From contig NZ_CP042806.1 in the NCBI RefSeq assembly GCF_008000815.1, positions 4,526,001-4,590,000 of the forward strand: DNA of 64,000 nt, given 5' to 3'. Numbering within the stretch: position 1 is the first letter of the stretch; every line of letters starts with the position of its first letter. A model generated the notes under the pieces. That model had not been told where the DNA came from and ran no database searches. It worked only from the letters and a program-made list of their open reading frames with translations. Made by a program: the position numbers and the translations under genes. This stretch comes from Terriglobus albidus (lineage in GTDB: Bacteria; Acidobacteriota; Terriglobia; Terriglobales; Acidobacteriaceae). Shown here piece by piece: positions 1 to 64,000 of this stretch.

Positions 1-75
1 TTTCTTACCCAGGCGGAAACTGGAAAGCAGATCCCTGCGGGATGAGAAATCAAAAAGCGGTCGCGCGAAGCGCGA

Positions 76-113
76 TACCCCACGCTAAGCCCGATAAAGC
101 TGCGAAGAATGGG
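76..113. repeat. Degenerate REP-like palindromic sequence
   Basis: A CCCCACGCT...AATGGGG inverted pair lies in the 186-base stretch before the first gene. It resembles the CCCCACCC...GGGTGGGG repeats around the RAYT gene at 4.2 kb. I see no gene in bases 1-186. The relationship to the other repeats is inferred from the shared CCCCA/TGGGG ends only. Confidence 0.3.
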
Positions 114-186
114 GCAACGAGGGTATCGGCTAGACCGAATTTTCGATCCAACCAGCAACCAGGAACCAGCACCTAGAAACTCTCTT

Positions 187-912
187 TTACAGCGACAGTC
201 CGCCGTCGACGCTGATCAGCTGCCCGGTAATGAAGTGCGGTCCGGTTGCAAAGAAAAGCACCGCTGCGGCCACCTCTTCGGCGCTCCCATTGCGCTTCAT
301 CGGTGTACGTTCGGCGAAGTGCTGATATTCGGCCTCCACGTCGCCGAAGACAATCATCCCAGGTGCGACACAGTTCACACTGATCTCCGGAGCCCATGCC
401 TTGGCCATCGTCTGACTCAGCATGTGCAGGGCCGCCTTGGAGGTGCAGTAATGCCCGTGCGTTGCCCAGGGATGCAGACCTCCCAGGGAGCCGATGTTCA
501 CGATGCGTCCGTGACTGGCTTTCAGATAGGGAAATGCCGCCTGCGCCACCAGGAATGGTCCACGCGTATTAGTCTCTGCCATGGCATCCCATTGCTCGAC
601 TGTGAGGTGCTCAAGGGCCGCCGTCTCAAAACGGCCGGCGTTGTTCACCAGCAGATCCAACCCGCCCATCGTCTCCGCCGCCCGGTTCACTGCCTCCCGC
701 ACGCTTTGCGGCTGGCGCAGATCGCAGGAAACAGCATTGGCCGCCACACCCAGCGCCCTGATCTCTGAGATCACACGCTCGGCATCGGCCGAAGATTCCC
801 GGTAGGTAATGGCCACATCCGCACCTGATCGTGCCAGTTCCAGCGCGATCGCGCGGCCAATCCTCCTGGCGCCGCCGGTGACCAGCGCTCGCTTCCCTGA
901 AAGCAGACCCAT
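187..912 (-). CDS. SDR family oxidoreductase (FabG/pteridine-reductase-like)
   Basis: Short-chain dehydrogenase/reductase of 241 residues. The nucleotide-binding motif is TGGARRIG at about residues 12-19, with NNAG at 90-93. The catalytic set is Ser142, Tyr155 and Lys159 in YCTSK. The Arg pair after TGGA and the TYRES segment after strand 2 suggest NADP(H) preference and resemble pteridine reductase/FabG-like members; the substrate cannot be told from sequence. The ATG at 912 was chosen because the longer frame runs into the repeat element beginning at 921, which is not coding. No clear SD is visible. The C-terminus (TGQLISVDGG) is complete. It stands alone, transcribed away from the repeats. 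Confidence 0.85.
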   Translation of the reverse strand: MGLLSGKRALVTGGARRIGRAIALELARSGADVAITYRESSADAERVISEIRALGVAANAVSCDLRQPQSVREAVNRAAETMGGLDLLVNNAGRFETAALEHLTVEQWDAMAETNTRGPFLVAQAAFPYLKASHGRIVNIGSLGGLHPWATHGHYCTSKAALHMLSQTMAKAWAPEISVNCVAPGMIVFGDVEAEYQHFAERTPMKRNGSAEEVAAAVLFFATGPHFITGQLISVDGGLSL

Positions 913-920
913 GCCGGAAT

Positions 921-1073
921 TAGAGCATTTCTCCAAATTCTGTAGCTTTGGAAAAATCTGCGAATGCCGTTTTCTTCGCGGAAAACGTCGCAAACAGCCA
1001 AAACTTCACCCCAGCGAAGCAGGTTCGCTGGGGCCCCCGATACTCCGCTCTACACCATAGGAGAAATGCTCTG
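921..1073 (+). repeat. MITE-like element, copy 1a (diverged)
   Basis: Termini TAGAGCATTTCTCC (921-934) and GGAGAAATGCTCTG (1060-1073) are inverted repeats, and the centre has the family core as GTTTTCTTCGCGGAAAAC. It is longer (about 153 bp) and more diverged than the other copies. The right end reads TG where TA is expected. It abuts copy 1b. Confidence 0.65.
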
Positions 1074-1190
1074 GATGTGGAGCCTCAGGAGGTTATTCCC
1101 GTTCAAGCCGGAGCGTGCAGCGGCGTTTTCATTGAGGAAACGCCCATAGATGCACAAGCCCGACACTACACCTACAGGAAAAATGCTCTA
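1072..1190 (+). repeat. MITE-like element, copy 1b
   Basis: The right half is well preserved: GGAGCGTGCAGCGGCG, then GTTTTCATTGAGGAAAC, ending CCTACAGGAAAAATGCTCTA (1171-1190). The left end is degenerate and merges with copy 1a, so the two form a head-to-tail pair. It belongs to the ATAGATGCACAA...CACTACACC subfamily. Confidence 0.75.
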
Positions 1191-1243
1191 TCGCAATAAT
1201 GCGAACGGGCCGCCCACAGGCGGCCCACTCGGCAACATCATGA

Positions 1244-1771
1244 TTACTTCGGCGACGAGGTATTGTTCGTCTTGTTGGTGTCCGAGGTATTGTTCGTTTT
1301 ACTATCCTTCGGCCGATTCGCTTCCTGTACGCCGGCCTTACGCTGCGACTCCTTGTCGCCATTGTCCTGATACGCAGAGACCTGCTCGCGTGGGCGAATG
1401 ACGCGTACCTCGATCGCCTTATTCGCCTCTGCAATCTCGTATTGCTTGGCATAGCTGGCAAACCCGGTTGCGAGCACTTGCAGCACTACGGTCGCTCCTC
1501 GCGGAATGACATCGATCGTTGCCTTACCGTCGGGTCCGGTCTTCACTTCATAGCTTCCGTTCGGTTGACCATCTTCCATAGGACGGAAGATCACGGCGGC
1601 ATTCTGAATCGGTTTGCCGTTGAAGTCCTTTACCACCAGAACTTCAATACGCGAGGTCTCCGGCGGCGCTTTGTACTTACGCCCATGTCGATCTTCACGG
1701 TTGTCCTGGGCGCCACTCACGCCCGTAACCGCCATTACCGCCGCCAACGCTACAACACCTGCACACCGCAT
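1244..1771 (-). CDS. Secreted carboxypeptidase-regulatory-like domain protein
   Basis: Small secreted protein of 175 residues. The ATG at 1771 follows a GAGGGG ribosome site and starts a typical signal peptide (MRCAGVVALAAVMAVTGVSGAQ). Residues about 40-115 form a single beta-sandwich of the carboxypeptidase-regulatory/CNA-B type (VVKDFNGKPIQNAAVIFRP, then TGPDGKATIDVIPRG). The tail is rich in Lys, Asn, Thr and Ser (KTNNTSDTNKTNNTSS) and looks unstructured. Such domains occur alone or at the N-terminus of TonB-dependent receptors in Acidobacteriota. It is divergent from groES, with about 130 bases between the ATG and the groES promoter. Function unknown; likely periplasmic or cell-surface. 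Confidence 0.7.
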   Translation of the reverse strand: MRCAGVVALAAVMAVTGVSGAQDNREDRHGRKYKAPPETSRIEVLVVKDFNGKPIQNAAVIFRPMEDGQPNGSYEVKTGPDGKATIDVIPRGATVVLQVLATGFASYAKQYEIAEANKAIEVRVIRPREQVSAYQDNGDKESQRKAGVQEANRPKDSKTNNTSDTNKTNNTSSPK

Positions 1772-1904
1772 CCTGGAGCCCCTCAAAAAGCTGACGTTAT
1801 TGTACTTCTGCCACCACAGGACGGGGGAGGATATCGTTCGATAGCGTCCCGCAAAAGCGCTTAAGTAATATGAGCGCGTTTCACTCATATTTAATCTCCA
1901 CAGC

Positions 1905-1933
1905 TTGACTTCGTTTTCCCGTTTGCATATCGT
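1905..1933 (+). promoter_or_regulatory. Candidate sigma-70-type promoter of groESL
   Basis: TTGACT (1905-1910) is followed by a 17-base spacer and TATCGT (1928-1933). The CIRCE operator begins on the last base of the -10, the usual position for HrcA repression. Confidence 0.6.
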
Positions 1934-1959
1934 TAGCAATCGGAAGGCGTGAGTGCTAA
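1933..1959 (+). promoter_or_regulatory. CIRCE element (HrcA operator)
   Basis: TTAGCAATC - 9 bases - GAGTGCTAA. The canonical form is TTAGCACTC-N9-GAGTGCTAA, so there is one mismatch in the left arm. Its position just upstream of groES supports HrcA-mediated heat-shock control of groESL. hrcA itself is not in the window. Confidence 0.93.
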
Positions 1960-1996
1960 TTCCGCCGGACCAACCATTCCAAGGAGAAGTTCACAC

Positions 1997-2293
1997 ATGG
2001 CATCGACGAAGTTTACTCCGCTGCATGACCGCATTCTGGTCAAGCGCGTAGAAGAGGGCGAGACTCTGCGCGGCGGCATCATCATCCCCGATTCAGCGAA
2101 GGAAAAGCCCTCGCAGGGCGAGGTTATCGCAGTAGGCAAGGGCAAGTCGAACGACGAGGGCAAGGTTTTCCCGCTCGATGTGAAGGTGGGCGACAAGATC
2201 CTCTTCGGCAAGTACTCCGGCACCGAGATCAAGCTCGACGGAGAAGAGTTCCTGATCATGCGCGAGGAAGAAGTCCTCGGCATCGTCAAGTAA
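1997..2293 (+). CDS. groES: Co-chaperonin GroES
   Basis: GroES of 98 residues, the 10-kDa lid of the chaperonin. It starts [17 protein letters not shown] and contains [16 protein letters not shown] (the mobile loop) and the C-terminal [15 protein letters not shown]. The ATG at 1997 is preceded by AAGGAG (1981-1986); a longer in-frame start at 1949 would lie inside the CIRCE operator and is rejected. It is first in a two-gene operon with groEL (gap 97 bases) and is controlled by the CIRCE site. Cytoplasmic; assists ATP-dependent folding. Confidence 0.97.
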
Positions 2294-2378
2294 GCCTCAC
2301 AACCGAGTCGTATCCCCTGCCCTAATCGTCGGGCATGGACGAATCCTATCTCGCCCGTTCTGCGGGCTAACGAACTAG

Positions 2379-4058
<1,680 letters not shown>

Positions 4059-4098
4059 GTTCCTGCGCGGACGGCGAATCGCGCTTCGCGCAAAGGCA

Positions 4099-4134
4099 CA
4101 GAACGGCCCCGGTTTCCGGGGCCGTTCTGCTTTT
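4099..4134 (+). terminator. Rho-independent terminator of groESL
   Basis: Stem AGAACGGCCCCGG / CCGGGGCCGTTCT with loop TTT, followed by TTTT. Confidence 0.9.
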
Positions 4135-4150
4135 AAATTTCAGATAACCA

Positions 4151-4190
4151 CGGGTGCCCCACCCTCGCAACGCTAGGGTGGGTTCGATGG
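4151..4190. repeat. Left 40-bp inverted repeat (REP) flanking the RAYT gene
   Basis: It starts CGGGTGCCCCACCCTCGCAA and is an exact reverse complement of 4663-4702. It is itself a hairpin: CCCACCCT...AGGGTGGG around a 9-base loop. It has the form of REP sequences that flank RAYT genes. Confidence 0.88.
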
Positions 4191-4221
4191 CATACAAGCG
4201 CGGTTAACCTACAATCTCCTC

Positions 4222-4653
4222 ATGCCATTAGGACTTGCCCGTCATACAACTGAGGTTCATTTTGTGACCTTCAGTTGCGATGGCCGGCGTCCATACCTGG
4301 AATCTGCCGAAACAAAGAATCTCTTCCTGGAATCACTTCGATCTGTCAGCCAACGATATGGGATTGAAATCATCGGCTACGTCGTCATGCCCGAGCATGT
4401 CCACCTGCTGATTGCTATTCCCAAAGAAGAAGTAGCTCTCGGGACCTTCATTCAAGCCCTTAAAGTCTCAGTCGCAAAGCGTTGTGCGCAAAAACCATTC
4501 TGGCTTCCCCGATATTACGACTTCAACGTTCTCACTACGGCGAAGATTCGAGAAAAGCTCGACTACATGCATAACAATCCCGTCGTTCGAGGGCTCGTTC
4601 CTTTTCCCGAAATGTGGCTGTGGTCGAGTTACAACGTTCCTCTCGTCGTTTAG
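4222..4653 (+). CDS. REP-associated tyrosine transposase (RAYT, Y1_Tnp/IS200-like)
   Basis: Single-strand DNA transposase-like protein of 143 residues. The HUH motif is H59-V-H61 in MPEHVHLL, and the candidate catalytic tyrosine is Tyr115 in YMHNNPV; both match the RAYT branch of the Y1 transposases. It lies between 40-bp perfect inverted REP copies (4151-4190 and 4663-4702), the arrangement known for RAYTs that process REP/REPIN sequences. The first residues are a little shorter than in many RAYTs but the fold elements look complete. The gene appears intact and has its own short leader. RAYTs are usually single-copy and domesticated rather than freely mobile. Confidence 0.9.
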   Translation: MPLGLARHTTEVHFVTFSCDGRRPYLESAETKNLFLESLRSVSQRYGIEIIGYVVMPEHVHLLIAIPKEEVALGTFIQALKVSVAKRCAQKPFWLPRYYDFNVLTTAKIREKLDYMHNNPVVRGLVPFPEMWLWSSYNVPLVV

Positions 4654-4662
4654 AGTCTCGTA

Positions 4663-4702
4663 CCATCGAACCCACCCTAGCGTTGCGAGGGTGGGGCACC
4701 CG
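4663..4702. repeat. Right 40-bp inverted repeat (REP) flanking the RAYT gene
   Basis: Exact reverse complement of 4151-4190 over 40 bases; hairpin CCCACCCT/AGGGTGGG. It begins 10 bases after the transposase stop codon. Confidence 0.88.
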
Positions 4703-4802
4703 AAATAAGCACAACCATGTGCCACTCAAAAACTGCGTTTAGTAGTCAATCGAATTTCTTCCACTTATTTCGGCCGCATATCTATAGGTCAAACAAAGAC
4801 TT

Positions 4803-5789
4803 CTAGATCACATCAATCACAATCTTCCCGTTCGCCTTACCGCTCTCAACAAGTTCATGCGCTTCGAGCGCGGTCTCGAAAGTAAAACGACGCTCGTCGA
4901 CCATGGGACGCAGCTTACCCTGCTCCACCATGCGAGTGACTTCGCGCAGGATCCATCCGTGATGACCGCGGCGCTCGCGGGTAAGCAGGGGCAACAGAAC
5001 GAAGACGCCTGAGTAGCTGGCTCCACGACGCGAGAGAGCCTTCAGGTCATGCGCCCCCCATCCATAGCAACTGGCAACGCGGCCGTAGTTGCGGATGGCT
5101 GCCATGCAGTCGTCAAGAGGTTTGCCGCCGACCGTGTCATAGCCGACGTCGAATCCCACCCCCCCGGTGTGGCGCTGCACATACTGCTCCACCGGCTCAT
5201 TGCGATCGATAGGCGTTGCGCCATAGCTCCGAACGATCTCTGCCTTAGCCGCCGAAACTGTTGCGTAGACCTTCGCTCCAGCAGAGACCGCCATCTGCAC
5301 AACGATGTGACCGACGCCGCCTGCACCGCCGGTGACGAGGACACGGTCCCCAGCCTGCACTTGCGCACGGTCTGCGAGACCTTCATATGCGGTAAGCGAG
5401 ACCAGAGGCAGAGTGGCTGCCTCCCGCATGCTCAGGCTCTTCGGCTTCGGGGCAAGCAGATCGGCATCGACGGCCATGTACTCCGCCAACGATCCCTGGA
5501 TGCCACCTGCTCCTCCAGCAAGACCATACACCTCGTCGCCAACTTCGAACTCAGAGACACCGATACCTACAGCCTCCACCACACCGGCCATATCTGTGCC
5601 CAGGATGCATGGCGCGGTCATCCCGCCGTGCGGAGCCTTGCCGGTACGGATCTTGCTGTCGATGGGATTTACGCCGCTGGCATGAACACGTACCAGAACG
5701 TCATGGTCACCAATCTGAGGTTGAGGGACTTCGGCAATCCGGAACGCTCCGGTTTCAAAGCTGTCGACAACAAGGGCCTTCATGGTCAT
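4803..5789 (-). CDS. Zinc-independent MDR oxidoreductase (quinone oxidoreductase-like)
   Basis: Medium-chain dehydrogenase/reductase of 328 residues. The N-terminal GroES-like fold (about 1-120) has GVNPIDSKIR and GTDMAGVV; the Rossmann part carries GGAGGVG at about 154-160. The Cys/His ligands of zinc alcohol dehydrogenases are absent, which points to the NADPH:quinone reductase/enoyl-reductase group. Candidate starts are ATG 5789 (MTMKAL) or ATG 5783 (MKAL); a TTG at 5801 is less likely, and no strong SD separates them. It is transcribed away from repeat copy 2 and is apparently monocistronic. The substrate is unknown. Confidence 0.85.
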   Translation of the reverse strand: MTMKALVVDSFETGAFRIAEVPQPQIGDHDVLVRVHASGVNPIDSKIRTGKAPHGGMTAPCILGTDMAGVVEAVGIGVSEFEVGDEVYGLAGGAGGIQGSLAEYMAVDADLLAPKPKSLSMREAATLPLVSLTAYEGLADRAQVQAGDRVLVTGGAGGVGHIVVQMAVSAGAKVYATVSAAKAEIVRSYGATPIDRNEPVEQYVQRHTGGVGFDVGYDTVGGKPLDDCMAAIRNYGRVASCYGWGAHDLKALSRRGASYSGVFVLLPLLTRERRGHHGWILREVTRMVEQGKLRPMVDERRFTFETALEAHELVESGKANGKIVIDVI

Positions 5790-5864
5790 ATCTGCGGTCA
5801 AAAGGAGAACTCCAGTCTCCTTAGACTACTGTGTCCGGAAGAATGGACCATCTTTTGATGGCAA

Positions 5865-5963
5865 TAACCATTTATGCCTCGCTGAGCATCCCGGAAGGAG
5901 CGTGCCGCGGCGTTTTCATTGCGGAAAACGCCTACAACTGCACCCACGGAGAAAATTGCTCTA
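5865..5963 (+). repeat. MITE-like element, copy 2 (left end degenerate)
   Basis: The core CGGCGTTTTCATTGCGGAAA and the right end GGAGAAAATTGCTCTA (5948-5963) are clear; the left terminus is eroded and its position approximate. The terminal CTA (5961-5963) is, on the minus strand, the TAG stop codon of the VWFA-like gene. Confidence 0.75.
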
Positions 5964-6872
5964 TCGCGGCGAAGCCTCCACCATCATTGGCCCACTTACC
6001 TTCGCCCCCTCGGCGGAAATATGGAAGCGTTGCAAACCTTTTCCTCCACCTTCGAACTCCACGCGGTAGGTGTCGTAAAGTGCATCGTTAAACCGCTTGA
6101 GGAACGGGCTGAAGCTGGGAGGATCTCCTGTCCCGAGATAGTAGGCAGTTCCGCCAGTGGAAGCCGCGACATCCGTGAGGTAGTTCTGGCCGCTGAAAGA
6201 CGCCTGCATGCCGCGCATTGCCGCACCGGTGAAGTAGATGGAATAAACTGCGACACCCGCACGTTGCGCATCGCTCTTGGCTGCATCCACATACGGACTG
6301 CTCTGGTTCAGCGGGCTCGTGCTGCCGTTATAGGGATCGACGCCGCTTGTGATCATCAGAACGATATGCGCCTTGCCGTCGGGTTGCCACTTCTTTACGA
6401 AGTCCGAGAGACAGAAGTAGGGACTGGCGCTAGCTCCAGGCAGCGCCTGTGTCAGGCGAATCGCTTTGGCAGCCATATCGTGTTCGGTAGTAAATCCCTG
6501 TTCAGTAACGACACGGCCGTTCTGCATGTAGCCGACGGTCACTGCGACATCCTGGGGCTGGGCTTGAATAAAGCTCTGGATATCACCCAGCATGCGGCCG
6601 AAGCTGCTCTGCAGACCATCATCGATCAGGATTGCCAGCTCCACACCTGTTCCCTGCCCATGCCCTGAGCCGCCAAGAACAGGATTCCATGCGGTGACAC
6701 GGCGATCGTCATCACCAAACTTCACTTTGACCTGAGAGATATCGATACGCGGAGCTTCCGGCCCGCGCTTATCTTCAATGCGCACCAGGGCCGAGGTCGA
6801 GACCGGTCCTTCCACCTGTGCGACCGCGGTAGCGGTCAATACTCCCATCAGCGCGAATCGTAACCAACGCAT
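5961..6872 (-). CDS. Secreted VWFA-related protein
   Basis: Secreted protein of 303 residues. The ATG at 6872 has an AGGAGG ribosome site six bases upstream and opens a signal peptide (MRWLRFALMGVLTATAVAQ). The middle resembles the VWFA-like domain common in Acidobacteriota: LAILIDDGLQSSFG starts the Rossmann-like sheet, then HIVLMITSGVDPY and AGVAVYSIYF. The usual metal-site DxSxS is not intact (DDGLQSS), so metal binding is doubtful. It lies 109 bases downstream of the Oar-type receptor, with a hairpin between. Its TAG stop lies in the end of repeat copy 2. Role unknown; adhesion or envelope protein interaction is possible. Confidence 0.7.
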   Translation of the reverse strand: MRWLRFALMGVLTATAVAQVEGPVSTSALVRIEDKRGPEAPRIDISQVKVKFGDDDRRVTAWNPVLGGSGHGQGTGVELAILIDDGLQSSFGRMLGDIQSFIQAQPQDVAVTVGYMQNGRVVTEQGFTTEHDMAAKAIRLTQALPGASASPYFCLSDFVKKWQPDGKAHIVLMITSGVDPYNGSTSPLNQSSPYVDAAKSDAQRAGVAVYSIYFTGAAMRGMQASFSGQNYLTDVAASTGGTAYYLGTGDPPSFSPFLKRFNDALYDTYRVEFEGGGKGLQRFHISAEGAKVSGPMMVEASPR

Positions 6873-6929
6873 GGCGAACCTCCTGCGGGTTATAAGACGC
6901 GTGAGATGGAGAAAAAGGTACAAAACGTA

Positions 6930-6959
6930 CGAAGGGCCGGAGGATTCTCCGGCCCTTCG
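6930..6959 (-). terminator. Hairpin terminator/attenuator after the Oar-type receptor
   Basis: Stem CGAAGGGCCGG / CCGGCCCTTCG around 8 bases. On the minus strand it is followed by a mixed T-rich tract, so termination may be partial and allow read-through into the VWFA-like gene. Confidence 0.65.
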
Positions 6960-6981
6960 CAACTTACTGATGATTGCAGTG

Positions 6982-9900
6982 TTAGAAGACGATCTTCGCA
7001 GCAAACTGCATGTTGAACGGCTCACCCGAACCAAGTCCAGGAGCTCCGAGGGCATCGCCCACCGTGGTGGTCGACTTACCGAAGTTGGAAGACGTTGGAT
7101 TGGAGACGCTGGGCTTAGCGAGGTTCAGACGGTTGAAGATATTGAACATCTCTGCACGAAGCTGCAGACGGACGTTTTCATGCAGCGTCGTGTTCTTCAC
7201 GACCGAAGCGTCCACCGTACCAAAGCCCGGTCCACGAACGGTACCGCGGGTAGTCGGGCTGAAGGTGCCAAGAGCAGGCAGGGTAAAGGCTGAAGCCGAG
7301 AGCCACTGAACCGTCTTGTTGGCGGTAGCAGACGTCGCAGCCGTAACCGTGCGGTTGGTGTTGTAGGGATCGCCAACCAACGTTGCACGATCCTGGTTCT
7401 CACCAGTGCCGCTCCGATTGCTTCCAGCCTTCGGCGTGAGAGCGCTACCCGAGAAGAAGGTCATGAAGGAGTTCACTTCCCATCCCGAGCTCAGCGCCTT
7501 CAGACGGCTCGAGAACTCCGGAATCGAGTAGACGACATAGCCGTTGAAGGTGTGCTTGATGTCAAAATCGGCGGTGCCATACTCCGCCGGCAGATTCAGC
7601 GAATTCTGCGGAGCGAAGTTACGGGTACCGGACACGTTGTCGAGTGCATGGCCATAAGTATAGGAGGCCTGCGCGGTCAGATTATGGAAGTTGCTGGTGC
7701 GAACAGATGCCTGCAGCGAACTGTAGTTGGAACCACCCGATGACTCGAACTGGTTGATCGCCGTAAACAGCGGGAACTTGCTAAAGTACGGACGAGAAGA
7801 CTGCTGGAAGGATGTGCAGGTGACCGGGTTGCTTGTGCAGACCGACGCACTCGGAGTGGCTGAAGGCTGAGCCTGGTTGATGTCACGCACGTTGAAAAGG
7901 TGACGACCGACGGAACCGACATACCCGACCTGAGCCACGGTATTACGGCTCAGCTGATACTCCAGGTTGAGGTTGTAGTTCTGCAGATATGCGTTCTTGA
8001 AGTCCTTCGAGACTGTTGCAACACCGAATGCTGAGGTCGCTGCAGAAGGCAGGGGATCAACACCCGTTGCAATCGTGAAGGCCGTCGTCTTCGAAGCAGT
8101 GAAGACCGGGCTGGCGCCAATATTGTTGGCCTGAACACCGACCGCCGCGTTGTTGCCCGGGCGGTTGTCAAAGAAGCCGTTCAGGTTAGGCAGGTCAAAG
8201 AACAGACCATACGTACCACGCACGACGAGCTTGTTGGATACCTTGGAGCTGAACCCAAAGCGAGGAGCGACATTGGTGTAGCGGCGGGGATAGAGGGTAT
8301 CAATATCCTGTCCCACAATCGAGAAGCCGGACGCCGCATTCGGGTTGAAGTTGGAGAACGTACCGTTGGTCGAGTAGACCGGACCGGAGTAATCCCAACG
8401 TACGCCATAGTTCAGTGTCAGAGCTGGAGAGACCTGATACTGATCCTGGGCGAAGATATCCCACTGATTGACGAAAACATCACGCTGCAAAACGCCGCGA
8501 ACGATGCTGCCATTGGCCGCATAGCCAGCCAGAAAGTCTGCAAGTGCACGGGTGTTGGCATCGCCCTCGGTGGTGTACGGAGTGCAGCTGCCGCAGGCGG
8601 TCGAGGTTGCCTGGGTCGCAGACGACGTACCGTCAAAAGCATACGAACCGCGAACGCTGCGCTGGTAGAGCAGGTTCATGTAGTTGCGACGGAATTCACC
8701 TCCGAAGCGGAACTGATGCTTACCCCAGACCAGCGTCGCCGTATCGGTGACGTGACCAGTGTAATCCTGACGGCCCAGCGGGGGCGTAGGACCAACGTTG
8801 TCAAATCCAGTGATTTTGATGTTAGGAGCACCGTACAACGACGGATTCGTTACACCGGTGTTGAAACCGAGAGCTGGGATGTTCTGGTTGTGAACGTTGT
8901 CGTTGAAGGTCTGTCCGAAGTAGTTGACGCCGATCAGAGCCTGGTTCGAGAGGTGGTCGGTCAGCATCCAGTTGTGCGTAACCGCGTAATTATGAACGTG
9001 AGTCGGAGCTACTTGGTAATACTCCCAGATCGGAGGATCGGAGAGACCGAGCTGGCGGCCGGTACCGATGAAGGCACGAACCGAGAGGGTCTGCTTTGAG
9101 TTGATGTTCCAGTCGATCTTGCCGACGCTATTGTCGCTATAACCGCTCTGAGGACGCGGGTCAACGTAGTTACCGACGGTCGCCGCACCCGGCTTGTTTC
9201 CACGAGGCCAGAGAGTCTGCAGCACGTTCACGAACGTCGGGTTGACCGGCACGTTGTGCTTGTTCAGCAGCGCGGTAGCCTGATTCACCCACTGATCGGT
9301 CGGCTCGGTCGCTGCACCGCTGGCGCCGATGATGTACTTCTGACGCTCATAGTTAACAAAGAAGAACAGCTTGTCTCTCTTGATGGGGCCGCCGAGCGAT
9401 CCGCCGAACTGATTGTTGCGGATCTTGGGCTTACGGACTGCATCGCCAAGCATCTGGCTCTTGGCCGCGAAGTACTCGTTGCGCAGGTAATAGTAGGCGC
9501 TTCCGTGGAAGAGGTTTGTACCGCTCTTCACAACCATGTTGACCGCACCGCCACCATTGCGTCCTACTTCTGCATTGCCCTGGGACTGAACGGAGAACTG
9601 GTCGATGGCCTCGATGGGAAGCGTTACGCCGGCTACACCGGAGACACCGCCCTGGTTCGAACCCTGTGAATTGTGAAAGATATCGTTGTTGTCGACGCCA
9701 TCAATCTGCCAGTTGTTCTGGTTGGTGCGCGCACCATTGATGGAACCGGCGCCGTTGACTCCGGGGGTGATCTTGATCAACTGAGTGAAGTCGCGGCCGT
9801 TCAATGGAATGTTGGCCACTGCCCGCGAGTTCACAACAGACGTGTTGGTCGAGGAGACCGTATCGATAGCAACGTCAGCCGCGTTTACCTCAACCACCAG

Positions 9901-10248
9901 ATTATTGGTGGCGACCGAAAGCTTGGGAGAGAGTGCGTACACTTCGCCCGGGCGAGTTTCTACGTCGGTGATCTTCGTCTCCGAAAACCCCGGCGCGCTG
10001 ATCGTGATGCTGTACTTGCCGAGTGGCAGGTCCTGGAAGGAGTAGGTTCCGTCTCCGGTCGACTCCGTCCCACGCGTAAGGCCGGTGTCCTGGCCGAGCA
10101 GGGTGATTTTGGCGTGCGGAACAACCGCACCGGTGCTGTCCAGGACTGTTCCGGCGATACCACCGCGGAAGGTCTGTGCTGACAGAGACACCGTCAACAA
10201 CACAAAGAGAGATGCAACAATGCTTCGGAAGAAGCGGGTGATGCGCAT
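6982..10248 (-). CDS. TonB-dependent receptor, Oar-like with carboxypeptidase-regulatory domain
   Basis: Outer-membrane receptor of 1088 residues with signal peptide (to about 25), a carboxypeptidase-regulatory-like beta-sandwich (about 28-110: GTVLDSTGAVVPHAKITL), a plug domain (IPLNGRDFTQLIKITPGV, about 155; NNWQIDGVDNND) and a long beta-barrel ending in MQFAAKIVF with the terminal Phe of outer-membrane proteins. This is the Oar/CarboxypepD_reg-TBDR class expanded in Acidobacteriota, often linked to uptake of polysaccharide products or proteinaceous ligands; the ligand here is unknown. ATG 10248 has AGGAG about nine bases upstream. The VWFA-like gene follows. The 560-base upstream gap carries two palindromes. 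Confidence 0.92.
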   Translation of the reverse strand: MRITRFFRSIVASLFVLLTVSLSAQTFRGGIAGTVLDSTGAVVPHAKITLLGQDTGLTRGTESTGDGTYSFQDLPLGKYSITISAPGFSETKITDVETRPGEVYALSPKLSVATNNLVVEVNAADVAIDTVSSTNTSVVNSRAVANIPLNGRDFTQLIKITPGVNGAGSINGARTNQNNWQIDGVDNNDIFHNSQGSNQGGVSGVAGVTLPIEAIDQFSVQSQGNAEVGRNGGGAVNMVVKSGTNLFHGSAYYYLRNEYFAAKSQMLGDAVRKPKIRNNQFGGSLGGPIKRDKLFFFVNYERQKYIIGASGAATEPTDQWVNQATALLNKHNVPVNPTFVNVLQTLWPRGNKPGAATVGNYVDPRPQSGYSDNSVGKIDWNINSKQTLSVRAFIGTGRQLGLSDPPIWEYYQVAPTHVHNYAVTHNWMLTDHLSNQALIGVNYFGQTFNDNVHNQNIPALGFNTGVTNPSLYGAPNIKITGFDNVGPTPPLGRQDYTGHVTDTATLVWGKHQFRFGGEFRRNYMNLLYQRSVRGSYAFDGTSSATQATSTACGSCTPYTTEGDANTRALADFLAGYAANGSIVRGVLQRDVFVNQWDIFAQDQYQVSPALTLNYGVRWDYSGPVYSTNGTFSNFNPNAASGFSIVGQDIDTLYPRRYTNVAPRFGFSSKVSNKLVVRGTYGLFFDLPNLNGFFDNRPGNNAAVGVQANNIGASPVFTASKTTAFTIATGVDPLPSAATSAFGVATVSKDFKNAYLQNYNLNLEYQLSRNTVAQVGYVGSVGRHLFNVRDINQAQPSATPSASVCTSNPVTCTSFQQSSRPYFSKFPLFTAINQFESSGGSNYSSLQASVRTSNFHNLTAQASYTYGHALDNVSGTRNFAPQNSLNLPAEYGTADFDIKHTFNGYVVYSIPEFSSRLKALSSGWEVNSFMTFFSGSALTPKAGSNRSGTGENQDRATLVGDPYNTNRTVTAATSATANKTVQWLSASAFTLPALGTFSPTTRGTVRGPGFGTVDASVVKNTTLHENVRLQLRAEMFNIFNRLNLAKPSVSNPTSSNFGKSTTTVGDALGAPGLGSGEPFNMQFAAKIVF

Positions 10249-10808
10249 GACTGGCTCCTGAAGTAGTGAAACAACTACGTTTGGGGTCTGTTGATGCGTT
10301 AACTGACTTTCGCTACGTTTTTCGAGTGTGAAAGAGGAAACAGGGTCCCTAATAACAACAGCACGCCGTCATGCCGGCCTGAGAGGCCAGACAAGCGCCG
10401 GGATATTCCCGGAATGCGATGGTCGCGGCTGACATGTGGAAAGTGGTCTCCGTCTTATGCTGGTGTGTGTCTTCAGCATACCTGTATTACGGTTCGATGA
10501 ACAAATTGTTCCCCTATAAAAAATAGCCGCTGTACGCTTCAACCCTTGCGTCGCGTCTAATGCAGCGCAAGAGAACTCCCTATTTTTTCAATACTTTATT
10601 CTTGCACTCCGAAGAAAAATCTCTTCCAATAGAGACAGCAGGTCCCCCTCTGATTCAGCCCACCCTGCTATCCGACCGTTGAGCTCCAAGCAGCCCCCCA
10701 GACTTGTTAGGGCATCGTATGCAGTAGTGAATTTTCAACTGCTATCGAATCTCTAATCTGCTGTCCTTGTCCGTTGGACCAAATTTGGTTTTTTTTCGGA
10801 GTCCTTCA
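10249..10808. other. Long divergent intergenic region with two palindromes
   Basis: 560 bases with no supported gene between the Oar-type receptor and the small outer-membrane protein. They contain TATGCTG-N11-CAGCATA (10456-10480) and the perfect palindrome GAACAAATTGTTC (10499-10511), followed by an AT-rich stretch near 10512-10525. Both palindromes are possible operator sites for the receptor or for the divergent gene. No conserved RNA was recognised. Confidence 0.4.
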
Positions 10809-11378
10809 ATGCACGTTCGAACGAAATTGGCTGTAGCGGTACTAACCGCTCTCTCGATTTTTGCTATTTCCTCCCCACACAGCAGTGCACAAGCCATCCC
10901 CGCCGGCAGAAAACGCGGTGGCGACCTCGATGCATTTTTCACCTATGGGCGCGCACGCACAGACTTCGGCCCCGTCAGGAATAACGTCTACACGGTCGGC
11001 GGAGACTACATGTTCCGGTATTTCGGACTGTTTCAGCCGGGCGTCAATATCCGGTACAGGGCTTCGACCGGTGCTACGGTCAATGAACCTTTCTTTGGCG
11101 CCGGAGTGGATGTGCGCCTGCCCGTTGTCCTTCACCTGCGTCCCTATGCCGTTGCCGATATGGGCCTCGGCAGCGTGAAGCAAAAACCCTCTGGGATCAA
11201 CGACTCAGGAACTTCTTACATCATTGGCGGCGGTTTTGATGTTCCCGTCGTCAACAGGTTTGCCGCTCGCGCGGAATTCAATTATCAGCACATCTTGCTC
11301 TCGGGCGGCGGCAGAAGCCAAGATCTGACTTTCACCCCGTACTCTATCAACGTCGGTGTCGTGTACCGCATCCGCTAA
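10809..11378 (+). CDS. Small outer-membrane beta-barrel protein
   Basis: 189 residues with a signal peptide (MHVRTKLAVAVLTALSIFAI, cleavage near SSAQA) and alternating amphipathic strands typical of an eight-stranded OmpA/OmpX-like barrel (YTVGGDYMFRYFG, PVVLHLRPYAVADMG, RFAARAEFNYQHI). It ends SINVGVVYRIR. Start ATG 10809 has CGGAG eight bases upstream; the longer frame from 10767 would place residues before the signal peptide. A bidirectional terminator follows. Convergent with btuB. It has no catalytic motif; probably a structural or adhesin-type barrel. Confidence 0.75.
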   Translation: MHVRTKLAVAVLTALSIFAISSPHSSAQAIPAGRKRGGDLDAFFTYGRARTDFGPVRNNVYTVGGDYMFRYFGLFQPGVNIRYRASTGATVNEPFFGAGVDVRLPVVLHLRPYAVADMGLGSVKQKPSGINDSGTSYIIGGGFDVPVVNRFAARAEFNYQHILLSGGGRSQDLTFTPYSINVGVVYRIR

Positions 11379-11398
11379 GCTTCTACCTCCCCCAAACA

Positions 11399-11427
11399 TA
11401 AAGCCCTTCCGAACGGAAGGGCTTTTT
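11399..11427. terminator. Bidirectional terminator between outer-membrane protein and btuB-like gene
   Basis: Stem AAAGCCCTTCCG / CGGAAGGGCTTT with loop AA, then TT on the plus strand and an A/T flank usable on the minus strand. Confidence 0.85.
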
Positions 11428-11457
11428 ACTGCTCGTTTTTGCTGATCAAGCGCAGTC

Positions 11458-13896
11458 TTACTCTCGCACCAGCCGCAACTTGATGCCGGCGCGGAAGGTA
11501 AACGGAAGCCCCGGATAACCAATCGGTCCCGTACGCTGCTGGCTGGTCAGATTGTCCAGTTGCGTGAAGATCGACATGCTTGGCTTCCACTGATACGCGA
11601 GATTCGCGTCCAGCCGCTGATAGGCGTAGTCGAGATTCTTATTCGGCAACAACAGAGTATTTCCGCTGTTGATGTCGGAGAACGAAAGAAAGGTTGAATC
11701 ATCGCTGCGGCCAACCAGAGCACCTTTCAGCGCCGCGGACCACTTGCTCGCTGTCCACTGCACAGCGAAAAAGCCCGAGTGTGTGGGGCGCCGGAAGGGA
11801 CGCTGCCCCACCAGCGGAGAGGTGCTTCCAATCGCGATTCCCGGGAAGTTCGGATTCGTGGTCGCCAGTCCGCCGGAGACCGCATCCCCCGAAAGCGAAC
11901 GCTGCACGTTGGCGTCGAGATACGTATACCCTCCGCGTGCAAACCAGTGCTTCGTCAGCCGCCATTCGCTCTCGGCTTCGAGTCCCTGTGCACGGTAGGC
12001 CAGCGAGTTCAGGTCAGCACCGAAGATGGAATACGCAATACCCGATGGGATACCGAAGATATTGATCAGCGTCCCCGCGTCTACATACTCGATCTGCCGA
12101 TCGAACTGCGTATGGAAGTATCCGAGCTTCACGATGCCGCGCTGGCTCAACAGGCGCTGCTCCAGACCTCCCTCATAACTCCGCGAACGCAACGCATTCA
12201 TCGGAGTGACGTGATAGGTGTTGATCGCCGCCGCATTCCCGGAGCTGAGCAACAACGAATAGAGCGAAGAGAACTGCTCGGTCAGCGTTGGTTCCTGCAC
12301 ACCTTTGGAGAAGTTGAAACGCAGCTTAGTGCCGTGCGCGAATCCGTTTCCAGGAGCGATTGGGTACCACGCGATGCCCAGCTTCGGCACGCCTTCCAGG
12401 CCGAAGAGCGCGTTCTTCTCAATCTCTCCACCGAGGGAGTAGAAGACACGGCTGGCAAAGTCACCCTGCATCTGCAGGGTATAGCCATAGTTGCCACGAT
12501 CCCCCTTATTGAACGTGCCATAGGCTGAATTCTTGTAGATGCCGCGCTCGTCCTCATAGCGGAAAGCGCCCAGGACCGCCAGATGCTGCGAGAAGCGATA
12601 GTCGGTCTGATAGTAGAGCTGGTCGCGGTTACTCACCTGGTCAGAACGCGTGGGATAGGCAAGGCCGAAATCCATCGCCGCCTGGCCGCTTACCGAAAAT
12701 CCATTCGCTCCGGTGATCGTCACCGGACGACCGTAGTAGGTCGTAAAGCCGAAGCTCGTAATCGGAGTGCCGACCGGAGAGAACTGGAACAACTGTTCCC
12801 GCTTGCGCGTGACACCATAGCGCACCAGGTTGTGCCATGCGCTGGTTGCCTGAAAATCCAGAGCTGCACCGGAGATCAGAATCTGGTCAGCCTGCTTGGC
12901 GTTATCGGAGATGCCGTAGAAATCATGCGCATTCGGCACACCCACCGCGGCATCGGTATTGCGCAGGGTAAAGCGCAAAGAGGTCTTCGCATTGAGCGCA
13001 AAGCCGAGGTTCGCCGCAGAGGTCGCATTGTGATAGCGGTTCCCGGGAAGAGCATTCGAAGAATCTACGCGCGAAAAACCGAGCAGGTAATCGAGCTTAC
13101 GTGCGGAGCCGCTCAGATCTCCCTCATTCCGCCAGGTATGAAAGTTTCCGGCGTCTCCGGTGTATCGCAGGACAGGATGAATCGTCGTTCCCTGCTGCGT
13201 AACCAGACGCACGGCGCTCGCCGTCGCACCGGACCCAACCGTTACGCTGTCCGGACCACGATGGACTTCGATAGTATCCAGTGCAAAACTCGCCAGGTTG
13301 CCGTAATCGAAACGGCCTCCCATATCTTCAGCCGGGATACCGTCGATGGTGACACGGTTGCCATCCGACTGGCCGCCTCGCACGAACTGTGAGGTCTGGC
13401 CGCCCATCTGTCCGCTCTGAACGATCTGCACTCCGGGCATCAGACGAAGCTCTTCACTGACGCCATAGCGAGGCCACAGAGCATCCGGCTGAATCAGGCT
13501 CACCGAAGAACTGGTCTGGGAAAGCGTTGTCGGCAGACCAGTGGCGGTCACCGTGATCTCATCCTTGCGCTCATCGAGACGCAGCGTGACATCCTGCTGT
13601 ACGAGGTCCAGCCGTCCGCCGTAAAAGCTGCGTGATGGTGTCGTCGCAAAACCCTGGCTGGAGGTCAGCAGCAGAAAGCGCCCGCCCTCAGAGCTGCGCA
13701 GCTCATATTCGCCTTCAGGTCCGCTCACACCGGTGGCGACGACACTATTGCCAAGCAGAAGCTGCAGCCGTGCACCACTCACGCCGGCGCCCAATTGATT
13801 GGTTACGCGCCCGCGAACAACGACGGCATGTGCCGCGGAAGCAGATAACAGTATGGCTAGAATGGCCGCTCGCAGACGGCCTGCAGGAATACTCAT
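11458..13896 (-). CDS. btuB: TonB-dependent vitamin B12 receptor (BtuB-like)
   Basis: Outer-membrane TonB-dependent receptor of 812 residues: signal peptide (to about 24), a carboxypeptidase-regulatory-like segment (about 27-105), plug (GVSEELRLMPGVQIVQ, VRGGQSDGNRVTIDGIPA, VHRGPDSV) and a 22-strand-type barrel to LRLVRE. Assignment as a cobalamin transporter rests on the cobalamin riboswitch just upstream; the plug alone does not decide the ligand. ATG 13896 follows GGAGGAG with about five bases of spacing. No btuC/D/F genes are next to it. Convergent with the small outer-membrane protein. Confidence 0.88.
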   Translation of the reverse strand: MSIPAGRLRAAILAILLSASAAHAVVVRGRVTNQLGAGVSGARLQLLLGNSVVATGVSGPEGEYELRSSEGGRFLLLTSSQGFATTPSRSFYGGRLDLVQQDVTLRLDERKDEITVTATGLPTTLSQTSSSVSLIQPDALWPRYGVSEELRLMPGVQIVQSGQMGGQTSQFVRGGQSDGNRVTIDGIPAEDMGGRFDYGNLASFALDTIEVHRGPDSVTVGSGATASAVRLVTQQGTTIHPVLRYTGDAGNFHTWRNEGDLSGSARKLDYLLGFSRVDSSNALPGNRYHNATSAANLGFALNAKTSLRFTLRNTDAAVGVPNAHDFYGISDNAKQADQILISGAALDFQATSAWHNLVRYGVTRKREQLFQFSPVGTPITSFGFTTYYGRPVTITGANGFSVSGQAAMDFGLAYPTRSDQVSNRDQLYYQTDYRFSQHLAVLGAFRYEDERGIYKNSAYGTFNKGDRGNYGYTLQMQGDFASRVFYSLGGEIEKNALFGLEGVPKLGIAWYPIAPGNGFAHGTKLRFNFSKGVQEPTLTEQFSSLYSLLLSSGNAAAINTYHVTPMNALRSRSYEGGLEQRLLSQRGIVKLGYFHTQFDRQIEYVDAGTLINIFGIPSGIAYSIFGADLNSLAYRAQGLEAESEWRLTKHWFARGGYTYLDANVQRSLSGDAVSGGLATTNPNFPGIAIGSTSPLVGQRPFRRPTHSGFFAVQWTASKWSAALKGALVGRSDDSTFLSFSDINSGNTLLLPNKNLDYAYQRLDANLAYQWKPSMSIFTQLDNLTSQQRTGPIGYPGLPFTFRAGIKLRLVRE

Positions 13897-13934
13897 AAGA
13901 CTCCTCCGTTCCCCCTCGGAACGTTGGCTGGTCA

Positions 13935-14130
13935 CAGTGAAACCGGTCTCCTGACTTTACGCATTCCAGCAGAAAGATTGGGCGTTCCCTTCCCGTCCCT
14001 GAAGAACAGTGAGAAATGGCCGGCTGCTGATCGCCCCTCCTGAAGTGATGCTCCAAGGAGTGACGTGCGCTTACAGTTGCGGGGCAGTGGCGGAATCTCA
14101 CCGCGCTTCCCGAACATTTCACCGCGTCGA
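13935..14130 (-). promoter_or_regulatory. Cobalamin (adenosylcobalamin-class) riboswitch
   Basis: On the minus strand the leader contains the conserved core GGTGAGATTCCGCCACTGCC, then CCCGCAACTGTAAGC, and near the 3' end GTCAGGAGACCGG, which match the B12 box and the flanking conserved stems of the cobalamin family. The end lies about 40 bases before the btuB-like ATG and its SD, so B12 binding would be expected to lower expression of the receptor. Boundaries are approximate. Confidence 0.92.
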
Positions 14131-14247
14131 TTCTCTTAAAACGCAGGGTCAGGGCATGTCTCGCAATTCCCTGATGTCAGGAATTTGTGGAAACATGTGT
14201 ACCCCACGAAGATCACTCGGCACAGTTGCTCGCGTGTATTGCAGATT

Positions 14248-15012
14248 CTACACGGCAGGCTGCCGCTCAATTGTCAGTAAATGTTTGACGCGCGCCACAT
14301 CGTCCCGCGAAGTAATCCGCACCAGCTCACGTTCTTCGTCTCCCATGGCCAGCCTGCTGCCGGCTATGGCCTCGCCGCGGAAGGATCCATGCAGCCAGTC
14401 GACACCGGTCGCATCCCAAAGCTGCCTGGCGTTGCGTACTGTCACGCCGGCGCCACCCATAATCCGAATACGCCCTGTGGCTTGCCGCACCAGCGAAGAG
14501 ACCATCTGCTGGCCATGCTCCAGGGAGTCGTCTCCGCCCGAGGTCAACACCTCGTCCACACCACACTGGATCAGATCTTCAAGAGCTTCTTCCAGATCTG
14601 CCGCAACATCGAAGGCTCGGTGAAAGACCACCTTCATCGGCCGGGCCCGCTCCACCAGCTCTAGCGTGCGCTTTACGTCGATTGTATGGTTCTTCATCAG
14701 GACGCCGAAGACGACACCATGAGCACCGACCTCTTTGCAGCCTTCAATGTCCATCCGCATCACTGTCAGCTCTTCCTCGGTATAGAGGAAGTCGCCGGCG
14801 CGCGGACGGATCATCACATGCACCGGCACTTCACTTACCTGCAGCGCGGCGCCGATAAAGCCGATACTGGGAGTGAGTCCGCCGTCGGCGAGAGCCGAAC
14901 ACAGCTCAATCCGATCGGCGCCTCCTTCAAGAGCGGCGTTCAGCGACGTTGTGGAGTCCACGGCAACTTCAAGCCGTACAGGACGAGACTGCATCAGCGG
15001 ACCATCTCCCAT
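14248..15012 (-). CDS. cutC: CutC family protein
   Basis: TIM-barrel protein of 254 residues with the CutC hallmarks LEVAVDS...ALEGGADRIELCSALADGGLTPS, HVMIRPRAGDFLY and GVLTSGG-type DEVLTSGGDDS, then IMGGAGV. Long called a copper homeostasis protein, though direct copper transport is disputed. Start ATG 15012 was used; ATG 14994 (MQSRPVRLE) is also possible and closer to usual family length. It is downstream of the SIS gene on the same strand (gap 71 bases). Cytoplasmic. Confidence 0.9.
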   Translation of the reverse strand: MGDGPLMQSRPVRLEVAVDSTTSLNAALEGGADRIELCSALADGGLTPSIGFIGAALQVSEVPVHVMIRPRAGDFLYTEEELTVMRMDIEGCKEVGAHGVVFGVLMKNHTIDVKRTLELVERARPMKVVFHRAFDVAADLEEALEDLIQCGVDEVLTSGGDDSLEHGQQMVSSLVRQATGRIRIMGGAGVTVRNARQLWDATGVDWLHGSFRGEAIAGSRLAMGDEERELVRITSRDDVARVKHLLTIERQPAV

Positions 15013-15083
15013 ATGTACTTCTGAGCGACCAGAAGAGCACAGCCGTACTTATACCTGCAAGCACAAACCATGCCTGCAGGAAC

Positions 15084-16181
15084 CTACTCAACTACCACTG
15101 ACTTCACGAGGTTGCGCGGCTTATCCACGTCAATTCCGCGTCCAATGGCCATGAAATAGGCGAAGAGTTGTAGCGGCACAACCTCAAGGATCGGCAGAAG
15201 ATGCTCGGGCGCTGCCGGCACCTCCACAATGGCGTCAGCCAACGCCGCCGCCTGGACGTCTCCCTCATTGGCGATCGCCAGAATCGGAGCTCCCTGCGCA
15301 CGCATATCCTGCATCAACTGCATCACCTTCTCGTAACGCAGCACGCTCTCGGCGTCGTTGTGGTCGACGGTCGCCAGCATCACCAGCGGAGTCTTGCTGC
15401 CTACCAGGGCATTGGGTCCGTGCTTCAGCTCTCCGCTGGGATAGCCCTCGGCATGGATGTAGCTGCTCTCTTTCAGCTTCAGAGCGCCTTCACGGGCAAT
15501 CGCATAGTGAACACCGCGGCCAAGGAAGAGAAACGTCTCCGCTGCCTGCAGACGGCCCGCCGCTACGGCAACCACCTGTTGCCAGCGCGGAAGCCATGCA
15601 CGCATCTGAATAATGATCTGCGGCACAACCTTCTCCAGCCCGATAGCCGGCAAACCCCGCTGCGCAGCCGCCTGCTCCGCCAATACTGCCAGCAGCAGAA
15701 GCTGCGTGGTAAAGCTCTTAGTCGCCGGAATCGCCTTCTCTACGCCCGCCTGCGTGGTCAGCGCGACATCGGCCTCGCGCGCCATGGACGAGGTGGCGAC
15801 ATTGGTAATCGCAAGCGTCTTCTGCCCCATCTCCTTGGCCTTGCGCAAAGCCGCCAGCGTATCAGCAGTCTCTCCCGACTGCGAGACGACGATCACGGCT
15901 GCCTGCTTGAGACGTGCCTCGCTGCGATAGACATATTCGCTGGCATACTCCACATCCACGTGGATACCGGCACGGTCTTCCAGAATCAGCTCGGCCACCA
16001 GACCGGCATGACGGCTGGAACCGCTTGCGGCAATCACGATCTCCTGCACGCCCTCAAGCCACTGCTGCACGGGAGCAAGCACGCTCGCTCCATAGGCCGC
16101 CAGCGTACGATCCAGCGCATCAGGCTGCTCGAAGATTTCCTTCAGCATCCAGTGCGGAAAGCCATTCAGTCCCTCTTGCAT
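15084..16181 (-). CDS. SIS-domain sugar isomerase/deaminase, GlmS-like without glutaminase domain
   Basis: 365 residues with two tandem SIS domains: ASGSSRHAGLVAEL (about 52), SQSGETADTLAALRKAKEMG (about 100), then KLKESSYIHAEGYPSGELKH (about 245) and the GlmS-type C-terminus DKPRNLVKSVVVE. The N-terminal Ntn glutaminase of GlmS is missing, so glutamine cannot be the ammonia source. The family includes amino-sugar-phosphate deaminase/isomerases such as AgaS and archaeal GlmD. ATG 16181 has GAGGTG with six bases of spacing. It is divergent from a DeoR-type repressor, which supports a catabolic role in amino-sugar use. Confidence 0.85.
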   Translation of the reverse strand: MQEGLNGFPHWMLKEIFEQPDALDRTLAAYGASVLAPVQQWLEGVQEIVIAASGSSRHAGLVAELILEDRAGIHVDVEYASEYVYRSEARLKQAAVIVVSQSGETADTLAALRKAKEMGQKTLAITNVATSSMAREADVALTTQAGVEKAIPATKSFTTQLLLLAVLAEQAAAQRGLPAIGLEKVVPQIIIQMRAWLPRWQQVVAVAAGRLQAAETFLFLGRGVHYAIAREGALKLKESSYIHAEGYPSGELKHGPNALVGSKTPLVMLATVDHNDAESVLRYEKVMQLMQDMRAQGAPILAIANEGDVQAAALADAIVEVPAAPEHLLPILEVVPLQLFAYFMAIGRGIDVDKPRNLVKSVVVE

Positions 16182-16314
16182 TGCATCACCTCAAAAGTGA
16201 TTATATCGCCACAATATGCTCAATCATGTGCGAAATTAAGGTTTATTCGCGCCCAAACGATCAAATACTCTGGCTATTTGGAGGAGATCTGGGTATAAGC
16301 TGTTCGAGACCATT

Positions 16315-17100
16315 ATGTCTACGAAGACCGAAGAGCGCGCCGAGCGAATCATGAAATTATTGCTGCGCAACGGGGATATCTCCGTTGAGGAGCTTGTTGC
16401 GACCGTCGGCACCTCCGCCCCATCGATCCGCCGCGACCTCACTCGCCTGGAAAAACGCGGCCTGATCCGCCGTACCCATGGCGGCGCGACTTTGGTGGAA
16501 CCGCTCCTGTATGAGCCCTTTCGGTATGACATCAGCTTTCAATCGCGCGAGGGACGCTTCGCCGAAGAAAAACGGCGCATTGGCCTGGCGGCGGCCGACC
16601 TGATCCAGGAGAACGAGACCATTGGTTTGAACGCCGGCACAACCACGACGCAGATCGGCCGGGCACTCCGTCATCGCCGCAATATCTCGGTCGTCACCAA
16701 TGCCATCAACATCGGGATGGAGCTGTGCAATCAGCCCGGAATCAAGACATCGCTGACCGGCGGCCTGCTGGCATGGGCATGGGCCTTCTCTCTCTCTGGC
16801 CAGGCGACGCTTGATTTTCTCAACACGGTTTATATGGACAAGGTGTTTCTGGGAGTGACCGGCGTAGACCTCGAACGCGGCGCCACTACCCGTGAACAGG
16901 AAGAGGCTCTTGTCTTCCGCGCCATGGCTCGGCAGGCCAAGCAGGTGATTGTCGTCGCTGACTCGTCGAAGTTCGGCAATGTTTCGCCAGCCTTCGTCTC
17001 TCCGCTCGAGGATATCGACATTCTGATCACCGATACCGGACTATCCGAATCGGTGGCTGCGGCATACGCTGCGAAAGATATCCGCGTACTACGCGTTTGA
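16315..17100 (+). CDS. DeoR/GlpR-family transcriptional regulator
   Basis: 261 residues. The N-terminal helix-turn-helix (about 5-60) includes ISVEELVATVGTSAPSIRRD and the DeoR signature RRTHGGA. The C-terminal DeoRC sugar-phosphate sensor (about 80-255) has GLNAGTTTTQIGRAL, VVTNA, LTGG and VVADSSKFG. It probably senses a phosphorylated sugar and represses the divergent SIS gene, with 133 bases between the two starts. ATG 16315 has only a weak SD (GAGA). Confidence 0.9.
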   Translation: MSTKTEERAERIMKLLLRNGDISVEELVATVGTSAPSIRRDLTRLEKRGLIRRTHGGATLVEPLLYEPFRYDISFQSREGRFAEEKRRIGLAAADLIQENETIGLNAGTTTTQIGRALRHRRNISVVTNAINIGMELCNQPGIKTSLTGGLLAWAWAFSLSGQATLDFLNTVYMDKVFLGVTGVDLERGATTREQEEALVFRAMARQAKQVIVVADSSKFGNVSPAFVSPLEDIDILITDTGLSESVAAAYAAKDIRVLRV

Positions 17101-17104
17101 TGGC

Positions 17105-18166
17105 TTAAAGCTGCACAAGCAACTGCCTGTCCGTCTGTTGCAATAAGGTCGTCAGCACATTGGCAACCGTCGCAGGCGTGACTACATTCATGCAATAGAG
17201 TTCCGGCTGCGAACATCCCCTTTGACCACACGGCTGACAGTCAAACTTCCGTTCATAGATGGGGGTAATGACATCATCTTCGGGACCAATCACACTTACC
17301 GGATCTGTTTTGCCGAAGATAGCGGCCGTCGGCACCTGTAGCACCTTTGCAACATGTACGATCCCGCTGTCCATACACAGCATGACGCGAGCCCTAGCGA
17401 TCGTCATGAGCGCATTTTTCAGGCTCCCGCTCAGAAATTCGACCTGCCAGTCCTCCGGCATCTTGTCACGAAACTCCACGATCTCATGAGGAAGCCCCAG
17501 CATGCCGATGCGCCTGTCGCGAGGCAACAGTTTCACCATCTCCACATAGTGGTCCACTGACCACATACGGCTCCAGGTACTTGCTCCCGGATGGATTAGA
17601 AGATCGTAAAGGTAAGGCTCGTTACGGAGCCCCATGATCTCAGGTAGGAATTGCGGCAGTTCTCGCGTCTCTCCCATGCCGGCCGGACGCCACATCCGAA
17701 AGGCGCCCCATTCCCGCTCCCCCAACGGCAGTTTGCGATCGACGGGTACGGCCACATCGAAAAGCCAGTGATGCGGCTCGCTATCCGCCCCCCCGATGGA
17801 AGTTCCCCGCCAGAACAGATCTCGTACAAGCCGTAGCCCGATTGGAATCTTGCGGCTCGCGGCCGCGATCGGCGCGTGTGGAGAGATCCATACTCCCTTC
17901 GGCCGCAATCTGGACATTTCTTTCAGGAAGGAAAAGAGTCTGCCGCCCGCTGGCACGTCGTGTAACGAGAGCAAATCATTGTTCGGTCCAAGATCGAGAA
18001 GGGAAATAAAATCCTTCAGCGCGGCCCTTGGGAAGATAAGCAGATGAACGCGATACCCAAGGTCGAGTTGCTTTCGAATGACCGCCACAGCCGAAAGCAG
18101 GTCGCCCATGGCCTTAAAGACACCATAAACAACGGCTTCTCTGTGATCCGCCATGGGGGTACGCAT
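17105..18166 (-). CDS. Glycosyltransferase family 9 (heptosyltransferase-like)
   Basis: 353-residue GT-B enzyme of the ADP-heptose:LPS heptosyltransferase family. The donor-binding C-terminal part contains LLIHPGASTWSRMWSVDHYV, MLCMDSGIVHVAKVLQVPT and AIFGKTDP. The four-cysteine tail CQPCGQRGC...LYC is seen in many GT9 proteins. It probably adds a sugar to lipopolysaccharide or another envelope glycan at the inner-membrane face. ATG 18166 begins 10 bases after the rlmN stop, with no independent SD, so translation is likely coupled; ATG 18154 (MADHRE) is an alternative. Convergent with the DeoR gene. Confidence 0.85.
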   Translation of the reverse strand: MRTPMADHREAVVYGVFKAMGDLLSAVAVIRKQLDLGYRVHLLIFPRAALKDFISLLDLGPNNDLLSLHDVPAGGRLFSFLKEMSRLRPKGVWISPHAPIAAASRKIPIGLRLVRDLFWRGTSIGGADSEPHHWLFDVAVPVDRKLPLGEREWGAFRMWRPAGMGETRELPQFLPEIMGLRNEPYLYDLLIHPGASTWSRMWSVDHYVEMVKLLPRDRRIGMLGLPHEIVEFRDKMPEDWQVEFLSGSLKNALMTIARARVMLCMDSGIVHVAKVLQVPTAAIFGKTDPVSVIGPEDDVITPIYERKFDCQPCGQRGCSQPELYCMNVVTPATVANVLTTLLQQTDRQLLVQL

Positions 18167-18176
18167 AAGTGTCAAA

Positions 18177-19364
18177 TTACAACGTCACCAGCCGTTCATC
18201 GTCCATGGTGCGCTTCAGCTGCCCGCAGGCCGCGTAGATATCCCGCCCTCGAGGGCGACGGATATAAGCCGGCAGTCCCCCATCGCGTAAGGTCTCCTGA
18301 AAGGCAGCAACACGCTCATCGTCGGGCTGCTCGAAGGGCATATAGGGACCCGGATTCCAGACGATCAGATTCACCTTGGCGCGCAGTCCGCGGAGCAACT
18401 GCACGACTTCACGCGCATTCTCCACGCTGTCGTTCACGCCGCCCAGGAGAACATATTCAAAGGTCAGCCGCTCCCGCGGCCGCAGCGGAATCTGCCGGAT
18501 GACATTCAGCAGCACGCCGATCGGCCACTTCTTATTGATCGGCATCACGGCGGTGCGCACCTTGTCATTGGAGCCATTCAGGCTGATTGCCAGCTTCGGC
18601 CGGACTGGTTCCTGCATATAGCGGTCAATGCCATGCAAAATACCGGAGGTCGACACCGTCATGCGCGACTCGGGAATTCCCATCGGACCGACCATAAGCC
18701 GGACCGAATCCATAAAGTTGTCGAAGTTATGGAACGGCTCCCCCTGTCCCATGAAGACGAGATTGATGCGGTCTTTGCCGACCTGCATTCCCTGACGGTT
18801 CAGCACTACAGCCACCTGCCCGGCGATCTCACCGGCGGTCAGGTTACGGCGCAATCCCAGCTTTCCGGTCAGACAGAACTGGCAATTGACCGCGCAACCC
18901 ACCTGGCTTGAGATACAGATGGTGCCACGCTTGTACTCATCCACCGGGGGAGCGGTAGCTTCTTCCTCATCTGCGGCCGGCGTTCCATCTCCCTGCTCGC
19001 CACCATCGCCTCCAGGCATCCAGACGGTCTCCACCGTCTCGCCGTCGCCCAGTTTGACCAGGTAGCGCTCCGTGCCATCGACAGACTTCGCCACCAGGGC
19101 GACCTGTGGCAGGCCGACGCTCCAACCGTCCGCCTTCAACTTCTCGCGTACCGCCACCGGGAGCGTGGAGATATCGTCAATCGACTCCACACGTTGCCGG
19201 TAGAGAGCATCATGAAGTTGCTTGGCGCGGAAGAGGGGTTGACGCAGACCATCGACCAGCGCCGTCAACTGCTTCAGCGTCATGCCGAAGAGCGCGCGCT
19301 GCAGCGGCGCTTTTCCCGGAGCGGTAAGCTGTTCATTCTGCGTGGTCTGTGTGCTACCGGCCAT
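18177..19364 (-). CDS. rlmN: Dual-specificity 23S rRNA/tRNA adenosine C2-methyltransferase RlmN
   Basis: Radical-SAM methyltransferase of 395 residues with CxxxCxxC at 157/161/164 (CAVNCQFC), MGQGEPFHNFDNF, and a C-terminal YAACGQLK that carries the catalytic Cys. It makes m2A2503 in 23S rRNA and m2A37 in some tRNAs. A Gly/Asp/Glu/Ala-rich insertion at about 118-144 precedes the RGTICISSQVGC strand and is unusual for the family. ATG 19364 was chosen (AGGGGA upstream); a GTG at 19388 is possible. Followed almost directly by the GT9 gene. Confidence 0.95.
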   Translation of the reverse strand: MAGSTQTTQNEQLTAPGKAPLQRALFGMTLKQLTALVDGLRQPLFRAKQLHDALYRQRVESIDDISTLPVAVREKLKADGWSVGLPQVALVAKSVDGTERYLVKLGDGETVETVWMPGGDGGEQGDGTPAADEEEATAPPVDEYKRGTICISSQVGCAVNCQFCLTGKLGLRRNLTAGEIAGQVAVVLNRQGMQVGKDRINLVFMGQGEPFHNFDNFMDSVRLMVGPMGIPESRMTVSTSGILHGIDRYMQEPVRPKLAISLNGSNDKVRTAVMPINKKWPIGVLLNVIRQIPLRPRERLTFEYVLLGGVNDSVENAREVVQLLRGLRAKVNLIVWNPGPYMPFEQPDDERVAAFQETLRDGGLPAYIRRPRGRDIYAACGQLKRTMDDERLVTL

Positions 19365-19454
19365 CTGGTGCGTTTCCCCTGCTCTCACTCTAACGCCTTC
19401 CGGCCCGTCTTATGAAACAATAGCCGTTTCCGCCCGCTTTCGAAGGCGTTTGCC

Positions 19455-20795
19455 ATGAAGGAGCAACATTTGTCCCTGGACATCACCCTGGCCGAAAACT
19501 CAACGACCGCGACCTCCGGCCATCCGGCCCGCAACATCCGTAAAACCCGCCTTCCCAATGGCCTCCTGGTCCTGACCGAACGCATGCCGCATCTCCGCTC
19601 CGTCTCCATGGGTGTCTGGGTGGGTACAGGTTCGCGCGATGAGGCGCCGGAGCTGAACGGGATCTCTCACTTTGTCGAGCACATGGTCTTCAAAGGCACC
19701 ACATCGCGCAGCGCGCAGCAGATCGCCCGCGAGGTCGATGCCATCGGCGGCAACCTGGACGCCTTCACCGGGAAAGAGACCGTCTGCTTCAACATCAAGG
19801 TGCTGGACAGCAATATCGCTGCTGCCATGGACGTGCTCGCCGACCTCGTCCTGCATCCGACCTTCACACCGGACGATATCGTCCGTGAACAGTCCGTCAT
19901 CCTGGAGGAGATCAAGATGGATGAGGACAACCCGGACTACCTGGTCCATGAGCTCTTCACCCAGAACTTCTGGAAGGACGATGCCTTGGGACGCCCCATC
20001 CTCGGAACCAAGAAGACGGTCTCCTCATTCCGCCAGCAGACTGTCTTCGACTTCTACGCAGGGCACTTTACCGCGGCCAATATGGTCTTCTCAGCTGCCG
20101 GTAACCTGGATCACCATACCTTTGTAGCCTTGGTCGAGCAGCACTTCTCAGGACTCTCGGCAACCTCCAGCGCCCTGCCTGGACGCGCTTGCCCGCGGGC
20201 GCAGCACCACCTGACCCTGCGCAATAAGAAATCGCTCGAACAGGTACAGATCTGCCTCGGAACGGCCGCGCCCGCCGTCGCCTCGCAACTGCGTTATCCC
20301 GTCTATCTGCTCAACACGATTCTCGGCGGAGGTATGAGCTCCCGCCTCTTCCAGACCATCCGGGAAGACCGAGGCCTGGCCTACAGTATTTATTCCGAGA
20401 TGAACCCCTTCCGCGATACCGGCTCTCTTTGCGTCTATGCCGGCACGGCTCCCGAGAAGGCGAAGGAGGCCATTCTGCTCACCGTCTCCGAACTAAGCCG
20501 TCTGAAGCAGGAGCTGGTCACCGAGGACGAACTGGAACGCGCTAAAAATCAGTTGAAGGGCAACATCGTGCTCGGCCTGGAGTCGTCTTCCAGCCGCATG
20601 GCCAACCTGGCGCGCCAGCAGATGTACTTCGACCGCTTCTTTACCGTGGACGAGATTATCGATCAAGTGGAGGCTGTTACCCGCGAGGACTTGCAGGTGC
20701 TGGCTCAGGAACTCTTTCATCCAGACTCCCTCGCCCTGACATTGCTTGGCAACCTCGACGGCATCGACATCCAACGCAGCGATCTCGCCTGCTAA
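19455..20795 (+). CDS. M16 family zinc metallopeptidase (processing-peptidase-like)
   Basis: 446 residues, with the inverted zinc motif HFVEH at about 73-77 and downstream Glu residues in VILEEIKMDEDNPDYL. The second half carries the inactive homologous domain (LNTILGGGMSSRLFQTIRE, GLAYSIYSE). Length and pattern match single-polypeptide, PqqL/MPP-beta-like bacterial M16B enzymes. No signal peptide is visible, so cytoplasmic or peripheral. A pilin-like gene follows after 20 bases. Start ATG 19455 has GAAGG upstream in GCCATGAAGGAG. Confidence 0.92.
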   Translation: MKEQHLSLDITLAENSTTATSGHPARNIRKTRLPNGLLVLTERMPHLRSVSMGVWVGTGSRDEAPELNGISHFVEHMVFKGTTSRSAQQIAREVDAIGGNLDAFTGKETVCFNIKVLDSNIAAAMDVLADLVLHPTFTPDDIVREQSVILEEIKMDEDNPDYLVHELFTQNFWKDDALGRPILGTKKTVSSFRQQTVFDFYAGHFTAANMVFSAAGNLDHHTFVALVEQHFSGLSATSSALPGRACPRAQHHLTLRNKKSLEQVQICLGTAAPAVASQLRYPVYLLNTILGGGMSSRLFQTIREDRGLAYSIYSEMNPFRDTGSLCVYAGTAPEKAKEAILLTVSELSRLKQELVTEDELERAKNQLKGNIVLGLESSSSRMANLARQQMYFDRFFTVDEIIDQVEAVTREDLQVLAQELFHPDSLALTLLGNLDGIDIQRSDLAC

Positions 20796-20815
20796 ACTCC
20801 ATTCGCAGAGGAATC

Positions 20816-21337
20816 ATGAACACCAAGTCTCTTTCCCAACGTTATGAGCGCTCCAAGGAACGTGGTTTCTCCCTGGTTGAGCTCCTGATCGTGATGTCCG
20901 TCATCCTGATCCTGATGACCTTGGCCATTCCGCAGCTCACCAAGATCCGCCGTAAGGCCAATGAAACCTCAGCCATTCAGTCGGTGCGCGCCATTGCGCA
21001 GGCACAGCAGATGTACTCCTCAAACTATCCGGCTAATGGATTTGCCTGCTCCCTTACCGCCCTTGGCGGCGAGGACTCTTCTGGTGCGGCGAGCCCAACC
21101 TCAGCGCATCTGCTGCCGCCCGATCTGGCCAGCGGCGTGAAGGCGGGCTATACCTTCGCCATCACCAACTGCACCAAGGTCACCGTCAACAACACAGATC
21201 AGTACACCTCGTACGAGATCACCGCTGTTCCGCAGCAGGTTGGCAAGACCGGCGACCGCGGCTTCTGCTCCGACGAGTCGCAGCAGGTGAAGTACGACGC
21301 TGCCGGCGGCACCGCCTGCACCGCTCCTGTCCAGTAA
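20816..21337 (+). CDS. Type IV pilin-like / pseudopilin protein
   Basis: 173 residues with a class III signal: basic leader ending KERG, cleavage before FSLVELLIVM (Glu5 of the mature form present), then an N-terminal hydrophobic helix to about residue 45. The C-terminal part has a Cys pair near 158-168 (GFCSDES...GTACTAP) that may form a disulfide loop. Probably a pilus or type II secretion minor subunit processed by PilD. It is transcribed after the M16 gene (SD CAGAGGA) and followed by a terminator. Confidence 0.88.
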   Translation: MNTKSLSQRYERSKERGFSLVELLIVMSVILILMTLAIPQLTKIRRKANETSAIQSVRAIAQAQQMYSSNYPANGFACSLTALGGEDSSGAASPTSAHLLPPDLASGVKAGYTFAITNCTKVTVNNTDQYTSYEITAVPQQVGKTGDRGFCSDESQQVKYDAAGGTACTAPVQ

Positions 21338-21355
21338 CGACAGTTTTATAGAACA

Positions 21356-21383
21356 AAAAAAGCCCGCCATCCGGCGGGCTTTT
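21356..21383 (+). terminator. Rho-independent terminator after the pilin-like gene
   Basis: Stem AAAAGCCCGCC / GGCGGGCTTTT with loop ATCC. Confidence 0.92.
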
Positions 21384-21397
21384 CTGCGTTGATGGCT

Positions 21398-21513
21398 TAG
21401 AGCATTTTTCCTGCTGCTGGGTATCCCGGGAGGAGCGTGCAGCGGCGTTTTCATTGAGGAAAACGTCTATAGATGCACAATCCCTGCACTACACCTACAG
21501 GAAAAATACTCTA
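21398..21513 (+). repeat. MITE-like element, copy 3 (116 bp)
   Basis: Termini TAGAGCATTTTTCCTG and CAGGAAAAATACTCTA, core GGCGTTTTCATTGAGGAAAA. TA is present at both ends. The right-end CTA (21511-21513) is the TAG stop of the minus-strand SRPBCC gene. If the element and one TA are removed, the gene would read CGC TAA GCC, so a stop would have been present before insertion. Confidence 0.9.
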
Positions 21514-22008
21514 GCGAGATTTCAGCACCTCATCCATCCGGGCATAGCTGGTCTCCATGCCGTCGGTCATCCCTCCCTGTAGGCTGCCGTCACGAATCTC
21601 CCGAGTCGGATACACGATCTCGGCGCGCATCAGGGTCTCGTCACCCTGAGCTTCAAGAATGTAGGTGAGCTTCTCTTCCGGCCCGATAAAGCCAAGGTCG
21701 AAGCGCTGGTTTGCTGAGAATCCCTTAGGCGCATCGATCGCCATGAAGACGCCGCTTAGCTGCAGTTCCTTGCCATCGCTGCTCTTCCAGTAGAAGCGGA
21801 TTCTGCCGCCGACTCGCAGGTCGACCTCGCAGGCCGGCATGGTCCAGCCTTCAGGACCAAGCAGCCACCGTTGAAGCAGTTCCGGCTTCGTGAGCGTGTC
21901 AAAGACCATGGCGCGTGACGCGGCGAAGGTACGGGTTACGACGATCCCCGTCTCTCCCAGAACGTCGACTGTGGACTTCCCTTTGGTGATTGCCTTGGTG
22001 ATTGTCAT
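21511..22008 (-). CDS. SRPBCC/AHSA1-domain protein, distal of a tandem pair
   Basis: 165-residue START-like (SRPBCC, Aha1-type) protein: VVTRTFAASRAMVFDTLTKP, then RWLLGPEGWTMPACEVDLRV and a final helix TDGMETSYARMDEVL. These domains bind hydrophobic ligands in a deep pocket; function unknown. Its ATG (22008) directly follows the TAG of the upstream paralogue, so translation is coupled. The stop codon lies in the terminus of repeat copy 3. It is third in the arsR operon. Confidence 0.88.
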   Translation of the reverse strand: MTITKAITKGKSTVDVLGETGIVVTRTFAASRAMVFDTLTKPELLQRWLLGPEGWTMPACEVDLRVGGRIRFYWKSSDGKELQLSGVFMAIDAPKGFSANQRFDLGFIGPEEKLTYILEAQGDETLMRAEIVYPTREIRDGSLQGGMTDGMETSYARMDEVLKSR

Positions 22009-22500
22009 CTACTTGCCCTCCATCTCGTTGAGGAGCGCCTCAAGACGCTCGTAACCCATCTCCATGCCGCTGGCCATCGGGCTCTGCATCACCCGCTCCA
22101 GAATCTCCTCAGACTCATAGGTGATCGTCAGCTTCATTACGGTCTGTGCGCCCTGCTCCAGGAACCCGGTCTCGATAATCCCCTGTTTCCCATCCCAGGC
22201 ATCGTCGAACGCCTGGGTGACTCGCATGCGACGCGGAAGATCCAACTCAAGGTATTCACCGCCGAGCCCCATCCGCATGTTGCTCTCCGCGTGAGACCAC
22301 TCCCAGCGGTACCGTCCACCGACACGAAGATCCATCTCGCAGATCGGCATCTCCCACCCCGGAGGCCCAAGAAGCCAGCGGCGGACGTACTCAGGTTGCG
22401 TATTCGCTTTGACCACCAAATCCCGTGGAGCGTTGAAGGAGCGTGTGATGACCAGTTGTTTCGCTCCGAGCCGTTCCTGTGTGAGCTTTCCGAATTGCAT
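22009..22500 (-). CDS. SRPBCC/AHSA1-domain protein, proximal of a tandem pair
   Basis: 163 residues, paralogue of the next gene: VITRSFNAPRDLVVKA, YVRRWLLGPPGWEMPICEMD, and a final MASGMEMGYERLEALL helix. ATG 22500 (MQFGKLTQ) has AGGAG seven bases upstream; the longer frame up to 22608 would overlap the arsR gene in another frame and has no support. The pair arose by tandem duplication, judging from the shared RWLLGPxGWxMPxCExDLRVGG block. Confidence 0.88.
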   Translation of the reverse strand: MQFGKLTQERLGAKQLVITRSFNAPRDLVVKANTQPEYVRRWLLGPPGWEMPICEMDLRVGGRYRWEWSHAESNMRMGLGGEYLELDLPRRMRVTQAFDDAWDGKQGIIETGFLEQGAQTVMKLTITYESEEILERVMQSPMASGMEMGYERLEALLNEMEGK

Positions 22501-22502
22501 TC

Positions 22503-22868
22503 CTATTTCTCCTTCCTTCTCTTTGCTTCTTCCGCTTTCATCTCTTCCAGAAGGCCATCCAGACGCTGGAAGCTTGGCTCCCAGAAACGCCGGAAACCTT
22601 CCAGCCATGCATTTGCCTCCGCCATGGGGCCTCCTTCAATGCGGCTCAGACGCCGTTGCGCATCACGGCCACGCGAGATGAGCCCGGCCTGCTCCAGCAC
22701 CTTCAGGTGCCGCGAGATGGCGGGCTGACTCATGGCGAAGGGCTCGCAGAGCTCGTTGACCGATGCCTCGCCCTGCGCAAGCCGGGCGAGGATCGCGCGG
22801 CGTGTGGGGTCGGCAAGCGCCTGAAACGTGATGTCGAGACGATCGATCGATTCCATTGCCTCTTCCAT
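22503..22868 (-). CDS. ArsR-family transcriptional regulator
   Basis: Winged-helix repressor of about 121 residues: FQALADPTRRAILARLAQGE, then VNELCEPFAMSQPAISRHLKVLEQAGLI and SRGRDAQRRLSRIE wing. No obvious metal-binding Cys cluster apart from a single Cys in NELCEP, so it is probably not a metal sensor. ArsR regulators paired with AHSA1-domain genes are common in bacteria. ATG 22868 (MEEAMES) or ATG 22856 (MESIDRL, with AGAGG just upstream) may be the start; the promoter position leaves only about three bases of leader before 22868. First gene of the operon, ending 3 bases before the next ATG. Confidence 0.9.
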   Translation of the reverse strand: MEEAMESIDRLDITFQALADPTRRAILARLAQGEASVNELCEPFAMSQPAISRHLKVLEQAGLISRGRDAQRRLSRIEGGPMAEANAWLEGFRRFWEPSFQRLDGLLEEMKAEEAKRRKEK

Positions 22869-22877
22869 AGCAATTTA

Positions 22878-22905
22878 TTTATATAACGTAATTGTTATAT
22901 GTCAA
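22878..22905 (-). promoter_or_regulatory. arsR operon promoter with palindromic operator in the spacer
   Basis: Minus strand TTGACA (22905-22900), 16-base spacer and TATAAA (22883-22878), close to consensus. The spacer holds ATATAAC-N6-GTTATAT (22881-22900), a perfect inverted repeat, as expected for an autoregulated ArsR operon. Confidence 0.7.
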
Positions 22906-22932
22906 GCGAAAATTTCGCGCATCATAGAAATC

Positions 22933-23568
22933 ATGGTTCGTCGCTTCGCAGGTCTTGTTCTTCTCTTTGCCGTTCCGGCCTTCTCTCAGACGCTGCATGA
23001 CGTGGCGAAACGCGTCAATGACCACTACAACCGACTCGGCTCGCTGGAGGCGAAGTATACCGAGCGATATACCGGTATGGGGATGAACCGGACCGAAAGC
23101 GGCACCCTGCTTCTGAGGAAACCGGGCAAGATGCGCTGGAGCTACGCCGCTCCTGAGGGTAAGCTCTTCGTCCTGGATGGAAAGAATGCCTACTTCTACA
23201 CCCCCGGTGACGCCCAGGCGCAGAAGATCCCGGCCAAGCAACTGGACGATATGCGCAGCCCGCTGCGGTTTCTGCTGGGCCACACGAATCTCGAAAAAGA
23301 GCTCGACCACCTCAGCATGACCACCTCCGGCGATCGTGCCATCTTCACAGGAGTGCCGAAGGGCATGGAGGACCGTGTAAAGGCGTTCACCGTCACGGTT
23401 ATCGCCGAGACTGGCGCCATCGTCGGTCTGAAGATCGAGGAGCTGGATGGCTCCATCACCGAGTTCAGCTTCAGTTCGCTGAAAGAGAACGTCCCGACTA
23501 GGGATGCCGACTTCATCTTCACACCCCCTGCTGGGGTTGAGGTCGTCTCCGGACTTCCTCCCGTCTAA
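22933..23568 (+). CDS. LolA-like outer-membrane lipoprotein carrier family protein
   Basis: 211 residues with a signal peptide (MVRRFAGLVLLFAVPAFSQ). The LolA-type half-barrel includes LGSLEAKYTERYTG, GTLLLRKPGKMRWSY, EGKLFVLDGKNAYFYTPGD, and the C-terminal ITEFSFSSLKENVPTRDADF. Family members shuttle lipoproteins from LolCDE to LolB across the periplasm; without lolB or lolCDE nearby the exact role is not proven. ATG 22933 was chosen for the signal peptide; the upstream frame would overlap the arsR promoter. Divergent from arsR. Confidence 0.85.
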   Translation: MVRRFAGLVLLFAVPAFSQTLHDVAKRVNDHYNRLGSLEAKYTERYTGMGMNRTESGTLLLRKPGKMRWSYAAPEGKLFVLDGKNAYFYTPGDAQAQKIPAKQLDDMRSPLRFLLGHTNLEKELDHLSMTTSGDRAIFTGVPKGMEDRVKAFTVTVIAETGAIVGLKIEELDGSITEFSFSSLKENVPTRDADFIFTPPAGVEVVSGLPPV

Positions 23569-23598
23569 AACGAAACAAGTCAGGGCAAATGCCGCCTC

Positions 23599-23653
23599 TT
23601 GAACTACGACCTAATTTGTCCTATAAAAATAGGACTGAATATGTCCTAAATAG
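23599..23653 (+). promoter_or_regulatory. Promoter and stacked palindromic operator upstream of the EF-hand gene
   Basis: TTGAAC (23599-23604), 17-base spacer, TATAAA (23622-23627). Overlapping the -10 is GTCCTAT-AAAA-ATAGGAC (23618-23635), followed by a third half-site GTCCTAA (23643-23649) that pairs with ATAGGAC as a second inverted repeat with 7-base spacing. The layout suggests a repressor that can bind as two adjacent dimers. The regulator is not identified; Rrf2-type proteins have somewhat similar AT-centred palindromes, but this is speculation. Confidence 0.6.
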
Positions 23654-23668
23654 AAGGCGGTTTCTCGT

Positions 23669-24526
23669 ATGCGTCGTGCTCTGCCCCTCTCTCTTTTTGC
23701 CCTTCCTCTCACTGTCCTGGCCCAGGGTCCTGGAGGACCGGGTGGCCCCGGCGGGCCTCCGCCGCGCATTGTGCTACAGGCATTGGATACCGATCACGAC
23801 GGCCAGCTCTCTACTGCAGAGATCGCAGCAGCTTCTGCCGGCCTGCTCTCGCTCGATGTAAATCACGACGGCCAGTTGACCTCGCTGGAGTATCTGCCGA
23901 ACCAGGCTGATCCCAAAGCAAACAACGCCGACGAGATGGCTCAGCGCTTGATGGTTTTCGATAAGAATGGCGACGGTGTTCTGACCAAGGACGAGGTTCC
24001 GGAGCGTATAGCAGGCATCTTCGCGCGCGCAGACAAAAACGGCGATGGAAAAATCACCGCCGATGAGCTGAAATCTACCGCCGCAAAGACAGCCGGACCC
24101 AATGGGCGCGTGGAGCGCGGAGCCAATATCACCCGCATGGACCCGATCCTGTCGGCGCTCGATGCCGACCATGACGGCGTCATCTCCGCAGCCGAGATCG
24201 CCGCCGCGCCAACCGTGCTAAAAGCTCTCGACAAAGATGGCGACGGAACCCTTTCCGCAGCCGAGATTCGTATGCGCCAGCAGACACCCGCCGATCGCGC
24301 CGCGCACTTCTTCGAAGAGTGGGATACGAACAAGGACGGCAAGGTCACCATCGAAGAGGCCCCGGAGCGCATGGGACCACAGTTCAGCCAGATCGACACC
24401 AACCATGACGGCGGTATCGATCTGCAGGAAGCAACCACCTACTTCGCCAATATGCCGCAGCAACAGCGCGGACCCCGGCCCGAAGGCGCACCCGAGGGAC
24501 AGCGACCTGATACCCCTCGGAACTAA
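23669..24526 (+). CDS. Secreted EF-hand protein with eight calcium-binding loops
   Basis: 285 residues: signal peptide (MRRALPLSLFALPLTVLAQ), a Gly/Pro linker, then eight EF-hand-type loops in four pairs, for example DTDHDGQLSTAE, DVNHDGQLTSLE, DKNGDGVLTKDE, DADHDGVISAAE and DTNHDGGIDLQE. Each loop has Asp at 1, 3 and 5 and Glu at 12. The C-terminus is Pro/Gln/Arg-rich. Probably a periplasmic calcium-binding or calcium-dependent scaffold. It lies 60 bases before the ApbE-DUF2271 gene on the same strand, so may be in one transcript. Start ATG 23669. Confidence 0.88.
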   Translation: MRRALPLSLFALPLTVLAQGPGGPGGPGGPPPRIVLQALDTDHDGQLSTAEIAAASAGLLSLDVNHDGQLTSLEYLPNQADPKANNADEMAQRLMVFDKNGDGVLTKDEVPERIAGIFARADKNGDGKITADELKSTAAKTAGPNGRVERGANITRMDPILSALDADHDGVISAAEIAAAPTVLKALDKDGDGTLSAAEIRMRQQTPADRAAHFFEEWDTNKDGKVTIEEAPERMGPQFSQIDTNHDGGIDLQEATTYFANMPQQQRGPRPEGAPEGQRPDTPRN

Positions 24527-24586
24527 CTTGGGCGCCAACCGCGTACGGAAGTCAAACTGGTTCGTATAACGAAGAAAGAGGTCTGC

Positions 24587-26065
24587 ATGTCCTTTTACAA
24601 GAACACGGCGCTATTGCTCTGCCTTACCGCTTCTGCCCTGGCACAGAAGCCGGCTACCCACGTCTTTCACTACGACAACATCCTTGGCACATCGATGGAG
24701 CTGAAGCTGCATACGGCCTCCGCCGGTGATACTAACCGCGCAGAAAAAGCTGTCCTGAGCGAGATCGAGCGCGAGAACAAAATTCTCTCCGCCTGGCAGT
24801 CGAACTCCGAATTCTCACGCTGGATGAAGACCCACAACACTCCGGTAAAGGTCTCTCCAGAGCTGCTGGAAGTGCTTGCTCTCTTCGATGAGTATCGTCA
24901 GCAGACCGGCGGAGCTCTTGACCCCAGCGCAGAGACCGCGACACGCCTCTGGAAGCTGGCCGCCGTGGAGAATCGAGTCCCGACGCCGGCGGAACTCAGC
25001 AGAGCAGTCGAGAAGATGCAGCAGCAGCACTGGATCCTGGACAAGGCCCACGGTACTGCAACCCACCTGGATGATGCTCCCGTTGCGCTGAACTCGTTCG
25101 CGAAGAGCTACATCGCCGGCCATGCGGCCGAAAAGGCCCTGACCGCGGGGGCCAATGGCGTTCTGCTCAACATCGGCGGTGATATCGTCGTTCGCGGAGA
25201 CCTGACAGAACGTGTCGCCATCACCGATCCCAAGGCCGCTGCAGACAACGACGAACCCATCGACATGGTCCGTGTAGCCAACCGCACCATTGCCACTTCC
25301 GGTGACTACCGCCGTGGATTCGACATTGGCGGACAGCACTACTCGCACCTGATTGATCCGCGCACTGGCGAGACGGCAGAGAACGTCATCTCGTCGACCG
25401 TCATCGCGAAGGACCCGGCAATGGCGGGCGCACTGGCGACCGCATTCAGCGTGATGCAGCCCGAAGAGTCGAAGAAACTCGCCGCGAAGCTCTCTGGCGT
25501 CGATTACATGCTGGTGCTGCGCGACGGCTCAACGATCACATCTGCCGGTTGGCAGAACCGCGAGGTTCCTCGCCTGGTCACCACCGGGTTTGCACCTGCC
25601 ACAAAGACCGCCGGTCTGGATGTGATGATCAACTTCGAGATCGCGCGCATCGACAGCCCACGATACCGTCGTCCCTACGTCGCGGTATGGGTGGAAGACC
25701 AGGATCACTTCCCTGTCCGCACTCTGGCTCTCTGGTTCGCCAAGCCGCGCTGGCTGCATGAGCTGAAGCAGTGGTACCGCGACGACCAGATGCGCAATAT
25801 GGCCGAAGGTACGGACCTGACCGCCACACTGAGCTCCGCCACCCGCGTCCCCGGAGCCTATACGCTGCGCTGGGATGGAAAAGACAACAGTGGCAAGCAG
25901 GTGAAGCCGGGCAAGCACACCATCCTGATCGAAGCAGCTCGCGAGCACGGTGGCTACGATCTGCTGCGGCAGGAGATCAACCTCGACGGGAAGACCCCGG
26001 CCAAGTTCTCGCTCAAGGGCAAGGCCGAAGTTGGCACGGCAACGGTCGACTACGGAAAGCATTGA
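24587..26065 (+). CDS. FAD:protein FMN transferase (ApbE) fused to a DUF2271 domain
   Basis: 492 residues: signal peptide (to about 19), ApbE flavinyltransferase domain (about 25-330: HYDNILGTSMELKL, ALDPSAETATRLW, ALNSFAKSYIAGHA, NIGGDIVVRG, YSHLIDPRTG), then a C-terminal FlgD-Ig-like domain resembling DUF2271 (about 345-480: VAVWVEDQDHFPVRTLALW, GAYTLRWDGKDNSGKQV). ApbE attaches FMN through phosphoester to Thr/Ser of periplasmic or membrane redox proteins using FAD. DUF2271 commonly travels with ApbE and PepSY proteins in iron-related loci. A PepSY-TM gene follows after repeat copy 4. SD AAAGAGG lies 11 bases before ATG 24587. Confidence 0.9.
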   Translation: MSFYKNTALLLCLTASALAQKPATHVFHYDNILGTSMELKLHTASAGDTNRAEKAVLSEIERENKILSAWQSNSEFSRWMKTHNTPVKVSPELLEVLALFDEYRQQTGGALDPSAETATRLWKLAAVENRVPTPAELSRAVEKMQQQHWILDKAHGTATHLDDAPVALNSFAKSYIAGHAAEKALTAGANGVLLNIGGDIVVRGDLTERVAITDPKAAADNDEPIDMVRVANRTIATSGDYRRGFDIGGQHYSHLIDPRTGETAENVISSTVIAKDPAMAGALATAFSVMQPEESKKLAAKLSGVDYMLVLRDGSTITSAGWQNREVPRLVTTGFAPATKTAGLDVMINFEIARIDSPRYRRPYVAVWVEDQDHFPVRTLALWFAKPRWLHELKQWYRDDQMRNMAEGTDLTATLSSATRVPGAYTLRWDGKDNSGKQVKPGKHTILIEAAREHGGYDLLRQEINLDGKTPAKFSLKGKAEVGTATVDYGKH

Positions 26066-26088
26066 GCTGAAGACGGGGAAGGCTGATC

Positions 26089-26202
26089 TGGAGCGTTTTC
26101 CCTGTTTGCTCGGTATCCCGGAAGGGGCGTGCAGCGGGATTTTCATTACGGAAAACGCCCTATGATGAGGCTCTGGACTAGACCCACAGGGAAAATGCTC
26201 TA
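26089..26202 (+). repeat. MITE-like element, copy 4
   Basis: Left end TGGAGCGTTTTCCCTGT, right end ACAGGGAAAATGCTCTA; core GATTTTCATTACGGAAAACG. It belongs to the CTATGATGAGGCTCTGGACT subfamily, with copy 6. The right TA overlaps the ATG start of the PepSY-TM gene. The left TA has changed to TG. Confidence 0.87.
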
Positions 26203-26840
26203 TGGCAACAATGGTCACACCACCCAAGCGGCCAATCACGATGGCAGTGCGTCTACGAAGGCGCACTGCCATCATCTCGCGCTGGTTGCATATCTATCTT
26301 TCGATGGTCTCGTTCGCCATCGTTCTCTTCTTCTCGATCACCGGCATCACACTCAACCATGCTGAGGCGCTGGGAGGAAAAGAGAAGACCACGGTCACTC
26401 AGGGTGAGCTTCCGCACGAATGGCTGCGTCCCGCGAATGAGGCCGAGCCCGACAAACTAAGGATTGCCGAAGAACTCCGCTCACGCCATAAGTTGCATGG
26501 AGCCGTCTCCGACTTTCGCGTTGATGACAACCAGCTCGAGGTCTCCTTCAAGGGACCTGGGTACGCGGCGGATATCTTCATCGATCGCGACACCAACAAG
26601 TACGACCTGACGGAGACCCGTAACGGGTTCATCGCCGTCATCAACGATCTGCACAAGGGACGTGACACAGGCGCAGCCTGGTCGATGTTCATCGACATCT
26701 GCGCCGCGCTGCTGACGCTGGTTTCATTGACCGGTCTGGTGCTTCTGCTCTTCGTGTATAAGCGCAGAGTCTCCGGCATGATTGTCGCCGCCGCCGGAGC
26801 TTTGATTGCCTATCTGGTCTACCTGCGCTTCGTCCCCTGA
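26202..26840 (+). CDS. PepSY-associated transmembrane protein
   Basis: 212 residues. One TM helix near the N-terminus (WLHIYLSMVSFAIVLFFSITGITLNH), a periplasmic PepSY-like region (about 60-150: FRVDDNQLEVSFKGPGYAA, YDLTETRNGFIAVINDLHKG), then two closing TM helices. PepSY-TM proteins act with flavin or heme in metal (ferric) reduction or as enzyme inhibitors; the His in NHAE and DLHKG are possible heme ligands. The adjacent ApbE points to an FMN-linked redox protein. The ATG at 26202 shares its A with the last base of repeat copy 4. Its 3' end overlaps a convergent gene by 117 bases. Confidence 0.8.
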   Translation: MATMVTPPKRPITMAVRLRRRTAIISRWLHIYLSMVSFAIVLFFSITGITLNHAEALGGKEKTTVTQGELPHEWLRPANEAEPDKLRIAEELRSRHKLHGAVSDFRVDDNQLEVSFKGPGYAADIFIDRDTNKYDLTETRNGFIAVINDLHKGRDTGAAWSMFIDICAALLTLVSLTGLVLLLFVYKRRVSGMIVAAAGALIAYLVYLRFVP

Positions 26841-27908
26841 CGGTTCAGGCGTCGCAGCCTGGGCCGTATAAACACTGGTCACGATAAAGCCCTCCGTCAG
26901 CGGTTGTTCGCCGCGAAGGAGGGCGCGTACCCAGGCAAGAAAGCTTCGCCGCCGAGAGGCAAGTTCAGTCGCCCAGCGCACCTCTTCCTCACTTGCTTCG
27001 CTGACCAGCACCGATCCCAGAACAACATCCTCATGCTGATCGCCGCCGAGGCGTTTCACCACTCCCGTCGCCCACGCAGCCGCCTCCTGATCACGCGGCT
27101 CATAGTAGCCGCGATGGATTCCCTCAGCAATACAGCGAGCGAAGGTCTGCTCCGCTGCATCGAAGCCATTGTTGAGCGTCTGCGGGTCGATGAGCTTGCC
27201 CCCTTGAAAGGCACGATCCGGCACTTTCACCAGGTCTGAGGCCATGGTGTAGTCAGTGCGCATGCACTGCCCGACGGTGGGCAGATAGAAGTCCAGCCGC
27301 AAGATCCAGCGAAGCAGACGCAACGGCTCGGCTTCAAGCGCCACGCAATGAATCGTTGTACGATCCCAGTGGCCGTCCGCCATCAGAACGGCCTCTCTGT
27401 CCTCCGGAGGCATGCGATCCCACAGATCGTGCTTCCGCAGCAGGTCGATGTGGAGACGGCGGGAGAGCACCTCCATTCCCTCCGGGATGGTCTTCTCCTT
27501 GAGGAAGCCCTCGCTTCCGGCGCGATCGACCATGACGGCGAGCAACAGCATCTGCTCCGCAAAGTGCTTACGAATACCCTGTATCTCTTCGGCCGAAGGC
27601 AACGGCTTTTCCTTCGAAGGTGCAATGCTCGGCGGCGTGTCGTCCTGCTTGTTACGGCGATTCAACCACCAGATCACAGGAAGGATGAAAGGAACGATCA
27701 GAATCGCGCCCATACCTACAAGCCAGGCCGTATAAAGGACGCAGAACGCCGGTACGATGAGCAGCACCAGAAACTGCCGCAACCGTTTGCGCGCGCGGCG
27801 ATCCTTACGGGCACGCTTCAGGTCGGCATAGGCCTGCACCCAACTGTGTTTGCCCAGAACGACCTGCCAATAGCTCCGTTTAAAGAGCAGGGCGAAGAGC
27901 GAGTACAT
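26724..27908 (-). CDS. Uncharacterised membrane protein, possibly DUF4272-like
   Basis: 394 residues. A basic N-terminal segment (KRARKDRRARKRLRQ) precedes one or two TM helices (about 45-85), then a mostly helical cytoplasmic part with EDREAVLMADGHWDRTT and LEAEPLRLLRWILRLDFYLP, a pattern that reminds me of DUF4272; this is from memory and unconfirmed. The Gly/Asn/Gln-rich C-terminal tail of about 39 residues is encoded opposite the end of the PepSY-TM gene. ATG 27908 lies 18 bases from repeat copy 5. I do not recognise a function. Confidence 0.6.
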   Translation of the reverse strand: MYSLFALLFKRSYWQVVLGKHSWVQAYADLKRARKDRRARKRLRQFLVLLIVPAFCVLYTAWLVGMGAILIVPFILPVIWWLNRRNKQDDTPPSIAPSKEKPLPSAEEIQGIRKHFAEQMLLLAVMVDRAGSEGFLKEKTIPEGMEVLSRRLHIDLLRKHDLWDRMPPEDREAVLMADGHWDRTTIHCVALEAEPLRLLRWILRLDFYLPTVGQCMRTDYTMASDLVKVPDRAFQGGKLIDPQTLNNGFDAAEQTFARCIAEGIHRGYYEPRDQEAAAWATGVVKRLGGDQHEDVVLGSVLVSEASEEEVRWATELASRRRSFLAWVRALLRGEQPLTEGFIVTSVYTAQAATPEPSGDEAQVDQIGNQSSGGGDNHAGDSALIHEEQKHQTGQ

Positions 27909-27925
27909 CGCTCTATGGTAGCGGC

Positions 27926-28041
27926 TAGAGCATTTTCCCTGTAGGTGTCGTGTAGGGCTTCTGTATCTATGGGCGTTTTCCGCAATGAAAACGCCGCTGC
28001 ACGACCCTTACGGGATATCCAGTAAAAGAGAAAATGCTCTA
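27926..28041 (-). repeat. MITE-like element, copy 5 (116 bp)
   Basis: Termini TAGAGCATTTTCCCTGTA and AGAGAAAATGCTCTA, core GGCGTTTTCCGCAATGAAAA. TA at both ends. The right-end CTA (28039-28041) is the stop codon of the FG-GAP gene on the minus strand. The reconstructed empty site reads AAG TAG CCG in that frame. Confidence 0.9.
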
Positions 28042-29265
28042 CTTCGCGGACTTTGTCAGGTTCTCCGCCAGGAAGAGGCCGGATTTTCCAGCACTGATGA
28101 TGTCCAGGTCACCGTCACCATCAATATCAACGACCACTGTCTGGACACCCGCGCCCATGCGTCCGCCGTAGTCGACGATGTGACGAATCCATTCCACCCC
28201 GCCGTTCCTTGCGTTCGCTTGCATCCCGGGCAGCTTACGCCACTCGTACCAGTAGATACCGACAGGATCGCGCTCGCCGGGGTCGTTGCCGTTGTGCGCA
28301 AAGTAGCGTTTTCCTGCGACGAAATCAATCTGCCCATCGCCGTTGAGGTCCACGGGAACAACCTCATGCGCCTGTGACCAGGAAGCGTCAATGATGTGCT
28401 GCGTCCAGGTTCCATCCGCATTCTGTTCGTACCAGGCGAAGCCATAGTCATGGGCCATACCGGCAACGATGTCCTTGCGGCCATCACCGTTGACATCGAT
28501 CAGGTGAAGCTGACTCATGGAGATTCGCCCGTTGTTGACGGGGACCACCGACGCATCCTGGCGCATCCCTGCGGGAAGAATCGGCTTCGCGCCCCAGTCA
28601 TTGGCATGGAAGGTCCACTCCGCTGAACTATTGATGTCCGCAGACGCTTCCAGCCATCCACGCGGTGTGAGGATATCGGTGCGGCCATCGCCGTTCAGAT
28701 CGCCTGCGCCGATCCCATGACCGTAGCTCTGGTGCGAGACCGTGTGCTTCACCCACTTGTGGTCTTTGAGTTCGAACCACGCGGCCGGAACATTCTCCCG
28801 ATCGAATTCAGGCAGAAGTTCTTCCGCCTTGCCATCGTTGTTCAGATCGACAAGGAAAGCAAACTCAGTAGGGCCGCTGTTGTCGATCTCCGTCACCTTC
28901 CATGCACCGCCTGCCTTGCCCGGATTCTTCAGCCAGACGATGTTGTGCGCGAAGTAGCTGCACTGGATCACGTCGGGCCAACCATCGCCGTCCACATCCA
29001 TGACCTGGTCGCTGAAGTTGTCGATGTAGCCGCTGGAGTAGTCGATCTGGCGCAGCGGATGCTTTACCCAGCGCGGTCCCTCGTACCAACTCTCGCCGGC
29101 GACGATGTCGAGCTTGCCGTCCTTGTTCAGGTCCGCCACGGCGACAGTCTCGCCATACCCGGGGTCGATCATCGTTGTACGAAAGGCAATATCCGCAGGT
29201 CGGCTGGCAGCATGAGCTACGGCCACCATGGCCGCCATACCAAGGACGCACAACAGCTTTTTCAT
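28039..29265 (-). CDS. Secreted FG-GAP/VCBS repeat beta-propeller protein
   Basis: 408 residues with a signal peptide (MKKLLCVLGMAAMVAVAHAA) and about seven FG-GAP/VCBS repeats bearing the calcium-binding pattern DLNKDGKLDIVAG, DVDGDGWPDV, DLNGDGRTDIL, DVNGDGRKDIVAG, DLNGDGQIDFVAG, DIDGDGDLDI. It probably folds as a seven-bladed propeller in the periplasm or at the surface. ATG 29265. It follows the GH92 gene on the same strand with 45 bases between, which fits a shared role in polysaccharide or glycoprotein binding. Confidence 0.88.
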   Translation of the reverse strand: MKKLLCVLGMAAMVAVAHAASRPADIAFRTTMIDPGYGETVAVADLNKDGKLDIVAGESWYEGPRWVKHPLRQIDYSSGYIDNFSDQVMDVDGDGWPDVIQCSYFAHNIVWLKNPGKAGGAWKVTEIDNSGPTEFAFLVDLNNDGKAEELLPEFDRENVPAAWFELKDHKWVKHTVSHQSYGHGIGAGDLNGDGRTDILTPRGWLEASADINSSAEWTFHANDWGAKPILPAGMRQDASVVPVNNGRISMSQLHLIDVNGDGRKDIVAGMAHDYGFAWYEQNADGTWTQHIIDASWSQAHEVVPVDLNGDGQIDFVAGKRYFAHNGNDPGERDPVGIYWYEWRKLPGMQANARNGGVEWIRHIVDYGGRMGAGVQTVVVDIDGDGDLDIISAGKSGLFLAENLTKSAK

Positions 29266-29310
29266 CGCGATGGAATCTCCCTGAGTTTCAGCGGAGGAAT
29301 TATTCCATTC

Positions 29311-31605
29311 CTAGTACGCAGCCGTCGACATCGAGTAAGGACGAGCCGAAGGCGTACGGCCAAACTCCTTGTTGGGCGTGCTCTGCATCGTGAAGTGAAA
29401 CTCGCCGCCGGCAAGCAGCTCGTCATGACGCAGGAAGACCCGGGTCAGTGGCTGACGATTCAATGAAACGCTACCAACGTAGTCACCGCTTCCCTCCTTC
29501 ACAATGCGCAGCGTCTTTCCGTTTGGCAAGTGCAGGGTAGTTTCATCAACGAACGGGCGGCCCAAGACATATTCATTGCTTCCCGGAGCCACCGGATAGA
29601 AGCCCATCGACGTAAACAAGAGCCACGCTGACATCTGCCCAAGATCGTCGTTTCCGACAAGGCCATCGGGAGCGGGACGATACTGCGACTCGATAATCTG
29701 CTTCAGCCGCTCCTGCGTCCGCCACGGCGCGCCAGCGTAGGCGTAGAGATACGCCAGATGATGGCTGGGCTCGTTGCCGTGGATGTACTGTCCAATCATG
29801 CCTGCGATGTCTTCAACGTCGGCATATTGTTTGGGATCGACCTTGGCGTCGAACATGGCATCGAGCTTCTGGATCAGCTTGTCCTCTCCGCCAAGCAACT
29901 GGATCAAGCCGGCCTCGTCCTGCGGCTGATACCAGGAGTACTGCCAGGCATTGCCCTCGGTGAAGCCGCTGCCATTGCCCGCCTTGGCCGGATCGAAGGG
30001 CTCGCGAAAACTGCCGTCTGCAAGACGGGGACGGACAAAGCCGCTCTTTGCATCGAAGACATTGCGCCAGTAGGCTGCACGCTTGGTGAACTCCTGCTCG
30101 ATTTCCTTCTTCCCCATGGCATGGGCCATCTGTGCGATGGTCCAGTCATCAAAGGCATACTCCATGGTCTCCGATGCAGACTCGTCATCGTGATCGACAG
30201 GCACATAGCCGCGATCGATGTACTCGCCCACTCCCTCATACTGGCGATAACGAGCGCTGGCGACCATGGCGTTCAGCGCCGCCTCGGCGTCATACCCTCG
30301 AATGCCCTTTCTGTACGCATCGGCAAGGATCGGCACGGCGTGGTAGCCGATCATGCACCATGTCTCCAGCCCGGCAAACTGCCAGACAGGCAGAATCCCA
30401 TACGGGCTCTGCTGCTGCGAGGCGATGAGAGAGTGGACAACGTTATTCGTACGCTCTTCCGGCTGCAGCAGCGTCATCAGTGGCTGCTCGGCACGATAGG
30501 TATCCCACAACGAAAAGGTAGAGACAAACTCCCAGTTCTTCGCCTGGTGCACCTCTTCATCCGGACCGCGGTAGCGGCCATCCACATCCATCGCAGTGCT
30601 GGGAGCCATCAGCGCGTGATAGAGCGCGGTGTAGAGATTCTTCTTCATCGCCTCCGTTCCGGAGAATTCCACACGGCCCAGCTCCTTCTCCCAGGCTGCA
30701 CGAGCCTGTGCGCGGACACCATCGAAGTCGAAACCCTTGACTTCGGCATTCAGGTTGGCGATCGCTCCCTCTTCGCTGACCGTCGAAAGCGCCACCTCTA
30801 CTACCAGAGGGCGGGCAAGCTGTCCGAAATCGAAGGCAGCGACCAGGCCGCGGCCTTCCTTGAATGGAACGTCCGTCGCATCGCGGCGCACCCCGGAGAA
30901 GCCGAGATACTCCTGCGGCACCGGCTCCACATTGCGGAAGAGATGCCCGGTCACCGGCGCCGAGAACCGCATCGCGAAGTACAACTGGCGCGCCGGAGCC
31001 CAGCCACGCGTCTCACGCATCCCTGTCACCAAGCCACCTTCGCGAAGGCGAACCCGCGACCACATCACCTTTCCCGCATAGCTGTAGATCGACGAACGCA
31101 GATCGACGACCAGGTGCGCCGGCTTGTCCGATGGAAACGTGTAACGATGCACACCGACACGGGTTGTCGCGGTCAGCTCCGCGCGCACCTGCGGGGTATC
31201 GAGCGTCACGGCATAGTAGCCAGGCTCGGCCGTCTCGCTCTTGTGCTGGAAGGTCGAGCGGTAATCAGCGGGCTCGAGCTTCACCTCGCCTGCCTCTGGA
31301 GTAATCAGCACATCGCCAAGGTCGGAGTGGCCTGCACCCGAGAAGTGCGTATGGCTGAAGCCGAGGATCGAGCTGTCTTCATAGCGATACCCCGCAGCCC
31401 ACTTGTAGCTCTGCTTGAAGGGCTTGATCTCGGTATCGGGGCTGAGCTGCACCATGCCGAAGGGCACAACTGCTCCGGGAAAGGTATGTCCGTCGGGGCC
31501 GGTGCCGATCATCGGATCAACCGAGCGAAAAGCTGCAGATTGGGCTCCCGCAATTCCACCAAGGCATACCGCCAGCAAAGCCGAACGAACCAGAAGACTC
31601 TTCAT
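29311..31605 (-). CDS. GH92 family alpha-mannosidase
   Basis: 764 residues with a signal peptide (MKSLLVRSALLAVCLGGIAG). GH92 hallmarks: VDPMIGTGPDGHTFPGAVVPFGMVQLSPDT at the N-terminal beta-sandwich (given here in part: DPMIGTGPDGHTFPGA), FSHTHFSGAGHSDLGD, and in the (alpha/alpha)6 barrel WDTYRAEQPL, GNAWQYSWYQP, EPSHHLAYLY and GNDDLGQMSAW. Family enzymes are calcium-dependent exo-acting alpha-mannosidases, often alpha-1,2. ATG 31605 was chosen for the signal peptide; the longer frame runs into repeat copy 6. Probably operonic with the FG-GAP gene. Confidence 0.94.
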   Translation of the reverse strand: MKSLLVRSALLAVCLGGIAGAQSAAFRSVDPMIGTGPDGHTFPGAVVPFGMVQLSPDTEIKPFKQSYKWAAGYRYEDSSILGFSHTHFSGAGHSDLGDVLITPEAGEVKLEPADYRSTFQHKSETAEPGYYAVTLDTPQVRAELTATTRVGVHRYTFPSDKPAHLVVDLRSSIYSYAGKVMWSRVRLREGGLVTGMRETRGWAPARQLYFAMRFSAPVTGHLFRNVEPVPQEYLGFSGVRRDATDVPFKEGRGLVAAFDFGQLARPLVVEVALSTVSEEGAIANLNAEVKGFDFDGVRAQARAAWEKELGRVEFSGTEAMKKNLYTALYHALMAPSTAMDVDGRYRGPDEEVHQAKNWEFVSTFSLWDTYRAEQPLMTLLQPEERTNNVVHSLIASQQQSPYGILPVWQFAGLETWCMIGYHAVPILADAYRKGIRGYDAEAALNAMVASARYRQYEGVGEYIDRGYVPVDHDDESASETMEYAFDDWTIAQMAHAMGKKEIEQEFTKRAAYWRNVFDAKSGFVRPRLADGSFREPFDPAKAGNGSGFTEGNAWQYSWYQPQDEAGLIQLLGGEDKLIQKLDAMFDAKVDPKQYADVEDIAGMIGQYIHGNEPSHHLAYLYAYAGAPWRTQERLKQIIESQYRPAPDGLVGNDDLGQMSAWLLFTSMGFYPVAPGSNEYVLGRPFVDETTLHLPNGKTLRIVKEGSGDYVGSVSLNRQPLTRVFLRHDELLAGGEFHFTMQSTPNKEFGRTPSARPYSMSTAAY

Positions 31606-31615
31606 CTCGCCATCG

Positions 31616-31726
31616 TAGAGTGTTTTCCCTGTTGCTGGGTATCCCGAATGGGCGTGCATCGGCGTCTTCGTCGCGGAAACGCCCTATGATGGAAGCTCTG
31701 GACTGCACCCACAAGAAAACGCTCTA
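31616..31726 (+). repeat. MITE-like element, copy 6 (111 bp)
   Basis: Left TAGAGTGTTTTCCCTGT, right ACAAGAAAACGCTCTA, core GGCGTCTTCGTCGCGGAAAC. TA at both ends. It shares CTATGATGGAAGCTCTGGAC with copy 4 (subfamily II). It lies between the divergent GH92 and mutarotase-like genes, so it occupies their promoter region. Confidence 0.85.
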
Positions 31727-31744
31727 ACCGTTCGCCGCGCTACC

Positions 31745-32770
31745 ATGGGCACGATGAAGTCACTGATGCTCGCCCTGGCTGCTCCCCTTCTCGCCGTGCA
31801 CATAGCTTCCGGACAGTGCCCCACCGACGCCGCGCCGGATGCTCCGCGCGTCACGATCACCAACGGCAAATTGACCGCCGTGGTGCATCTGCCGGATCCG
31901 CAGCGGGGCTACTATCGCTCAAACCGTTTCGACTGGAGCGGAAGCATCGCCTGCGCCACATTGAATGGCCATACCTTCTGGGGACAGTGGTTCTCTCACT
32001 ACGATCCGCTAGGCAACGACGCAATTACCGGTCCGGCGGAAGAGTTCCGCTCCCCCGATGGGGCCGAGCCCGGTTATAACGAAGCCGCGCCCGGAGGTCT
32101 CTTCGTCAAACTCGGCGTCGGTGTGCTGCGCCGGCTCGACGAAAAGCCCTACAGCTTCGGCGGAAAGTATCCCATCGTCGACTCCGGCACCTGGACGTCG
32201 ACCTCCAACCGCAACTCGGTCACCTCTACCCAGGTGGTGCATTCCACTATCGGCTTCGACTACCGCTACACCAAGACGGTGGAGATTGACCGGAAGGCTA
32301 ACATCATCCGCCTCCACCATAGGCTGACAAACCTGGGCAAGCGCCCCATTGACTCCGCACTCTACAATCACGTCTTCCTTCAACTGGACGGGAAAGGTCC
32401 CGGTCCTGGCACCAGTGTCACGCTAGCCTTTGCGCCAACCGTGGAGACGCCGTTCCCTGACTCAGTCTCCGTCGAAGACAGGACCATCCGCTTCCTTGGT
32501 CCTCCACCGAACGGAAGAGCCGTTGGCTCCTACCTGACTGGCTACACCCCAGGCACCCCCAACGCTATCGAGGTCATCGACACTACTACCGGTTTCCGCG
32601 TCCGGCAAAAGACCGATGCGCCCATCGTGAAGTTCTATTTCTGGGGGCATAGCCGGGCCACCTGTCCGGAGGCCTATATCGCCATCCACGTAGCTCCCGG
32701 CAAAACCCAGCGCTGGACGACCGAATTCGCACTGGAGGCGCCGGCAGCGGCATCTCCCGCTCCGCGATAA
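31745..32770 (+). CDS. Secreted galactose-mutarotase-like beta-sandwich protein
   Basis: 341 residues, signal peptide (MGTMKSLMLALAAPLLAVHIASG; MKSLM at residue 4 could be the start). The body is all-beta with YYRSNRFDWSGSI, the GPAEEF segment, KTVEIDRKANIIRLHHRLTN and an NHVFLQLDG strand, resembling the aldose-1-epimerase/galactose-mutarotase sandwich. The catalytic His/Glu pair cannot be assigned with certainty, so it may be carbohydrate-binding only. Divergent from GH92. ffh follows after 14 bases, possibly on the same transcript. Confidence 0.65.
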   Translation: MGTMKSLMLALAAPLLAVHIASGQCPTDAAPDAPRVTITNGKLTAVVHLPDPQRGYYRSNRFDWSGSIACATLNGHTFWGQWFSHYDPLGNDAITGPAEEFRSPDGAEPGYNEAAPGGLFVKLGVGVLRRLDEKPYSFGGKYPIVDSGTWTSTSNRNSVTSTQVVHSTIGFDYRYTKTVEIDRKANIIRLHHRLTNLGKRPIDSALYNHVFLQLDGKGPGPGTSVTLAFAPTVETPFPDSVSVEDRTIRFLGPPPNGRAVGSYLTGYTPGTPNAIEVIDTTTGFRVRQKTDAPIVKFYFWGHSRATCPEAYIAIHVAPGKTQRWTTEFALEAPAAASPAPR

Positions 32771-32784
32771 ACTGAAAAGCGACT

Positions 32785-34167
32785 ATGTTTGAGAATCTCC
32801 AGGAAAAACTGCAGCGCGCGTTTAAGAACCTTCGCGGTCAGGGGACCGTCAGCGAAGAGAACATCAGCGAGGCGCTGCGCGAGATCCGCCTTGCCCTGCT
32901 CGAGTCTGACGTCAACCTGAACGTCACCAAAGACCTGATCGAGCACATCCGCGAAAAGGCGCTCGGCCAGCAGGTAGCGACGGCCCTGTCGCCGACAGAG
33001 CAGGTTATCAAGATCATCCACGGCGAGCTGGTCGAACTGCTGGGCCGCGACACCGCCCGCTTCAAGTTCGCCTCGCAGCCGCCTTCGGTCATCCTGATGG
33101 CCGGCCTGCAGGGTTCCGGTAAAACCACCACCACCGGCAAGCTGGCCCAGTGGCTGAAAAAGGGCGGCCACCGCCCCATGCTGGTCTCGGTCGACGTCTA
33201 TCGTCCCGCCGCCCGCGAACAGCTCGCCGTTGTCGCCAAGTCCATCGGCACCCAGCTCTATACCGGTAATGTCGGCGCCGACGAAGCCGGAACGCCCCTG
33301 GTGCTGCGCCTGGCTAAAGAAGCCAAGCGCGACGCCGCCAACTTTGGCTGCGACATCCTACTGGTCGATACCGCCGGACGCCTGGGCATCGATGAAGAGC
33401 TGATGGGCGAGATGTCAGAGCTGAAGAAGCTCCTCAATCCCTCTGAGATCCTCTTCGTCGCCGACGCCATGACCGGCCAGGACGCCGTGAACTCGGCCAA
33501 GGCCTTCCACGACCGCCTCGGCATCACCGGCGTGGTGCTCACGAAGATGGACGGTGACGCCCGCGGAGGCGCGGCCCTGTCGATCCGCCAGGTCACCGGA
33601 GCTCCGGTCAAGTTCATCGGTACGGGTGAAAAGCCCGACGCCTTCGAGCCCTTCCACCCCGACCGTATTGTCAGCCGCATCATGGGCATGGGTGATATTG
33701 CCACCCTGCTGGAGCGCGCCGAAGAGAAGCTCGACCGCGGCAAGGCTGAGGCCTTCGCCAAGAAAGCGCTCGCCGGCGACGGATTTTCGCTGGAAGACTT
33801 CCGCGATCAGTTGCGGCAGATCAAAAAGCTCGGCTCCATGCAGTCCATCCTGAAGATGCTGCCGTCGGTCGGTCCGTTCCAGGGCCTGCAGCAGGCCGCC
33901 GGCCAGGTGGACGAGAGCCAGTTCACCCGCGTGGAGGCGATCATCAACTCCATGACGGCGAAGGAGCGGCTCAACCACGAGATCATCTCCGGCAGCCGCC
34001 GCAAGCGCATCGCTGCAGGCAGCGGCACCAGCGTGCAGGAGGTCAACAACCTGCTGCGCCAGTATGCGCAGATGCGGAAGATGTTCAAAGGCATGGGCGC
34101 CGGCGGCGGTAAGATGCAGCGCCGCCTGATGAGCCAGATGGGCAGCATGGGACGCTTCGGGCGCTAG
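32785..34167 (+). CDS. ffh: Signal recognition particle protein Ffh
   Basis: SRP54-type GTPase of 460 residues: N domain (1-90), G domain with GLQGSGKTTTTGKL (G1), DVYRPAAREQL, DTAGRLGIDEELM (G3), TKMDGDARGG (G4), and a Met-rich M domain (about 300-460, ending MSQMGSMGRFGR) that binds 4.5S RNA and signal sequences. With FtsY it targets membrane proteins co-translationally. The stop TAG (34165-34167) begins with the left TA and G of repeat copy 7; the reconstructed empty site still reads TAG, so the protein is not truncated. Confidence 0.97.
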   Translation: MFENLQEKLQRAFKNLRGQGTVSEENISEALREIRLALLESDVNLNVTKDLIEHIREKALGQQVATALSPTEQVIKIIHGELVELLGRDTARFKFASQPPSVILMAGLQGSGKTTTTGKLAQWLKKGGHRPMLVSVDVYRPAAREQLAVVAKSIGTQLYTGNVGADEAGTPLVLRLAKEAKRDAANFGCDILLVDTAGRLGIDEELMGEMSELKKLLNPSEILFVADAMTGQDAVNSAKAFHDRLGITGVVLTKMDGDARGGAALSIRQVTGAPVKFIGTGEKPDAFEPFHPDRIVSRIMGMGDIATLLERAEEKLDRGKAEAFAKKALAGDGFSLEDFRDQLRQIKKLGSMQSILKMLPSVGPFQGLQQAAGQVDESQFTRVEAIINSMTAKERLNHEIISGSRRKRIAAGSGTSVQEVNNLLRQYAQMRKMFKGMGAGGGKMQRRLMSQMGSMGRFGR

Positions 34168-34276
34168 AGCATTTTTCCCGTAGGTGTATTGCAGGGCTTG
34201 TGCATTGGCGTTTTCCGCAATGAAAACGCCAATGCGCGCTCCTCCCGGGATACCCAGTAACAGGAAAAAGGCTCTA
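34165..34276 (-). repeat. MITE-like element, copy 7 (112 bp)
   Basis: Termini TAGAGCATTTTTCCCGTA and AACAGGAAAAAGGCTCTA with TA at both ends. The core hairpin is extended to a perfect 14-bp stem, GCATTGGCGTTTTC (34202-34215) and GAAAACGCCAATGC (34222-34235). The left end forms the ffh stop codon. Confidence 0.9.
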
Positions 34277-34302
34277 GAGAAACTCAACTTGGGCCATACA
34301 CA

Positions 34303-34341
34303 GGGTGCCCCATCCATTGCGAAGCAATGGATGGGTGCGGG
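34303..34341. repeat. REP-like hairpin downstream of ffh
   Basis: GGGTGCCCCATCC... with stem CCCATCCATTGC / GCAATGGATGGG (12 bp, loop GAA; 34309-34335). It shares the GGGTGCCCCA head with the RAYT-flanking repeats at 4.15 and 4.70 kb and may be a non-autonomous relative. Confidence 0.65.
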
Positions 34342-34360
34342 AAAGAATAGAGCAACAAAG

Positions 34361-34400
34361 GGCTTGCGTCGGCCACTCGATTGGCCGACGCAAGCCTTTT
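34361..34400 (+). terminator. Rho-independent terminator of the ffh transcript
   Basis: Stem GGCTTGCGTCGGCC / GGCCGACGCAAGCC around 8 bases, then TTTT. It lies behind the repeat and REP, so both are transcribed as the ffh 3' UTR. The 230 bases from here to the next start contain no supported gene. Confidence 0.9.
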
Positions 34401-34627
34401 GAGCATCAAAACAAATAATGGACGCCCATGATTCTTCGGGGCGACAATGGTGCCGTCTCGTCGACCAGGTGTGGATGAAAGCCGATGAGACCTGGCCGGA
34501 GGCACGCAGTAGCGCTGACCTCGGGATTGACTCGTTCGGCAGCCGGTGTGATCGCCATCACCGACTTCGGTTCCCGAACACGCGCACTCTTACTTTGCTG
34601 CCAGCGGCCGCGAAAGGAGTGTGTTTC

Positions 34628-35521
34628 ATGGCGCTCAGTTTCCATTCCGCCCCCGCTGAGATTCACCTTCAGACGACTCGGTTGCAGTTCCGCCACATCC
34701 TCGTTGCAACCGATTTTTCCTCCTACTCCGATGCGGCTCTGTTCGCAGCCTGTCATCTGGCTCGTACCTACCAGGCTGAGTTGGTGCTCTTCCATAACAT
34801 CATCCCTCCTGTCATTACGCCCGATGCCACGCTCACTACGATTGAAGCCTCCTCGGCCTGCTGTGCTCATGCTGAAAAGCGTATGGCAGCGCAGATCTCA
34901 GCACATTTGCAATTGTGTAACGTGCCTCACCGCATCGCCATTCGCGAAGGCTATCTGAACGAAGAGTTGGCCAAGGTGGTAAAGGAGGAGGCGATCGATC
35001 TTCTGGTGGTCGGCTCTCACGGTGCACGCGGATTTGAGAAGGTCCTGCTTGGTTCCGTGGCGGAGTCGATGCTGCGCCGGTCCCCCGTACCGGTCATGGT
35101 TATCGGTCCGGAAGCCAAGGTCGCCGAGACGCCAACCTGCATCCTACTCGCCACTGACCTTGAACCAGCAGCGCTCCATGCCGCGCAATATGCGACCTCC
35201 CTCGCCGAGGAGTTTCAGGCAAAGCTAACACTGTTGCATGTCCTTCCCCAGGCCGGCTGGCCTACAAGCGAAGAACGCGAGGCGATTGAACATCGGCTCC
35301 AGCAACTGGTGCCGGCCGATGCAACGGCGTTCTGCCAGGCTGGATATCGTGTACGGCACGGTGAACCATCCAGGGAGATCGTCGCTCAGGCCCAGCAGTG
35401 CGAGGCCAACCTCATCGTTACAGGCCGTCATAACAAGGGGCCGCTCTCAAGCCGAGCTCTTTGGACGACGCTCACACGCTTGATCCAGGAAGCTCCGTGT
35501 CCTGTATTGACCGTTCGCTAA
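34628..35521 (+). CDS. Tandem-domain universal stress protein
   Basis: 297 residues made of two UspA domains (about 22-150 and 160-297). Domain 1: FRHILVATDFSSYSDAAL, and the ATP-binding pattern VVGSHGARGFEKVLLGSVAE. Domain 2: CILLATDLEPAALHAAQY and a weaker VTGRHNKGPLSSRALW, so nucleotide binding is clearest in domain 1 (GxxGx9GS). ATG 34628 has AAAGGAG eight bases upstream; the longer frame from 34418 is rejected. Followed after 27 bases by an HdeD-like gene, suggesting a stress operon. Confidence 0.92.
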   Translation: MALSFHSAPAEIHLQTTRLQFRHILVATDFSSYSDAALFAACHLARTYQAELVLFHNIIPPVITPDATLTTIEASSACCAHAEKRMAAQISAHLQLCNVPHRIAIREGYLNEELAKVVKEEAIDLLVVGSHGARGFEKVLLGSVAESMLRRSPVPVMVIGPEAKVAETPTCILLATDLEPAALHAAQYATSLAEEFQAKLTLLHVLPQAGWPTSEEREAIEHRLQQLVPADATAFCQAGYRVRHGEPSREIVAQAQQCEANLIVTGRHNKGPLSSRALWTTLTRLIQEAPCPVLTVR

Positions 35522-35548
35522 GCATCACCCCGGGAAGGAGGGGTCGCC

Positions 35549-36166
35549 ATGCATCGCTACGAAACATATTGGATTATCACGTTGTTCCGCGGGGTTCTGG
35601 CGATCCTGTTCGGCTGTGCCATTCTGCTCATCCCGCAGATGTCGTCCTCTGTCTTATTGTTGCCGTTTGCCATGGTGCTGTCAGTGCTGTTTCTGGCAGG
35701 CTATGGCGCGGCAGACAGTGCCTTGGTGTTCTTTGAAAGCTTTGCGCTCCCCAAGCGCCCCGGCCAGATCGCAAGCCGGTTGCAGGGCTCCGCTGGCATC
35801 ACCATCTCGTTGCTGCTGGCAACTATCGCCTTTGAACATGCCCGTCTGCATTGGTTTTTCTATCTGGTAGCGGCACAAGCCGGAGCGGCTGCCGTGTCAG
35901 ACCTCGTCACAGCTCGGCATGTGTGGCGGCACCATCGCACGATTCTGGTCTATGCCTCGGCACTCGTCTCCGGCGCCGCATCGCTTTACTTTCTGATCAG
36001 CGCCATCATGGAAGCCCCCCTGGCAACGGATACCTCAATGCGCATGCTTTACGGCTATCTGCTTGGCTTCGGCACCGTCAACGTTGGTCTGGCGTGCATG
36101 CTGCTGCAGGAAAGGCCGCATCCACACCATGCGCCGCCGGCATCCACATTGAGGCACATTCATTAG
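35549..36166 (+). CDS. HdeD-family (DUF308) membrane protein
   Basis: 205 residues with about six TM helices in pairs (FRGVLAILFGCAILLIPQM, LPFAMVLSVLFLAGYGAAD, GSAGITISLLLATIAF). The FRG...LFGxxxL..P pattern is typical of HdeD/DUF308, acid-resistance-associated membrane proteins of unknown mechanism. AAGGAGG precedes ATG 35549. Coexpression with a universal stress protein is likely. A His-rich C-terminus (HPHHAPP...HIH) is notable. Confidence 0.85.
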   Translation: MHRYETYWIITLFRGVLAILFGCAILLIPQMSSSVLLLPFAMVLSVLFLAGYGAADSALVFFESFALPKRPGQIASRLQGSAGITISLLLATIAFEHARLHWFFYLVAAQAGAAAVSDLVTARHVWRHHRTILVYASALVSGAASLYFLISAIMEAPLATDTSMRMLYGYLLGFGTVNVGLACMLLQERPHPHHAPPASTLRHIH

Positions 36167-36215
36167 GTTAGAAAGAATTACATTCGTCCAATTGCCGATG
36201 GATTCCCGCGCTCTC

Positions 36216-36330
36216 TAGAGCATTTTTCCTGTAGGTGTAGGGCAGGGCTTGTGCATCTATGGGCGTTTTCCGCAATGAAAACGCCGCTACACGCTTCTCC
36301 GGGATACCCAGCAACAGGAAAAATGCTCTA
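36216..36330 (-). repeat. MITE-like element, copy 8 (115 bp)
   Basis: Termini TAGAGCATTTTTCCTGTA and AACAGGAAAAATGCTCTA, a near-perfect match to the consensus, with core GGCGTTTTCCGCAATGAAAA and TA at both ends. It ends 11 bases before the ATG of the dienelactone hydrolase-like gene, so it must form part of that gene's leader or promoter. Confidence 0.92.
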
Positions 36331-36341
36331 CACTGCTGCGC

Positions 36342-37271
36342 ATGCGCCGACTCCTGCTTGCCTGCTCGTTGCTGTTGCCCGTCTCTACTGCAACCCTTCA
36401 CGCCCAGGACTGGGCCAAAGCCCGCCTCGACAAGTCTCCACGTCACCGTGAGTACATCTCCCTGAAGACCTCCGGTGGGCCAGTGCAGGCCTTCGTTGTC
36501 TATCCGGAGATCAAGGACAAAGCTCCCGTCGTCGTTCTGATTCACGAGATCTTCGGGTTGAGCGACTGGATGAAAACCATGGCCGACGACCTTGCCGCCA
36601 GCGGCTACATCGTTGTCGCTCCGGACCTGCTTACCGGTAAAGGTCCGAACGGCGGCAATACTGATTCGTTCGCCACCCGCGATGAGGTCACCAAAGCCGT
36701 CTCCACACTCTCACCCGACGCCGTCACCGAAGGCCTGAATGCCGCGGTCGCGTATGCAAAGACCATTCCTGCCGGCAACGGCAAGATCGCCGTCGGCGGC
36801 TTTTGCTGGGGAGGTGGACAGACCTTCCGCTTTGCGACCAATAATCACGACATCTCTGCCGCATATGTCTTCTACGGACCACCACCCGCTGCAGACGACA
36901 TGAAGAAGATCACCGTGCCGGTATATGGCTTCTACGCCGGCAACGACGCGCGCATCGATGCCACCATTCCCTCGACCATCGAAGGAATGAAAGCCGCGGG
37001 CAAGACCTACGAACCGGTCACATACGACGGCGCAGGTCATGGATTCATGCGCGCCGGCGTTGACCCGACCGATACCAACCCGAATAACAAGAAGGCGCGT
37101 GAAGACGGATATACGCGCCTGACGACATTGCTGAAGTCGCTCTCCGGTACAAAGAAATCTCCTGTGGAAAGCGCACCCAACCGTTCGATGGTCGCCAAAG
37201 CAGCGAAGGGTAGCAAGCCTAAAAAGGCTGCCGCAGCCACCATGGAATGCCACGACATGTCTACCATGTAA
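36342..37271 (+). CDS. Secreted dienelactone hydrolase-family protein
   Basis: 309 residues: signal peptide (MRRLLLACSLLLPVSTATLHAQ) and an alpha/beta-hydrolase fold. DLH features: Glu in LIHEIFGL, nucleophile Cys in GGFCWGGG, Asp in GNDARID, His in GAGHGFM. A Lys/Ala-rich C-terminal tail (KAAKGSKPKKAA) follows the catalytic domain. It is exported, unlike classical cytoplasmic dienelactone hydrolase, so its substrate is unknown. The ATG lies 11 bases after repeat copy 8. The next gene overlaps its end. Confidence 0.9.
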   Translation: MRRLLLACSLLLPVSTATLHAQDWAKARLDKSPRHREYISLKTSGGPVQAFVVYPEIKDKAPVVVLIHEIFGLSDWMKTMADDLAASGYIVVAPDLLTGKGPNGGNTDSFATRDEVTKAVSTLSPDAVTEGLNAAVAYAKTIPAGNGKIAVGGFCWGGGQTFRFATNNHDISAAYVFYGPPPAADDMKKITVPVYGFYAGNDARIDATIPSTIEGMKAAGKTYEPVTYDGAGHGFMRAGVDPTDTNPNNKKAREDGYTRLTTLLKSLSGTKKSPVESAPNRSMVAKAAKGSKPKKAAAATMECHDMSTM

Positions 37272-37960
37272 GAGTGGACGAACAGAGTATCCCTGCACTG
37301 CAGACGCAACTGGACGAGATCACCGCGAACACGCGGCGGCTCGTCCAGGCTGAGCGTTTGGAAATCAATGAAAACGCCGTCGCCGAGTTATTCGCGACCG
37401 GCATTGAAGATCGCATTCTTCCCGTAGGCTCCAGGGCGCCTGAGTTTTCTCTTCCCGACGCTATCAGCGGCAAGCCCATCCGTTCCGCGGACCTTTTTGC
37501 TCTGGGGCCGCTGGTCATCAACTTCTTCCGCGGACGCTGGTGCCCCTACTGCATCACCGAGCTGGAGACCTGGCGCGAGTTATACCCGTTGCTACGGGAG
37601 CGCGGAGCATTGTTCGTGGCAATCTCTCCGCAGACCGTCCGCCAGTCTGACTTTGCCGTACAGCAGCATGCCTTGCGCTTCCCGCTGCTGCGGGATGAGG
37701 GCTCAGAGCTTGCCGAAAAGTTCGGCATCGCCTATACGCCGTCGCCGGCGATGCAGCAGTACTACCGGTCGATTCTCGTCAATATTCCTTTCATCAACAC
37801 CGGCCAGAACGCCCTGAAGCCCGCAACGGACGCGGCGTGGCGTCTGCCCCTGCCGGCCACCTTCGTCGTCGGCCAGGACGGCACGATTCGCTTCGCCGAG
37901 GCGCATGCGGACTTCCGCGTGCGTCCAGAGCCTGCGGATGTCCTGGCGGCGCTTTCGTAA
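37247..37960 (+). CDS. Peroxiredoxin-like (AhpC/TSA family) protein
   Basis: About 237 residues. Thioredoxin-fold peroxiredoxin-like protein with GSRAPEFSLPDAISGKP and the active-site loop FFRGRWCPYCITEL (Cys-Pro-Tyr-Cys), QTVRQSDFAVQQH and LPLPATFVVGQDGTI. The CPYC pair resembles PRX-like 2 members rather than classic 2-Cys peroxiredoxins. It starts inside the preceding gene (ATG 37247, 25-base overlap) or at GTG 37274 just after its stop; the choice is uncertain. Probably co-transcribed with the dienelactone hydrolase. Confidence 0.85.
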   Translation: MPRHVYHVRVDEQSIPALQTQLDEITANTRRLVQAERLEINENAVAELFATGIEDRILPVGSRAPEFSLPDAISGKPIRSADLFALGPLVINFFRGRWCPYCITELETWRELYPLLRERGALFVAISPQTVRQSDFAVQQHALRFPLLRDEGSELAEKFGIAYTPSPAMQQYYRSILVNIPFINTGQNALKPATDAAWRLPLPATFVVGQDGTIRFAEAHADFRVRPEPADVLAALS

Positions 37961-38127
37961 AAATCCGTATCGCAATCTTTCCGTCGGGCACCAAACGGCC
38001 CCTGCCGGTCATCTATCGGAAAGGGCCCCGGGCTCGGCGATAATGGAACGGATGGGCCGCGAGACACGTCGGCTGCGGCCAAAACACTCAACTGCTACAA
38101 GACATAGAACGGAGCAGATATTTCGTT

Positions 38128-39738
38128 ATGAGCACTTCGACCGCATGGAGCGCGCTTGCGCAGCACTACAAGGCTATTGAAAAGACCCACCTGCGCGAGC
38201 TGTTTGCCACTGATCCCGGCCGCGCCGAGCGCTATGCCCTTGAGGCTGCCGGAGTCTTCGTCGATTTCTCCAAGAACCGCATCACCGACGAGACCCTGAA
38301 GCTGTTGCTCTCACTGGCTAACGAAGCCGGCTTGAAGGACAAGATCGCCGCCATGTTCTCCGGCGAAAAGATCAACATCACCGAAAACCGTTCCGTATTG
38401 CACATCGCTCTGCGCGCTCCCAAGGGCACCCAGATCTTCTCCGACGGCAAGGATGTTGTTCCCGAGGTTCACGAGGTTCTGGACAAGATGTCCGGCTTCG
38501 CCGATCGCGTCCGTTCCGGTGAATGGAAGGGCTTTACCGGCAAAGCAATCAAGACAGTCGTCAACGTCGGCATTGGTGGATCGGACCTCGGCCCGGTGAT
38601 GGCCTACGAGGCGCTGCGTCACTACTCCAAGCGCGATCTGCAGTTCCGCTTCGTCTCCAACGTCGATGGAACCGACATCGCTGAAGCAACCCATGACCTG
38701 GATCAAGAGACAACGCTCTTCCTGATCGCATCGAAGACCTTCACCACGCTGGAGACCATGACCAACGCGCACACCGCGCGCGAGTGGCTGCTTAAGGGAC
38801 TGAAGGATGAGAAGGCTGTTGCCAATCACTTCGTAGCCATCTCCACCAATGCCAAGGAAGTGGCAAAGTTCGGTATCGATACAGCCAACATGTTCGGCTT
38901 CTGGGACTGGGTCGGCGGACGCTACTCCATGGACTCGGCCATCGGTCTGTCGACAATGATCGCCATCGGTCCTGACAACTTCCGCCAGATGCTCGCCGGC
39001 TTCCACGAGATGGACGAGCACTTCCGTTCCACCCCCTTCGAGAAGAATCTGCCCGTCATCCTCGGCCTGCTGAGCGTTTGGTACACCGATTTCTTCGGCG
39101 CGCAGACCTATGCTGTGCTGCCTTATGACCAGTATCTGAAGCGCTTCCCTGCTTACCTGCAGCAGCTCACCATGGAGTCGAACGGTAAGCACGTTACTCT
39201 GCAGGGCGAGCATGTCGCGCACGACACCGGCGCCATCTACTGGGGCGAGCCCGGCACCAATGGCCAGCATAGCTTCTACCAGTTGATCCACCAGGGCACA
39301 CGCCTGATCCCTGCTGACTTCATCGGCTTCATGCGCTCACTGAACGCCGTTGGCAACCATCACGATCTCCTGATGGCGAATGTCTTCGCGCAGACCGAGG
39401 CTCTGGCCTTCGGTAAGACCGCGGAACAGGTCAAGGCCGAAGGTACGGCCGACTGGCTGGTACCGCACCGCGTCTTCGAGGGCAACCGTCCGTCGAACAC
39501 CATCCTCGCGGAGGAGCTGACGCCGAAGGTGCTGGGAACGCTGGTGGCTCTATACGAGCACATCGTCTTCACCCAGGGCGTGATCTGGAATATCGATTCC
39601 TTCGACCAGTGGGGCGTAGAGCTCGGCAAGGTGCTCGCCATGCGTATCGTTCCTGAACTCGAGGGCGCAGGCGAACTGAAACACGACACCTCCACCAACG
39701 CCCTGATCGAGCGCTACCGTAAGGCGCGCCGCAAGTAA
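38128..39738 (+). CDS. pgi: Glucose-6-phosphate isomerase
   Basis: 536 residues, full length. SIS-fold aldose-ketose isomerase with [28 protein letters not shown] (SIS 2), [19 protein letters not shown] (catalytic Glu, His) and a C-terminal GVELGKVLA. It interconverts glucose-6-P and fructose-6-P in glycolysis and gluconeogenesis. It is transcribed alone and followed by a strong terminator. Confidence 0.97.
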
Positions 39739-39757
39739 ACAAATCTCGCAACCGTAG

Positions 39758-39790
39758 GGCCTGCTCTTCATCAGGAAGAGCAGGCCTTTT
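39758..39790 (+). terminator. Rho-independent terminator of pgi
   Basis: Stem GGCCTGCTCTTC / GAAGAGCAGGCC with a 5-base loop, then TTTT. Confidence 0.92.
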
Positions 39791-39815
39791 ACCTTTCCAG
39801 AAAGACTTTGTTCAC

Positions 39816-40283
39816 ATGGAACCTATCGAGATCCGCATTGCTGACTTTGACGATCCTAAGACACGCGACCTGCTCGCGCTTCATCTGGCCGGCATGCGCG
39901 CTTCTTCACCGCCGGAGAGCGTGTACGCACTCGACCTCTCGGGCCTGAAGAAACCGGAGATCACAACCTGGACCGCATGGCATGGAGACCGTCTCGCGGG
40001 TGTTGGAGCGCTGCACATGCTCGGTGCGGACTCGGCCGAGATCAAGTCCATGCGGACTCATCCCGACTTCCTGAAACAGGGTGTCGGCAGAGCCATCCTC
40101 ACCCACATCGTGGAGACGGCGAAGCAGCGCAGGATCAAGCGCCTGAGCCTTGAGACAGGCAGCGGCCCGGCCTTTGAGGCCGCAGTGCAGCTCTACCGGA
40201 ACTTTGGCTTTCAGTTTGGCGAGCCATTTGGAGACTATGTGCCCACAGGCTTCAGCCAGTTTCTGCATCTGGAGATCATTTAG
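39816..40283 (+). CDS. GNAT family N-acetyltransferase
   Basis: 155 residues. Acetyl-CoA-binding motif A is EIKSMRTHPDFLKQGVGRAIL (R/Q-x-x-G-x-G/A as QGVGRA), followed by YRNFGFQFGEPFGDY. Small amine or amino-acid acetyltransferase; substrate unknown. Start ATG 39816. Downstream are about 160 bases of non-coding sequence. Confidence 0.88.
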   Translation: MEPIEIRIADFDDPKTRDLLALHLAGMRASSPPESVYALDLSGLKKPEITTWTAWHGDRLAGVGALHMLGADSAEIKSMRTHPDFLKQGVGRAILTHIVETAKQRRIKRLSLETGSGPAFEAAVQLYRNFGFQFGEPFGDYVPTGFSQFLHLEII

Positions 40284-40440
40284 GACCGTAGCTGTCATAG
40301 CCCTCGTTGTACACCGTTCTTGTGAGAGGCATGAGCGTAGGGACGTAGAGAAGCAGATTTCTCCGCTTACGCTGCGAAATGACAAACAAAAGTCGCAGCT
40401 ACACTCGATCCATCTTTCAATGATTGAATCCTTCAATTAT
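40284..40440. repeat. Non-coding interval with repeat-like segment
   Basis: No gene seen. About 40335-40395 carries an inverted ATTTC...GAAAT arrangement (GCAGATTTCTCCGCTTACGC region, then CTGCGAAATGACAAACAAAA) that looks like a dispersed repeat of the kind seen in related genomes, but only one copy is present here. Confidence 0.3.
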
Positions 40441-41220
40441 TCAATTACTTAAAAACTCCATCACAGCCGCATTCCATAGACCCGACCGATTGATGCACGA
40501 GAGATGGCCCGAAGGCAGCTCAAGGTACCGCGCCGAAGGGATCTGCTCGACGAGAAACTTCTGGTCCGCAGGGGGCGTCGTTGGATCTTCATTGCCTGCG
40601 ATGCAGAGCACAGGCAGCTTGATCTGGTTCACACTCTCACGAAGATCCGTCGTTGCCAGCACTTCGCAACCGGCGGCATAACCGGCGATGCTGCTGCTGC
40701 GAACTGAGTTCTCCAGTTCCGGGACCACCTCGGGATGCTCCGCGCGGAAGTCCGCCGTTAGCCAGCGCTCTGCGCTTCCCGGCAGAAACTGTTCCACACC
40801 TGCGAGCCGGGTATCTTCCGCCCTCTTCTGCCAAAACTCGGCCGTTCCAATCTTCGCAGCGGTATTGGATAAGACCAGTTTCTCAATGCGGTCGGCTGCA
40901 TTCACGCCCAACCACTGGCCAACCATGCCGCCGATGGAAATACCGCAAAAATGAGCCTTTGCAATGCGGAGATGATCCATCAGGGCGAGAACATCGTTCC
41001 CCATACCCGCAAGCGTATTCGGTGGCTTCTGGGAGCCTGAACGGCCAAAACCCCGCTGCTCATAGACCACGGTCCGAAAACTGCGGCTGAAGTATTCCGC
41101 CTGTGCGCCCCACAGATATGTACCCTGACCAAGAGAGTGACTAAAGACGATTGCAGGCGCGCCTTCAGGGCCGGCGGCCTCGTAGTAGATCGTTTCTCCG
41201 CTGCCCAGTTGAACCAGCAC
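40441..41220 (-). CDS. pcaD: Alpha/beta hydrolase, 3-oxoadipate enol-lactonase-like (PcaD)
   Basis: 259 residues. Alpha/beta-hydrolase with oxyanion-side SHSLGQGTYLW, nucleophile elbow GISIGGMVGQWLG (Ser in G-I-S-I-G), Asp in AGNEDPTTPP and His in PSGHLSCI. The IGGMVGQWLG block is typical of PcaD, which opens 3-oxoadipate enol-lactone in aromatic catabolism. The start is GTG 41220 with AAGGAG ten bases upstream. Divergent from an IclR-family gene, the usual regulator type for pca genes. Other pca genes are not in the window, so the substrate is inferred. Confidence 0.78.
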   Translation of the reverse strand: MLVQLGSGETIYYEAAGPEGAPAIVFSHSLGQGTYLWGAQAEYFSRSFRTVVYEQRGFGRSGSQKPPNTLAGMGNDVLALMDHLRIAKAHFCGISIGGMVGQWLGVNAADRIEKLVLSNTAAKIGTAEFWQKRAEDTRLAGVEQFLPGSAERWLTADFRAEHPEVVPELENSVRSSSIAGYAAGCEVLATTDLRESVNQIKLPVLCIAGNEDPTTPPADQKFLVEQIPSARYLELPSGHLSCINRSGLWNAAVMEFLSN

Positions 41221-41245
41221 CGTCTCAGTTCTCCTTGATTCCGTG

Positions 41246-41285
41246 ACGTCGTTCGTTTATCGTCACTATAGTGCGTCTATCGCAC
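41246..41285. promoter_or_regulatory. Palindromes between pcaD and the IclR gene
   Basis: The 75-base gap holds CACTATAGTG (41264-41273) and GTGCG-N5-CGCAC (41271-41285), plus TGACG...CGTCA (41244-41265). They overlap and lie where an IclR-type regulator could control both directions. Confidence 0.5.
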
Positions 41286-41295
41286 GGGATGTTGT

Positions 41296-42150
41296 ATGCC
41301 GAATCAGACTGACTCTGCCGCCGTTATCGCTGAAGCTCCCGCCCCTGCTCCCACTGCCCGGCAGACGCCGGCTTCTTCCCTGGATCAATTTGCTGGTGAT
41401 CCTAATTTTATGACGTCGCTGGCCCGCGGCCTCGTCGTCATTCAGGCATTCACGCAACAGACACCGCAGATGACCATCTCGCAGCTCTCGGCGAAGACCG
41501 GCCTGTCGCGCGCTGCGGTGCGCCGCTGCCTGTACACGCTGACGAAGCTCGGCTTCGCCGGCGCCGAGGATGGTCAGCGCTACTCGTTGCGGCCACGGCT
41601 GCTGACGCTGTCGCACACCTACACCTCGTCCAGTTCCCTCTCCTCTGCCGCGCAGCCCATCCTGGAGCGCATGACCCAGCAGTTCCGCGAGTCGTTCTCG
41701 GTGGCCACGCTGGACGGTGATGAGATCGTTTACGTAGCCCGCTCCCAGGTCTCCCGCGTCATGGCGGTCGACCTGCATATCGGTTCGCGCCTGCCGGCCT
41801 TCTGCACCTCCATGGGCCGTGTCCTGCTAGCGTACCTGCCGCCGGAGCAGCTCGAACAGTTCCTCGCGCGTATCACCTACTACCCGTACACCAACCGCAC
41901 CATCACCACCCCTGACCGCCTGCGCCTGGCCATCCGCAATATCCGCCGCAACGGCTTCGCCATCTGCGACCAGGAGTATGAGATCGGCCTGCGCTCGATC
42001 GCTGTACCTGTCTTCGCGCCTTCGGGCAGGGTCGTGGCTACCCTCAACCTCTCCAGCCATGCGCCTCGCATGCCGCTGCCGGACCTGCAGCAGCGCTATC
42101 TGCCGCACCTGCGTGCAGCCGCCAACGAACTCAGCATGTTCCTGCGGTAA
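41296..42150 (+). CDS. IclR-family transcriptional regulator (PcaR/PcaU-like)
   Basis: 284 residues: a Pro/Ala-rich N-terminal extension (about 1-38), winged HTH (SLARGLVVIQAFTQQTPQMT, LSAKTGLSRAAVRRCLYTL), and a C-terminal IclR effector domain (about 115-284: VDLHIGSRLPAFCTSMGRVL, PYTNRTITTPDRL, GFAICDQEYEIGLRSIAVPV). The TSMGR and DQEYEIGLRSIAVP motifs are characteristic of PcaR/PcaU/PobR. It probably senses an aromatic-pathway intermediate and controls pcaD. Confidence 0.9.
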   Translation: MPNQTDSAAVIAEAPAPAPTARQTPASSLDQFAGDPNFMTSLARGLVVIQAFTQQTPQMTISQLSAKTGLSRAAVRRCLYTLTKLGFAGAEDGQRYSLRPRLLTLSHTYTSSSSLSSAAQPILERMTQQFRESFSVATLDGDEIVYVARSQVSRVMAVDLHIGSRLPAFCTSMGRVLLAYLPPEQLEQFLARITYYPYTNRTITTPDRLRLAIRNIRRNGFAICDQEYEIGLRSIAVPVFAPSGRVVATLNLSSHAPRMPLPDLQQRYLPHLRAAANELSMFLR

Positions 42151-42163
42151 AGACTCAGGCACT

Positions 42164-42203
42164 AAAAGGAAAGGGCACGGCAATCGCCGTGCCCTTTCCT
42201 TTT
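42164..42203. terminator. Bidirectional terminator between IclR and CE15 genes
   Basis: An 18-bp perfect stem AAAAGGAAAGGGCACGGC / GCCGTGCCCTTTCCTTTT around AATC, with A-run and T-run flanks for both convergent genes. Confidence 0.95.
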
Positions 42204-42214
42204 CTTCATGTCCT

Positions 42215-43501
42215 TCACTCTACAATCTTGAAGTGTTGCTTTAGGAATTCAACGTAAACCTTCCAATCATCTGGAACCATGCCATGACCGCCGTCGTGCA
42301 TGTAGTAGGCGAGGTCATGGAAGATCGCCTGGTTCGGCGCCGGCCACTGCGTCGTTCCCAAAGGTTGTTTGCCCAGCAAGGTATAGACCGGACCTGCCGC
42401 CACCTCTGCCTCAAACTCTCCCTTCGGATCGGACCAGGTGTCCGTGCTTCCGGTTTGCAGCAGCAGAGGCCGTGGAGCGACTAGGGCGACCAGCATGTGT
42501 GCATCCACCGGCAGCTTGGTCACATCGGACGCGTACTTCTGGTAGTTGATTGCAAACTGATACGGGTAGCGCCTTGGGCTGACCAGGTCCTCAATCCTCT
42601 CTCCGTAGTCGCGACGGCTGAGAGCGGCTCCACCCTCACCACTGCAACTGGCGATCACGGCGGCGAATCGCTGATCATGAGCTCCCGCCCACATCGTGGT
42701 CTTGCCCAAACGCGAGACACCGTGGACCGCAACCTGCTTGGCATCGACCGCCTTGTCGGTCTCCAGGTAGTCCATTACCCGGCTCATGCCCCAGGCCCAC
42801 GCACTGATCGATCCCCACTCATCGGCCGCAGGTTCGATCTGGCCGGGCTTCAGGTAACGGGCGCGAATTCCCTGCTGCAAGCCGCCGAGATAGTCCGGGT
42901 CCAGATCGCCGTAATAGAACGTGGAAACACCGATACCGGCATCCAGAAATGTCTCGACATCGATCTTTCCGAACTTGCGGCCCTGGTCGGCGGGAATCCT
43001 GGTCTTCGTCTTGGCGTCCCAGATCGTCCCAACCTTGATGCCAGAGTCGTCGATCATGTTCGAGGGAGCTGTAAAGCTTATGGAGAGCAGCATCGGCGAC
43101 GGCCCTTTAGCCTTAGCCGGGAGATACTCCACAAGTTGGATCTGGGGCGCCGCGGGATCCTTATCGACGTGGATCATCACCTGACGGCGGATCGCCTTCC
43201 CGTTAAACGCAGTTCCTTCCTTTTCAAAGACCTCGAAGCTTTCATCCTTAGGCCGGCCGGGAGCGCGGCCGTATTGTTGCGTCTCAAAAAGTGACACAAT
43301 TTCAGGACGCCGTTTGCTGATCCAGGTCTTTGCGTCCTTTACCGGCTTGCCGTCAGCGGTCTTCAGCAGCTCAGGCAAGGTGTAGGGCTTCACCTTGGAT
43401 TCGTCGGTATTTGTCAGATTGTTGGGATTAACACCCTGTGCAGAGGCAACCGCCACCGCCGCCAGAAGCATGGCGCTACCAATAGATTTCGTTCGGGTCA
43501 T
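42215..43501 (-). CDS. Glucuronoyl methylesterase-like protein (carbohydrate esterase family 15)
   Basis: 428 residues, signal peptide (MTRTKSIGSAMLLAAVAVASA). Alpha/beta hydrolase with the CE15 nucleophile motif HGVSRLGKTT (GxSRxGK), SCSGEGGAAL holding a likely catalytic acid, and the C-terminal His in YYMHDGGHGM. CE15 enzymes split ester links between lignin and glucuronoxylan. ATG 43501 was chosen (GGAG seven bases upstream). Fits the plant-polysaccharide lifestyle suggested by GH92. Convergent with the IclR gene. Confidence 0.9.
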   Translation of the reverse strand: MTRTKSIGSAMLLAAVAVASAQGVNPNNLTNTDESKVKPYTLPELLKTADGKPVKDAKTWISKRRPEIVSLFETQQYGRAPGRPKDESFEVFEKEGTAFNGKAIRRQVMIHVDKDPAAPQIQLVEYLPAKAKGPSPMLLSISFTAPSNMIDDSGIKVGTIWDAKTKTRIPADQGRKFGKIDVETFLDAGIGVSTFYYGDLDPDYLGGLQQGIRARYLKPGQIEPAADEWGSISAWAWGMSRVMDYLETDKAVDAKQVAVHGVSRLGKTTMWAGAHDQRFAAVIASCSGEGGAALSRRDYGERIEDLVSPRRYPYQFAINYQKYASDVTKLPVDAHMLVALVAPRPLLLQTGSTDTWSDPKGEFEAEVAAGPVYTLLGKQPLGTTQWPAPNQAIFHDLAYYMHDGGHGMVPDDWKVYVEFLKQHFKIVE

Positions 43502-43574
43502 GGATTTTCTCCGGGCACCCAAGCTAAAAAAGCTGAAACTCCGCTGTCAAATGAAAATTCAGCAGCGTTTATTT

Positions 43575-45041
43575 TCAGGCGCCCTCGCCCTCCAGGACGC
43601 CCGCGCCAGGGAGCCTGTGCTCCACGAGCAATGGAGTACTTCCCTTCGCCGTCGTCACCCCCATCATCAACAGGCAATAAAGCAGGCCCGAGACGATGAA
43701 GCCGACAAACCAGGCGTAGTCGTACAGCCAGCGGAGCGGAGGAACTACGATGCCTACCAGGGCCACAACAATACCGGTTATCAGAGCGATGATGGCACGG
43801 ATGTTGAAGCCGTCGGAGTACTCGTAGGGGCCGCCCCGGAGATACAGCCCGTCCGGATCGAGCTCCCGGCCACGCACCACGAAGTAGTCGGCAATCATGA
43901 TGCCGGCGATGGGCCCCAACAGGCCGGAGTAACCCACCAGCCAGCCGTTGATATACCGTGCCGGATCGGCAGCAAGCTTCCAAGGCATACACAGAATGCC
44001 AAGCACCCCGGTAATCAGTCCCCCGGTGCGGAAGCTGATCCAGCGGGGGTTGAGATTGGAGAAGTCATTCGAAGGCGAGACCACGTTCGCGGCAACATTC
44101 GTATTCAGCGTGGCCAGCAGCAGCGCCACCAGTCCGATGCAGGCGACGACCGGCTGGTTGAAGCGCCCGAGCAGTACGACCGGGTCCCATAGAGCCACGC
44201 CGAAGACGAGCGACGAAGCCGAGGTCACCGCAATACCGATGAAGGAATAGAGCGTCATGGCTGGGGGCAAGCCGATCGCCTGACCAACCATCTGGGCTCG
44301 CTGCGATTTGGCGTAGCGGGTAAAGTCCGGAATGTTAAGCGCCACCGTTGCCCAGAAGCCGACAATCGCCGTCAGCGACGGCACGAAGATCTTCCAGAAG
44401 TCGACCTTTGCCGCCCCCGCATGGAAGGTCGATGCATTGGCGAGCGTCGCCGAGAGGCCACCGGCCTTTCCCGTCATCCAGAAGAGCAGCAGCAGACCGA
44501 CGATGAGCATGAAGGGCGCGGAGACAACCTGCAGCCAGCGGATGACCTCAATGCCGCGCCAGATCACCGCCATGTTGATGGCCCAGAAGGCAAAGAAACA
44601 GATCCAGACAGCGGAGGGCGCCGACGCGATGGCGGGAGCGATGACACGCAGCATGGAGTAGATCGCCTGTCCGCCGATCCAGCACTGGATACCGAACCAT
44701 CCGCACGCCACCAGAGCTCGCAGCACGGCCGGAATATTCGCTCCACGCACGCCGAACGAAGCGCGGACGTAGACCGGAAATGGAATCCCGTATTTAGCTC
44801 CTGCATGGGCGTTCAGGATCATGGGGACAAGGACGATGAGGTTGCCGAGAAAGATCGTCCCGAGCGCCTGTTTCCAGCTCATGCCGTTGGCGATGAGACC
44901 GCTGGCGAGCATGTAGGTGGGAATACAGACCGACATCGCCACCCAGAGTGAAACGTAGTTGTAGACACCCCAGGAGCGCTCAGTAAACGGGATTGGCGCC
45001 AGGTCTTCGTTGTACAGACTGTTGGCCTGCTGCTGCGGCAT
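43575..45041 (-). CDS. NCS1-family nucleobase/hydantoin:cation symporter
   Basis: 488 residues and 12 TM helices. NCS1 features: NEDLAPIPFTERSWGVYNY at the N-terminus, the QCWIGGQAIY helix, NIPDFTRYAKS and GPIAGIMIADYF. Relatives transport uracil, allantoin, hydantoins or cytosine with sodium or protons. Position downstream of preT-preA suggests uptake of a pyrimidine or dihydropyrimidine. ATG 45041 with AGGTG close by; a GTG at 45047 is less likely. Gap to preA is 48 bases. Confidence 0.92.
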   Translation of the reverse strand: MPQQQANSLYNEDLAPIPFTERSWGVYNYVSLWVAMSVCIPTYMLASGLIANGMSWKQALGTIFLGNLIVLVPMILNAHAGAKYGIPFPVYVRASFGVRGANIPAVLRALVACGWFGIQCWIGGQAIYSMLRVIAPAIASAPSAVWICFFAFWAINMAVIWRGIEVIRWLQVVSAPFMLIVGLLLLFWMTGKAGGLSATLANASTFHAGAAKVDFWKIFVPSLTAIVGFWATVALNIPDFTRYAKSQRAQMVGQAIGLPPAMTLYSFIGIAVTSASSLVFGVALWDPVVLLGRFNQPVVACIGLVALLLATLNTNVAANVVSPSNDFSNLNPRWISFRTGGLITGVLGILCMPWKLAADPARYINGWLVGYSGLLGPIAGIMIADYFVVRGRELDPDGLYLRGGPYEYSDGFNIRAIIALITGIVVALVGIVVPPLRWLYDYAWFVGFIVSGLLYCLLMMGVTTAKGSTPLLVEHRLPGAGVLEGEGA

Positions 45042-45089
45042 GATCACCTGTTTTCCTCGGGCCCTTGTTCCCTACGTATGGGCCCTGTC

Positions 45090-46490
45090 TCAGCATTGTT
45101 CAACGATCCCCAGCTTCGCGGTCCGCTCTTCCCATGTCTCTGGAGCAAGACCTCCTGGGACTTCCTTCATGGTGATGCAATCTTCAACCGGACAAACTAG
45201 TGAACACAGGTTACATCCGACACACTCGGTCTCGTCCACACGGGGAATCCTGGCAAGCGGCGCCTTATAGTGCCCGTGCGAGACCGCCGGCGGATCCATC
45301 TTCGGGATGCGGGTCACTGCGATTGAGCTCATGGTGGCATGGACGGCTTCCATGGGCTTGCGATGCACTTCAACGTGCCCATCCACCGGCCCGGTCACCC
45401 GGTCCGTGTGGATGCACTGGTGCGCTCCGTCCCAACAGGCGATGTGGCAGAGGTCGCACCCAATACACAGTGACTCATCGATCTGCGCAACGATCTTATA
45501 GTTGAGGTTCAGGTGTTTCCACTCGGTCACCCGTGGCAGGCTTAGGCCACGGAAGTCGTCGAGCGAGGCAAAGCCCTTCTCATCCATCCACTGCGACAGG
45601 CCGTCGATCATGTCTTCGACAATGCGGTAGCCGTAGTGCATCACCGCGGTGCAGACCTGCACCGTACCCGCTCCCACCAGCAGGAACTCCGCCGCATCGC
45701 GCCAGGTGCCGATTCCTCCAATGGCGCTCATCGGCAGCACTGAAGCCGGGTCGGCCATCACCGACTGCACCATGTTCAGCGCAATGGGTTTTACCGCCGG
45801 ACCGCAGTAGCCTCCATGCGAGCTCTTACCGTCCACGTTCGGCCGTGGTGTGAAGGTATCCAGATCAATGCCGGTGATGGAGTTGATGGTGTTAATCGCA
45901 GAGAGCGCATCGGCCCCGCCCTGTTTTGCTGCGCGCGCTACCACGCGGATATCGGTGATGTTCGGCGTCAGCTTCACCAGCACCGGCGTACGCGCGACCT
46001 CCTTCACCCACTCGGTGATCATCTGCGCGTATTCCGGAACCTGCCCGACCGCCGATCCCATGCCGCGTTCGCTCATCCCATGGGGACATCCAAAGTTCAG
46101 TTCCAGGCCATCAGAGCCGGCATCTTCGGCTCGCTTCACCATTTCGTGCCAGACATCGCGGCGCGACTCCACCATCAGCGAAGCGATGACGACGTGTTTT
46201 GGATACCGGCGCTTCACCTCGGCGATCTCCGCCAGGTTGATCTCAATGGGCCGGTCGCTGATGAGCTCGATATTGTTCAGGCCCATCATGCGCTGCCCTG
46301 CCCAGTCGACAGAGCTGTAACGCGAGCTGACATTGGTGATCGGCTCACCGATCGTCTTCCAGACTGCTCCTCCCCAACCGGCGTCAAAGGCACGCATAAC
46401 CTGTTCGCCACAGTTGGTTGGCGGAGCACTCGCCAGCCAGAAAGGATTGATGCACTCGATACCGGCAAAGGTCGTCTTCAGGCTAGCCAT
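45090..46490 (-). CDS. preA: NAD-dependent dihydropyrimidine dehydrogenase subunit PreA
   Basis: 466 residues. TIM-barrel FMN domain (about 1-330) with ECINPFWLASAPPT, NFGCPHGMSERGMGSAVGQ and AIGGIGTWRDAAEF, then two 4Fe-4S clusters near the C-terminus: CIGCDLCHIACWDGAHQC and CVGCNLCSLVCPVEDC. Together with PreT it reduces uracil or thymine to dihydropyrimidines (or the reverse) using NADH. Its ATG overlaps the preT stop by 8 bases, so coupled translation is likely. Confidence 0.95.
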   Translation of the reverse strand: MASLKTTFAGIECINPFWLASAPPTNCGEQVMRAFDAGWGGAVWKTIGEPITNVSSRYSSVDWAGQRMMGLNNIELISDRPIEINLAEIAEVKRRYPKHVVIASLMVESRRDVWHEMVKRAEDAGSDGLELNFGCPHGMSERGMGSAVGQVPEYAQMITEWVKEVARTPVLVKLTPNITDIRVVARAAKQGGADALSAINTINSITGIDLDTFTPRPNVDGKSSHGGYCGPAVKPIALNMVQSVMADPASVLPMSAIGGIGTWRDAAEFLLVGAGTVQVCTAVMHYGYRIVEDMIDGLSQWMDEKGFASLDDFRGLSLPRVTEWKHLNLNYKIVAQIDESLCIGCDLCHIACWDGAHQCIHTDRVTGPVDGHVEVHRKPMEAVHATMSSIAVTRIPKMDPPAVSHGHYKAPLARIPRVDETECVGCNLCSLVCPVEDCITMKEVPGGLAPETWEERTAKLGIVEQC

Positions 46491-47793
46491 GAGCCACCTC
46501 CATTACTCCCAGAGCTGCCGTGATGCCACGTGCGGCTCTCTTGCCATCGGCGACCGCATCCACCACTTCGCGTCCGCCGTTTACGCAGTCGCCGCCGGCG
46601 AAGTACTTCGCATGGCTGGTGGCGCCGGTGGCGCGGTCCACCACAACACGTCCTTTGGCGAACTGGATTCCTTTCACCGAAGACAGCCATTCCGCGAGCG
46701 GAGACTGGCCGATCGCCGGCACTACGACTTCGGCGGCAAGCTCGGTTCGCATTTCGCCGACGACGAGTTCTCCAGCCTCATTGATCGCTGTCGCGGCGCA
46801 AAGCAGCGTGCCTGCCTCCAGTGCAATGGGCTGCCTCCACCACAGGAACTTCACGCCCTCTTGCAGAGCGTGTTCATATTCGAAGCCGAAAGCGGACATC
46901 TCCTCCGGCCCGCGTCGATAGACGATGTGAACCTCGTCAGCGCCAAGCCGTTTGGAAGCCACGGCCGCGTCAATCGCGGTATTGCCGCAGCCGATGACAG
47001 CCACGGTGCGGCCGATAGAAAGGATCTCTCCGGTCTTGTATCCGGCGATGAGGTCCAGGGCATCCATCACACCGGCCTCTCCACCGGGAATGCGAAGCCG
47101 GTGCATCTCTCCAAGCCCGACACCGAGAAAGATCGCGTCGAACTCCTGTTCCAGGGCTTCAAAATCTTCGAGCCCGATCTCACGTTGCAGGATCTCCACG
47201 CCCATGGATTGAATCGCCTCTACCTCGCGCAGCGATTCGCTGACCCGCTGTTTGTACTCCGCGACGCCATAGGTATTCAGACCTCCGGCGAGATCGCGCT
47301 TATCGAAGACCGTTACTTGAACGCCGGCCTGACGAAGCTCGGCGGCACAGGCCAGGCTCGCAGGGCCACCGCCGATGCAGGCGACTCGCAGTGGCAACTC
47401 AGGCCGCTCGCGAACAGGAATCTGAAGGCCGCGTCCATAAAAGTTGTCCATGGCATAGCGCTGCAGCCGGCCGATCATAATCGGCTTCTCAGCGCGGTGA
47501 TGCATAACGCAGGAGCCTTCACAAAGCACCTCGACCGGACACACGCGAGCACAGCTTCCGGCCAGCACATTGGCTTCAAGAATGCTGCGGGCTGAGCCGG
47601 CGATATTGCCGGTGGCGATCTTCTTGATGAAGCGCGGAACGTCGATGTGTGTGGGGCAGGCAGCGGTACAAGGCGCGTCAAAGCAGTTCAGGCAGCGGTT
47701 GGCTTCCACCATTGCTGCCTGTGGCGTCAATGCAGGCTTCAGCTCCGGAAAACGAGCTGTAATACCGGCGTGCGGAGTGAATGCGGTGCCCAA
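46483..47793 (-). CDS. preT: NAD-dependent dihydropyrimidine dehydrogenase subunit PreT
   Basis: 436 residues from TTG 47793. GltD-like flavoprotein: N-terminal Fe-S region (NRCLNCFDAPCTAACPTHID, GSCARVCPVEVLCEGSC), FAD site (RVACIGGGPASLACAAEL), NAD site (TVAVIGCGNTAIDAAVASK). No ATG lies near the start; TTG 47793 has GGAGGG with eight bases of spacing, whereas TTG 47817 has none. E. coli PreT is about 412 residues. It is the first gene of the preT-preA-transporter set. Dihydropyrimidinase and beta-ureidopropionase are not in the window. Confidence 0.93.
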   Translation of the reverse strand: MGTAFTPHAGITARFPELKPALTPQAAMVEANRCLNCFDAPCTAACPTHIDVPRFIKKIATGNIAGSARSILEANVLAGSCARVCPVEVLCEGSCVMHHRAEKPIMIGRLQRYAMDNFYGRGLQIPVRERPELPLRVACIGGGPASLACAAELRQAGVQVTVFDKRDLAGGLNTYGVAEYKQRVSESLREVEAIQSMGVEILQREIGLEDFEALEQEFDAIFLGVGLGEMHRLRIPGGEAGVMDALDLIAGYKTGEILSIGRTVAVIGCGNTAIDAAVASKRLGADEVHIVYRRGPEEMSAFGFEYEHALQEGVKFLWWRQPIALEAGTLLCAATAINEAGELVVGEMRTELAAEVVVPAIGQSPLAEWLSSVKGIQFAKGRVVVDRATGATSHAKYFAGGDCVNGGREVVDAVADGKRAARGITAALGVMEVAHG

Positions 47794-47835
47794 AATCGTG
47801 GCCCTCCGTTCAAACAAACTGATCGTAGAGATTGC

Positions 47836-47864
47836 AAGCTACCCCTTCCCACAAGGTAAGTCAA
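47836..47864 (-). promoter_or_regulatory. Candidate promoter of preT
   Basis: Minus strand TTGACT (47864-47859), 17-base spacer, TAGCTT (47841-47836). The -10 is weak. Confidence 0.35.
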
Positions 47865-47982
47865 TAGAATCAGGGGTTTCCCTATTTGTTCCCGTGACAG
47901 GAAAGAAATGACCGGAATCACAGCACTTCTGTGCTAACGCTGATACTGTTAAAGAAGGTTGTCTCCATTAAAGGAACAGATT

Positions 47983-48948
47983 TTGGCAAATACAGTACTC
48001 CCACCCACCACGGAAGCAGAGACGATTAACAGCACGTCTACCGCACCGCATCCCTTCCTGGTAAGTCCCCCCCTGTTGAAGACTCGGCCCAACACCGACG
48101 TCTTGATGGGCCGCGCTGCCCAGGGTGGAAAGATCAATTGGATCACGTCCATCTTCATGGGCGCGTTCCATGTGGGAGCGATTGCCGCGCTCTTCTGTTT
48201 CTCGTGGAAGAACCTGGCTGCGTTTGTGGTGCTGTACTTCCTCGCCATCAACGTCGGCATCGGTATGTGCTATCACCGCCTGCTGACACACCGCGGATAC
48301 AAGGTTCCCAAGTGGCTGGAGTACTGCCTGACCATCTGCGGCACACTCGCCCTTGAAGGCGGACCGATCTTCTGGGTAGCGACACACCGCGTCCACCACC
48401 AGCTCAGCGACCACGAAGGCGACCCGCACACACCGCATGACGGCACCTGGTGGGCTCATGCCGGCTGGATCATCTCCGGCCGCACCCTGCATACGCACAC
48501 CGCGATGCTGGCTCGCTACGCTCCTGACCTGACCAAGGACCGTTTCCAGGTCTTCATGTCGAAGTACCACTGGCTCTCGATCGCCACCGCAGCCGCCATC
48601 TGCTACGCCATTGGCGGCTGGTCGATGGTGCTTTGGGGCATCTTCCTCCGCACCGTGCTGGGCCTGCACTCGACCTGGCTGGTGAACTCGGCGACGCACC
48701 TGTGGGGATCGCGCCGCTTCGAGACGCGTGACGACTCCCGCAATAACTGGTGGGTTGCCCTGCTGACCGGCGGTGAAGGCTGGCACAACAACCATCACGC
48801 GCACCCGGTAAGCGCCCGTCACGGCCTGCGCTGGTATGAGTTCGATATCAACTACTACGGCATCTGGGTGCTGGAAAAGCTTGGCCTTGCCAAGAAGGTC
48901 CTGATCGCACAGTGGGACCCGCAGGATCCCCGGCCGGCAGGCAGCTAG
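47983..48948 (+). CDS. Fatty-acid (acyl-CoA/lipid) desaturase
   Basis: 321 residues from TTG 47983, preceded by AAAGGA with eight bases of spacing; TTG 47959 is the alternative. Membrane di-iron desaturase with His boxes HRLLTH, HRVHH and HNNHH and about four TM helices. It resembles the delta-9 stearoyl-CoA desaturase branch and would introduce cis double bonds into membrane acyl chains. It is divergent from preT and followed by a strong terminator. Confidence 0.92.
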   Translation: MANTVLPPTTEAETINSTSTAPHPFLVSPPLLKTRPNTDVLMGRAAQGGKINWITSIFMGAFHVGAIAALFCFSWKNLAAFVVLYFLAINVGIGMCYHRLLTHRGYKVPKWLEYCLTICGTLALEGGPIFWVATHRVHHQLSDHEGDPHTPHDGTWWAHAGWIISGRTLHTHTAMLARYAPDLTKDRFQVFMSKYHWLSIATAAAICYAIGGWSMVLWGIFLRTVLGLHSTWLVNSATHLWGSRRFETRDDSRNNWWVALLTGGEGWHNNHHAHPVSARHGLRWYEFDINYYGIWVLEKLGLAKKVLIAQWDPQDPRPAGS

Positions 48949-48972
48949 CCCATAGCAAGTACGATCTATCTC

Positions 48973-49006
48973 ACTGAGGCCCGCATGATGCGGGCCTCAG
49001 TTTTTT
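48973..49006 (+). terminator. Rho-independent terminator of the desaturase gene
   Basis: Stem ACTGAGGCCCGCA / TGCGGGCCTCAGT with loop TGA, ending in TTTTTT. Confidence 0.95.
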
Positions 49007-49051
49007 GCCGGGAAAGCGCGACCATCTGGCGTTCCTCGATACACTTAAGCC

Positions 49052-51388
49052 GTGCGCATCCTGACCCGCTACATTTTGCGTGAGTTGCTCTCACACGCCC
49101 TTCTCGGCGGCGCACTTTTCACCTTCGTGCTTTTCATGCGCGACCTGGAAAAGATTCTTGAGCTGGTCGTGCGCGGTTCGGCGCCGCTGACGGACGTCTT
49201 CCGCATCTTTCTCTACACCGTCCCCAATACGCTGACGCTCACGCTGCCCATGTCTGTCCTGGTCGGCGTGCTGCTCGGCCTGTCGCGGCTCGCAGCTGAC
49301 TCCGAAGTCACAGCGATGCGGGCCAGCGGCGTCGGCGTACTGGACTTCACCCGCATCGTCTCTATCGTCGCGGTCGGAGCCTTTTTGCTTGGACTCGCGA
49401 ACTCGCTCTATCTCGCACCGCGGGCGGCCTCCGCGCTCATTCAGATTGAGAACCAGCTGAAGCAGTCGCAGGTCAGTTTCGAGGTACAGCCTCGCGTCTT
49501 CTATGAAGACTTCAAGGACTACGTCCTCTATGTGCAGGATGTCGTGCCCGGCGTCGGTGCGGCACAGTGGAAAAACGTCTTTCTTGCTGACCTGGCACAT
49601 CCTGCCTCACCCCTCATCACCACTGCAACCGAAGCGGTCGTGGTCAACGGCGGAAACCAGACCCTCCGCATGAGCATGCATGCGGGCGGTCAACATCAGA
49701 TCGCCGCCAACGATCCGAACCAGTACAACATCTCGACCTTTACGGACAGCGACCTGCCGATCAGCGCTGGAGGGTCTGACGACACGCACATTACCCGGCG
49801 TAATACTCCCTTGCTGGCGATGCCGCTGCAGGAGTTGATGCGCGCCGATGCGCCGGACCGGATCCTGCGGCGTATCGAACTGCAGAAGCGCTTCTCCTAT
49901 CCCTTCGCCTGTTTTGTGCTGGTTCTGGTGGGTGTGCCCCTTGGCCTGTCGTCGCGCCGTGGCGGTAAGTCGACGGGCTTTGTGCTGACCATCCTTCTCG
50001 TCTTCATCTACTACCTGCTCTCTTCCATCGGGGAAGCGGTTGCGCGACAAGGCAAGCTGCCAGTCATAGTAGGGATATGGGCAGCCAATCTCGTCTTTGC
50101 GCTCGCAGGCATTCTTCTGCTGTGGAGACTTTCGGTGGAGACGATTCCCCTGGGCCGGCTCGCCGGCATGGGACAGTGGATTGCCGCCCGTCTCAAACGG
50201 GGTAAGACGCACGAGTCACAAGCCGTGGAGGCTGAGGTCCTCTCTGTAGACCGCAGCGCACGTAAGACCATCTGGGGCTTCCCTCTGCTGCTGGACGACT
50301 ACGTGATGCGGCAGTTTGTCACCAACTTTGCCCTGGTGCTCACATCGTTCATAGCGCTTTCCCTGATCTTCAGCTTCTTTGAGCTGGTGGGAGATATCAT
50401 CCGCAACCGTACGCCGCTTGTTACCGTAGGCGACTACCTGCTGAACCTGATTCCCTACATGCTCTACAACCTTGCTCCGCTGTGTGCCCTCATCGCCGTT
50501 CTGGTCACCTTCGGCGCATTGAATCGCACCAGTGAGATCACGGCGATGAAGGCCATCGGCATCTCGCTCTACCGCATTGCGGCGCCGGTCCTCGTGCTCG
50601 CAGCAGTGTTGGCTGCACTGCTGTTTACCTTCGACGAGTTCTACCTTCCCTCAGCGAACAAACGTCAGGAGGCCTTGCGTTCGGTCATCAAGGCACGGCC
50701 GGCACAAACCTTTTCACGTCCTGACCGGAAATGGATCACCGGTCAGACGAACGGCGGCGAGGATCCTGTCCGAATCTTCTACTACCAGTTCTTCAACCCG
50801 GACATGAACTCATTCGCGAACCTGACCGTCTTCGAGTTCCACCCCGGAACCTTCGCACTGCAGCGCCGCATCTTCGCTACCAGCGCACACTGGGATCAGA
50901 GCGCCCATCAATGGATCTTTGAGAATGGGTGGCAGCGCACCTTCGACAAAGAGTCTGTCGCTACCTATCAGCCGTTCGCCGTCTCGCTCTTCCCCGAGAT
51001 CCACGAACAACCCAACTACTTCAAGAAGGAATTTGTCGCGGCTCAGGAGATGTCATTCGCGGATTTGACGCGATACATCAACGACCTGAAACAGTCTGGT
51101 TTTGACACCATGCGGTTGCGGGTGCAGTTGAACCACAAGATCGCCTACCCTCTGGTGACCCTGGTGATGGCGATACTGGCAATTCCGTTTGCGCTCTCCA
51201 TGGGCCGCAAGGGATCACTGGCCGGCATCGCCGCTGCTATCGGCCTGGCTGTCGCCTACTGGGTGGTCGCCGGACTCTTTGAGGCGATGGGCAACGTGAA
51301 TACTCTGCCGCCGATGCTGGCCGCCTGGTCGCCGGATATCCTGTTCGCCTTCGCCGGGGCTTACCTCCTGCTCCGGACCCCGACCTAA
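49052..51388 (+). CDS. LptF-LptG fused LPS export permease
   Basis: 778 residues, about twice a single LptF/LptG protein. Residues about 1-385 form one permease (RYILRELLSHALLGGALFTF, VPNTLTLTLPMSVLVGVLLG, KRFSYPFACFVLVLVGVPLG). Residues about 400-778 form a second (LLLDDYVMRQFVTNFALVLT, YNLAPLCALIAVLVTFGALN, NHKIAYPLVTLVMAILAIPF). Each half has about six TM helices with a large periplasmic beta-jellyroll between. With LptB it extracts LPS to the periplasmic bridge. The start is GTG 49052 without a clear SD. The linker is about residues 375-400. Confidence 0.93.
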   Translation: MRILTRYILRELLSHALLGGALFTFVLFMRDLEKILELVVRGSAPLTDVFRIFLYTVPNTLTLTLPMSVLVGVLLGLSRLAADSEVTAMRASGVGVLDFTRIVSIVAVGAFLLGLANSLYLAPRAASALIQIENQLKQSQVSFEVQPRVFYEDFKDYVLYVQDVVPGVGAAQWKNVFLADLAHPASPLITTATEAVVVNGGNQTLRMSMHAGGQHQIAANDPNQYNISTFTDSDLPISAGGSDDTHITRRNTPLLAMPLQELMRADAPDRILRRIELQKRFSYPFACFVLVLVGVPLGLSSRRGGKSTGFVLTILLVFIYYLLSSIGEAVARQGKLPVIVGIWAANLVFALAGILLLWRLSVETIPLGRLAGMGQWIAARLKRGKTHESQAVEAEVLSVDRSARKTIWGFPLLLDDYVMRQFVTNFALVLTSFIALSLIFSFFELVGDIIRNRTPLVTVGDYLLNLIPYMLYNLAPLCALIAVLVTFGALNRTSEITAMKAIGISLYRIAAPVLVLAAVLAALLFTFDEFYLPSANKRQEALRSVIKARPAQTFSRPDRKWITGQTNGGEDPVRIFYYQFFNPDMNSFANLTVFEFHPGTFALQRRIFATSAHWDQSAHQWIFENGWQRTFDKESVATYQPFAVSLFPEIHEQPNYFKKEFVAAQEMSFADLTRYINDLKQSGFDTMRLRVQLNHKIAYPLVTLVMAILAIPFALSMGRKGSLAGIAAAIGLAVAYWVVAGLFEAMGNVNTLPPMLAAWSPDILFAFAGAYLLLRTPT

Positions 51389-51465
51389 ATTCGGATAAAG
51401 ACCCTAGGATGTGCCATATCCGATACATTTAACTGGACACGCGACCCAAGGAGCTTATCCCCACC

Positions 51466-52098
51466 GTGAAAATTGCCGTTTTCGGCCTCGCCCTCACCAC
51501 TTCCGCCGTTCTGGCACAGAGCGGAGCTACCACCCCAAAGCAGGCGACCTCTCCTGCAACCCACCGCCCGGCGACCACACCCGCCCGTAGACCCGCAGGC
51601 ACGGCCACGAAGGCTCCCGCCGCTGCACCCGCCGCCGACCCGGCCTTCAATCCCAAGGGGGCGCCGGAGGTCACGGGAACGCCCAAGACCCTTTACGCAC
51701 TAACCTACATCGACACCAAAATCGGTGACGGTCCGCTGGCGGAAGATGAGAAGTTCTACACCGTGCATTACACCGGCTGGCTCCCGGACGGCACCAAGTT
51801 CGACTCGTCGGTAGACCGCGGGCAGCCCTTTGTCTTTCCCTACGGCGCCCGGCGGGTCATTATGGGCTGGGACACCGGCTTCGAGGGCATGCACGTCGGC
51901 GGAAAACGCCGCATCCTTGTCCCCTGGCAGCTCGCCTATGGAGCCGCCGGCCGCGGCCCGATCCCCCCCAAAAGCCCCCTGGTGTTCGACATCGAACTGA
52001 TCGCCCAGTCGGCTACCCCACCGGAGCCGCCTGCGCAGCCCGCACAACCTGCACCTTCTACCCCGCCTCCCGCATCTACTTCGCAGCAGCCCAAGTAA
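51466..52098 (+). CDS. Periplasmic FKBP-type peptidyl-prolyl isomerase
   Basis: 210 residues, GTG start at 51466 with AAGGAG twelve bases upstream. Signal peptide (MKIAVFGLALTTSAVLAQ), a Pro/Ala/Thr-rich linker (about 20-68), one FKBP domain (about 80-180: YTVHYTGWLPDGTKFDSS, GWDTGFEGMHVGGKRRI, PLVFDIELI), and a Pro-rich tail. It assists folding of envelope proteins. It lies between the LptFG and ABC exporter genes, possibly in the same transcription unit. Confidence 0.93.
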   Translation: MKIAVFGLALTTSAVLAQSGATTPKQATSPATHRPATTPARRPAGTATKAPAAAPAADPAFNPKGAPEVTGTPKTLYALTYIDTKIGDGPLAEDEKFYTVHYTGWLPDGTKFDSSVDRGQPFVFPYGARRVIMGWDTGFEGMHVGGKRRILVPWQLAYGAAGRGPIPPKSPLVFDIELIAQSATPPEPPAQPAQPAPSTPPPASTSQQPK

Positions 52099-52119
52099 GC
52101 GGGAGAGTGTCTAAAACCG

Positions 52120-53874
52120 ATGTTTGAACGTCTGTCACCACTGTTCCCTTACCTGAAGCGCTATCGCCGGCAGCTGGCGACGGGTGCGGTGGTGACCGTT
52201 CTCTATAACGCCAGCAAAATTACCCTGCCGAAGATCATCGGCTCGGCCGTAGATGACATGCGCCTGGGAGTGACCCGGGACAAGATCTTCCATCATGGCC
52301 TGTTGCTCTTTGGAGTTGCGGCTCTGAGCGCTGTATTTCTCTACCTGATGCGGCAGATCGTCATCGGCGCGAGCCGCGAGATCGAGTTCGACCTGCGCAA
52401 CGATCTCTTTGAAAACCTGCTGCGACAGCCGCCCAGCTTCTATCATCAGCACCGCACCGGCGACATCATGGCGCGCACCACCAATGATCTCAACGCCGTG
52501 CGCCAGCTTCTGGGCCCAGCTATTATGTACAGCGCCAATACCGTGGTCTTTACCGCGGCCGCGCTTCCCTACATGTTGAAGATCAGCCCGTGGGTCACGT
52601 TGTGCGCCTTCGTTCCTCTGCCCGTTGCGTCCGTGGTGGTGCAGTACTTCGGAAGCCGGATTCACACACGATTCGAACGCATCCAGGCCATGTTCTCTGA
52701 GATCTCCGCTAAGGCCCAGGAGAACTTCTCCGGCGCCCGCTTTATCCGCGCCTTTGCGCAGGAAGAGGCGGAGATCGCCTCATGGGAGACGGCCAATCAG
52801 GAGTACATCCGCCGCAGCCTGCTTCTGGTCCGGTTGATGGCCATGCTGTGGCCCACCCTTGAGTTTGTTCTCGGCTTCGCCATGGTCATCACGCTGCTCG
52901 TGGGCGGCCATGAAGTAGTAAAAGGACACGTCTCCGCCGGAAACTTCACCGCCTTTGCCATCATCATCGTGCAGCTTACCTGGCCGATGATCGCGCTCGG
53001 CTGGGTCGTCAACCTCTTCCAGCGCGGAACCGCCTCGGTTGTACGCATCGACGAGCTGCTTAAGTGGGTTCCAACGATCGATGACTCCGCTGTGGATTCG
53101 GCGATCGCAGCCGATCTGAAACTGCGCGGCGATATTGAGTTCCGAAACCTCAGCTTTGCCTACGGCTCCAATGCCGCGGTGCTGCACGATATCAACCTGA
53201 CGATACCTGCGGGCTCTTCGCTCGCGATCGTCGGTCCGACCGGCTCGGGCAAGTCGACCCTGGTGCATCTGATTCCGCGCCTTCTGGATGTGAAGGGAGA
53301 CCAGGTACTGATCGATGGTGTTCCCATCCGGCACTACCCTCTGGACGTACTACGCTCCAATATCGGTTTCGTCCCCCAGGAGACCTTCCTTTTTTCGGAG
53401 AGCATCCGGGAAAACATCGCTTTCGGTGTCCAGGACGCCACGGACGAACAGATCGTGCATGCCGCCACCACAGCCCACATCGCAAAAGAGATCCAGGAGT
53501 TTCCCAACGGATTCGACACCGTCGTGGGTGAGCGTGGCATCACCCTTTCGGGCGGCCAGAAGCAGCGTACGGCTATTGCGCGTGCTTTGATTCGGGAACC
53601 ACGCATCTTGATTCTGGATGATGCGCTTGCATCCGTTGACACTTACACCGAAGAGCGCATCCTGAGCGGCCTGAAGCAGGAGATGCAGGACCGCACGACC
53701 ATCTTCATCTCGCACCGCGTCTCAACTGCCGCAAACGCCGACCAGATTGCGGTTCTCATCGATGGACGCATTGCCGAGCTCGGCACCCACGAAGAGTTAC
53801 TAATGAAAGGCGGGTATTACACCAGCCTATTTGAGAAGCAGCAGCTCGAAGAAGAGATTGCCGTAACCGCGTAA
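52120..53874 (+). CDS. ABC exporter, fused permease and ATPase (MsbA-like)
   Basis: 584 residues: six-TM exporter domain (about 1-320, with QPPSFYHQHRTGDIMARTTND coupling region) and ATPase domain (about 340-584) with Walker A GPTGSGKST, Q-loop FVPQETFLFS, signature LSGGQKQRTAIARAL, Walker B ILILDDALASVD and H-loop FISHRVS. Homodimeric lipid or drug exporter. Proximity to LptFG suggests lipid A or LPS precursor flipping (MsbA) but multidrug export is equally possible. ATG 52120 with GGGAG upstream. Confidence 0.9.
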   Translation: MFERLSPLFPYLKRYRRQLATGAVVTVLYNASKITLPKIIGSAVDDMRLGVTRDKIFHHGLLLFGVAALSAVFLYLMRQIVIGASREIEFDLRNDLFENLLRQPPSFYHQHRTGDIMARTTNDLNAVRQLLGPAIMYSANTVVFTAAALPYMLKISPWVTLCAFVPLPVASVVVQYFGSRIHTRFERIQAMFSEISAKAQENFSGARFIRAFAQEEAEIASWETANQEYIRRSLLLVRLMAMLWPTLEFVLGFAMVITLLVGGHEVVKGHVSAGNFTAFAIIIVQLTWPMIALGWVVNLFQRGTASVVRIDELLKWVPTIDDSAVDSAIAADLKLRGDIEFRNLSFAYGSNAAVLHDINLTIPAGSSLAIVGPTGSGKSTLVHLIPRLLDVKGDQVLIDGVPIRHYPLDVLRSNIGFVPQETFLFSESIRENIAFGVQDATDEQIVHAATTAHIAKEIQEFPNGFDTVVGERGITLSGGQKQRTAIARALIREPRILILDDALASVDTYTEERILSGLKQEMQDRTTIFISHRVSTAANADQIAVLIDGRIAELGTHEELLMKGGYYTSLFEKQQLEEEIAVTA

Positions 53875-54268
53875 TTCAAGCTGGTGGGAGCAGCGGTCTG
53901 ACGCCCAAGGCCTTATAAGCACGTAAACCGTGGGCTTCTTGCCCATTCTTTATTGGGCAAGAAAGATGTGTTGAGCGCTGAAGGCGCGACCTATACCAGC
54001 CTGGGGCCTAGCCCTGGGCTGGTATAGAACGCGCTTTTCCACCCCAATGAACAAGTTCATTGGGGACCCCGGCCTTCAGCGCTTGATTCTCCGTCGGTGC
54101 CGATCTGTGGTCGGCACGAGGAAGATCGGGCGCACCGTGACCGAGGGCTGACGCCGGCGGGGAAGCCCTCGGCTCTCACCGACTTTCGCTACCAGCAAAG
54201 AAGAAGGCATCGAGCTCTGCTCGATGCCTTCTTCTTTGCAAAACTTCTATCGGTTTGAATCGTCTAGC
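53875..54268. other. Highly structured convergent intergenic region
   Basis: 394 bases without a gene and with at least six perfect or near-perfect hairpins: TTCTTGCCCA/TGGGCAAGAA (53936-53963); an outer stem AGCGCTGAAGGC/GCCTTCAGCGCT (53974-53985, 54072-54083) enclosing CTATACCAGCC/GGCTGGTATAG (53991-54027) and CCCCAATGAAC/GTTCATTGGGG (54042-54065), together a three-way junction; GTGCCGA/TCGGCAC (54097-54117); CCGAGGGCT/AGCCCTCGG (54141-54172). The last hairpin is listed separately. Density is far above the rest of the window. An RNA or a compound repeat is possible. Confidence 0.7.
54195..54239. terminator. Bidirectional 21-bp hairpin terminator between ABC exporter and fliS
   Basis: GCAAAGAAGAAGGCATCGAGC pairs perfectly with 54219-54239 over 21 bases with loop TCT; A/T-rich stem base serves both strands. 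Confidence 0.85.
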
Positions 54269-54745
54269 TTAGGCGCTCCACCGCGCGCTTGCATGTACAC
54301 CGCTCTCGGACATCTGAGCCTGTGCTACTACAGCCGGAACCATCTGCCCCTCGCGTGTACGCAGGTCGCGCGGAAGCACTGCCTGCGCCTCAGGATCGCG
54401 TGCTGCGATCGCCCATGCATCACGCACATCGCGCACGCACTGGATCACCTCTTCAAACGTCTCCTTCGAGTTGTAGTAGGAGGCTTCCAGTGTGAGCTGG
54501 AACATAGCGGCGTAGAAATCGGCGAGAGACGTAGTCGTCTTGACGCACACATCCGTGCGCAGCGTGCTCTGCAGATAGATGAAGATATCGGTTACCCGCT
54601 TCACAGCCATACGGCGGCCATAAACATCGTCCTCTTCTACACACTGGACGGCGCGATAAAGATAGCGAAGCACACCATCGTACAGTGCCACGACGAGATC
54701 GATGCCGGTAGCTCCGGCGAGAGACTGCTGCTGATATCCGTTCAT
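54269..54745 (-). CDS. fliS: Flagellar export chaperone FliS
   Basis: 158 residues. Helical-bundle FliS with the N-terminal YQQQSLAGATGIDLVVALYDGVLRYLYRA, close to the canonical pattern for flagellin binding. It keeps flagellin unfolded in the cytoplasm for export. It begins 5 bases after fliD and ends the fliC-fliD-fliS set. The C-terminus (about 120-158) is longer than in E. coli (136 residues) and rich in Ala/Glu/Gln. Confidence 0.92.
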   Translation of the reverse strand: MNGYQQQSLAGATGIDLVVALYDGVLRYLYRAVQCVEEDDVYGRRMAVKRVTDIFIYLQSTLRTDVCVKTTTSLADFYAAMFQLTLEASYYNSKETFEEVIQCVRDVRDAWAIAARDPEAQAVLPRDLRTREGQMVPAVVAQAQMSESGVHASARWSA

Positions 54746-54749
54746 GGGG

Positions 54750-56111
54750 TTATCCCTTCGTGTTGTAGCCGGTAAGAGCCGAATAGATCTTATCGATCTG
54801 ATCGATCTGAGCCGGAATCGACTGCAGGATCTGGTTCGCTGCCGTCAACTGGCTTGTCAGCCTAGTTTTAAAATCGGCAATTCGATCGTCTTCATTAGAG
54901 ATGCTGTCGTTAAGAGCCTTCTCTTTTGAAGTATTTTCCTGCTGGGCTAGATAGACCACACCTTTTGTTGAGGTCGATCCTAGTCCGTCCACAACGGATT
55001 TGAAATTTTGTCCAAAGCTATCAGAGTTCTGAAGGAATCCCACTACATCATCGAAGTTGTTGTTAAGAGTGGACTCCAACGCCGTCGCATCAAAACTGAG
55101 AGTTCCATCCTTCGCGACCGTGATGCCGAGCTGATCGATGCTCTTAACCGATCCAGTGTTTGTACCGCCAAACAGAGCGCCTGATAGCGACTGCTGCAAC
55201 ATTGAAAGTGTTGATGTTCCGGACAGAGGCGGAGCTGTGCTGCCTGAGACTACCTTCGATTGCACGGCAAGTTCCTTCGCTACAGTGTTGTAAGCACTGA
55301 CGAAGGCATTGAAGGCGGTCTCGATAGAGCTGTTGTCATTGGCAATCACTACCTGAACCGTCGATGACGGATCTGCCGAGACAAGCTGGAAGGAAACGCC
55401 GGGAATCGCTCCGGAGACGGTATTCGAGCTACTGGTGACCGCAACGCCGTCCACGGTAAGCTGTGCATCGCTTCCCGTCTGTCCCTGATTCATGGTGAGC
55501 GAGTTTCCATTGTTGTCGCTCAAGCTACCCGTGATAGTCAGCTGTCCTGCGGCGCCGCTGGTCTGGCTGACGAACGAAAGTCGCGATCCGCTTGAATCTG
55601 TAATTACGGAAGCACGTACACCGATGCCGGCGAGATTGATCGCCTTCGCATAATCAGCAAGCGATGAGCCCGAGGCCACATCGACCGTCTGTGCTGTTCC
55701 GCTTCCCACCTGAAAGGTGAGAGATCCGGTGATCGATGTCGCGGAGCTGGAAAGCTGGCTCGTGTACATGGAAGAGGTCTTGGCCAGCGATGACACCACA
55801 ACGCTGTGGCTGCCGGCAGTGGCCGTGCTGGAGGCCGAAGACAGAGAAAGAATGTTGTTATCGGAACTGGAGCCCTGCTTCTGGGCCATAACGCCGGCAA
55901 AATCAGTCAGGCTGGTTAATGCGCTATACATCGTCGACAGATCAGTGCCGACCTGCGACAGCACGGTGTCCTGGCTCTGCAGCGCAGTGAGCTGATCTTT
56001 CCACGCCGTCTCGACTCCCTGGCGAATGGAGACGATCGATGTGACTGTAGCGGCGACATCGAAGCCCTGGCCGCTGGTGGCTGAACCGAATGCTAAGCCG
56101 ACTGTACCCAT
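54750..56111 (-). CDS. fliD: Flagellar hook-associated protein 2 (filament cap) FliD
   Basis: 453 residues. N-terminal FliD_N: FGSATSGQGFDVAATVTSIV and a coiled-coil start near ALTSLTDF; C-terminal FliD_C ends with a coiled coil (SISNEDDRIADFKTRLTSQL). The cap promotes flagellin polymerisation. The middle domain is rich in Ser/Thr/Gly (many SSS, TTT). ATG 56111. Followed at once by fliS. Confidence 0.92.
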   Translation of the reverse strand: MGTVGLAFGSATSGQGFDVAATVTSIVSIRQGVETAWKDQLTALQSQDTVLSQVGTDLSTMYSALTSLTDFAGVMAQKQGSSSDNNILSLSSASSTATAGSHSVVVSSLAKTSSMYTSQLSSSATSITGSLTFQVGSGTAQTVDVASGSSLADYAKAINLAGIGVRASVITDSSGSRLSFVSQTSGAAGQLTITGSLSDNNGNSLTMNQGQTGSDAQLTVDGVAVTSSSNTVSGAIPGVSFQLVSADPSSTVQVVIANDNSSIETAFNAFVSAYNTVAKELAVQSKVVSGSTAPPLSGTSTLSMLQQSLSGALFGGTNTGSVKSIDQLGITVAKDGTLSFDATALESTLNNNFDDVVGFLQNSDSFGQNFKSVVDGLGSTSTKGVVYLAQQENTSKEKALNDSISNEDDRIADFKTRLTSQLTAANQILQSIPAQIDQIDKIYSALTGYNTKG

Positions 56112-56190
56112 AATGTGTGTTCTGCCTCTGGGAACGGCACGTCAGTGGCCAAACCCAATCTGAGGCGAATTAAGTTCCTGCAAGAAAATC

Positions 56191-56219
56191 GGCGGACGAG
56201 TCGTAACGACCCGCCCGCC
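56191..56219 (-). terminator. Hairpin terminator/attenuator between fliC and fliD
   Basis: On the minus strand GGCGGGCGGGTCGT pairs with ACGACTCGTCCGCC (two G-U pairs), followed by GATTTTCTT. It probably lowers fliD and fliS relative to flagellin. G-U pairs make it strand-specific. Confidence 0.75.
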
Positions 56220-56235
56220 TTGCTGAGGAAGTTGA

Positions 56236-57090
56236 TTATTGCAGGAGCTTCAGAACCTGCTGCTGCGTCTGGTTGGCCTGGGCCAGGGCGCTGATACCGG
56301 TCTGGCTCAGCACCTGGAACTTGGCCAGGTCGCTGGTTGCGGTGGCGTAGTCCGTGGAGCGGACGCTGGACTCGGCCGCGGTCAGGTTTTCGGACTGAGA
56401 AGTCGCAACCGAGGAAGCGGCGTTGAGCTGGTTGATGTTGGCGCCGATCTGGCCGCGCTGATAAGCAACGCCCGCGATGGCGGTGGTCAGGTTGGTAAGA
56501 ACGGTCTGCGCGGAGGAGGCCGTCAGGGTAGCGACAGAGCTAGCGGTGAAGTCTACGCTGGCGCCGGTTGCATCGAGACCGACCTTGGCGGTGCTGAGGG
56601 CGCCGGTCGTATCGCTGAACACCGTCGCACCCGAGCTGGTGCCGTCAGAGACGAAGATCGTGGTCGCGGCGCTGGAGAATACGGCGTTGCCGTTGAAGTT
56701 CGTCGCGGAACCGATGTTGCCGATTTCCGACAGGATGTTCTGGTACTCCTGGTTTGCAGCGCTAACCTGCGAGCTGTTCAGGGTGCCGTTGGCAGCCTGG
56801 GTGGCCAGGGTCACAGCGCGGTTCAGAAGGTTGGTGACCTGGGAGAGAGCGCCGTCAGCGGTCTGCAGCAGACCGATACCGTCGCTGGCATTACGAGCCG
56901 ACTGGTTCAGAGCGGCAACGTTGGCGTGGAGGCCATCGGCCAGGGCCAGGCCGGCGGCGTCATCGGCGCCGGAGTTGATGCGCGAACCGGAAGAGAGCTG
57001 CGTCAGGGTGTTCTGCAGGTTCTTCTGGGTCGACGCGAGGTTGTTCTGTGCGTAGAGAGCAGAGATGTTGTTAAGGACACTCAGGGACAT
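56236..57090 (-). CDS. fliC: Flagellin
   Basis: 284 residues. Conserved N-terminal D0/D1 (SVLNNISALYAQNNLASTQK, LSSGSRINSGADDAAGLAL) and C-terminal D1/D0 (GAVAYQRGQIGANINQL-type region, SSVRSTDYATATSDLAKFQV) with a short variable centre, so the filament has a small or absent D2/D3. It is the first gene of the minus-strand flagellar set, with AAAGGAG about nine bases before ATG 57090 and a candidate sigma-28 promoter. Confidence 0.95.
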   Translation of the reverse strand: MSLSVLNNISALYAQNNLASTQKNLQNTLTQLSSGSRINSGADDAAGLALADGLHANVAALNQSARNASDGIGLLQTADGALSQVTNLLNRAVTLATQAANGTLNSSQVSAANQEYQNILSEIGNIGSATNFNGNAVFSSAATTIFVSDGTSSGATVFSDTTGALSTAKVGLDATGASVDFTASSVATLTASSAQTVLTNLTTAIAGVAYQRGQIGANINQLNAASSVATSQSENLTAAESSVRSTDYATATSDLAKFQVLSQTGISALAQANQTQQQVLKLLQ

Positions 57091-57192
57091 TGGTATTCAC
57101 TCCTTTAATACGTCAAGAAAGAATTGCGCTTTGCCTGCCTGGTGTCCGCTCTTGCGATTGGCACCTCGCGGAAGGCTCCGCGTTCACCTACC

Positions 57193-57219
57193 TCATCGGT
57201 CTGTCCAGAGAGAACATTA
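57193..57219 (-). promoter_or_regulatory. Candidate sigma-28 (FliA) promoter of fliC
   Basis: Minus strand TAAT (57219-57216), 15-base spacer, ACCGATGA (57200-57193). The sigma-28 consensus is TAAA-N15-GCCGATAA, so 9 of 12 positions match. Confidence 0.6.
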
Positions 57220-57245
57220 GCCAGAAATGTAAAAGTACACAAAAG

Positions 57246-57273
57246 TAATGTGTTTTCCCTCTACGGCCGATAA
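57246..57273 (+). promoter_or_regulatory. Candidate sigma-28 (FliA) promoter of flbD-motAB
   Basis: TAAT (57246-57249), 16-base spacer, and a perfect GCCGATAA -10 (57266-57273), 29 bases before flbD. Confidence 0.65.
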
Positions 57274-57301
57274 CAAACAGGAATGACGGAGTTAGATCCC
57301 C

Positions 57302-57553
57302 ATGATTGAGCTCACACGCCTGAACGGTCACGCCCTCTATATAAATGCGGACCTTATTAAGTACATTGAAGCGGCCCCGGACACGATGATCACCCTGGTG
57401 ACCAACGAAAAGACGGTCGTCCGCGAAAGCTGCCAGCAGGTTCTCGAACTGGCCCATCAATATAAGGTCAACCTGCTCCGCGCCACCTGGCCGACCGCCG
57501 CGGACGCTCTGACAGCAAAGTTCGCCCACAACATTGAAGAGACCTCTCGCTAA
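57302..57553 (+). CDS. flbD: FlbD-family flagellar protein
   Basis: 83 residues: IELTRLNGHALYINADLIKYIEAAPDTMI and TNEKTVVRES, a compact conserved family that travels with motAB. The role is unknown; it is not the Caulobacter sigma-54 activator of the same name. It is 11 bases before motA and clearly in the same operon. Confidence 0.92.
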   Translation: MIELTRLNGHALYINADLIKYIEAAPDTMITLVTNEKTVVRESCQQVLELAHQYKVNLLRATWPTAADALTAKFAHNIEETSR

Positions 57554-57564
57554 AAGGAATAGAT

Positions 57565-58332
57565 ATGGACATCGCAAGCGTTGCAGGTATTGTTCTTGCC
57601 CTACTCGGCATTCTGGGCGGCATGATGATCGAAGGCGGCCAGCTCGCCCAGATCACGCAGCCGACCGCTGCCATGATCGTCGTCGGCGGCACCGCCGGCG
57701 CCGTTATGCTTCAATTTCCTCTTGCCATCTTCCTTGCAGCCCTTAAAAAGGTCGCCTCGGTCTTTCTGCATAAGGGGGCGGACAGCCAGGGGCTGGTCAA
57801 ACAACTGGTAGATTTTGCCAATAAAGCCCGCAAAGAAGGCATCGTCTCCCTGGACACAGAACTGGCCAAGGTGACCGACCCCTTCCTTAAACAGGCGATG
57901 ATGCTTGCCGTCGACGGCACGGAGCCGACCGAACTCCGCAAGATCATGCAACTCGAACTCGACAACAAGAGCGAGATCGAGGAAAAGATCCCCCAGGTCT
58001 TCGAGTCCGCCGGCGGTTTCGCCCCCACCGTCGGCATCATTGGTGCCGTACTCGGCCTGATCCAGGTTATGCAGCACCTCGACAACATTGACGAGGTGGG
58101 CCGTGGTATCGCCGTAGCCTTCGTTGCAACCATCTATGGCGTGGCACTGGCCAACCTTATCTGTCTCCCTGCCGCCGGCAAGCTGAAGATCCGCCACCGC
58201 GAAGAGACCATGATCAAGGAGATGATGCTCGAGGGCGTCGTCAGCATTCTGGAGGGTATGAACCCCCGCATGATGGAAACCAAGCTTCGCACCTTCCTGA
58301 TGGAAGAGGGCCACGCGGAACAAAAGGCATAG
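57565..58332 (+). CDS. motA: Flagellar motor stator protein MotA
   Basis: 255 residues, four TM helices (about 3-22, 30-50, 150-170, 185-205). Typical GTAGAVMLQFPL, GGFAPTVGIIGAVLGLIQVM, and charged cytoplasmic loop with RKIMQLELDNK. With MotB it forms the ion-conducting stator. The stop is followed four bases later by motB. Confidence 0.95.
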   Translation: MDIASVAGIVLALLGILGGMMIEGGQLAQITQPTAAMIVVGGTAGAVMLQFPLAIFLAALKKVASVFLHKGADSQGLVKQLVDFANKARKEGIVSLDTELAKVTDPFLKQAMMLAVDGTEPTELRKIMQLELDNKSEIEEKIPQVFESAGGFAPTVGIIGAVLGLIQVMQHLDNIDEVGRGIAVAFVATIYGVALANLICLPAAGKLKIRHREETMIKEMMLEGVVSILEGMNPRMMETKLRTFLMEEGHAEQKA

Positions 58333-58336
58333 CGCC

Positions 58337-59215
58337 ATGGGTAAAAAGAAACACGCCGAACACGTCAACCACGAACGCTGGCTCGTCTCTTACGCAGACT
58401 TCATCACTCTGCTGTTCGCCTTCTTCGTCGTGCTCTTCGCCTCATCGCAGAGCGACAAGAAGAAAGAAAAGCAGATGGCCGCAGCGATTAAGGCAGCCTT
58501 CTCCGATACGCGTATCTTCGATATGCACTCGGCGACGCCTGCCCTGACCGATGGGGGCGCCAGTGTCGACACCAAACCGATTGAGATGCCGCTTCCCACT
58601 GCACCCGAGTTCGGAAGTGGCAACGGCAATGGAAACGGCGACGGACAGGACGTTGCAGCGCAAGTCCGCAAGGCGATCGAACGGGCCGCTGCCAAGCAGA
58701 TTTCGGCGGGCGCCATCTCGATTCACCAGGCAGCTGACGGTTTGACCATCTCGCTGCAGGAGGGCGGCTTCTTCCCTTCCGGCTCTGCCGAACTCCGGAT
58801 GGACTCGCAGGGGATGCTGGACCACATTATCGCGGCCCTTCCGACCAACATGAAGATCCGCGTGGAAGGACATAGCGACAATCGCCCCATCCATACGGCC
58901 CAGTTTGCCTCCAACTGGGAGCTCTCCTCGGCACGCGCCTCCGCCATTGCCCGTGAGATGCTGACCCGCGCCAAGTTCGATCCGGCAATGGTTTCGGCCG
59001 CAGGATATGCGGAGTACCACCCTGTAGCCTCCAACGAGACCGAAGCCGGCCGCGCACAGAACCGCCGCGTCGACATTGTGGTGCTGCAGCTTACCTCGGC
59101 CCCGCCTCCGCCCCCGATGGCCCCAGCTCCTCGTAGAGTTCACAATGAAGCGTCGACAGCATCGACCAGCAAACCTGACATCGTAAGAGATGAGTCACCA
59201 CGCTCCACGCCCTAA
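58337..59215 (+). CDS. motB: Flagellar motor stator protein MotB
   Basis: 292 residues: one N-terminal TM helix with the conserved ion-binding Asp in SYADFITLLFAFFVVLFA, a periplasmic linker rich in Gly/Asn/Asp, an OmpA/MotB peptidoglycan-binding domain (about 155-255: VEGHSDNRPIHTAQFASNWE, LSSARASAIA, NRRVDIVVL), and a Pro/Ala/Ser-rich tail. The leading MGKKKHAEHVNHERW is typical. Confidence 0.95.
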   Translation: MGKKKHAEHVNHERWLVSYADFITLLFAFFVVLFASSQSDKKKEKQMAAAIKAAFSDTRIFDMHSATPALTDGGASVDTKPIEMPLPTAPEFGSGNGNGNGDGQDVAAQVRKAIERAAAKQISAGAISIHQAADGLTISLQEGGFFPSGSAELRMDSQGMLDHIIAALPTNMKIRVEGHSDNRPIHTAQFASNWELSSARASAIAREMLTRAKFDPAMVSAAGYAEYHPVASNETEAGRAQNRRVDIVVLQLTSAPPPPPMAPAPRRVHNEASTASTSKPDIVRDESPRSTP

Positions 59216-59256
59216 CCGGTTCCGGGAACTGACTGGAACTGGTTAGGTCTCATGAG

Positions 59257-60483
59257 CTACTCGTTATGCGGGTCAAGGTAGTTTGCGATGGAACGATGCA
59301 GATCGGACGCGCCCTCCATCTCAAGGCGTTTCTTCGCAAGATCGGCAGCGAAGGTGATTTCATTTGCTGTAACCGCACCGGCAATCACGATGTCCAGCAG
59401 CTCCGCATGGTCAGGCTCCATCCTATGAGCTTTACGGAGAGCGTCCATCCCTTCATCCATCTGGCCAAGGTAAATCTGGCACACTCCATATTTGGCGAGA
59501 ATCAACGCTGACGCGCCTCCCAGGCTGCGAGCTGCGTTGTAGGCTTCGGACGCAGCCTGATACTGCTGCTGATGCAGATGAGCATCCCCTAGCGATTCGT
59601 AGAGGACAATGCTGGATGAGTGGCGCTCGACAGCATGGGAGAACAACTGAACAGCTTCGGCATAACGCCACATACGGAGCAAACAAACGCCACCGAGGAT
59701 GATGGCCTCAGTATTGGATTCATCTAACTGTATCGCGCGAATCAGGAGGTCCAGCGCTGCCTGAGGATTCTTCGAGTATTCCAGCGCTCCCCATCCGAGT
59801 TCGTACGCGGTTCTGCTGTCCTCTGGAAATGCTTCTAAATGCCGTTTGCCGATCTCGAGATAGAGCTCATTTTTGGCATCTCGAACAGCCTCATCATCTT
59901 CAGCATGACCGAAGTGGTGGATGACGAACGGAGCCTGTCCAATCGAAAGCCCCAGTTCTTTGACGCGATAAACAACAGTTTCATGGACCGGCCGTTCGAA
60001 CCAGATACCGGCATGCCGCCGGAACAGCCGTGTATTGATCGATGTAACGTACGCGGGAAACCCTTCTGCTTCCGGAAGCACCTGAGGATTCGCCATCGCT
60101 CCATCGGTGCCGCTTCGGCTATTTGCTTGCCGGACATAATTCCATCGCACGACATCAAAGGCAAACCTATCTGTCTCCGAGACCAGTCTTTTCAGAGCGA
60201 GCGCCCCTTTCGGATCCAGCATCTCGTCGGCGTCAAGCACCAGAATCCAGTCGCAAGTCGCCTGTTGCAGGACCAGGTTACGAGCCTCCGCAAAATCACT
60301 GTTCCACGGGATCGTTATCCACTCTGCGCCAAATGCCCGGGCGATTTCGGCCGTGTCGTCCGTGGATCCGGTGTCTCCGATGACGATGTGATCCACGACA
60401 CCACGAACACTCTGCAAACATCTCGCCAGACTGCTTCCACCATTTTTCACAATCATCGAGAGTTCGATCGTGGACGTGCGCAT
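59257..60483 (-). CDS. Glycosyltransferase family 2 with C-terminal TPR repeats
   Basis: 408 residues. GT-A domain (1-200) with ELSMIVKNGGSSLARCLQSV, IVIGDTGSTDDTAEIA, and DxD-type VLDADEMLDP; then about five TPR-like helices (about 205-400: AALDLLIRAIQLDESNTEA, EAVQLFSHAVERHSS, ASEAYNAARSLGG). GT2-TPR proteins often modify surface glycans or glycoproteins. Next to motB, transcribed toward it; flagellin glycosylation is possible but unproven. Confidence 0.85.
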   Translation of the reverse strand: MRTSTIELSMIVKNGGSSLARCLQSVRGVVDHIVIGDTGSTDDTAEIARAFGAEWITIPWNSDFAEARNLVLQQATCDWILVLDADEMLDPKGALALKRLVSETDRFAFDVVRWNYVRQANSRSGTDGAMANPQVLPEAEGFPAYVTSINTRLFRRHAGIWFERPVHETVVYRVKELGLSIGQAPFVIHHFGHAEDDEAVRDAKNELYLEIGKRHLEAFPEDSRTAYELGWGALEYSKNPQAALDLLIRAIQLDESNTEAIILGGVCLLRMWRYAEAVQLFSHAVERHSSSIVLYESLGDAHLHQQQYQAASEAYNAARSLGGASALILAKYGVCQIYLGQMDEGMDALRKAHRMEPDHAELLDIVIAGAVTANEITFAADLAKKRLEMEGASDLHRSIANYLDPHNE

Positions 60484-60594
60484 ACCTGGAGCCCCTTTCA
60501 GAGCGATTATTACTCAAGGGGCGTATCCGTCCCCTGCACCGATGTCCGGCTTCGCTTAGCATCAACCGGGGGAGTGCCCCATTCCGGAAAAAGC

Positions 60595-61206
60595 ATGACC
60601 ATCTATCTCGCAACTACCAATGCCGGAAAACTGCGCGACTTCGCGGCAATCGCCATCCAGCACGACGCGACCGTCGAAACTTTACCGGGGCTGGCCTCCA
60701 TCCCCGAAGCGCCGGAGAATGAGCCGACCTTCGAAGGCAATGCGGTCTCCAAGGCGCTGTATTATTCCAGCCGCGCTCCGGGCTTGCTGGTGCTGGCTGA
60801 CGACTCCGGACTTGAGGTCCAGTGCCTGAATGCTGCCCCTGGAGTACGTTCGGCACGCTATGCCGAGGACCAGCACTTCCCTCCCACGCCAGGGTCCACC
60901 AAAGATGAACGCAATAACGCCGCGCTGTTGCACGCCCTGGACGGCATTCCTGAAAACTGCCGTCAGGGACGTTACCGCTGCGTGCTTGCCCTGGCGCGCG
61001 ATGGAGAGCTGTTACAGACAGCAGAGGGCTCCGTCGACGGCGTCATCCTGCAGGCGCCGCGTGGGGAGAACGGCTTCGGCTATGACCCGCTGTTCTTTCT
61101 ACCGGAACTGGACCAGACGATGGCGGAGGTCTCCATCGAACAAAAACAAAGGCTCAGCCATCGCGGCCGAGCCTTTGAGTCGCTGTTGCGGCAACTCGAT
61201 ACTTAG
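60595..61206 (+). CDS. rdgB: XTP/dITP diphosphatase (RdgB/HAM1)
   Basis: 203 residues. TTNAGKLRDF at the N-terminus, FEGNAVSKALYYS, ADDSGLEVQCLNAAPGV, GRYRCVLAL, ENGFGYDPLF and LSHRGRAF are the family signature. It hydrolyses non-canonical purine triphosphates to monophosphates. ATG 60595 was chosen; an open frame extends far upstream through the glycosyltransferase on the other strand and is not coding. Divergent from the GT2-TPR gene. Confidence 0.95.
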   Translation: MTIYLATTNAGKLRDFAAIAIQHDATVETLPGLASIPEAPENEPTFEGNAVSKALYYSSRAPGLLVLADDSGLEVQCLNAAPGVRSARYAEDQHFPPTPGSTKDERNNAALLHALDGIPENCRQGRYRCVLALARDGELLQTAEGSVDGVILQAPRGENGFGYDPLFFLPELDQTMAEVSIEQKQRLSHRGRAFESLLRQLDT

Positions 61207-61212
61207 CCTGCC

Positions 61213-62358
61213 TTACTCTGCCAGCTTGAACTCCGGCTCCGCCTCGCTCCAGGCCATGCGCAGGCCGTGCCAGAAGGGCGCTGAGCCCATCATGCGCACC
61301 GCAGTCAGGCTGGCTCCGATGTACCAGGGAGCCCGTCCCTTCTGCCACATCGCCGAGATCGGCTGCATGACGCCGTTCGCGTCGGGGTGGAAGACCCGTT
61401 CATCCCACTTGCGGGAACCTTCGGGGAACTCCGGATAGTTGCGGATGGCGGCCAGGGTCGACTCCAGCACCCGGTGCTTCCAGGGCTCAGCATACTGCGG
61501 CATAAAGTGAACGTGGCTCACGCGCTCCACTCGAATCTCTTGCACGAACTCCGCAAAGCTGGTCGCGCGCGTCAGGTTGACGTTCGCATTTGGCTCCGTG
61601 CCGTGGCGGTCACCACCGCTGATCAGGAGCATGCCCCAGCGCCCCGCCAGAGCGATCACATCCCGGTTCTCGTGCCAGTTGCGCAGACCGTTCAGCTCCA
61701 AGGCGTGGACCAAGCCACCGCAGTCACGAAGGAAGCGCTCAACCTCGATGATGTGACGCTCAGGTCCGATGTCGTACAGGTCCCACAGGGGGTGATTGAA
61801 GACGATCAGGACCTGCTTGATCTCGTGCAGCTCCGCCAGAATCGAGCGCAGCTCCTGCTCGTTCGGGGTAGCGGTCAGCGCCTCCATGCGAGCCATCCAC
61901 TGCTGGCAGGTCGCCGCCGGCAGGTTATGGATTCCCAGGTGGAAGGTCGTCGTTCCAAAGGGTGCGCTCCACTCTACGCTGATCGGGAGGTCCTCGGCGG
62001 CATTGGTGGCACGCAGCAGCAACGGAGCGTTGATATCGTCGTGATCGCTGATGGAGACCATACCCGAGAGTTGCAGTCCGTTTTCGATCTGCCCGCGCTC
62101 CAGATCCAGCGACTGCATCGGCGTCAGGGGCGGCGTCCAGTAGGCGCGGTCGAAGTCCAGCTTCAGCCCATATTGGCCGGCACATTTTTCTTCCCGCGAC
62201 CGGACAAACCGCTCCAGCCAGGGAATCTTGTTGCCCATGGCGGCGATAAAGTTCAGCGTCTCCTTGGACTGGTTCGTATGGCTGTGCAACGAGACACCGC
62301 TCCGGAACACCCGGGTATTCACACGTTCTTTCCAGCTACAGGTAATGACGCTTGACAT
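61213..62358 (-). CDS. PHP-domain-like hydrolase
   Basis: 381 residues. Metal-binding-type motifs of the PHP/amidohydrolase style: SLHSHTNQSKETLN, SISDHDDINAP, VFNHPLWDLYD, LNGLRNWHE and SGGDRHGTEPNAN, that together form an all-His/Asp set (HSH, DHD, NHP, GGDRHG). The family acts on phosphoesters or related substrates; here unknown. The C-terminal ~90 residues have a hydrophobic stretch (YIGASLTAVRMMGSAPF). ATG 62358. Convergent with rdgB (6-base gap). Confidence 0.7.
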   Translation of the reverse strand: MSSVITCSWKERVNTRVFRSGVSLHSHTNQSKETLNFIAAMGNKIPWLERFVRSREEKCAGQYGLKLDFDRAYWTPPLTPMQSLDLERGQIENGLQLSGMVSISDHDDINAPLLLRATNAAEDLPISVEWSAPFGTTTFHLGIHNLPAATCQQWMARMEALTATPNEQELRSILAELHEIKQVLIVFNHPLWDLYDIGPERHIIEVERFLRDCGGLVHALELNGLRNWHENRDVIALAGRWGMLLISGGDRHGTEPNANVNLTRATSFAEFVQEIRVERVSHVHFMPQYAEPWKHRVLESTLAAIRNYPEFPEGSRKWDERVFHPDANGVMQPISAMWQKGRAPWYIGASLTAVRMMGSAPFWHGLRMAWSEAEPEFKLAE

Positions 62359-62506
62359 AGATCAGGCCCTCCGCCCCTAAGGTCGCTCGGAATACGTCAA
62401 CAGGCGTTCAGCGGCAAAAGAACAGTCGATGAAAAGTGCACCAAAATTGGTACAACACAAAAATCGCACATTTTTCCGATAATCGCACGGGAGAGACCGC
62501 TTTTCC

Positions 62507-62536
62507 TTGACCCCGGTTTTCCAGGGGCGGAATAAT
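62507..62536 (+). promoter_or_regulatory. Candidate promoter of the sdh operon
   Basis: TTGACC (62507-62512), 18-base spacer, AATAAT (62531-62536). The preceding 140 bases hold nothing else recognised. Confidence 0.5.
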
Positions 62537-62590
62537 ACGGTTGCCGCAGCTTCAGGCTGACATTCGTATTAAGAGGAGCGACCTCTCATT

Positions 62591-63355
62591 ATGGCGACAA
62601 CCGCCTCAGCATCGCCCGCCACCCCGCAGTTGAAGGGCGTTCAGCCCCTCCGCGCGGGCGAAGGCAACTCCTTTCTCTGGCGCCGTCTGCACTCGCTGAC
62701 CGGCATTGTCCCGATCGGAGCCTTCCTCGTCGAGCACATCATTTCGAACTTCGAGGTCGTCAACGGTCCGTTGGCTTACGCGCAGCAGGTCAAGTTTCTG
62801 AATGGCCTGCCTCTTGTCCGGGTGCTGGAGTGGGGCCTGATCTTCATTCCCCTGCTTTACCACGCACTCTATGGTGTGTTTATCGCCGTTCGCGGACGCT
62901 CCAATGTGAATGTCTATCCGTGGGCTGGGAATTGGATGTACCTCTCTCAGCGCGTCACCGGCTTGATTGCGTTCGCGTACATCGTCTATCACGTTCTGAC
63001 CCAGCGGTTTATGGGTGTGAGCCTTCCGGAGCATCCCGGCCTTGCCTACGCCAAGGTGCAGTTCGAGCTGCTGTCGCACTGGTATGCGATTCCGGTCTAT
63101 GTGATTGCGATGATCGCCACCTGCTGGCACTTCGCCTACGGCATCTGGCTCTTTGCCGCCAAATGGGGCATCACGCCGGGCAATGTTGCCCGCAAGCGCT
63201 TCGGCTGGGTCTGCACGATCGGCGGAGCCGCGCTCTGCATTATGGGTCTGGTCAGCATCTTTACCGTTGCCTACGGCCGCCCGTATTCGCCCGAGGATGT
63301 GATGCCGGCGCAGTACGACAACGTCGTCGCACCTACGGTTCCACCGCAGCAGTAA
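62591..63355 (+). CDS. sdhC: Succinate dehydrogenase cytochrome b subunit (Bacillus-type)
   Basis: 254 residues, five TM helices. Heme-ligand His residues lie in RRLHSLTGIVPIGAFLVEHI, LYHALYGVFI, YIVYHVLTQRF and CWHFAYGIWLF, like the di-heme b558 subunit of Bacillus-type SQR (class B/SdhC). It anchors SdhAB and passes electrons to menaquinone. A Pro/Ala-rich N-terminus (about 1-20) precedes the first helix. GAGGAG lies about ten bases upstream of ATG 62591. sdhA follows after 25 bases. Confidence 0.92.
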   Translation: MATTASASPATPQLKGVQPLRAGEGNSFLWRRLHSLTGIVPIGAFLVEHIISNFEVVNGPLAYAQQVKFLNGLPLVRVLEWGLIFIPLLYHALYGVFIAVRGRSNVNVYPWAGNWMYLSQRVTGLIAFAYIVYHVLTQRFMGVSLPEHPGLAYAKVQFELLSHWYAIPVYVIAMIATCWHFAYGIWLFAAKWGITPGNVARKRFGWVCTIGGAALCIMGLVSIFTVAYGRPYSPEDVMPAQYDNVVAPTVPPQQ

Positions 63356-63380
63356 CTCTAAGAAGGACACACACAAGACT

Positions 63381-64000
63381 ATGGCTGCAGCTACACCCAG
63401 GATTATTGTCGTTGGCGGCGGACTTGCCGGTCTCTCCGCCGTCATCAAGATCGCCGAAGCCGGCGGTAAGGTCGACCTGTTCTCTATCGTTCCGGTGAAG
63501 CGTTCGCACTCCGTGTGCGCGCAGGGCGGCATCAACTCCGCCAAGAACCTGAAGGGCGAAGGCGACACACCGTTGAAGCACTTCGACGACACCATCTACG
63601 GCGGCGACTTCCTCGCCAACCAGACGCCCGTCAAGGCGATGTGCGAACAGGGACCGGCCATCATCGATCTTCTGGATCGCATGGGCGTACCGTTCAATCG
63701 CACTCCCGAGGGCCTGCTGGACTTCCGCCGTTTCGGTGGAACGCTCTATCACCGCACCGCCTTCGCCGGCGCTACCACTGGGCAGCAGCTTCTTTACGCC
63801 CTGGACGAGCAGGTCCGCCGCTACGAGTCAGAAGGTAAGGTCCAGAAGTACGAGGGCTGGGAGTTTCTGTCTGCCATTCTCGACACCAAGGGCGCCTGCC
63901 GCGGTATCGTGGCCATGAACCTTCGCACCATGGAGCTGAAGACCTTCCCCGCCGACGCCATCATTATCTGCACTGGCGGTAATGGCGCCATCTTCGGCAA
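63381..64000 (+). CDS. sdhA: Succinate dehydrogenase flavoprotein subunit, partial
   Basis: Only the first 206 or so residues are in the window. FAD-binding: IIVVGGGLAGLSAVIKIAEA, then SHSVCAQGGINSAKN carrying the His for covalent FAD. The Gly-rich NGAIFG closes the visible part. AAGAAGGA precedes ATG 63381. sdhB is expected downstream, outside the window. Confidence 0.95.
   Translation, partial: MAAATPRIIVVGGGLAGLSAVIKIAEAGGKVDLFSIVPVKRSHSVCAQGGINSAKNLKGEGDTPLKHFDDTIYGGDFLANQTPVKAMCEQGPAIIDLLDRMGVPFNRTPEGLLDFRRFGGTLYHRTAFAGATTGQQLLYALDEQVRRYESEGKVQKYEGWEFLSAILDTKGACRGIVAMNLRTMELKTFPADAIIICTGGNGAIFG

Follow-up and report, generated by a model that had tools for sequence, protein, structure and literature searches.

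A palindromic, TA-flanked repeat that supplies TAG stop codons to genes of Terriglobus albidus

The repeat and the genes that it closes

The window analyzed here is a 64,000-nt stretch of the Terriglobus albidus genome (GCF_008000815.1, contig NZ_CP042806.1, positions 4,526,001-4,590,000 of the forward strand). It carries a near-palindromic repeat of about 116 bp with the ends TAGAGCATTTTYCCTGT, of which an independent count found nine copies, the number originally predicted. It had also been predicted that the TAG at the end of the element is the stop codon of four neighboring genes, and this was confirmed from the sequence and the open reading frames. The copy at 21398-21513 (minus strand) provides the stop, 21511-21513, of an SRPBCC/AHSA1 gene (21511-22008, minus), and the copy at 27926-28041 (plus) provides the stop, 28039-28041, of an FG-GAP repeat gene (28039-29265, minus). 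The ffh (SRP54) gene (32785-34167, plus) ends in the TAG at 34165-34167, which belongs to the copy at 34165-34276 (plus). The fourth gene (5961-7055, minus) is conserved and had been described as VWFA-like; a Pfam search of 303 aa of this ORF returned no match. Its stop, 5961-5963, lies in a copy that has lost its distal end (5879-5963, minus). No stop codon was present at the sites of the copies at 26089-26202 (minus, left end diverged), 31616-31726 (minus) and 36216-36330 (plus, both ends intact). The other two copies were diverged (921-1073, minus) or truncated at one end (1110-1190, minus). Finding four of nine copies at stops was improbable by chance, as first argued, with p of about 0.005 by our own arithmetic against a background of 8.6%.

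The consensus of the copies is 116 bp long with 17-bp perfect inverted ends. It folds into a strong hairpin on either strand (-55.1 and -56.0 kcal/mol, z-scores -6.4 and -6.9), with no run of U after it. At Rfam gathering thresholds, the element in the window had no match. For counts at the genome scale, we used a 2.33-Mb sample, 36% of the source genome (G000), whose genes we predicted with a model of our own making rather than taking them from an annotation. The sample contained 133 copies, which extrapolates to about 365 in the whole genome. The element thus has the short length (116 bp), terminal inverted repeats (17 bp) and high copy number (133) of a MITE. After 21 copies with a missing end were dropped, 112 both-ended copies remained, of which only 72 had an intact TA at both edges.

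Empty sites and stop codons at the genome scale

Removing the element together with one TA gave the three empty sites claimed for the window, CGC-TA-AGCC for the SRPBCC/AHSA1 gene, AAG-TA-GCCG (in the gene sense) for the FG-GAP gene and CGC-TA-GAGA for ffh. The copy at 5961 has lost its distal end, so its empty site could not be read in the window and was taken from relatives. We compared three relatives that bear the element (G008, G012 and G015) and one that is free of it (G017). The orthologue alignment proposed as a check showed the corresponding codon to be TAA or TAG in a relative lacking the copy at seven of eight comparable loci, and TGA at the eighth. The empty site was TAA in G008 for ffh, TAA in G008 and TAG in G012 for SRPBCC, TAG in G017 for FG-GAP, and TAA in G008 for the 5961 gene, whose site is filled in G012 and G015. 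Outside the window, the G000 copy at 4518889 corresponds to a TAG in G008, and each of two G008 copies (L371:7929 and L371:11408) corresponds to a TAG in G000 and a TAA in G017. Target duplication was seen directly at SRPBCC, the 5961 gene, ffh and L371:7929, with a single TA in orthologues lacking the copy and two in filled sites.

Among 42 element-borne stops, the inferred empty site had A or G after the TA in 39 and C or T in three. The TA of an existing TAA or TAG was therefore the likely target, as originally proposed. The G that the element places after TA was held to restore TAG, and indeed 39 of the 42 stops were TAG and three were TAA. The further claim that protein ends are unchanged held for the most part, given the stop at seven of eight loci, but not entirely for FG-GAP. 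This protein reads four codons further in G012 and G015, which lack this copy, and six more distant relatives extend 6-7 residues beyond the aligned end.

The genome-wide count suggested with the original prediction bore out an excess over random TA sites. Stop codons were overlapped by 41 of the 112 both-ended copies, while they account for 8.58% of non-coding TA sites (p=2.7e-16). A smaller earlier count gave 35 of 96 both-ended copies; among the 61 of these that had a TA at each end, 29 were at stops. In the relatives, which are not a random sample, 14 of 38 copies lay at stops (6 of 15 in G008, 5 of 13 in G012 and 3 of 10 in G015). None of the 112 copies lay inside a called gene, and only two overlapped a gene by more than 3 nt. 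Local G+C showed a slight excess (0.545 vs 0.527, p=0.036).

Such an excess could also arise if the element inserted at random TAs and the copies at stops persisted because their deletion would take the stop away. Selection on TA ends that double as stops would fit the earlier count, in which 29 of 61 copies with both TAs were at stops compared with 6 of the 35 others. However, when the model score was used as a rough clock, the share at stops showed no age trend. It was 10, 9, 11 and 11 of 28 in successive quartiles, about equal in the youngest, and the score medians were 114.0 and 114.9 (p=0.73). This counts against stop-borne copies merely being kept longer, and we regard persistence as a highly improbable explanation.

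A directional target and the gene edge

The copies were turned the same way before the flanking motif was read, and the motif was learned only from copies that do not overlap stops. The target was asymmetric, (C/G)(C/G)N-TA-(A/G), or SSN-TA-R. A purine occupied position +1 in 65 of 71 non-stop copies, while the mirror position held a pyrimidine in only 30 of 71 (McNemar 39 vs 4, p=3e-8). The relatives showed the same asymmetry (33 vs 21 of 38, p=0.017). TAA and TAG fit this motif in the gene sense, which explains why one end of the element touches the gene 31 times and the other 11 times. From the motif, the A end should lie at stops twice as often as the other end, and the ratio observed was 30:11. 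Since the motif itself demands a purine at +1, we dropped the purine as independent proof of a pre-existing stop for copies with the A end at the gene. The copies lying the other way round gave an independent test, and here a purine was present in 9 of 11, compared with 30 of 71 (p=0.009).

The motif alone predicted only 9.1 stop insertions, compared with the 41 seen. We therefore compared stops with their surroundings. In gaps of up to 250 nt, the rate per 1000 TAs was 41.9 at stops, 20.3 in the 25 nt that follow and 7.3 beyond them, and the raw odds ratio of stops to TAs 1-25 nt downstream was 2.16 (p=0.006). In convergent gaps of the same size, 15 insertions lay at a 3' end or within 25 nt of it. 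Beyond 25 nt, none was found at 353 TAs, nor at 1996 TAs when convergent gaps of all sizes were included. Convergent gaps have no promoters to harm, so this absence is not predicted by simple tolerance of insertions. These figures could be taken to mean that the transposition machinery senses the gene end or the stop codon itself, whether by the sequence around the stop or by how it is transcribed or translated, which would make such sites a true safe harbor. However, once weighted by the motif, the ratio of stops to TAs 1-25 nt downstream fell to a non-significant 1.2-1.5 (p=0.2-0.5), and stratification by tetranucleotide gave an odds ratio of 1.35 (p=0.35). Rates were also raised at TAs lying up to 25 nt from a gene start. 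The excess at stops is thus not specific to stops, as motif-corrected TAs 1-25 nt past them were about equally targeted, and recognition of gene ends as such seems unlikely to us.

Alternatively, copies after stops might be selected because the hairpin, once transcribed, stabilizes mRNAs or terminates them, a role suggested for REPs. The element folds strongly on both strands and many copies lie downstream of genes, with the shortest convergent gaps being densest in stop insertions (7 for 57 sites). Against this, the rate in divergent regions (21 copies, 7.2 per 1000 TA) was no lower than at intergenic TAs between tandem genes (6.6). Copies that lay outside the stop but no more than 25 nt from a 3' end pointed either way about equally often (13 to 11), and the consensus lacks a U-run. 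A role of the hairpin in mRNA is therefore a very unlikely cause of the excess.

Taken together, the overlap with stops is probably explained by a directional target combined with survival at gene edges, rather than by recognition of stop codons, the repeat being a non-autonomous, MITE-like palindromic element. The element would insert by transposition at TA, leaving TA on both sides, with its orientation fixed relative to SSN-TA-R. The TAA or TAG that closes a GC-rich gene would be such a target in the gene sense. As the first element base after TA is G, either codon becomes TAG at the same position and the protein is unchanged. Selection would then remove copies from genes, and fewer would remain in mid-intergenic positions, so that survivors gather at gene edges: on the stops themselves, over the 25 nt or so that follow and, to a lesser extent, just before genes. 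With the motif yielding 9.1 of the 41 stop insertions, we attribute the remainder to this survival; selection, not a preference of the enzyme, may be the source of the gene-edge excess. The original reading was thus right about the TA of the stop as target, the restored TAG and the excess over random TAs, but the cause appears more specific, because the motif largely dictates the purine and the excess is not confined to stops.

In this way, a mobile element may have reached about 365 copies (extrapolated) with little damage to proteins. The asymmetric target also points to a putative mobilizing enzyme that reads it. One could speculate, with considerable doubt, that this enzyme tells the ends of the palindrome apart and inserts it one way into SSN-TA-R, the motif and the terminal G having evolved as a safe-harbor device that makes stops harmless landing sites and has let the element multiply into the hundreds in a genome crowded with genes.

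Known systems and candidate mobilizers

Tn7 inserts in one orientation at one attachment site with a 5-bp duplication, whereas our element is present at hundreds of sites, with TA as a 2-bp duplication. Both spare the protein when inserting at a gene end, Tn7 (PMC2918618) landing just past it. Palindromic repeats that supply TAG stops have already been reported as GTAG REPs (Di Nocera et al. 2013, PMC3733652), for which that article's diagrams of two species place most of the copies found between convergent genes less than 20 bp from the 3' ends. The present work takes such repeats from anecdote to a target rule that has been quantified and is accompanied by empty sites in closely related genomes. 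GTAG REPs are likewise high-copy palindromes with termini that often provide stops, but they are 20-40 bp long and carry a GTAG tag. Our element is 116 bp long, has TA at both ends and has no conserved G before TAG (A26, C20, G15 and T10 in the 71 non-stop copies). Also unlike a REP or REPIN with its flanked RAYT gene, no Y1 gene framed by the element was found among 22 matches. By description rather than by sequence, the element resembles the MITEs RUP, Correia/NEMIS and ERIC, characterized in the review PMC2229807 by about 100-200 bp, terminal inverted repeats, terminal 5'TA3' with target duplication and a long stem-loop. It differs from them in its asymmetric target, its fixed orientation and the lack of a parent IS among the sequences searched.

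We looked for a mobilizer in the element-bearing genomes, and none was found among the IS630, Y1_Tnp and DDE_Tnp_1 matches examined. IS630 targets are symmetric. IS630 (PF13358) matches numbered two in G000, two in G008 and one in G015, with none in G012 and G017. The IS630 ends in G000 and G008, about TTTATTGATTCCTG, differ from those of the element, which spoke against IS630 as mobilizer; together with the asymmetric target, they also spoke against a RUP-like MITE of the IS630 type. Only one of the five IS630 loci (L316) resembled an element end, weakly (3 mismatches) and outside the IS. DDE_Tnp_1 was set aside as well, with 15 matches in G000 and four in G012 but none in the element-bearing G008 and G015.

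Y1_Tnp matches occurred in the four element-bearing genomes (7 in G000, 10 in G008, 1 in G012 and 4 in G015) and not in the element-free G017. Five of these 22 loci had an element copy within about 1.5 kb, none had copies on both sides and none was framed by the element. Most are flanked by inverted repeats, as are the TIRtrons/TIRYTs, tyrosine transposases with terminal inverted repeats of which one group comes from Acidobacteria according to PMC3733652. By eye, however, the inverted repeats around the 22 matches do not resemble the element. The bias with replication direction expected of IS200/IS605-like single-strand transposition was not seen either. Non-stop copies were 35 leading and 36 lagging, and all 133 copies were 75 to 58 (p=0.17), with origin and terminus guessed from the GC skew of the sample.

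The 36% of G000 sampled yielded no autonomous element sharing the ends of the repeat; only 7 of 176 ends there lay off a copy edge, and no two of these were paired 300-4000 nt apart. When the ends were searched for around another interior, four genomes gave 63 matches; the 30 that were cut out all matched the element model (29 both-ended), with no new element among them. Two long pairs of terminal inverted repeats, of 382-383 bp, were element copies that hold a second, nested repeat.

Element copies at stop codons

The window (4526001-4590000 of the single-contig 6.41-Mb genome) contains nine copies of the near-palindromic repeat, whose consensus in a wider genome sample is 116 bp long with 17-bp perfect inverted ends, TAGAGCATTTTYCCTGT. 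As originally predicted, the terminal TAG of the element was the stop codon of the neighbouring ORF in four of the nine: ffh (32785-34167, +), the FG-GAP gene (28039-29265, -), the AHSA1/SRPBCC gene (21511-22008, -) and the 5961 gene (5961-7055, -). A Pfam search assigned the first three. The 303 aa of the 5961 gene that were searched had no Pfam match, and "VWFA-like" was the label of the original prediction. The top-scoring named relative of ffh among the matches listed was an Acidobacteriaceae MAG (74% identity).

The genome sample comprised 99 evenly spaced 20-kb stretches, the window and 20 window-adjacent stretches (2.334 Mb in 93 blocks). An HMM trained on 80 copies found 133 copies in it; the 112 with both ends were used and 21 were dropped. 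TA stood at both edges in 72 of the 112. Genes (1771) were called with a home-made codon model, independently of annotation. The edge TA coincided with the TA of a TAA or TAG stop in 41 of the 112 copies, whereas 8.58% was expected from the 1141 stop TAs and 12152 intergenic TAs that made up the non-coding TAs of the sample (p=2.7e-16). The suspected excess over random TAs was thus borne out in the genome sample. These 41 copies carried 42 element-borne stops, because one copy serves two genes. No both-ended copy lay inside a called gene, and an overlap exceeding 3 nt was seen for 2/112. Of 38 copies in three relatives, 14 were at stop codons; these 38 had been chosen by end variants or best similarity rather than randomly, and some may be shared insertions. 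Two of eight further copies from the genome holding the window, checked alongside, were also at stops. TAG was the commonest stop among the 1704 sampled genes with a called stop (645 TAG, 553 TAA, 506 TGA), and only 39 of the 645 TAG stops were traced to both-ended copies.

Empty sites in relatives

Insertion into a pre-existing TAA or TAG, as the original prediction held, was supported at seven of eight comparable stop-borne loci, where at least one copy-free relative had TAA or TAG at the same codon. At the eighth, the copy at 4516344, visual comparison of a diverged stretch gave TGA as the equivalent codon in the element-bearing relative G008. The count leaves out a ninth copy at a stop, 4499416, which had one flank matched. 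Among the 16 ffh relatives whose 3' end could be read, 15 had the stop directly after the common FGR tail (11 TAG, 3 TAA, 1 TGA); the exception, locus L224, read 118 codons past the tail, and one further locus ended at a contig edge, outside the 16. At the ffh site G008 lacks the element and has CGC TAA. The SRPBCC site in G008 was exactly the predicted CGC TAA GCC, and in G012, another element-bearing relative, CGC TAG; in the element-free G017 (56% identical) the gene ended one residue earlier. The 5961 gene ended in CGA TAA in G008, and in G012 and the element-bearing G015 it had element copies and the stop TAG.

The FG-GAP gene ended in AAG TAG in G017. G008 kept the TAG, adjoining a shortened element copy, while G012 and G015 had CAG at the stop position and an ORF four codons longer. 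Six more distant relatives (71-74% identical) extended 6-7 residues beyond the aligned end. For the copy at 4518889, G008 had a matching TAG and G017 stopped one codon earlier. The G008 site (locus L371 near 5470), otherwise empty, reads TAGAGC, possibly the remnant of an excised copy. For the G008 copies L371:7929 and L371:11408, the latter carrying an additional G on the left, the matching codon was TAG in the window's genome and TAA in G017. Among non-stop copies, 4498442 had a single flank matched, and the G008 site of 4512186 consisted of two bases, CG.

An asymmetric target and the gene-edge effect

All copies were oriented with the end followed by AGGTG (the A end) on the left. In the 71 non-stop copies, A or G directly followed the right TA in 65, and C or T directly preceded the left TA in only 30; C or G occupied position -3 in 58 and -2 in 59. 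If the TA target were symmetric, the two counts should be similar; the paired test gave 39 vs 4 (p=3e-8). The asymmetry was also seen in the 72 copies with TA at both ends (64 vs 36, p=8e-6) and in the relatives' 38 copies (33 vs 21, p=0.017). The purine was present at copy-free sites (SRPBCC, the 5961 gene, ffh and L371:7929) and is therefore part of the target. Since TAA and TAG are TA plus a purine, element orientation agrees with gene sense: the A end contacted the gene in 31 of the 42 element-borne stops. Counting one stop per copy, the A end and the other end were observed 30 vs 11 times, where a motif trained on non-stop copies only predicts 6.1 vs 3.0. Because the target is asymmetric though the consensus has the same outermost 17 bp at either end, an enzyme telling the two ends apart is implied.

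Motif-weighted rates were calculated for gaps of up to 250 nt; two unplaceable block-end copies were dropped, leaving 110, with 40 at stops. These short-gap figures are preferred because long gaps may hide uncalled genes. Insertions per 1000 motif-weighted exposure units were 15.0 at stop TAs, 10.0 at TAs 1-25 nt downstream, 3.5 further off and 7.0 in divergent regions. The ratio of stop to 1-25 nt was 2.16 unweighted (p=0.006), 1.35 stratified by tetranucleotide (p=0.35), and 1.49 motif-weighted (p=0.20; 1.20, p=0.52, over all gaps). The motif-weighted ratio was not significant, and the motif together with a gene-edge effect therefore makes up most of the excess. Motif-weighted rates were also raised at TAs up to 25 nt from gene starts, at 7.0 in tandem regions and 11.8 in divergent ones. 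Convergent gaps of up to 250 nt had 15 insertions, 11 of them at stops and the other 4 no more than 25 nt past a 3' end, and the 353 TAs farther away had none. This pattern speaks against simple tolerance. Stop-borne copies were not older than others by model score, and a test for replication-strand bias of copies found none.

Distribution and neighbouring features

A search of 61 genomes, the window's own included, gave matches in six. The element occurred in quantity in four genomes of one genus (G008, G012, G015 and the window's own); G010 had two partial matches and G035 a single match of 28 bases. None was found in G017, a close relative (ffh 97%). Searches of the element-bearing genomes for IS630, Y1_Tnp and DDE_Tnp_1 matches, and end searches covering 36% of the window's genome and 30 loci from the four genomes, identified no mobiliser. 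Palindromic repeats that supply TAG stops have been described before, as GTAG-type REPs (Di Nocera et al. 2013, PMC3733652). MITEs with TA termini are catalogued in a review (PMC2229807); the titles and abstracts listed, with few subscription journals covered, held no account of this element or of such an asymmetric TA target.

Relatives also have arrays in which two or three copies lie head to tail (loci L209, L340 and L371:12512-12856), which suggests insertion into, or duplication from, the ends of the element. A nested repeat of about 270 bp with ends CTAGGGYGTGTCATCAAACTC lies within two copies in the window's genome (4498175-4498556 and 6351188-6351570). The window also carries a Y1/RAYT-like transposase gene (4222-4653, PF01797), surrounded by perfect 40-nt inverted repeats (4151-4702) unrelated to the element, and Rfam matches to an Acido-Lenti-1 RNA (53974-54018, -) and a cobalamin riboswitch (13924-14136, -).
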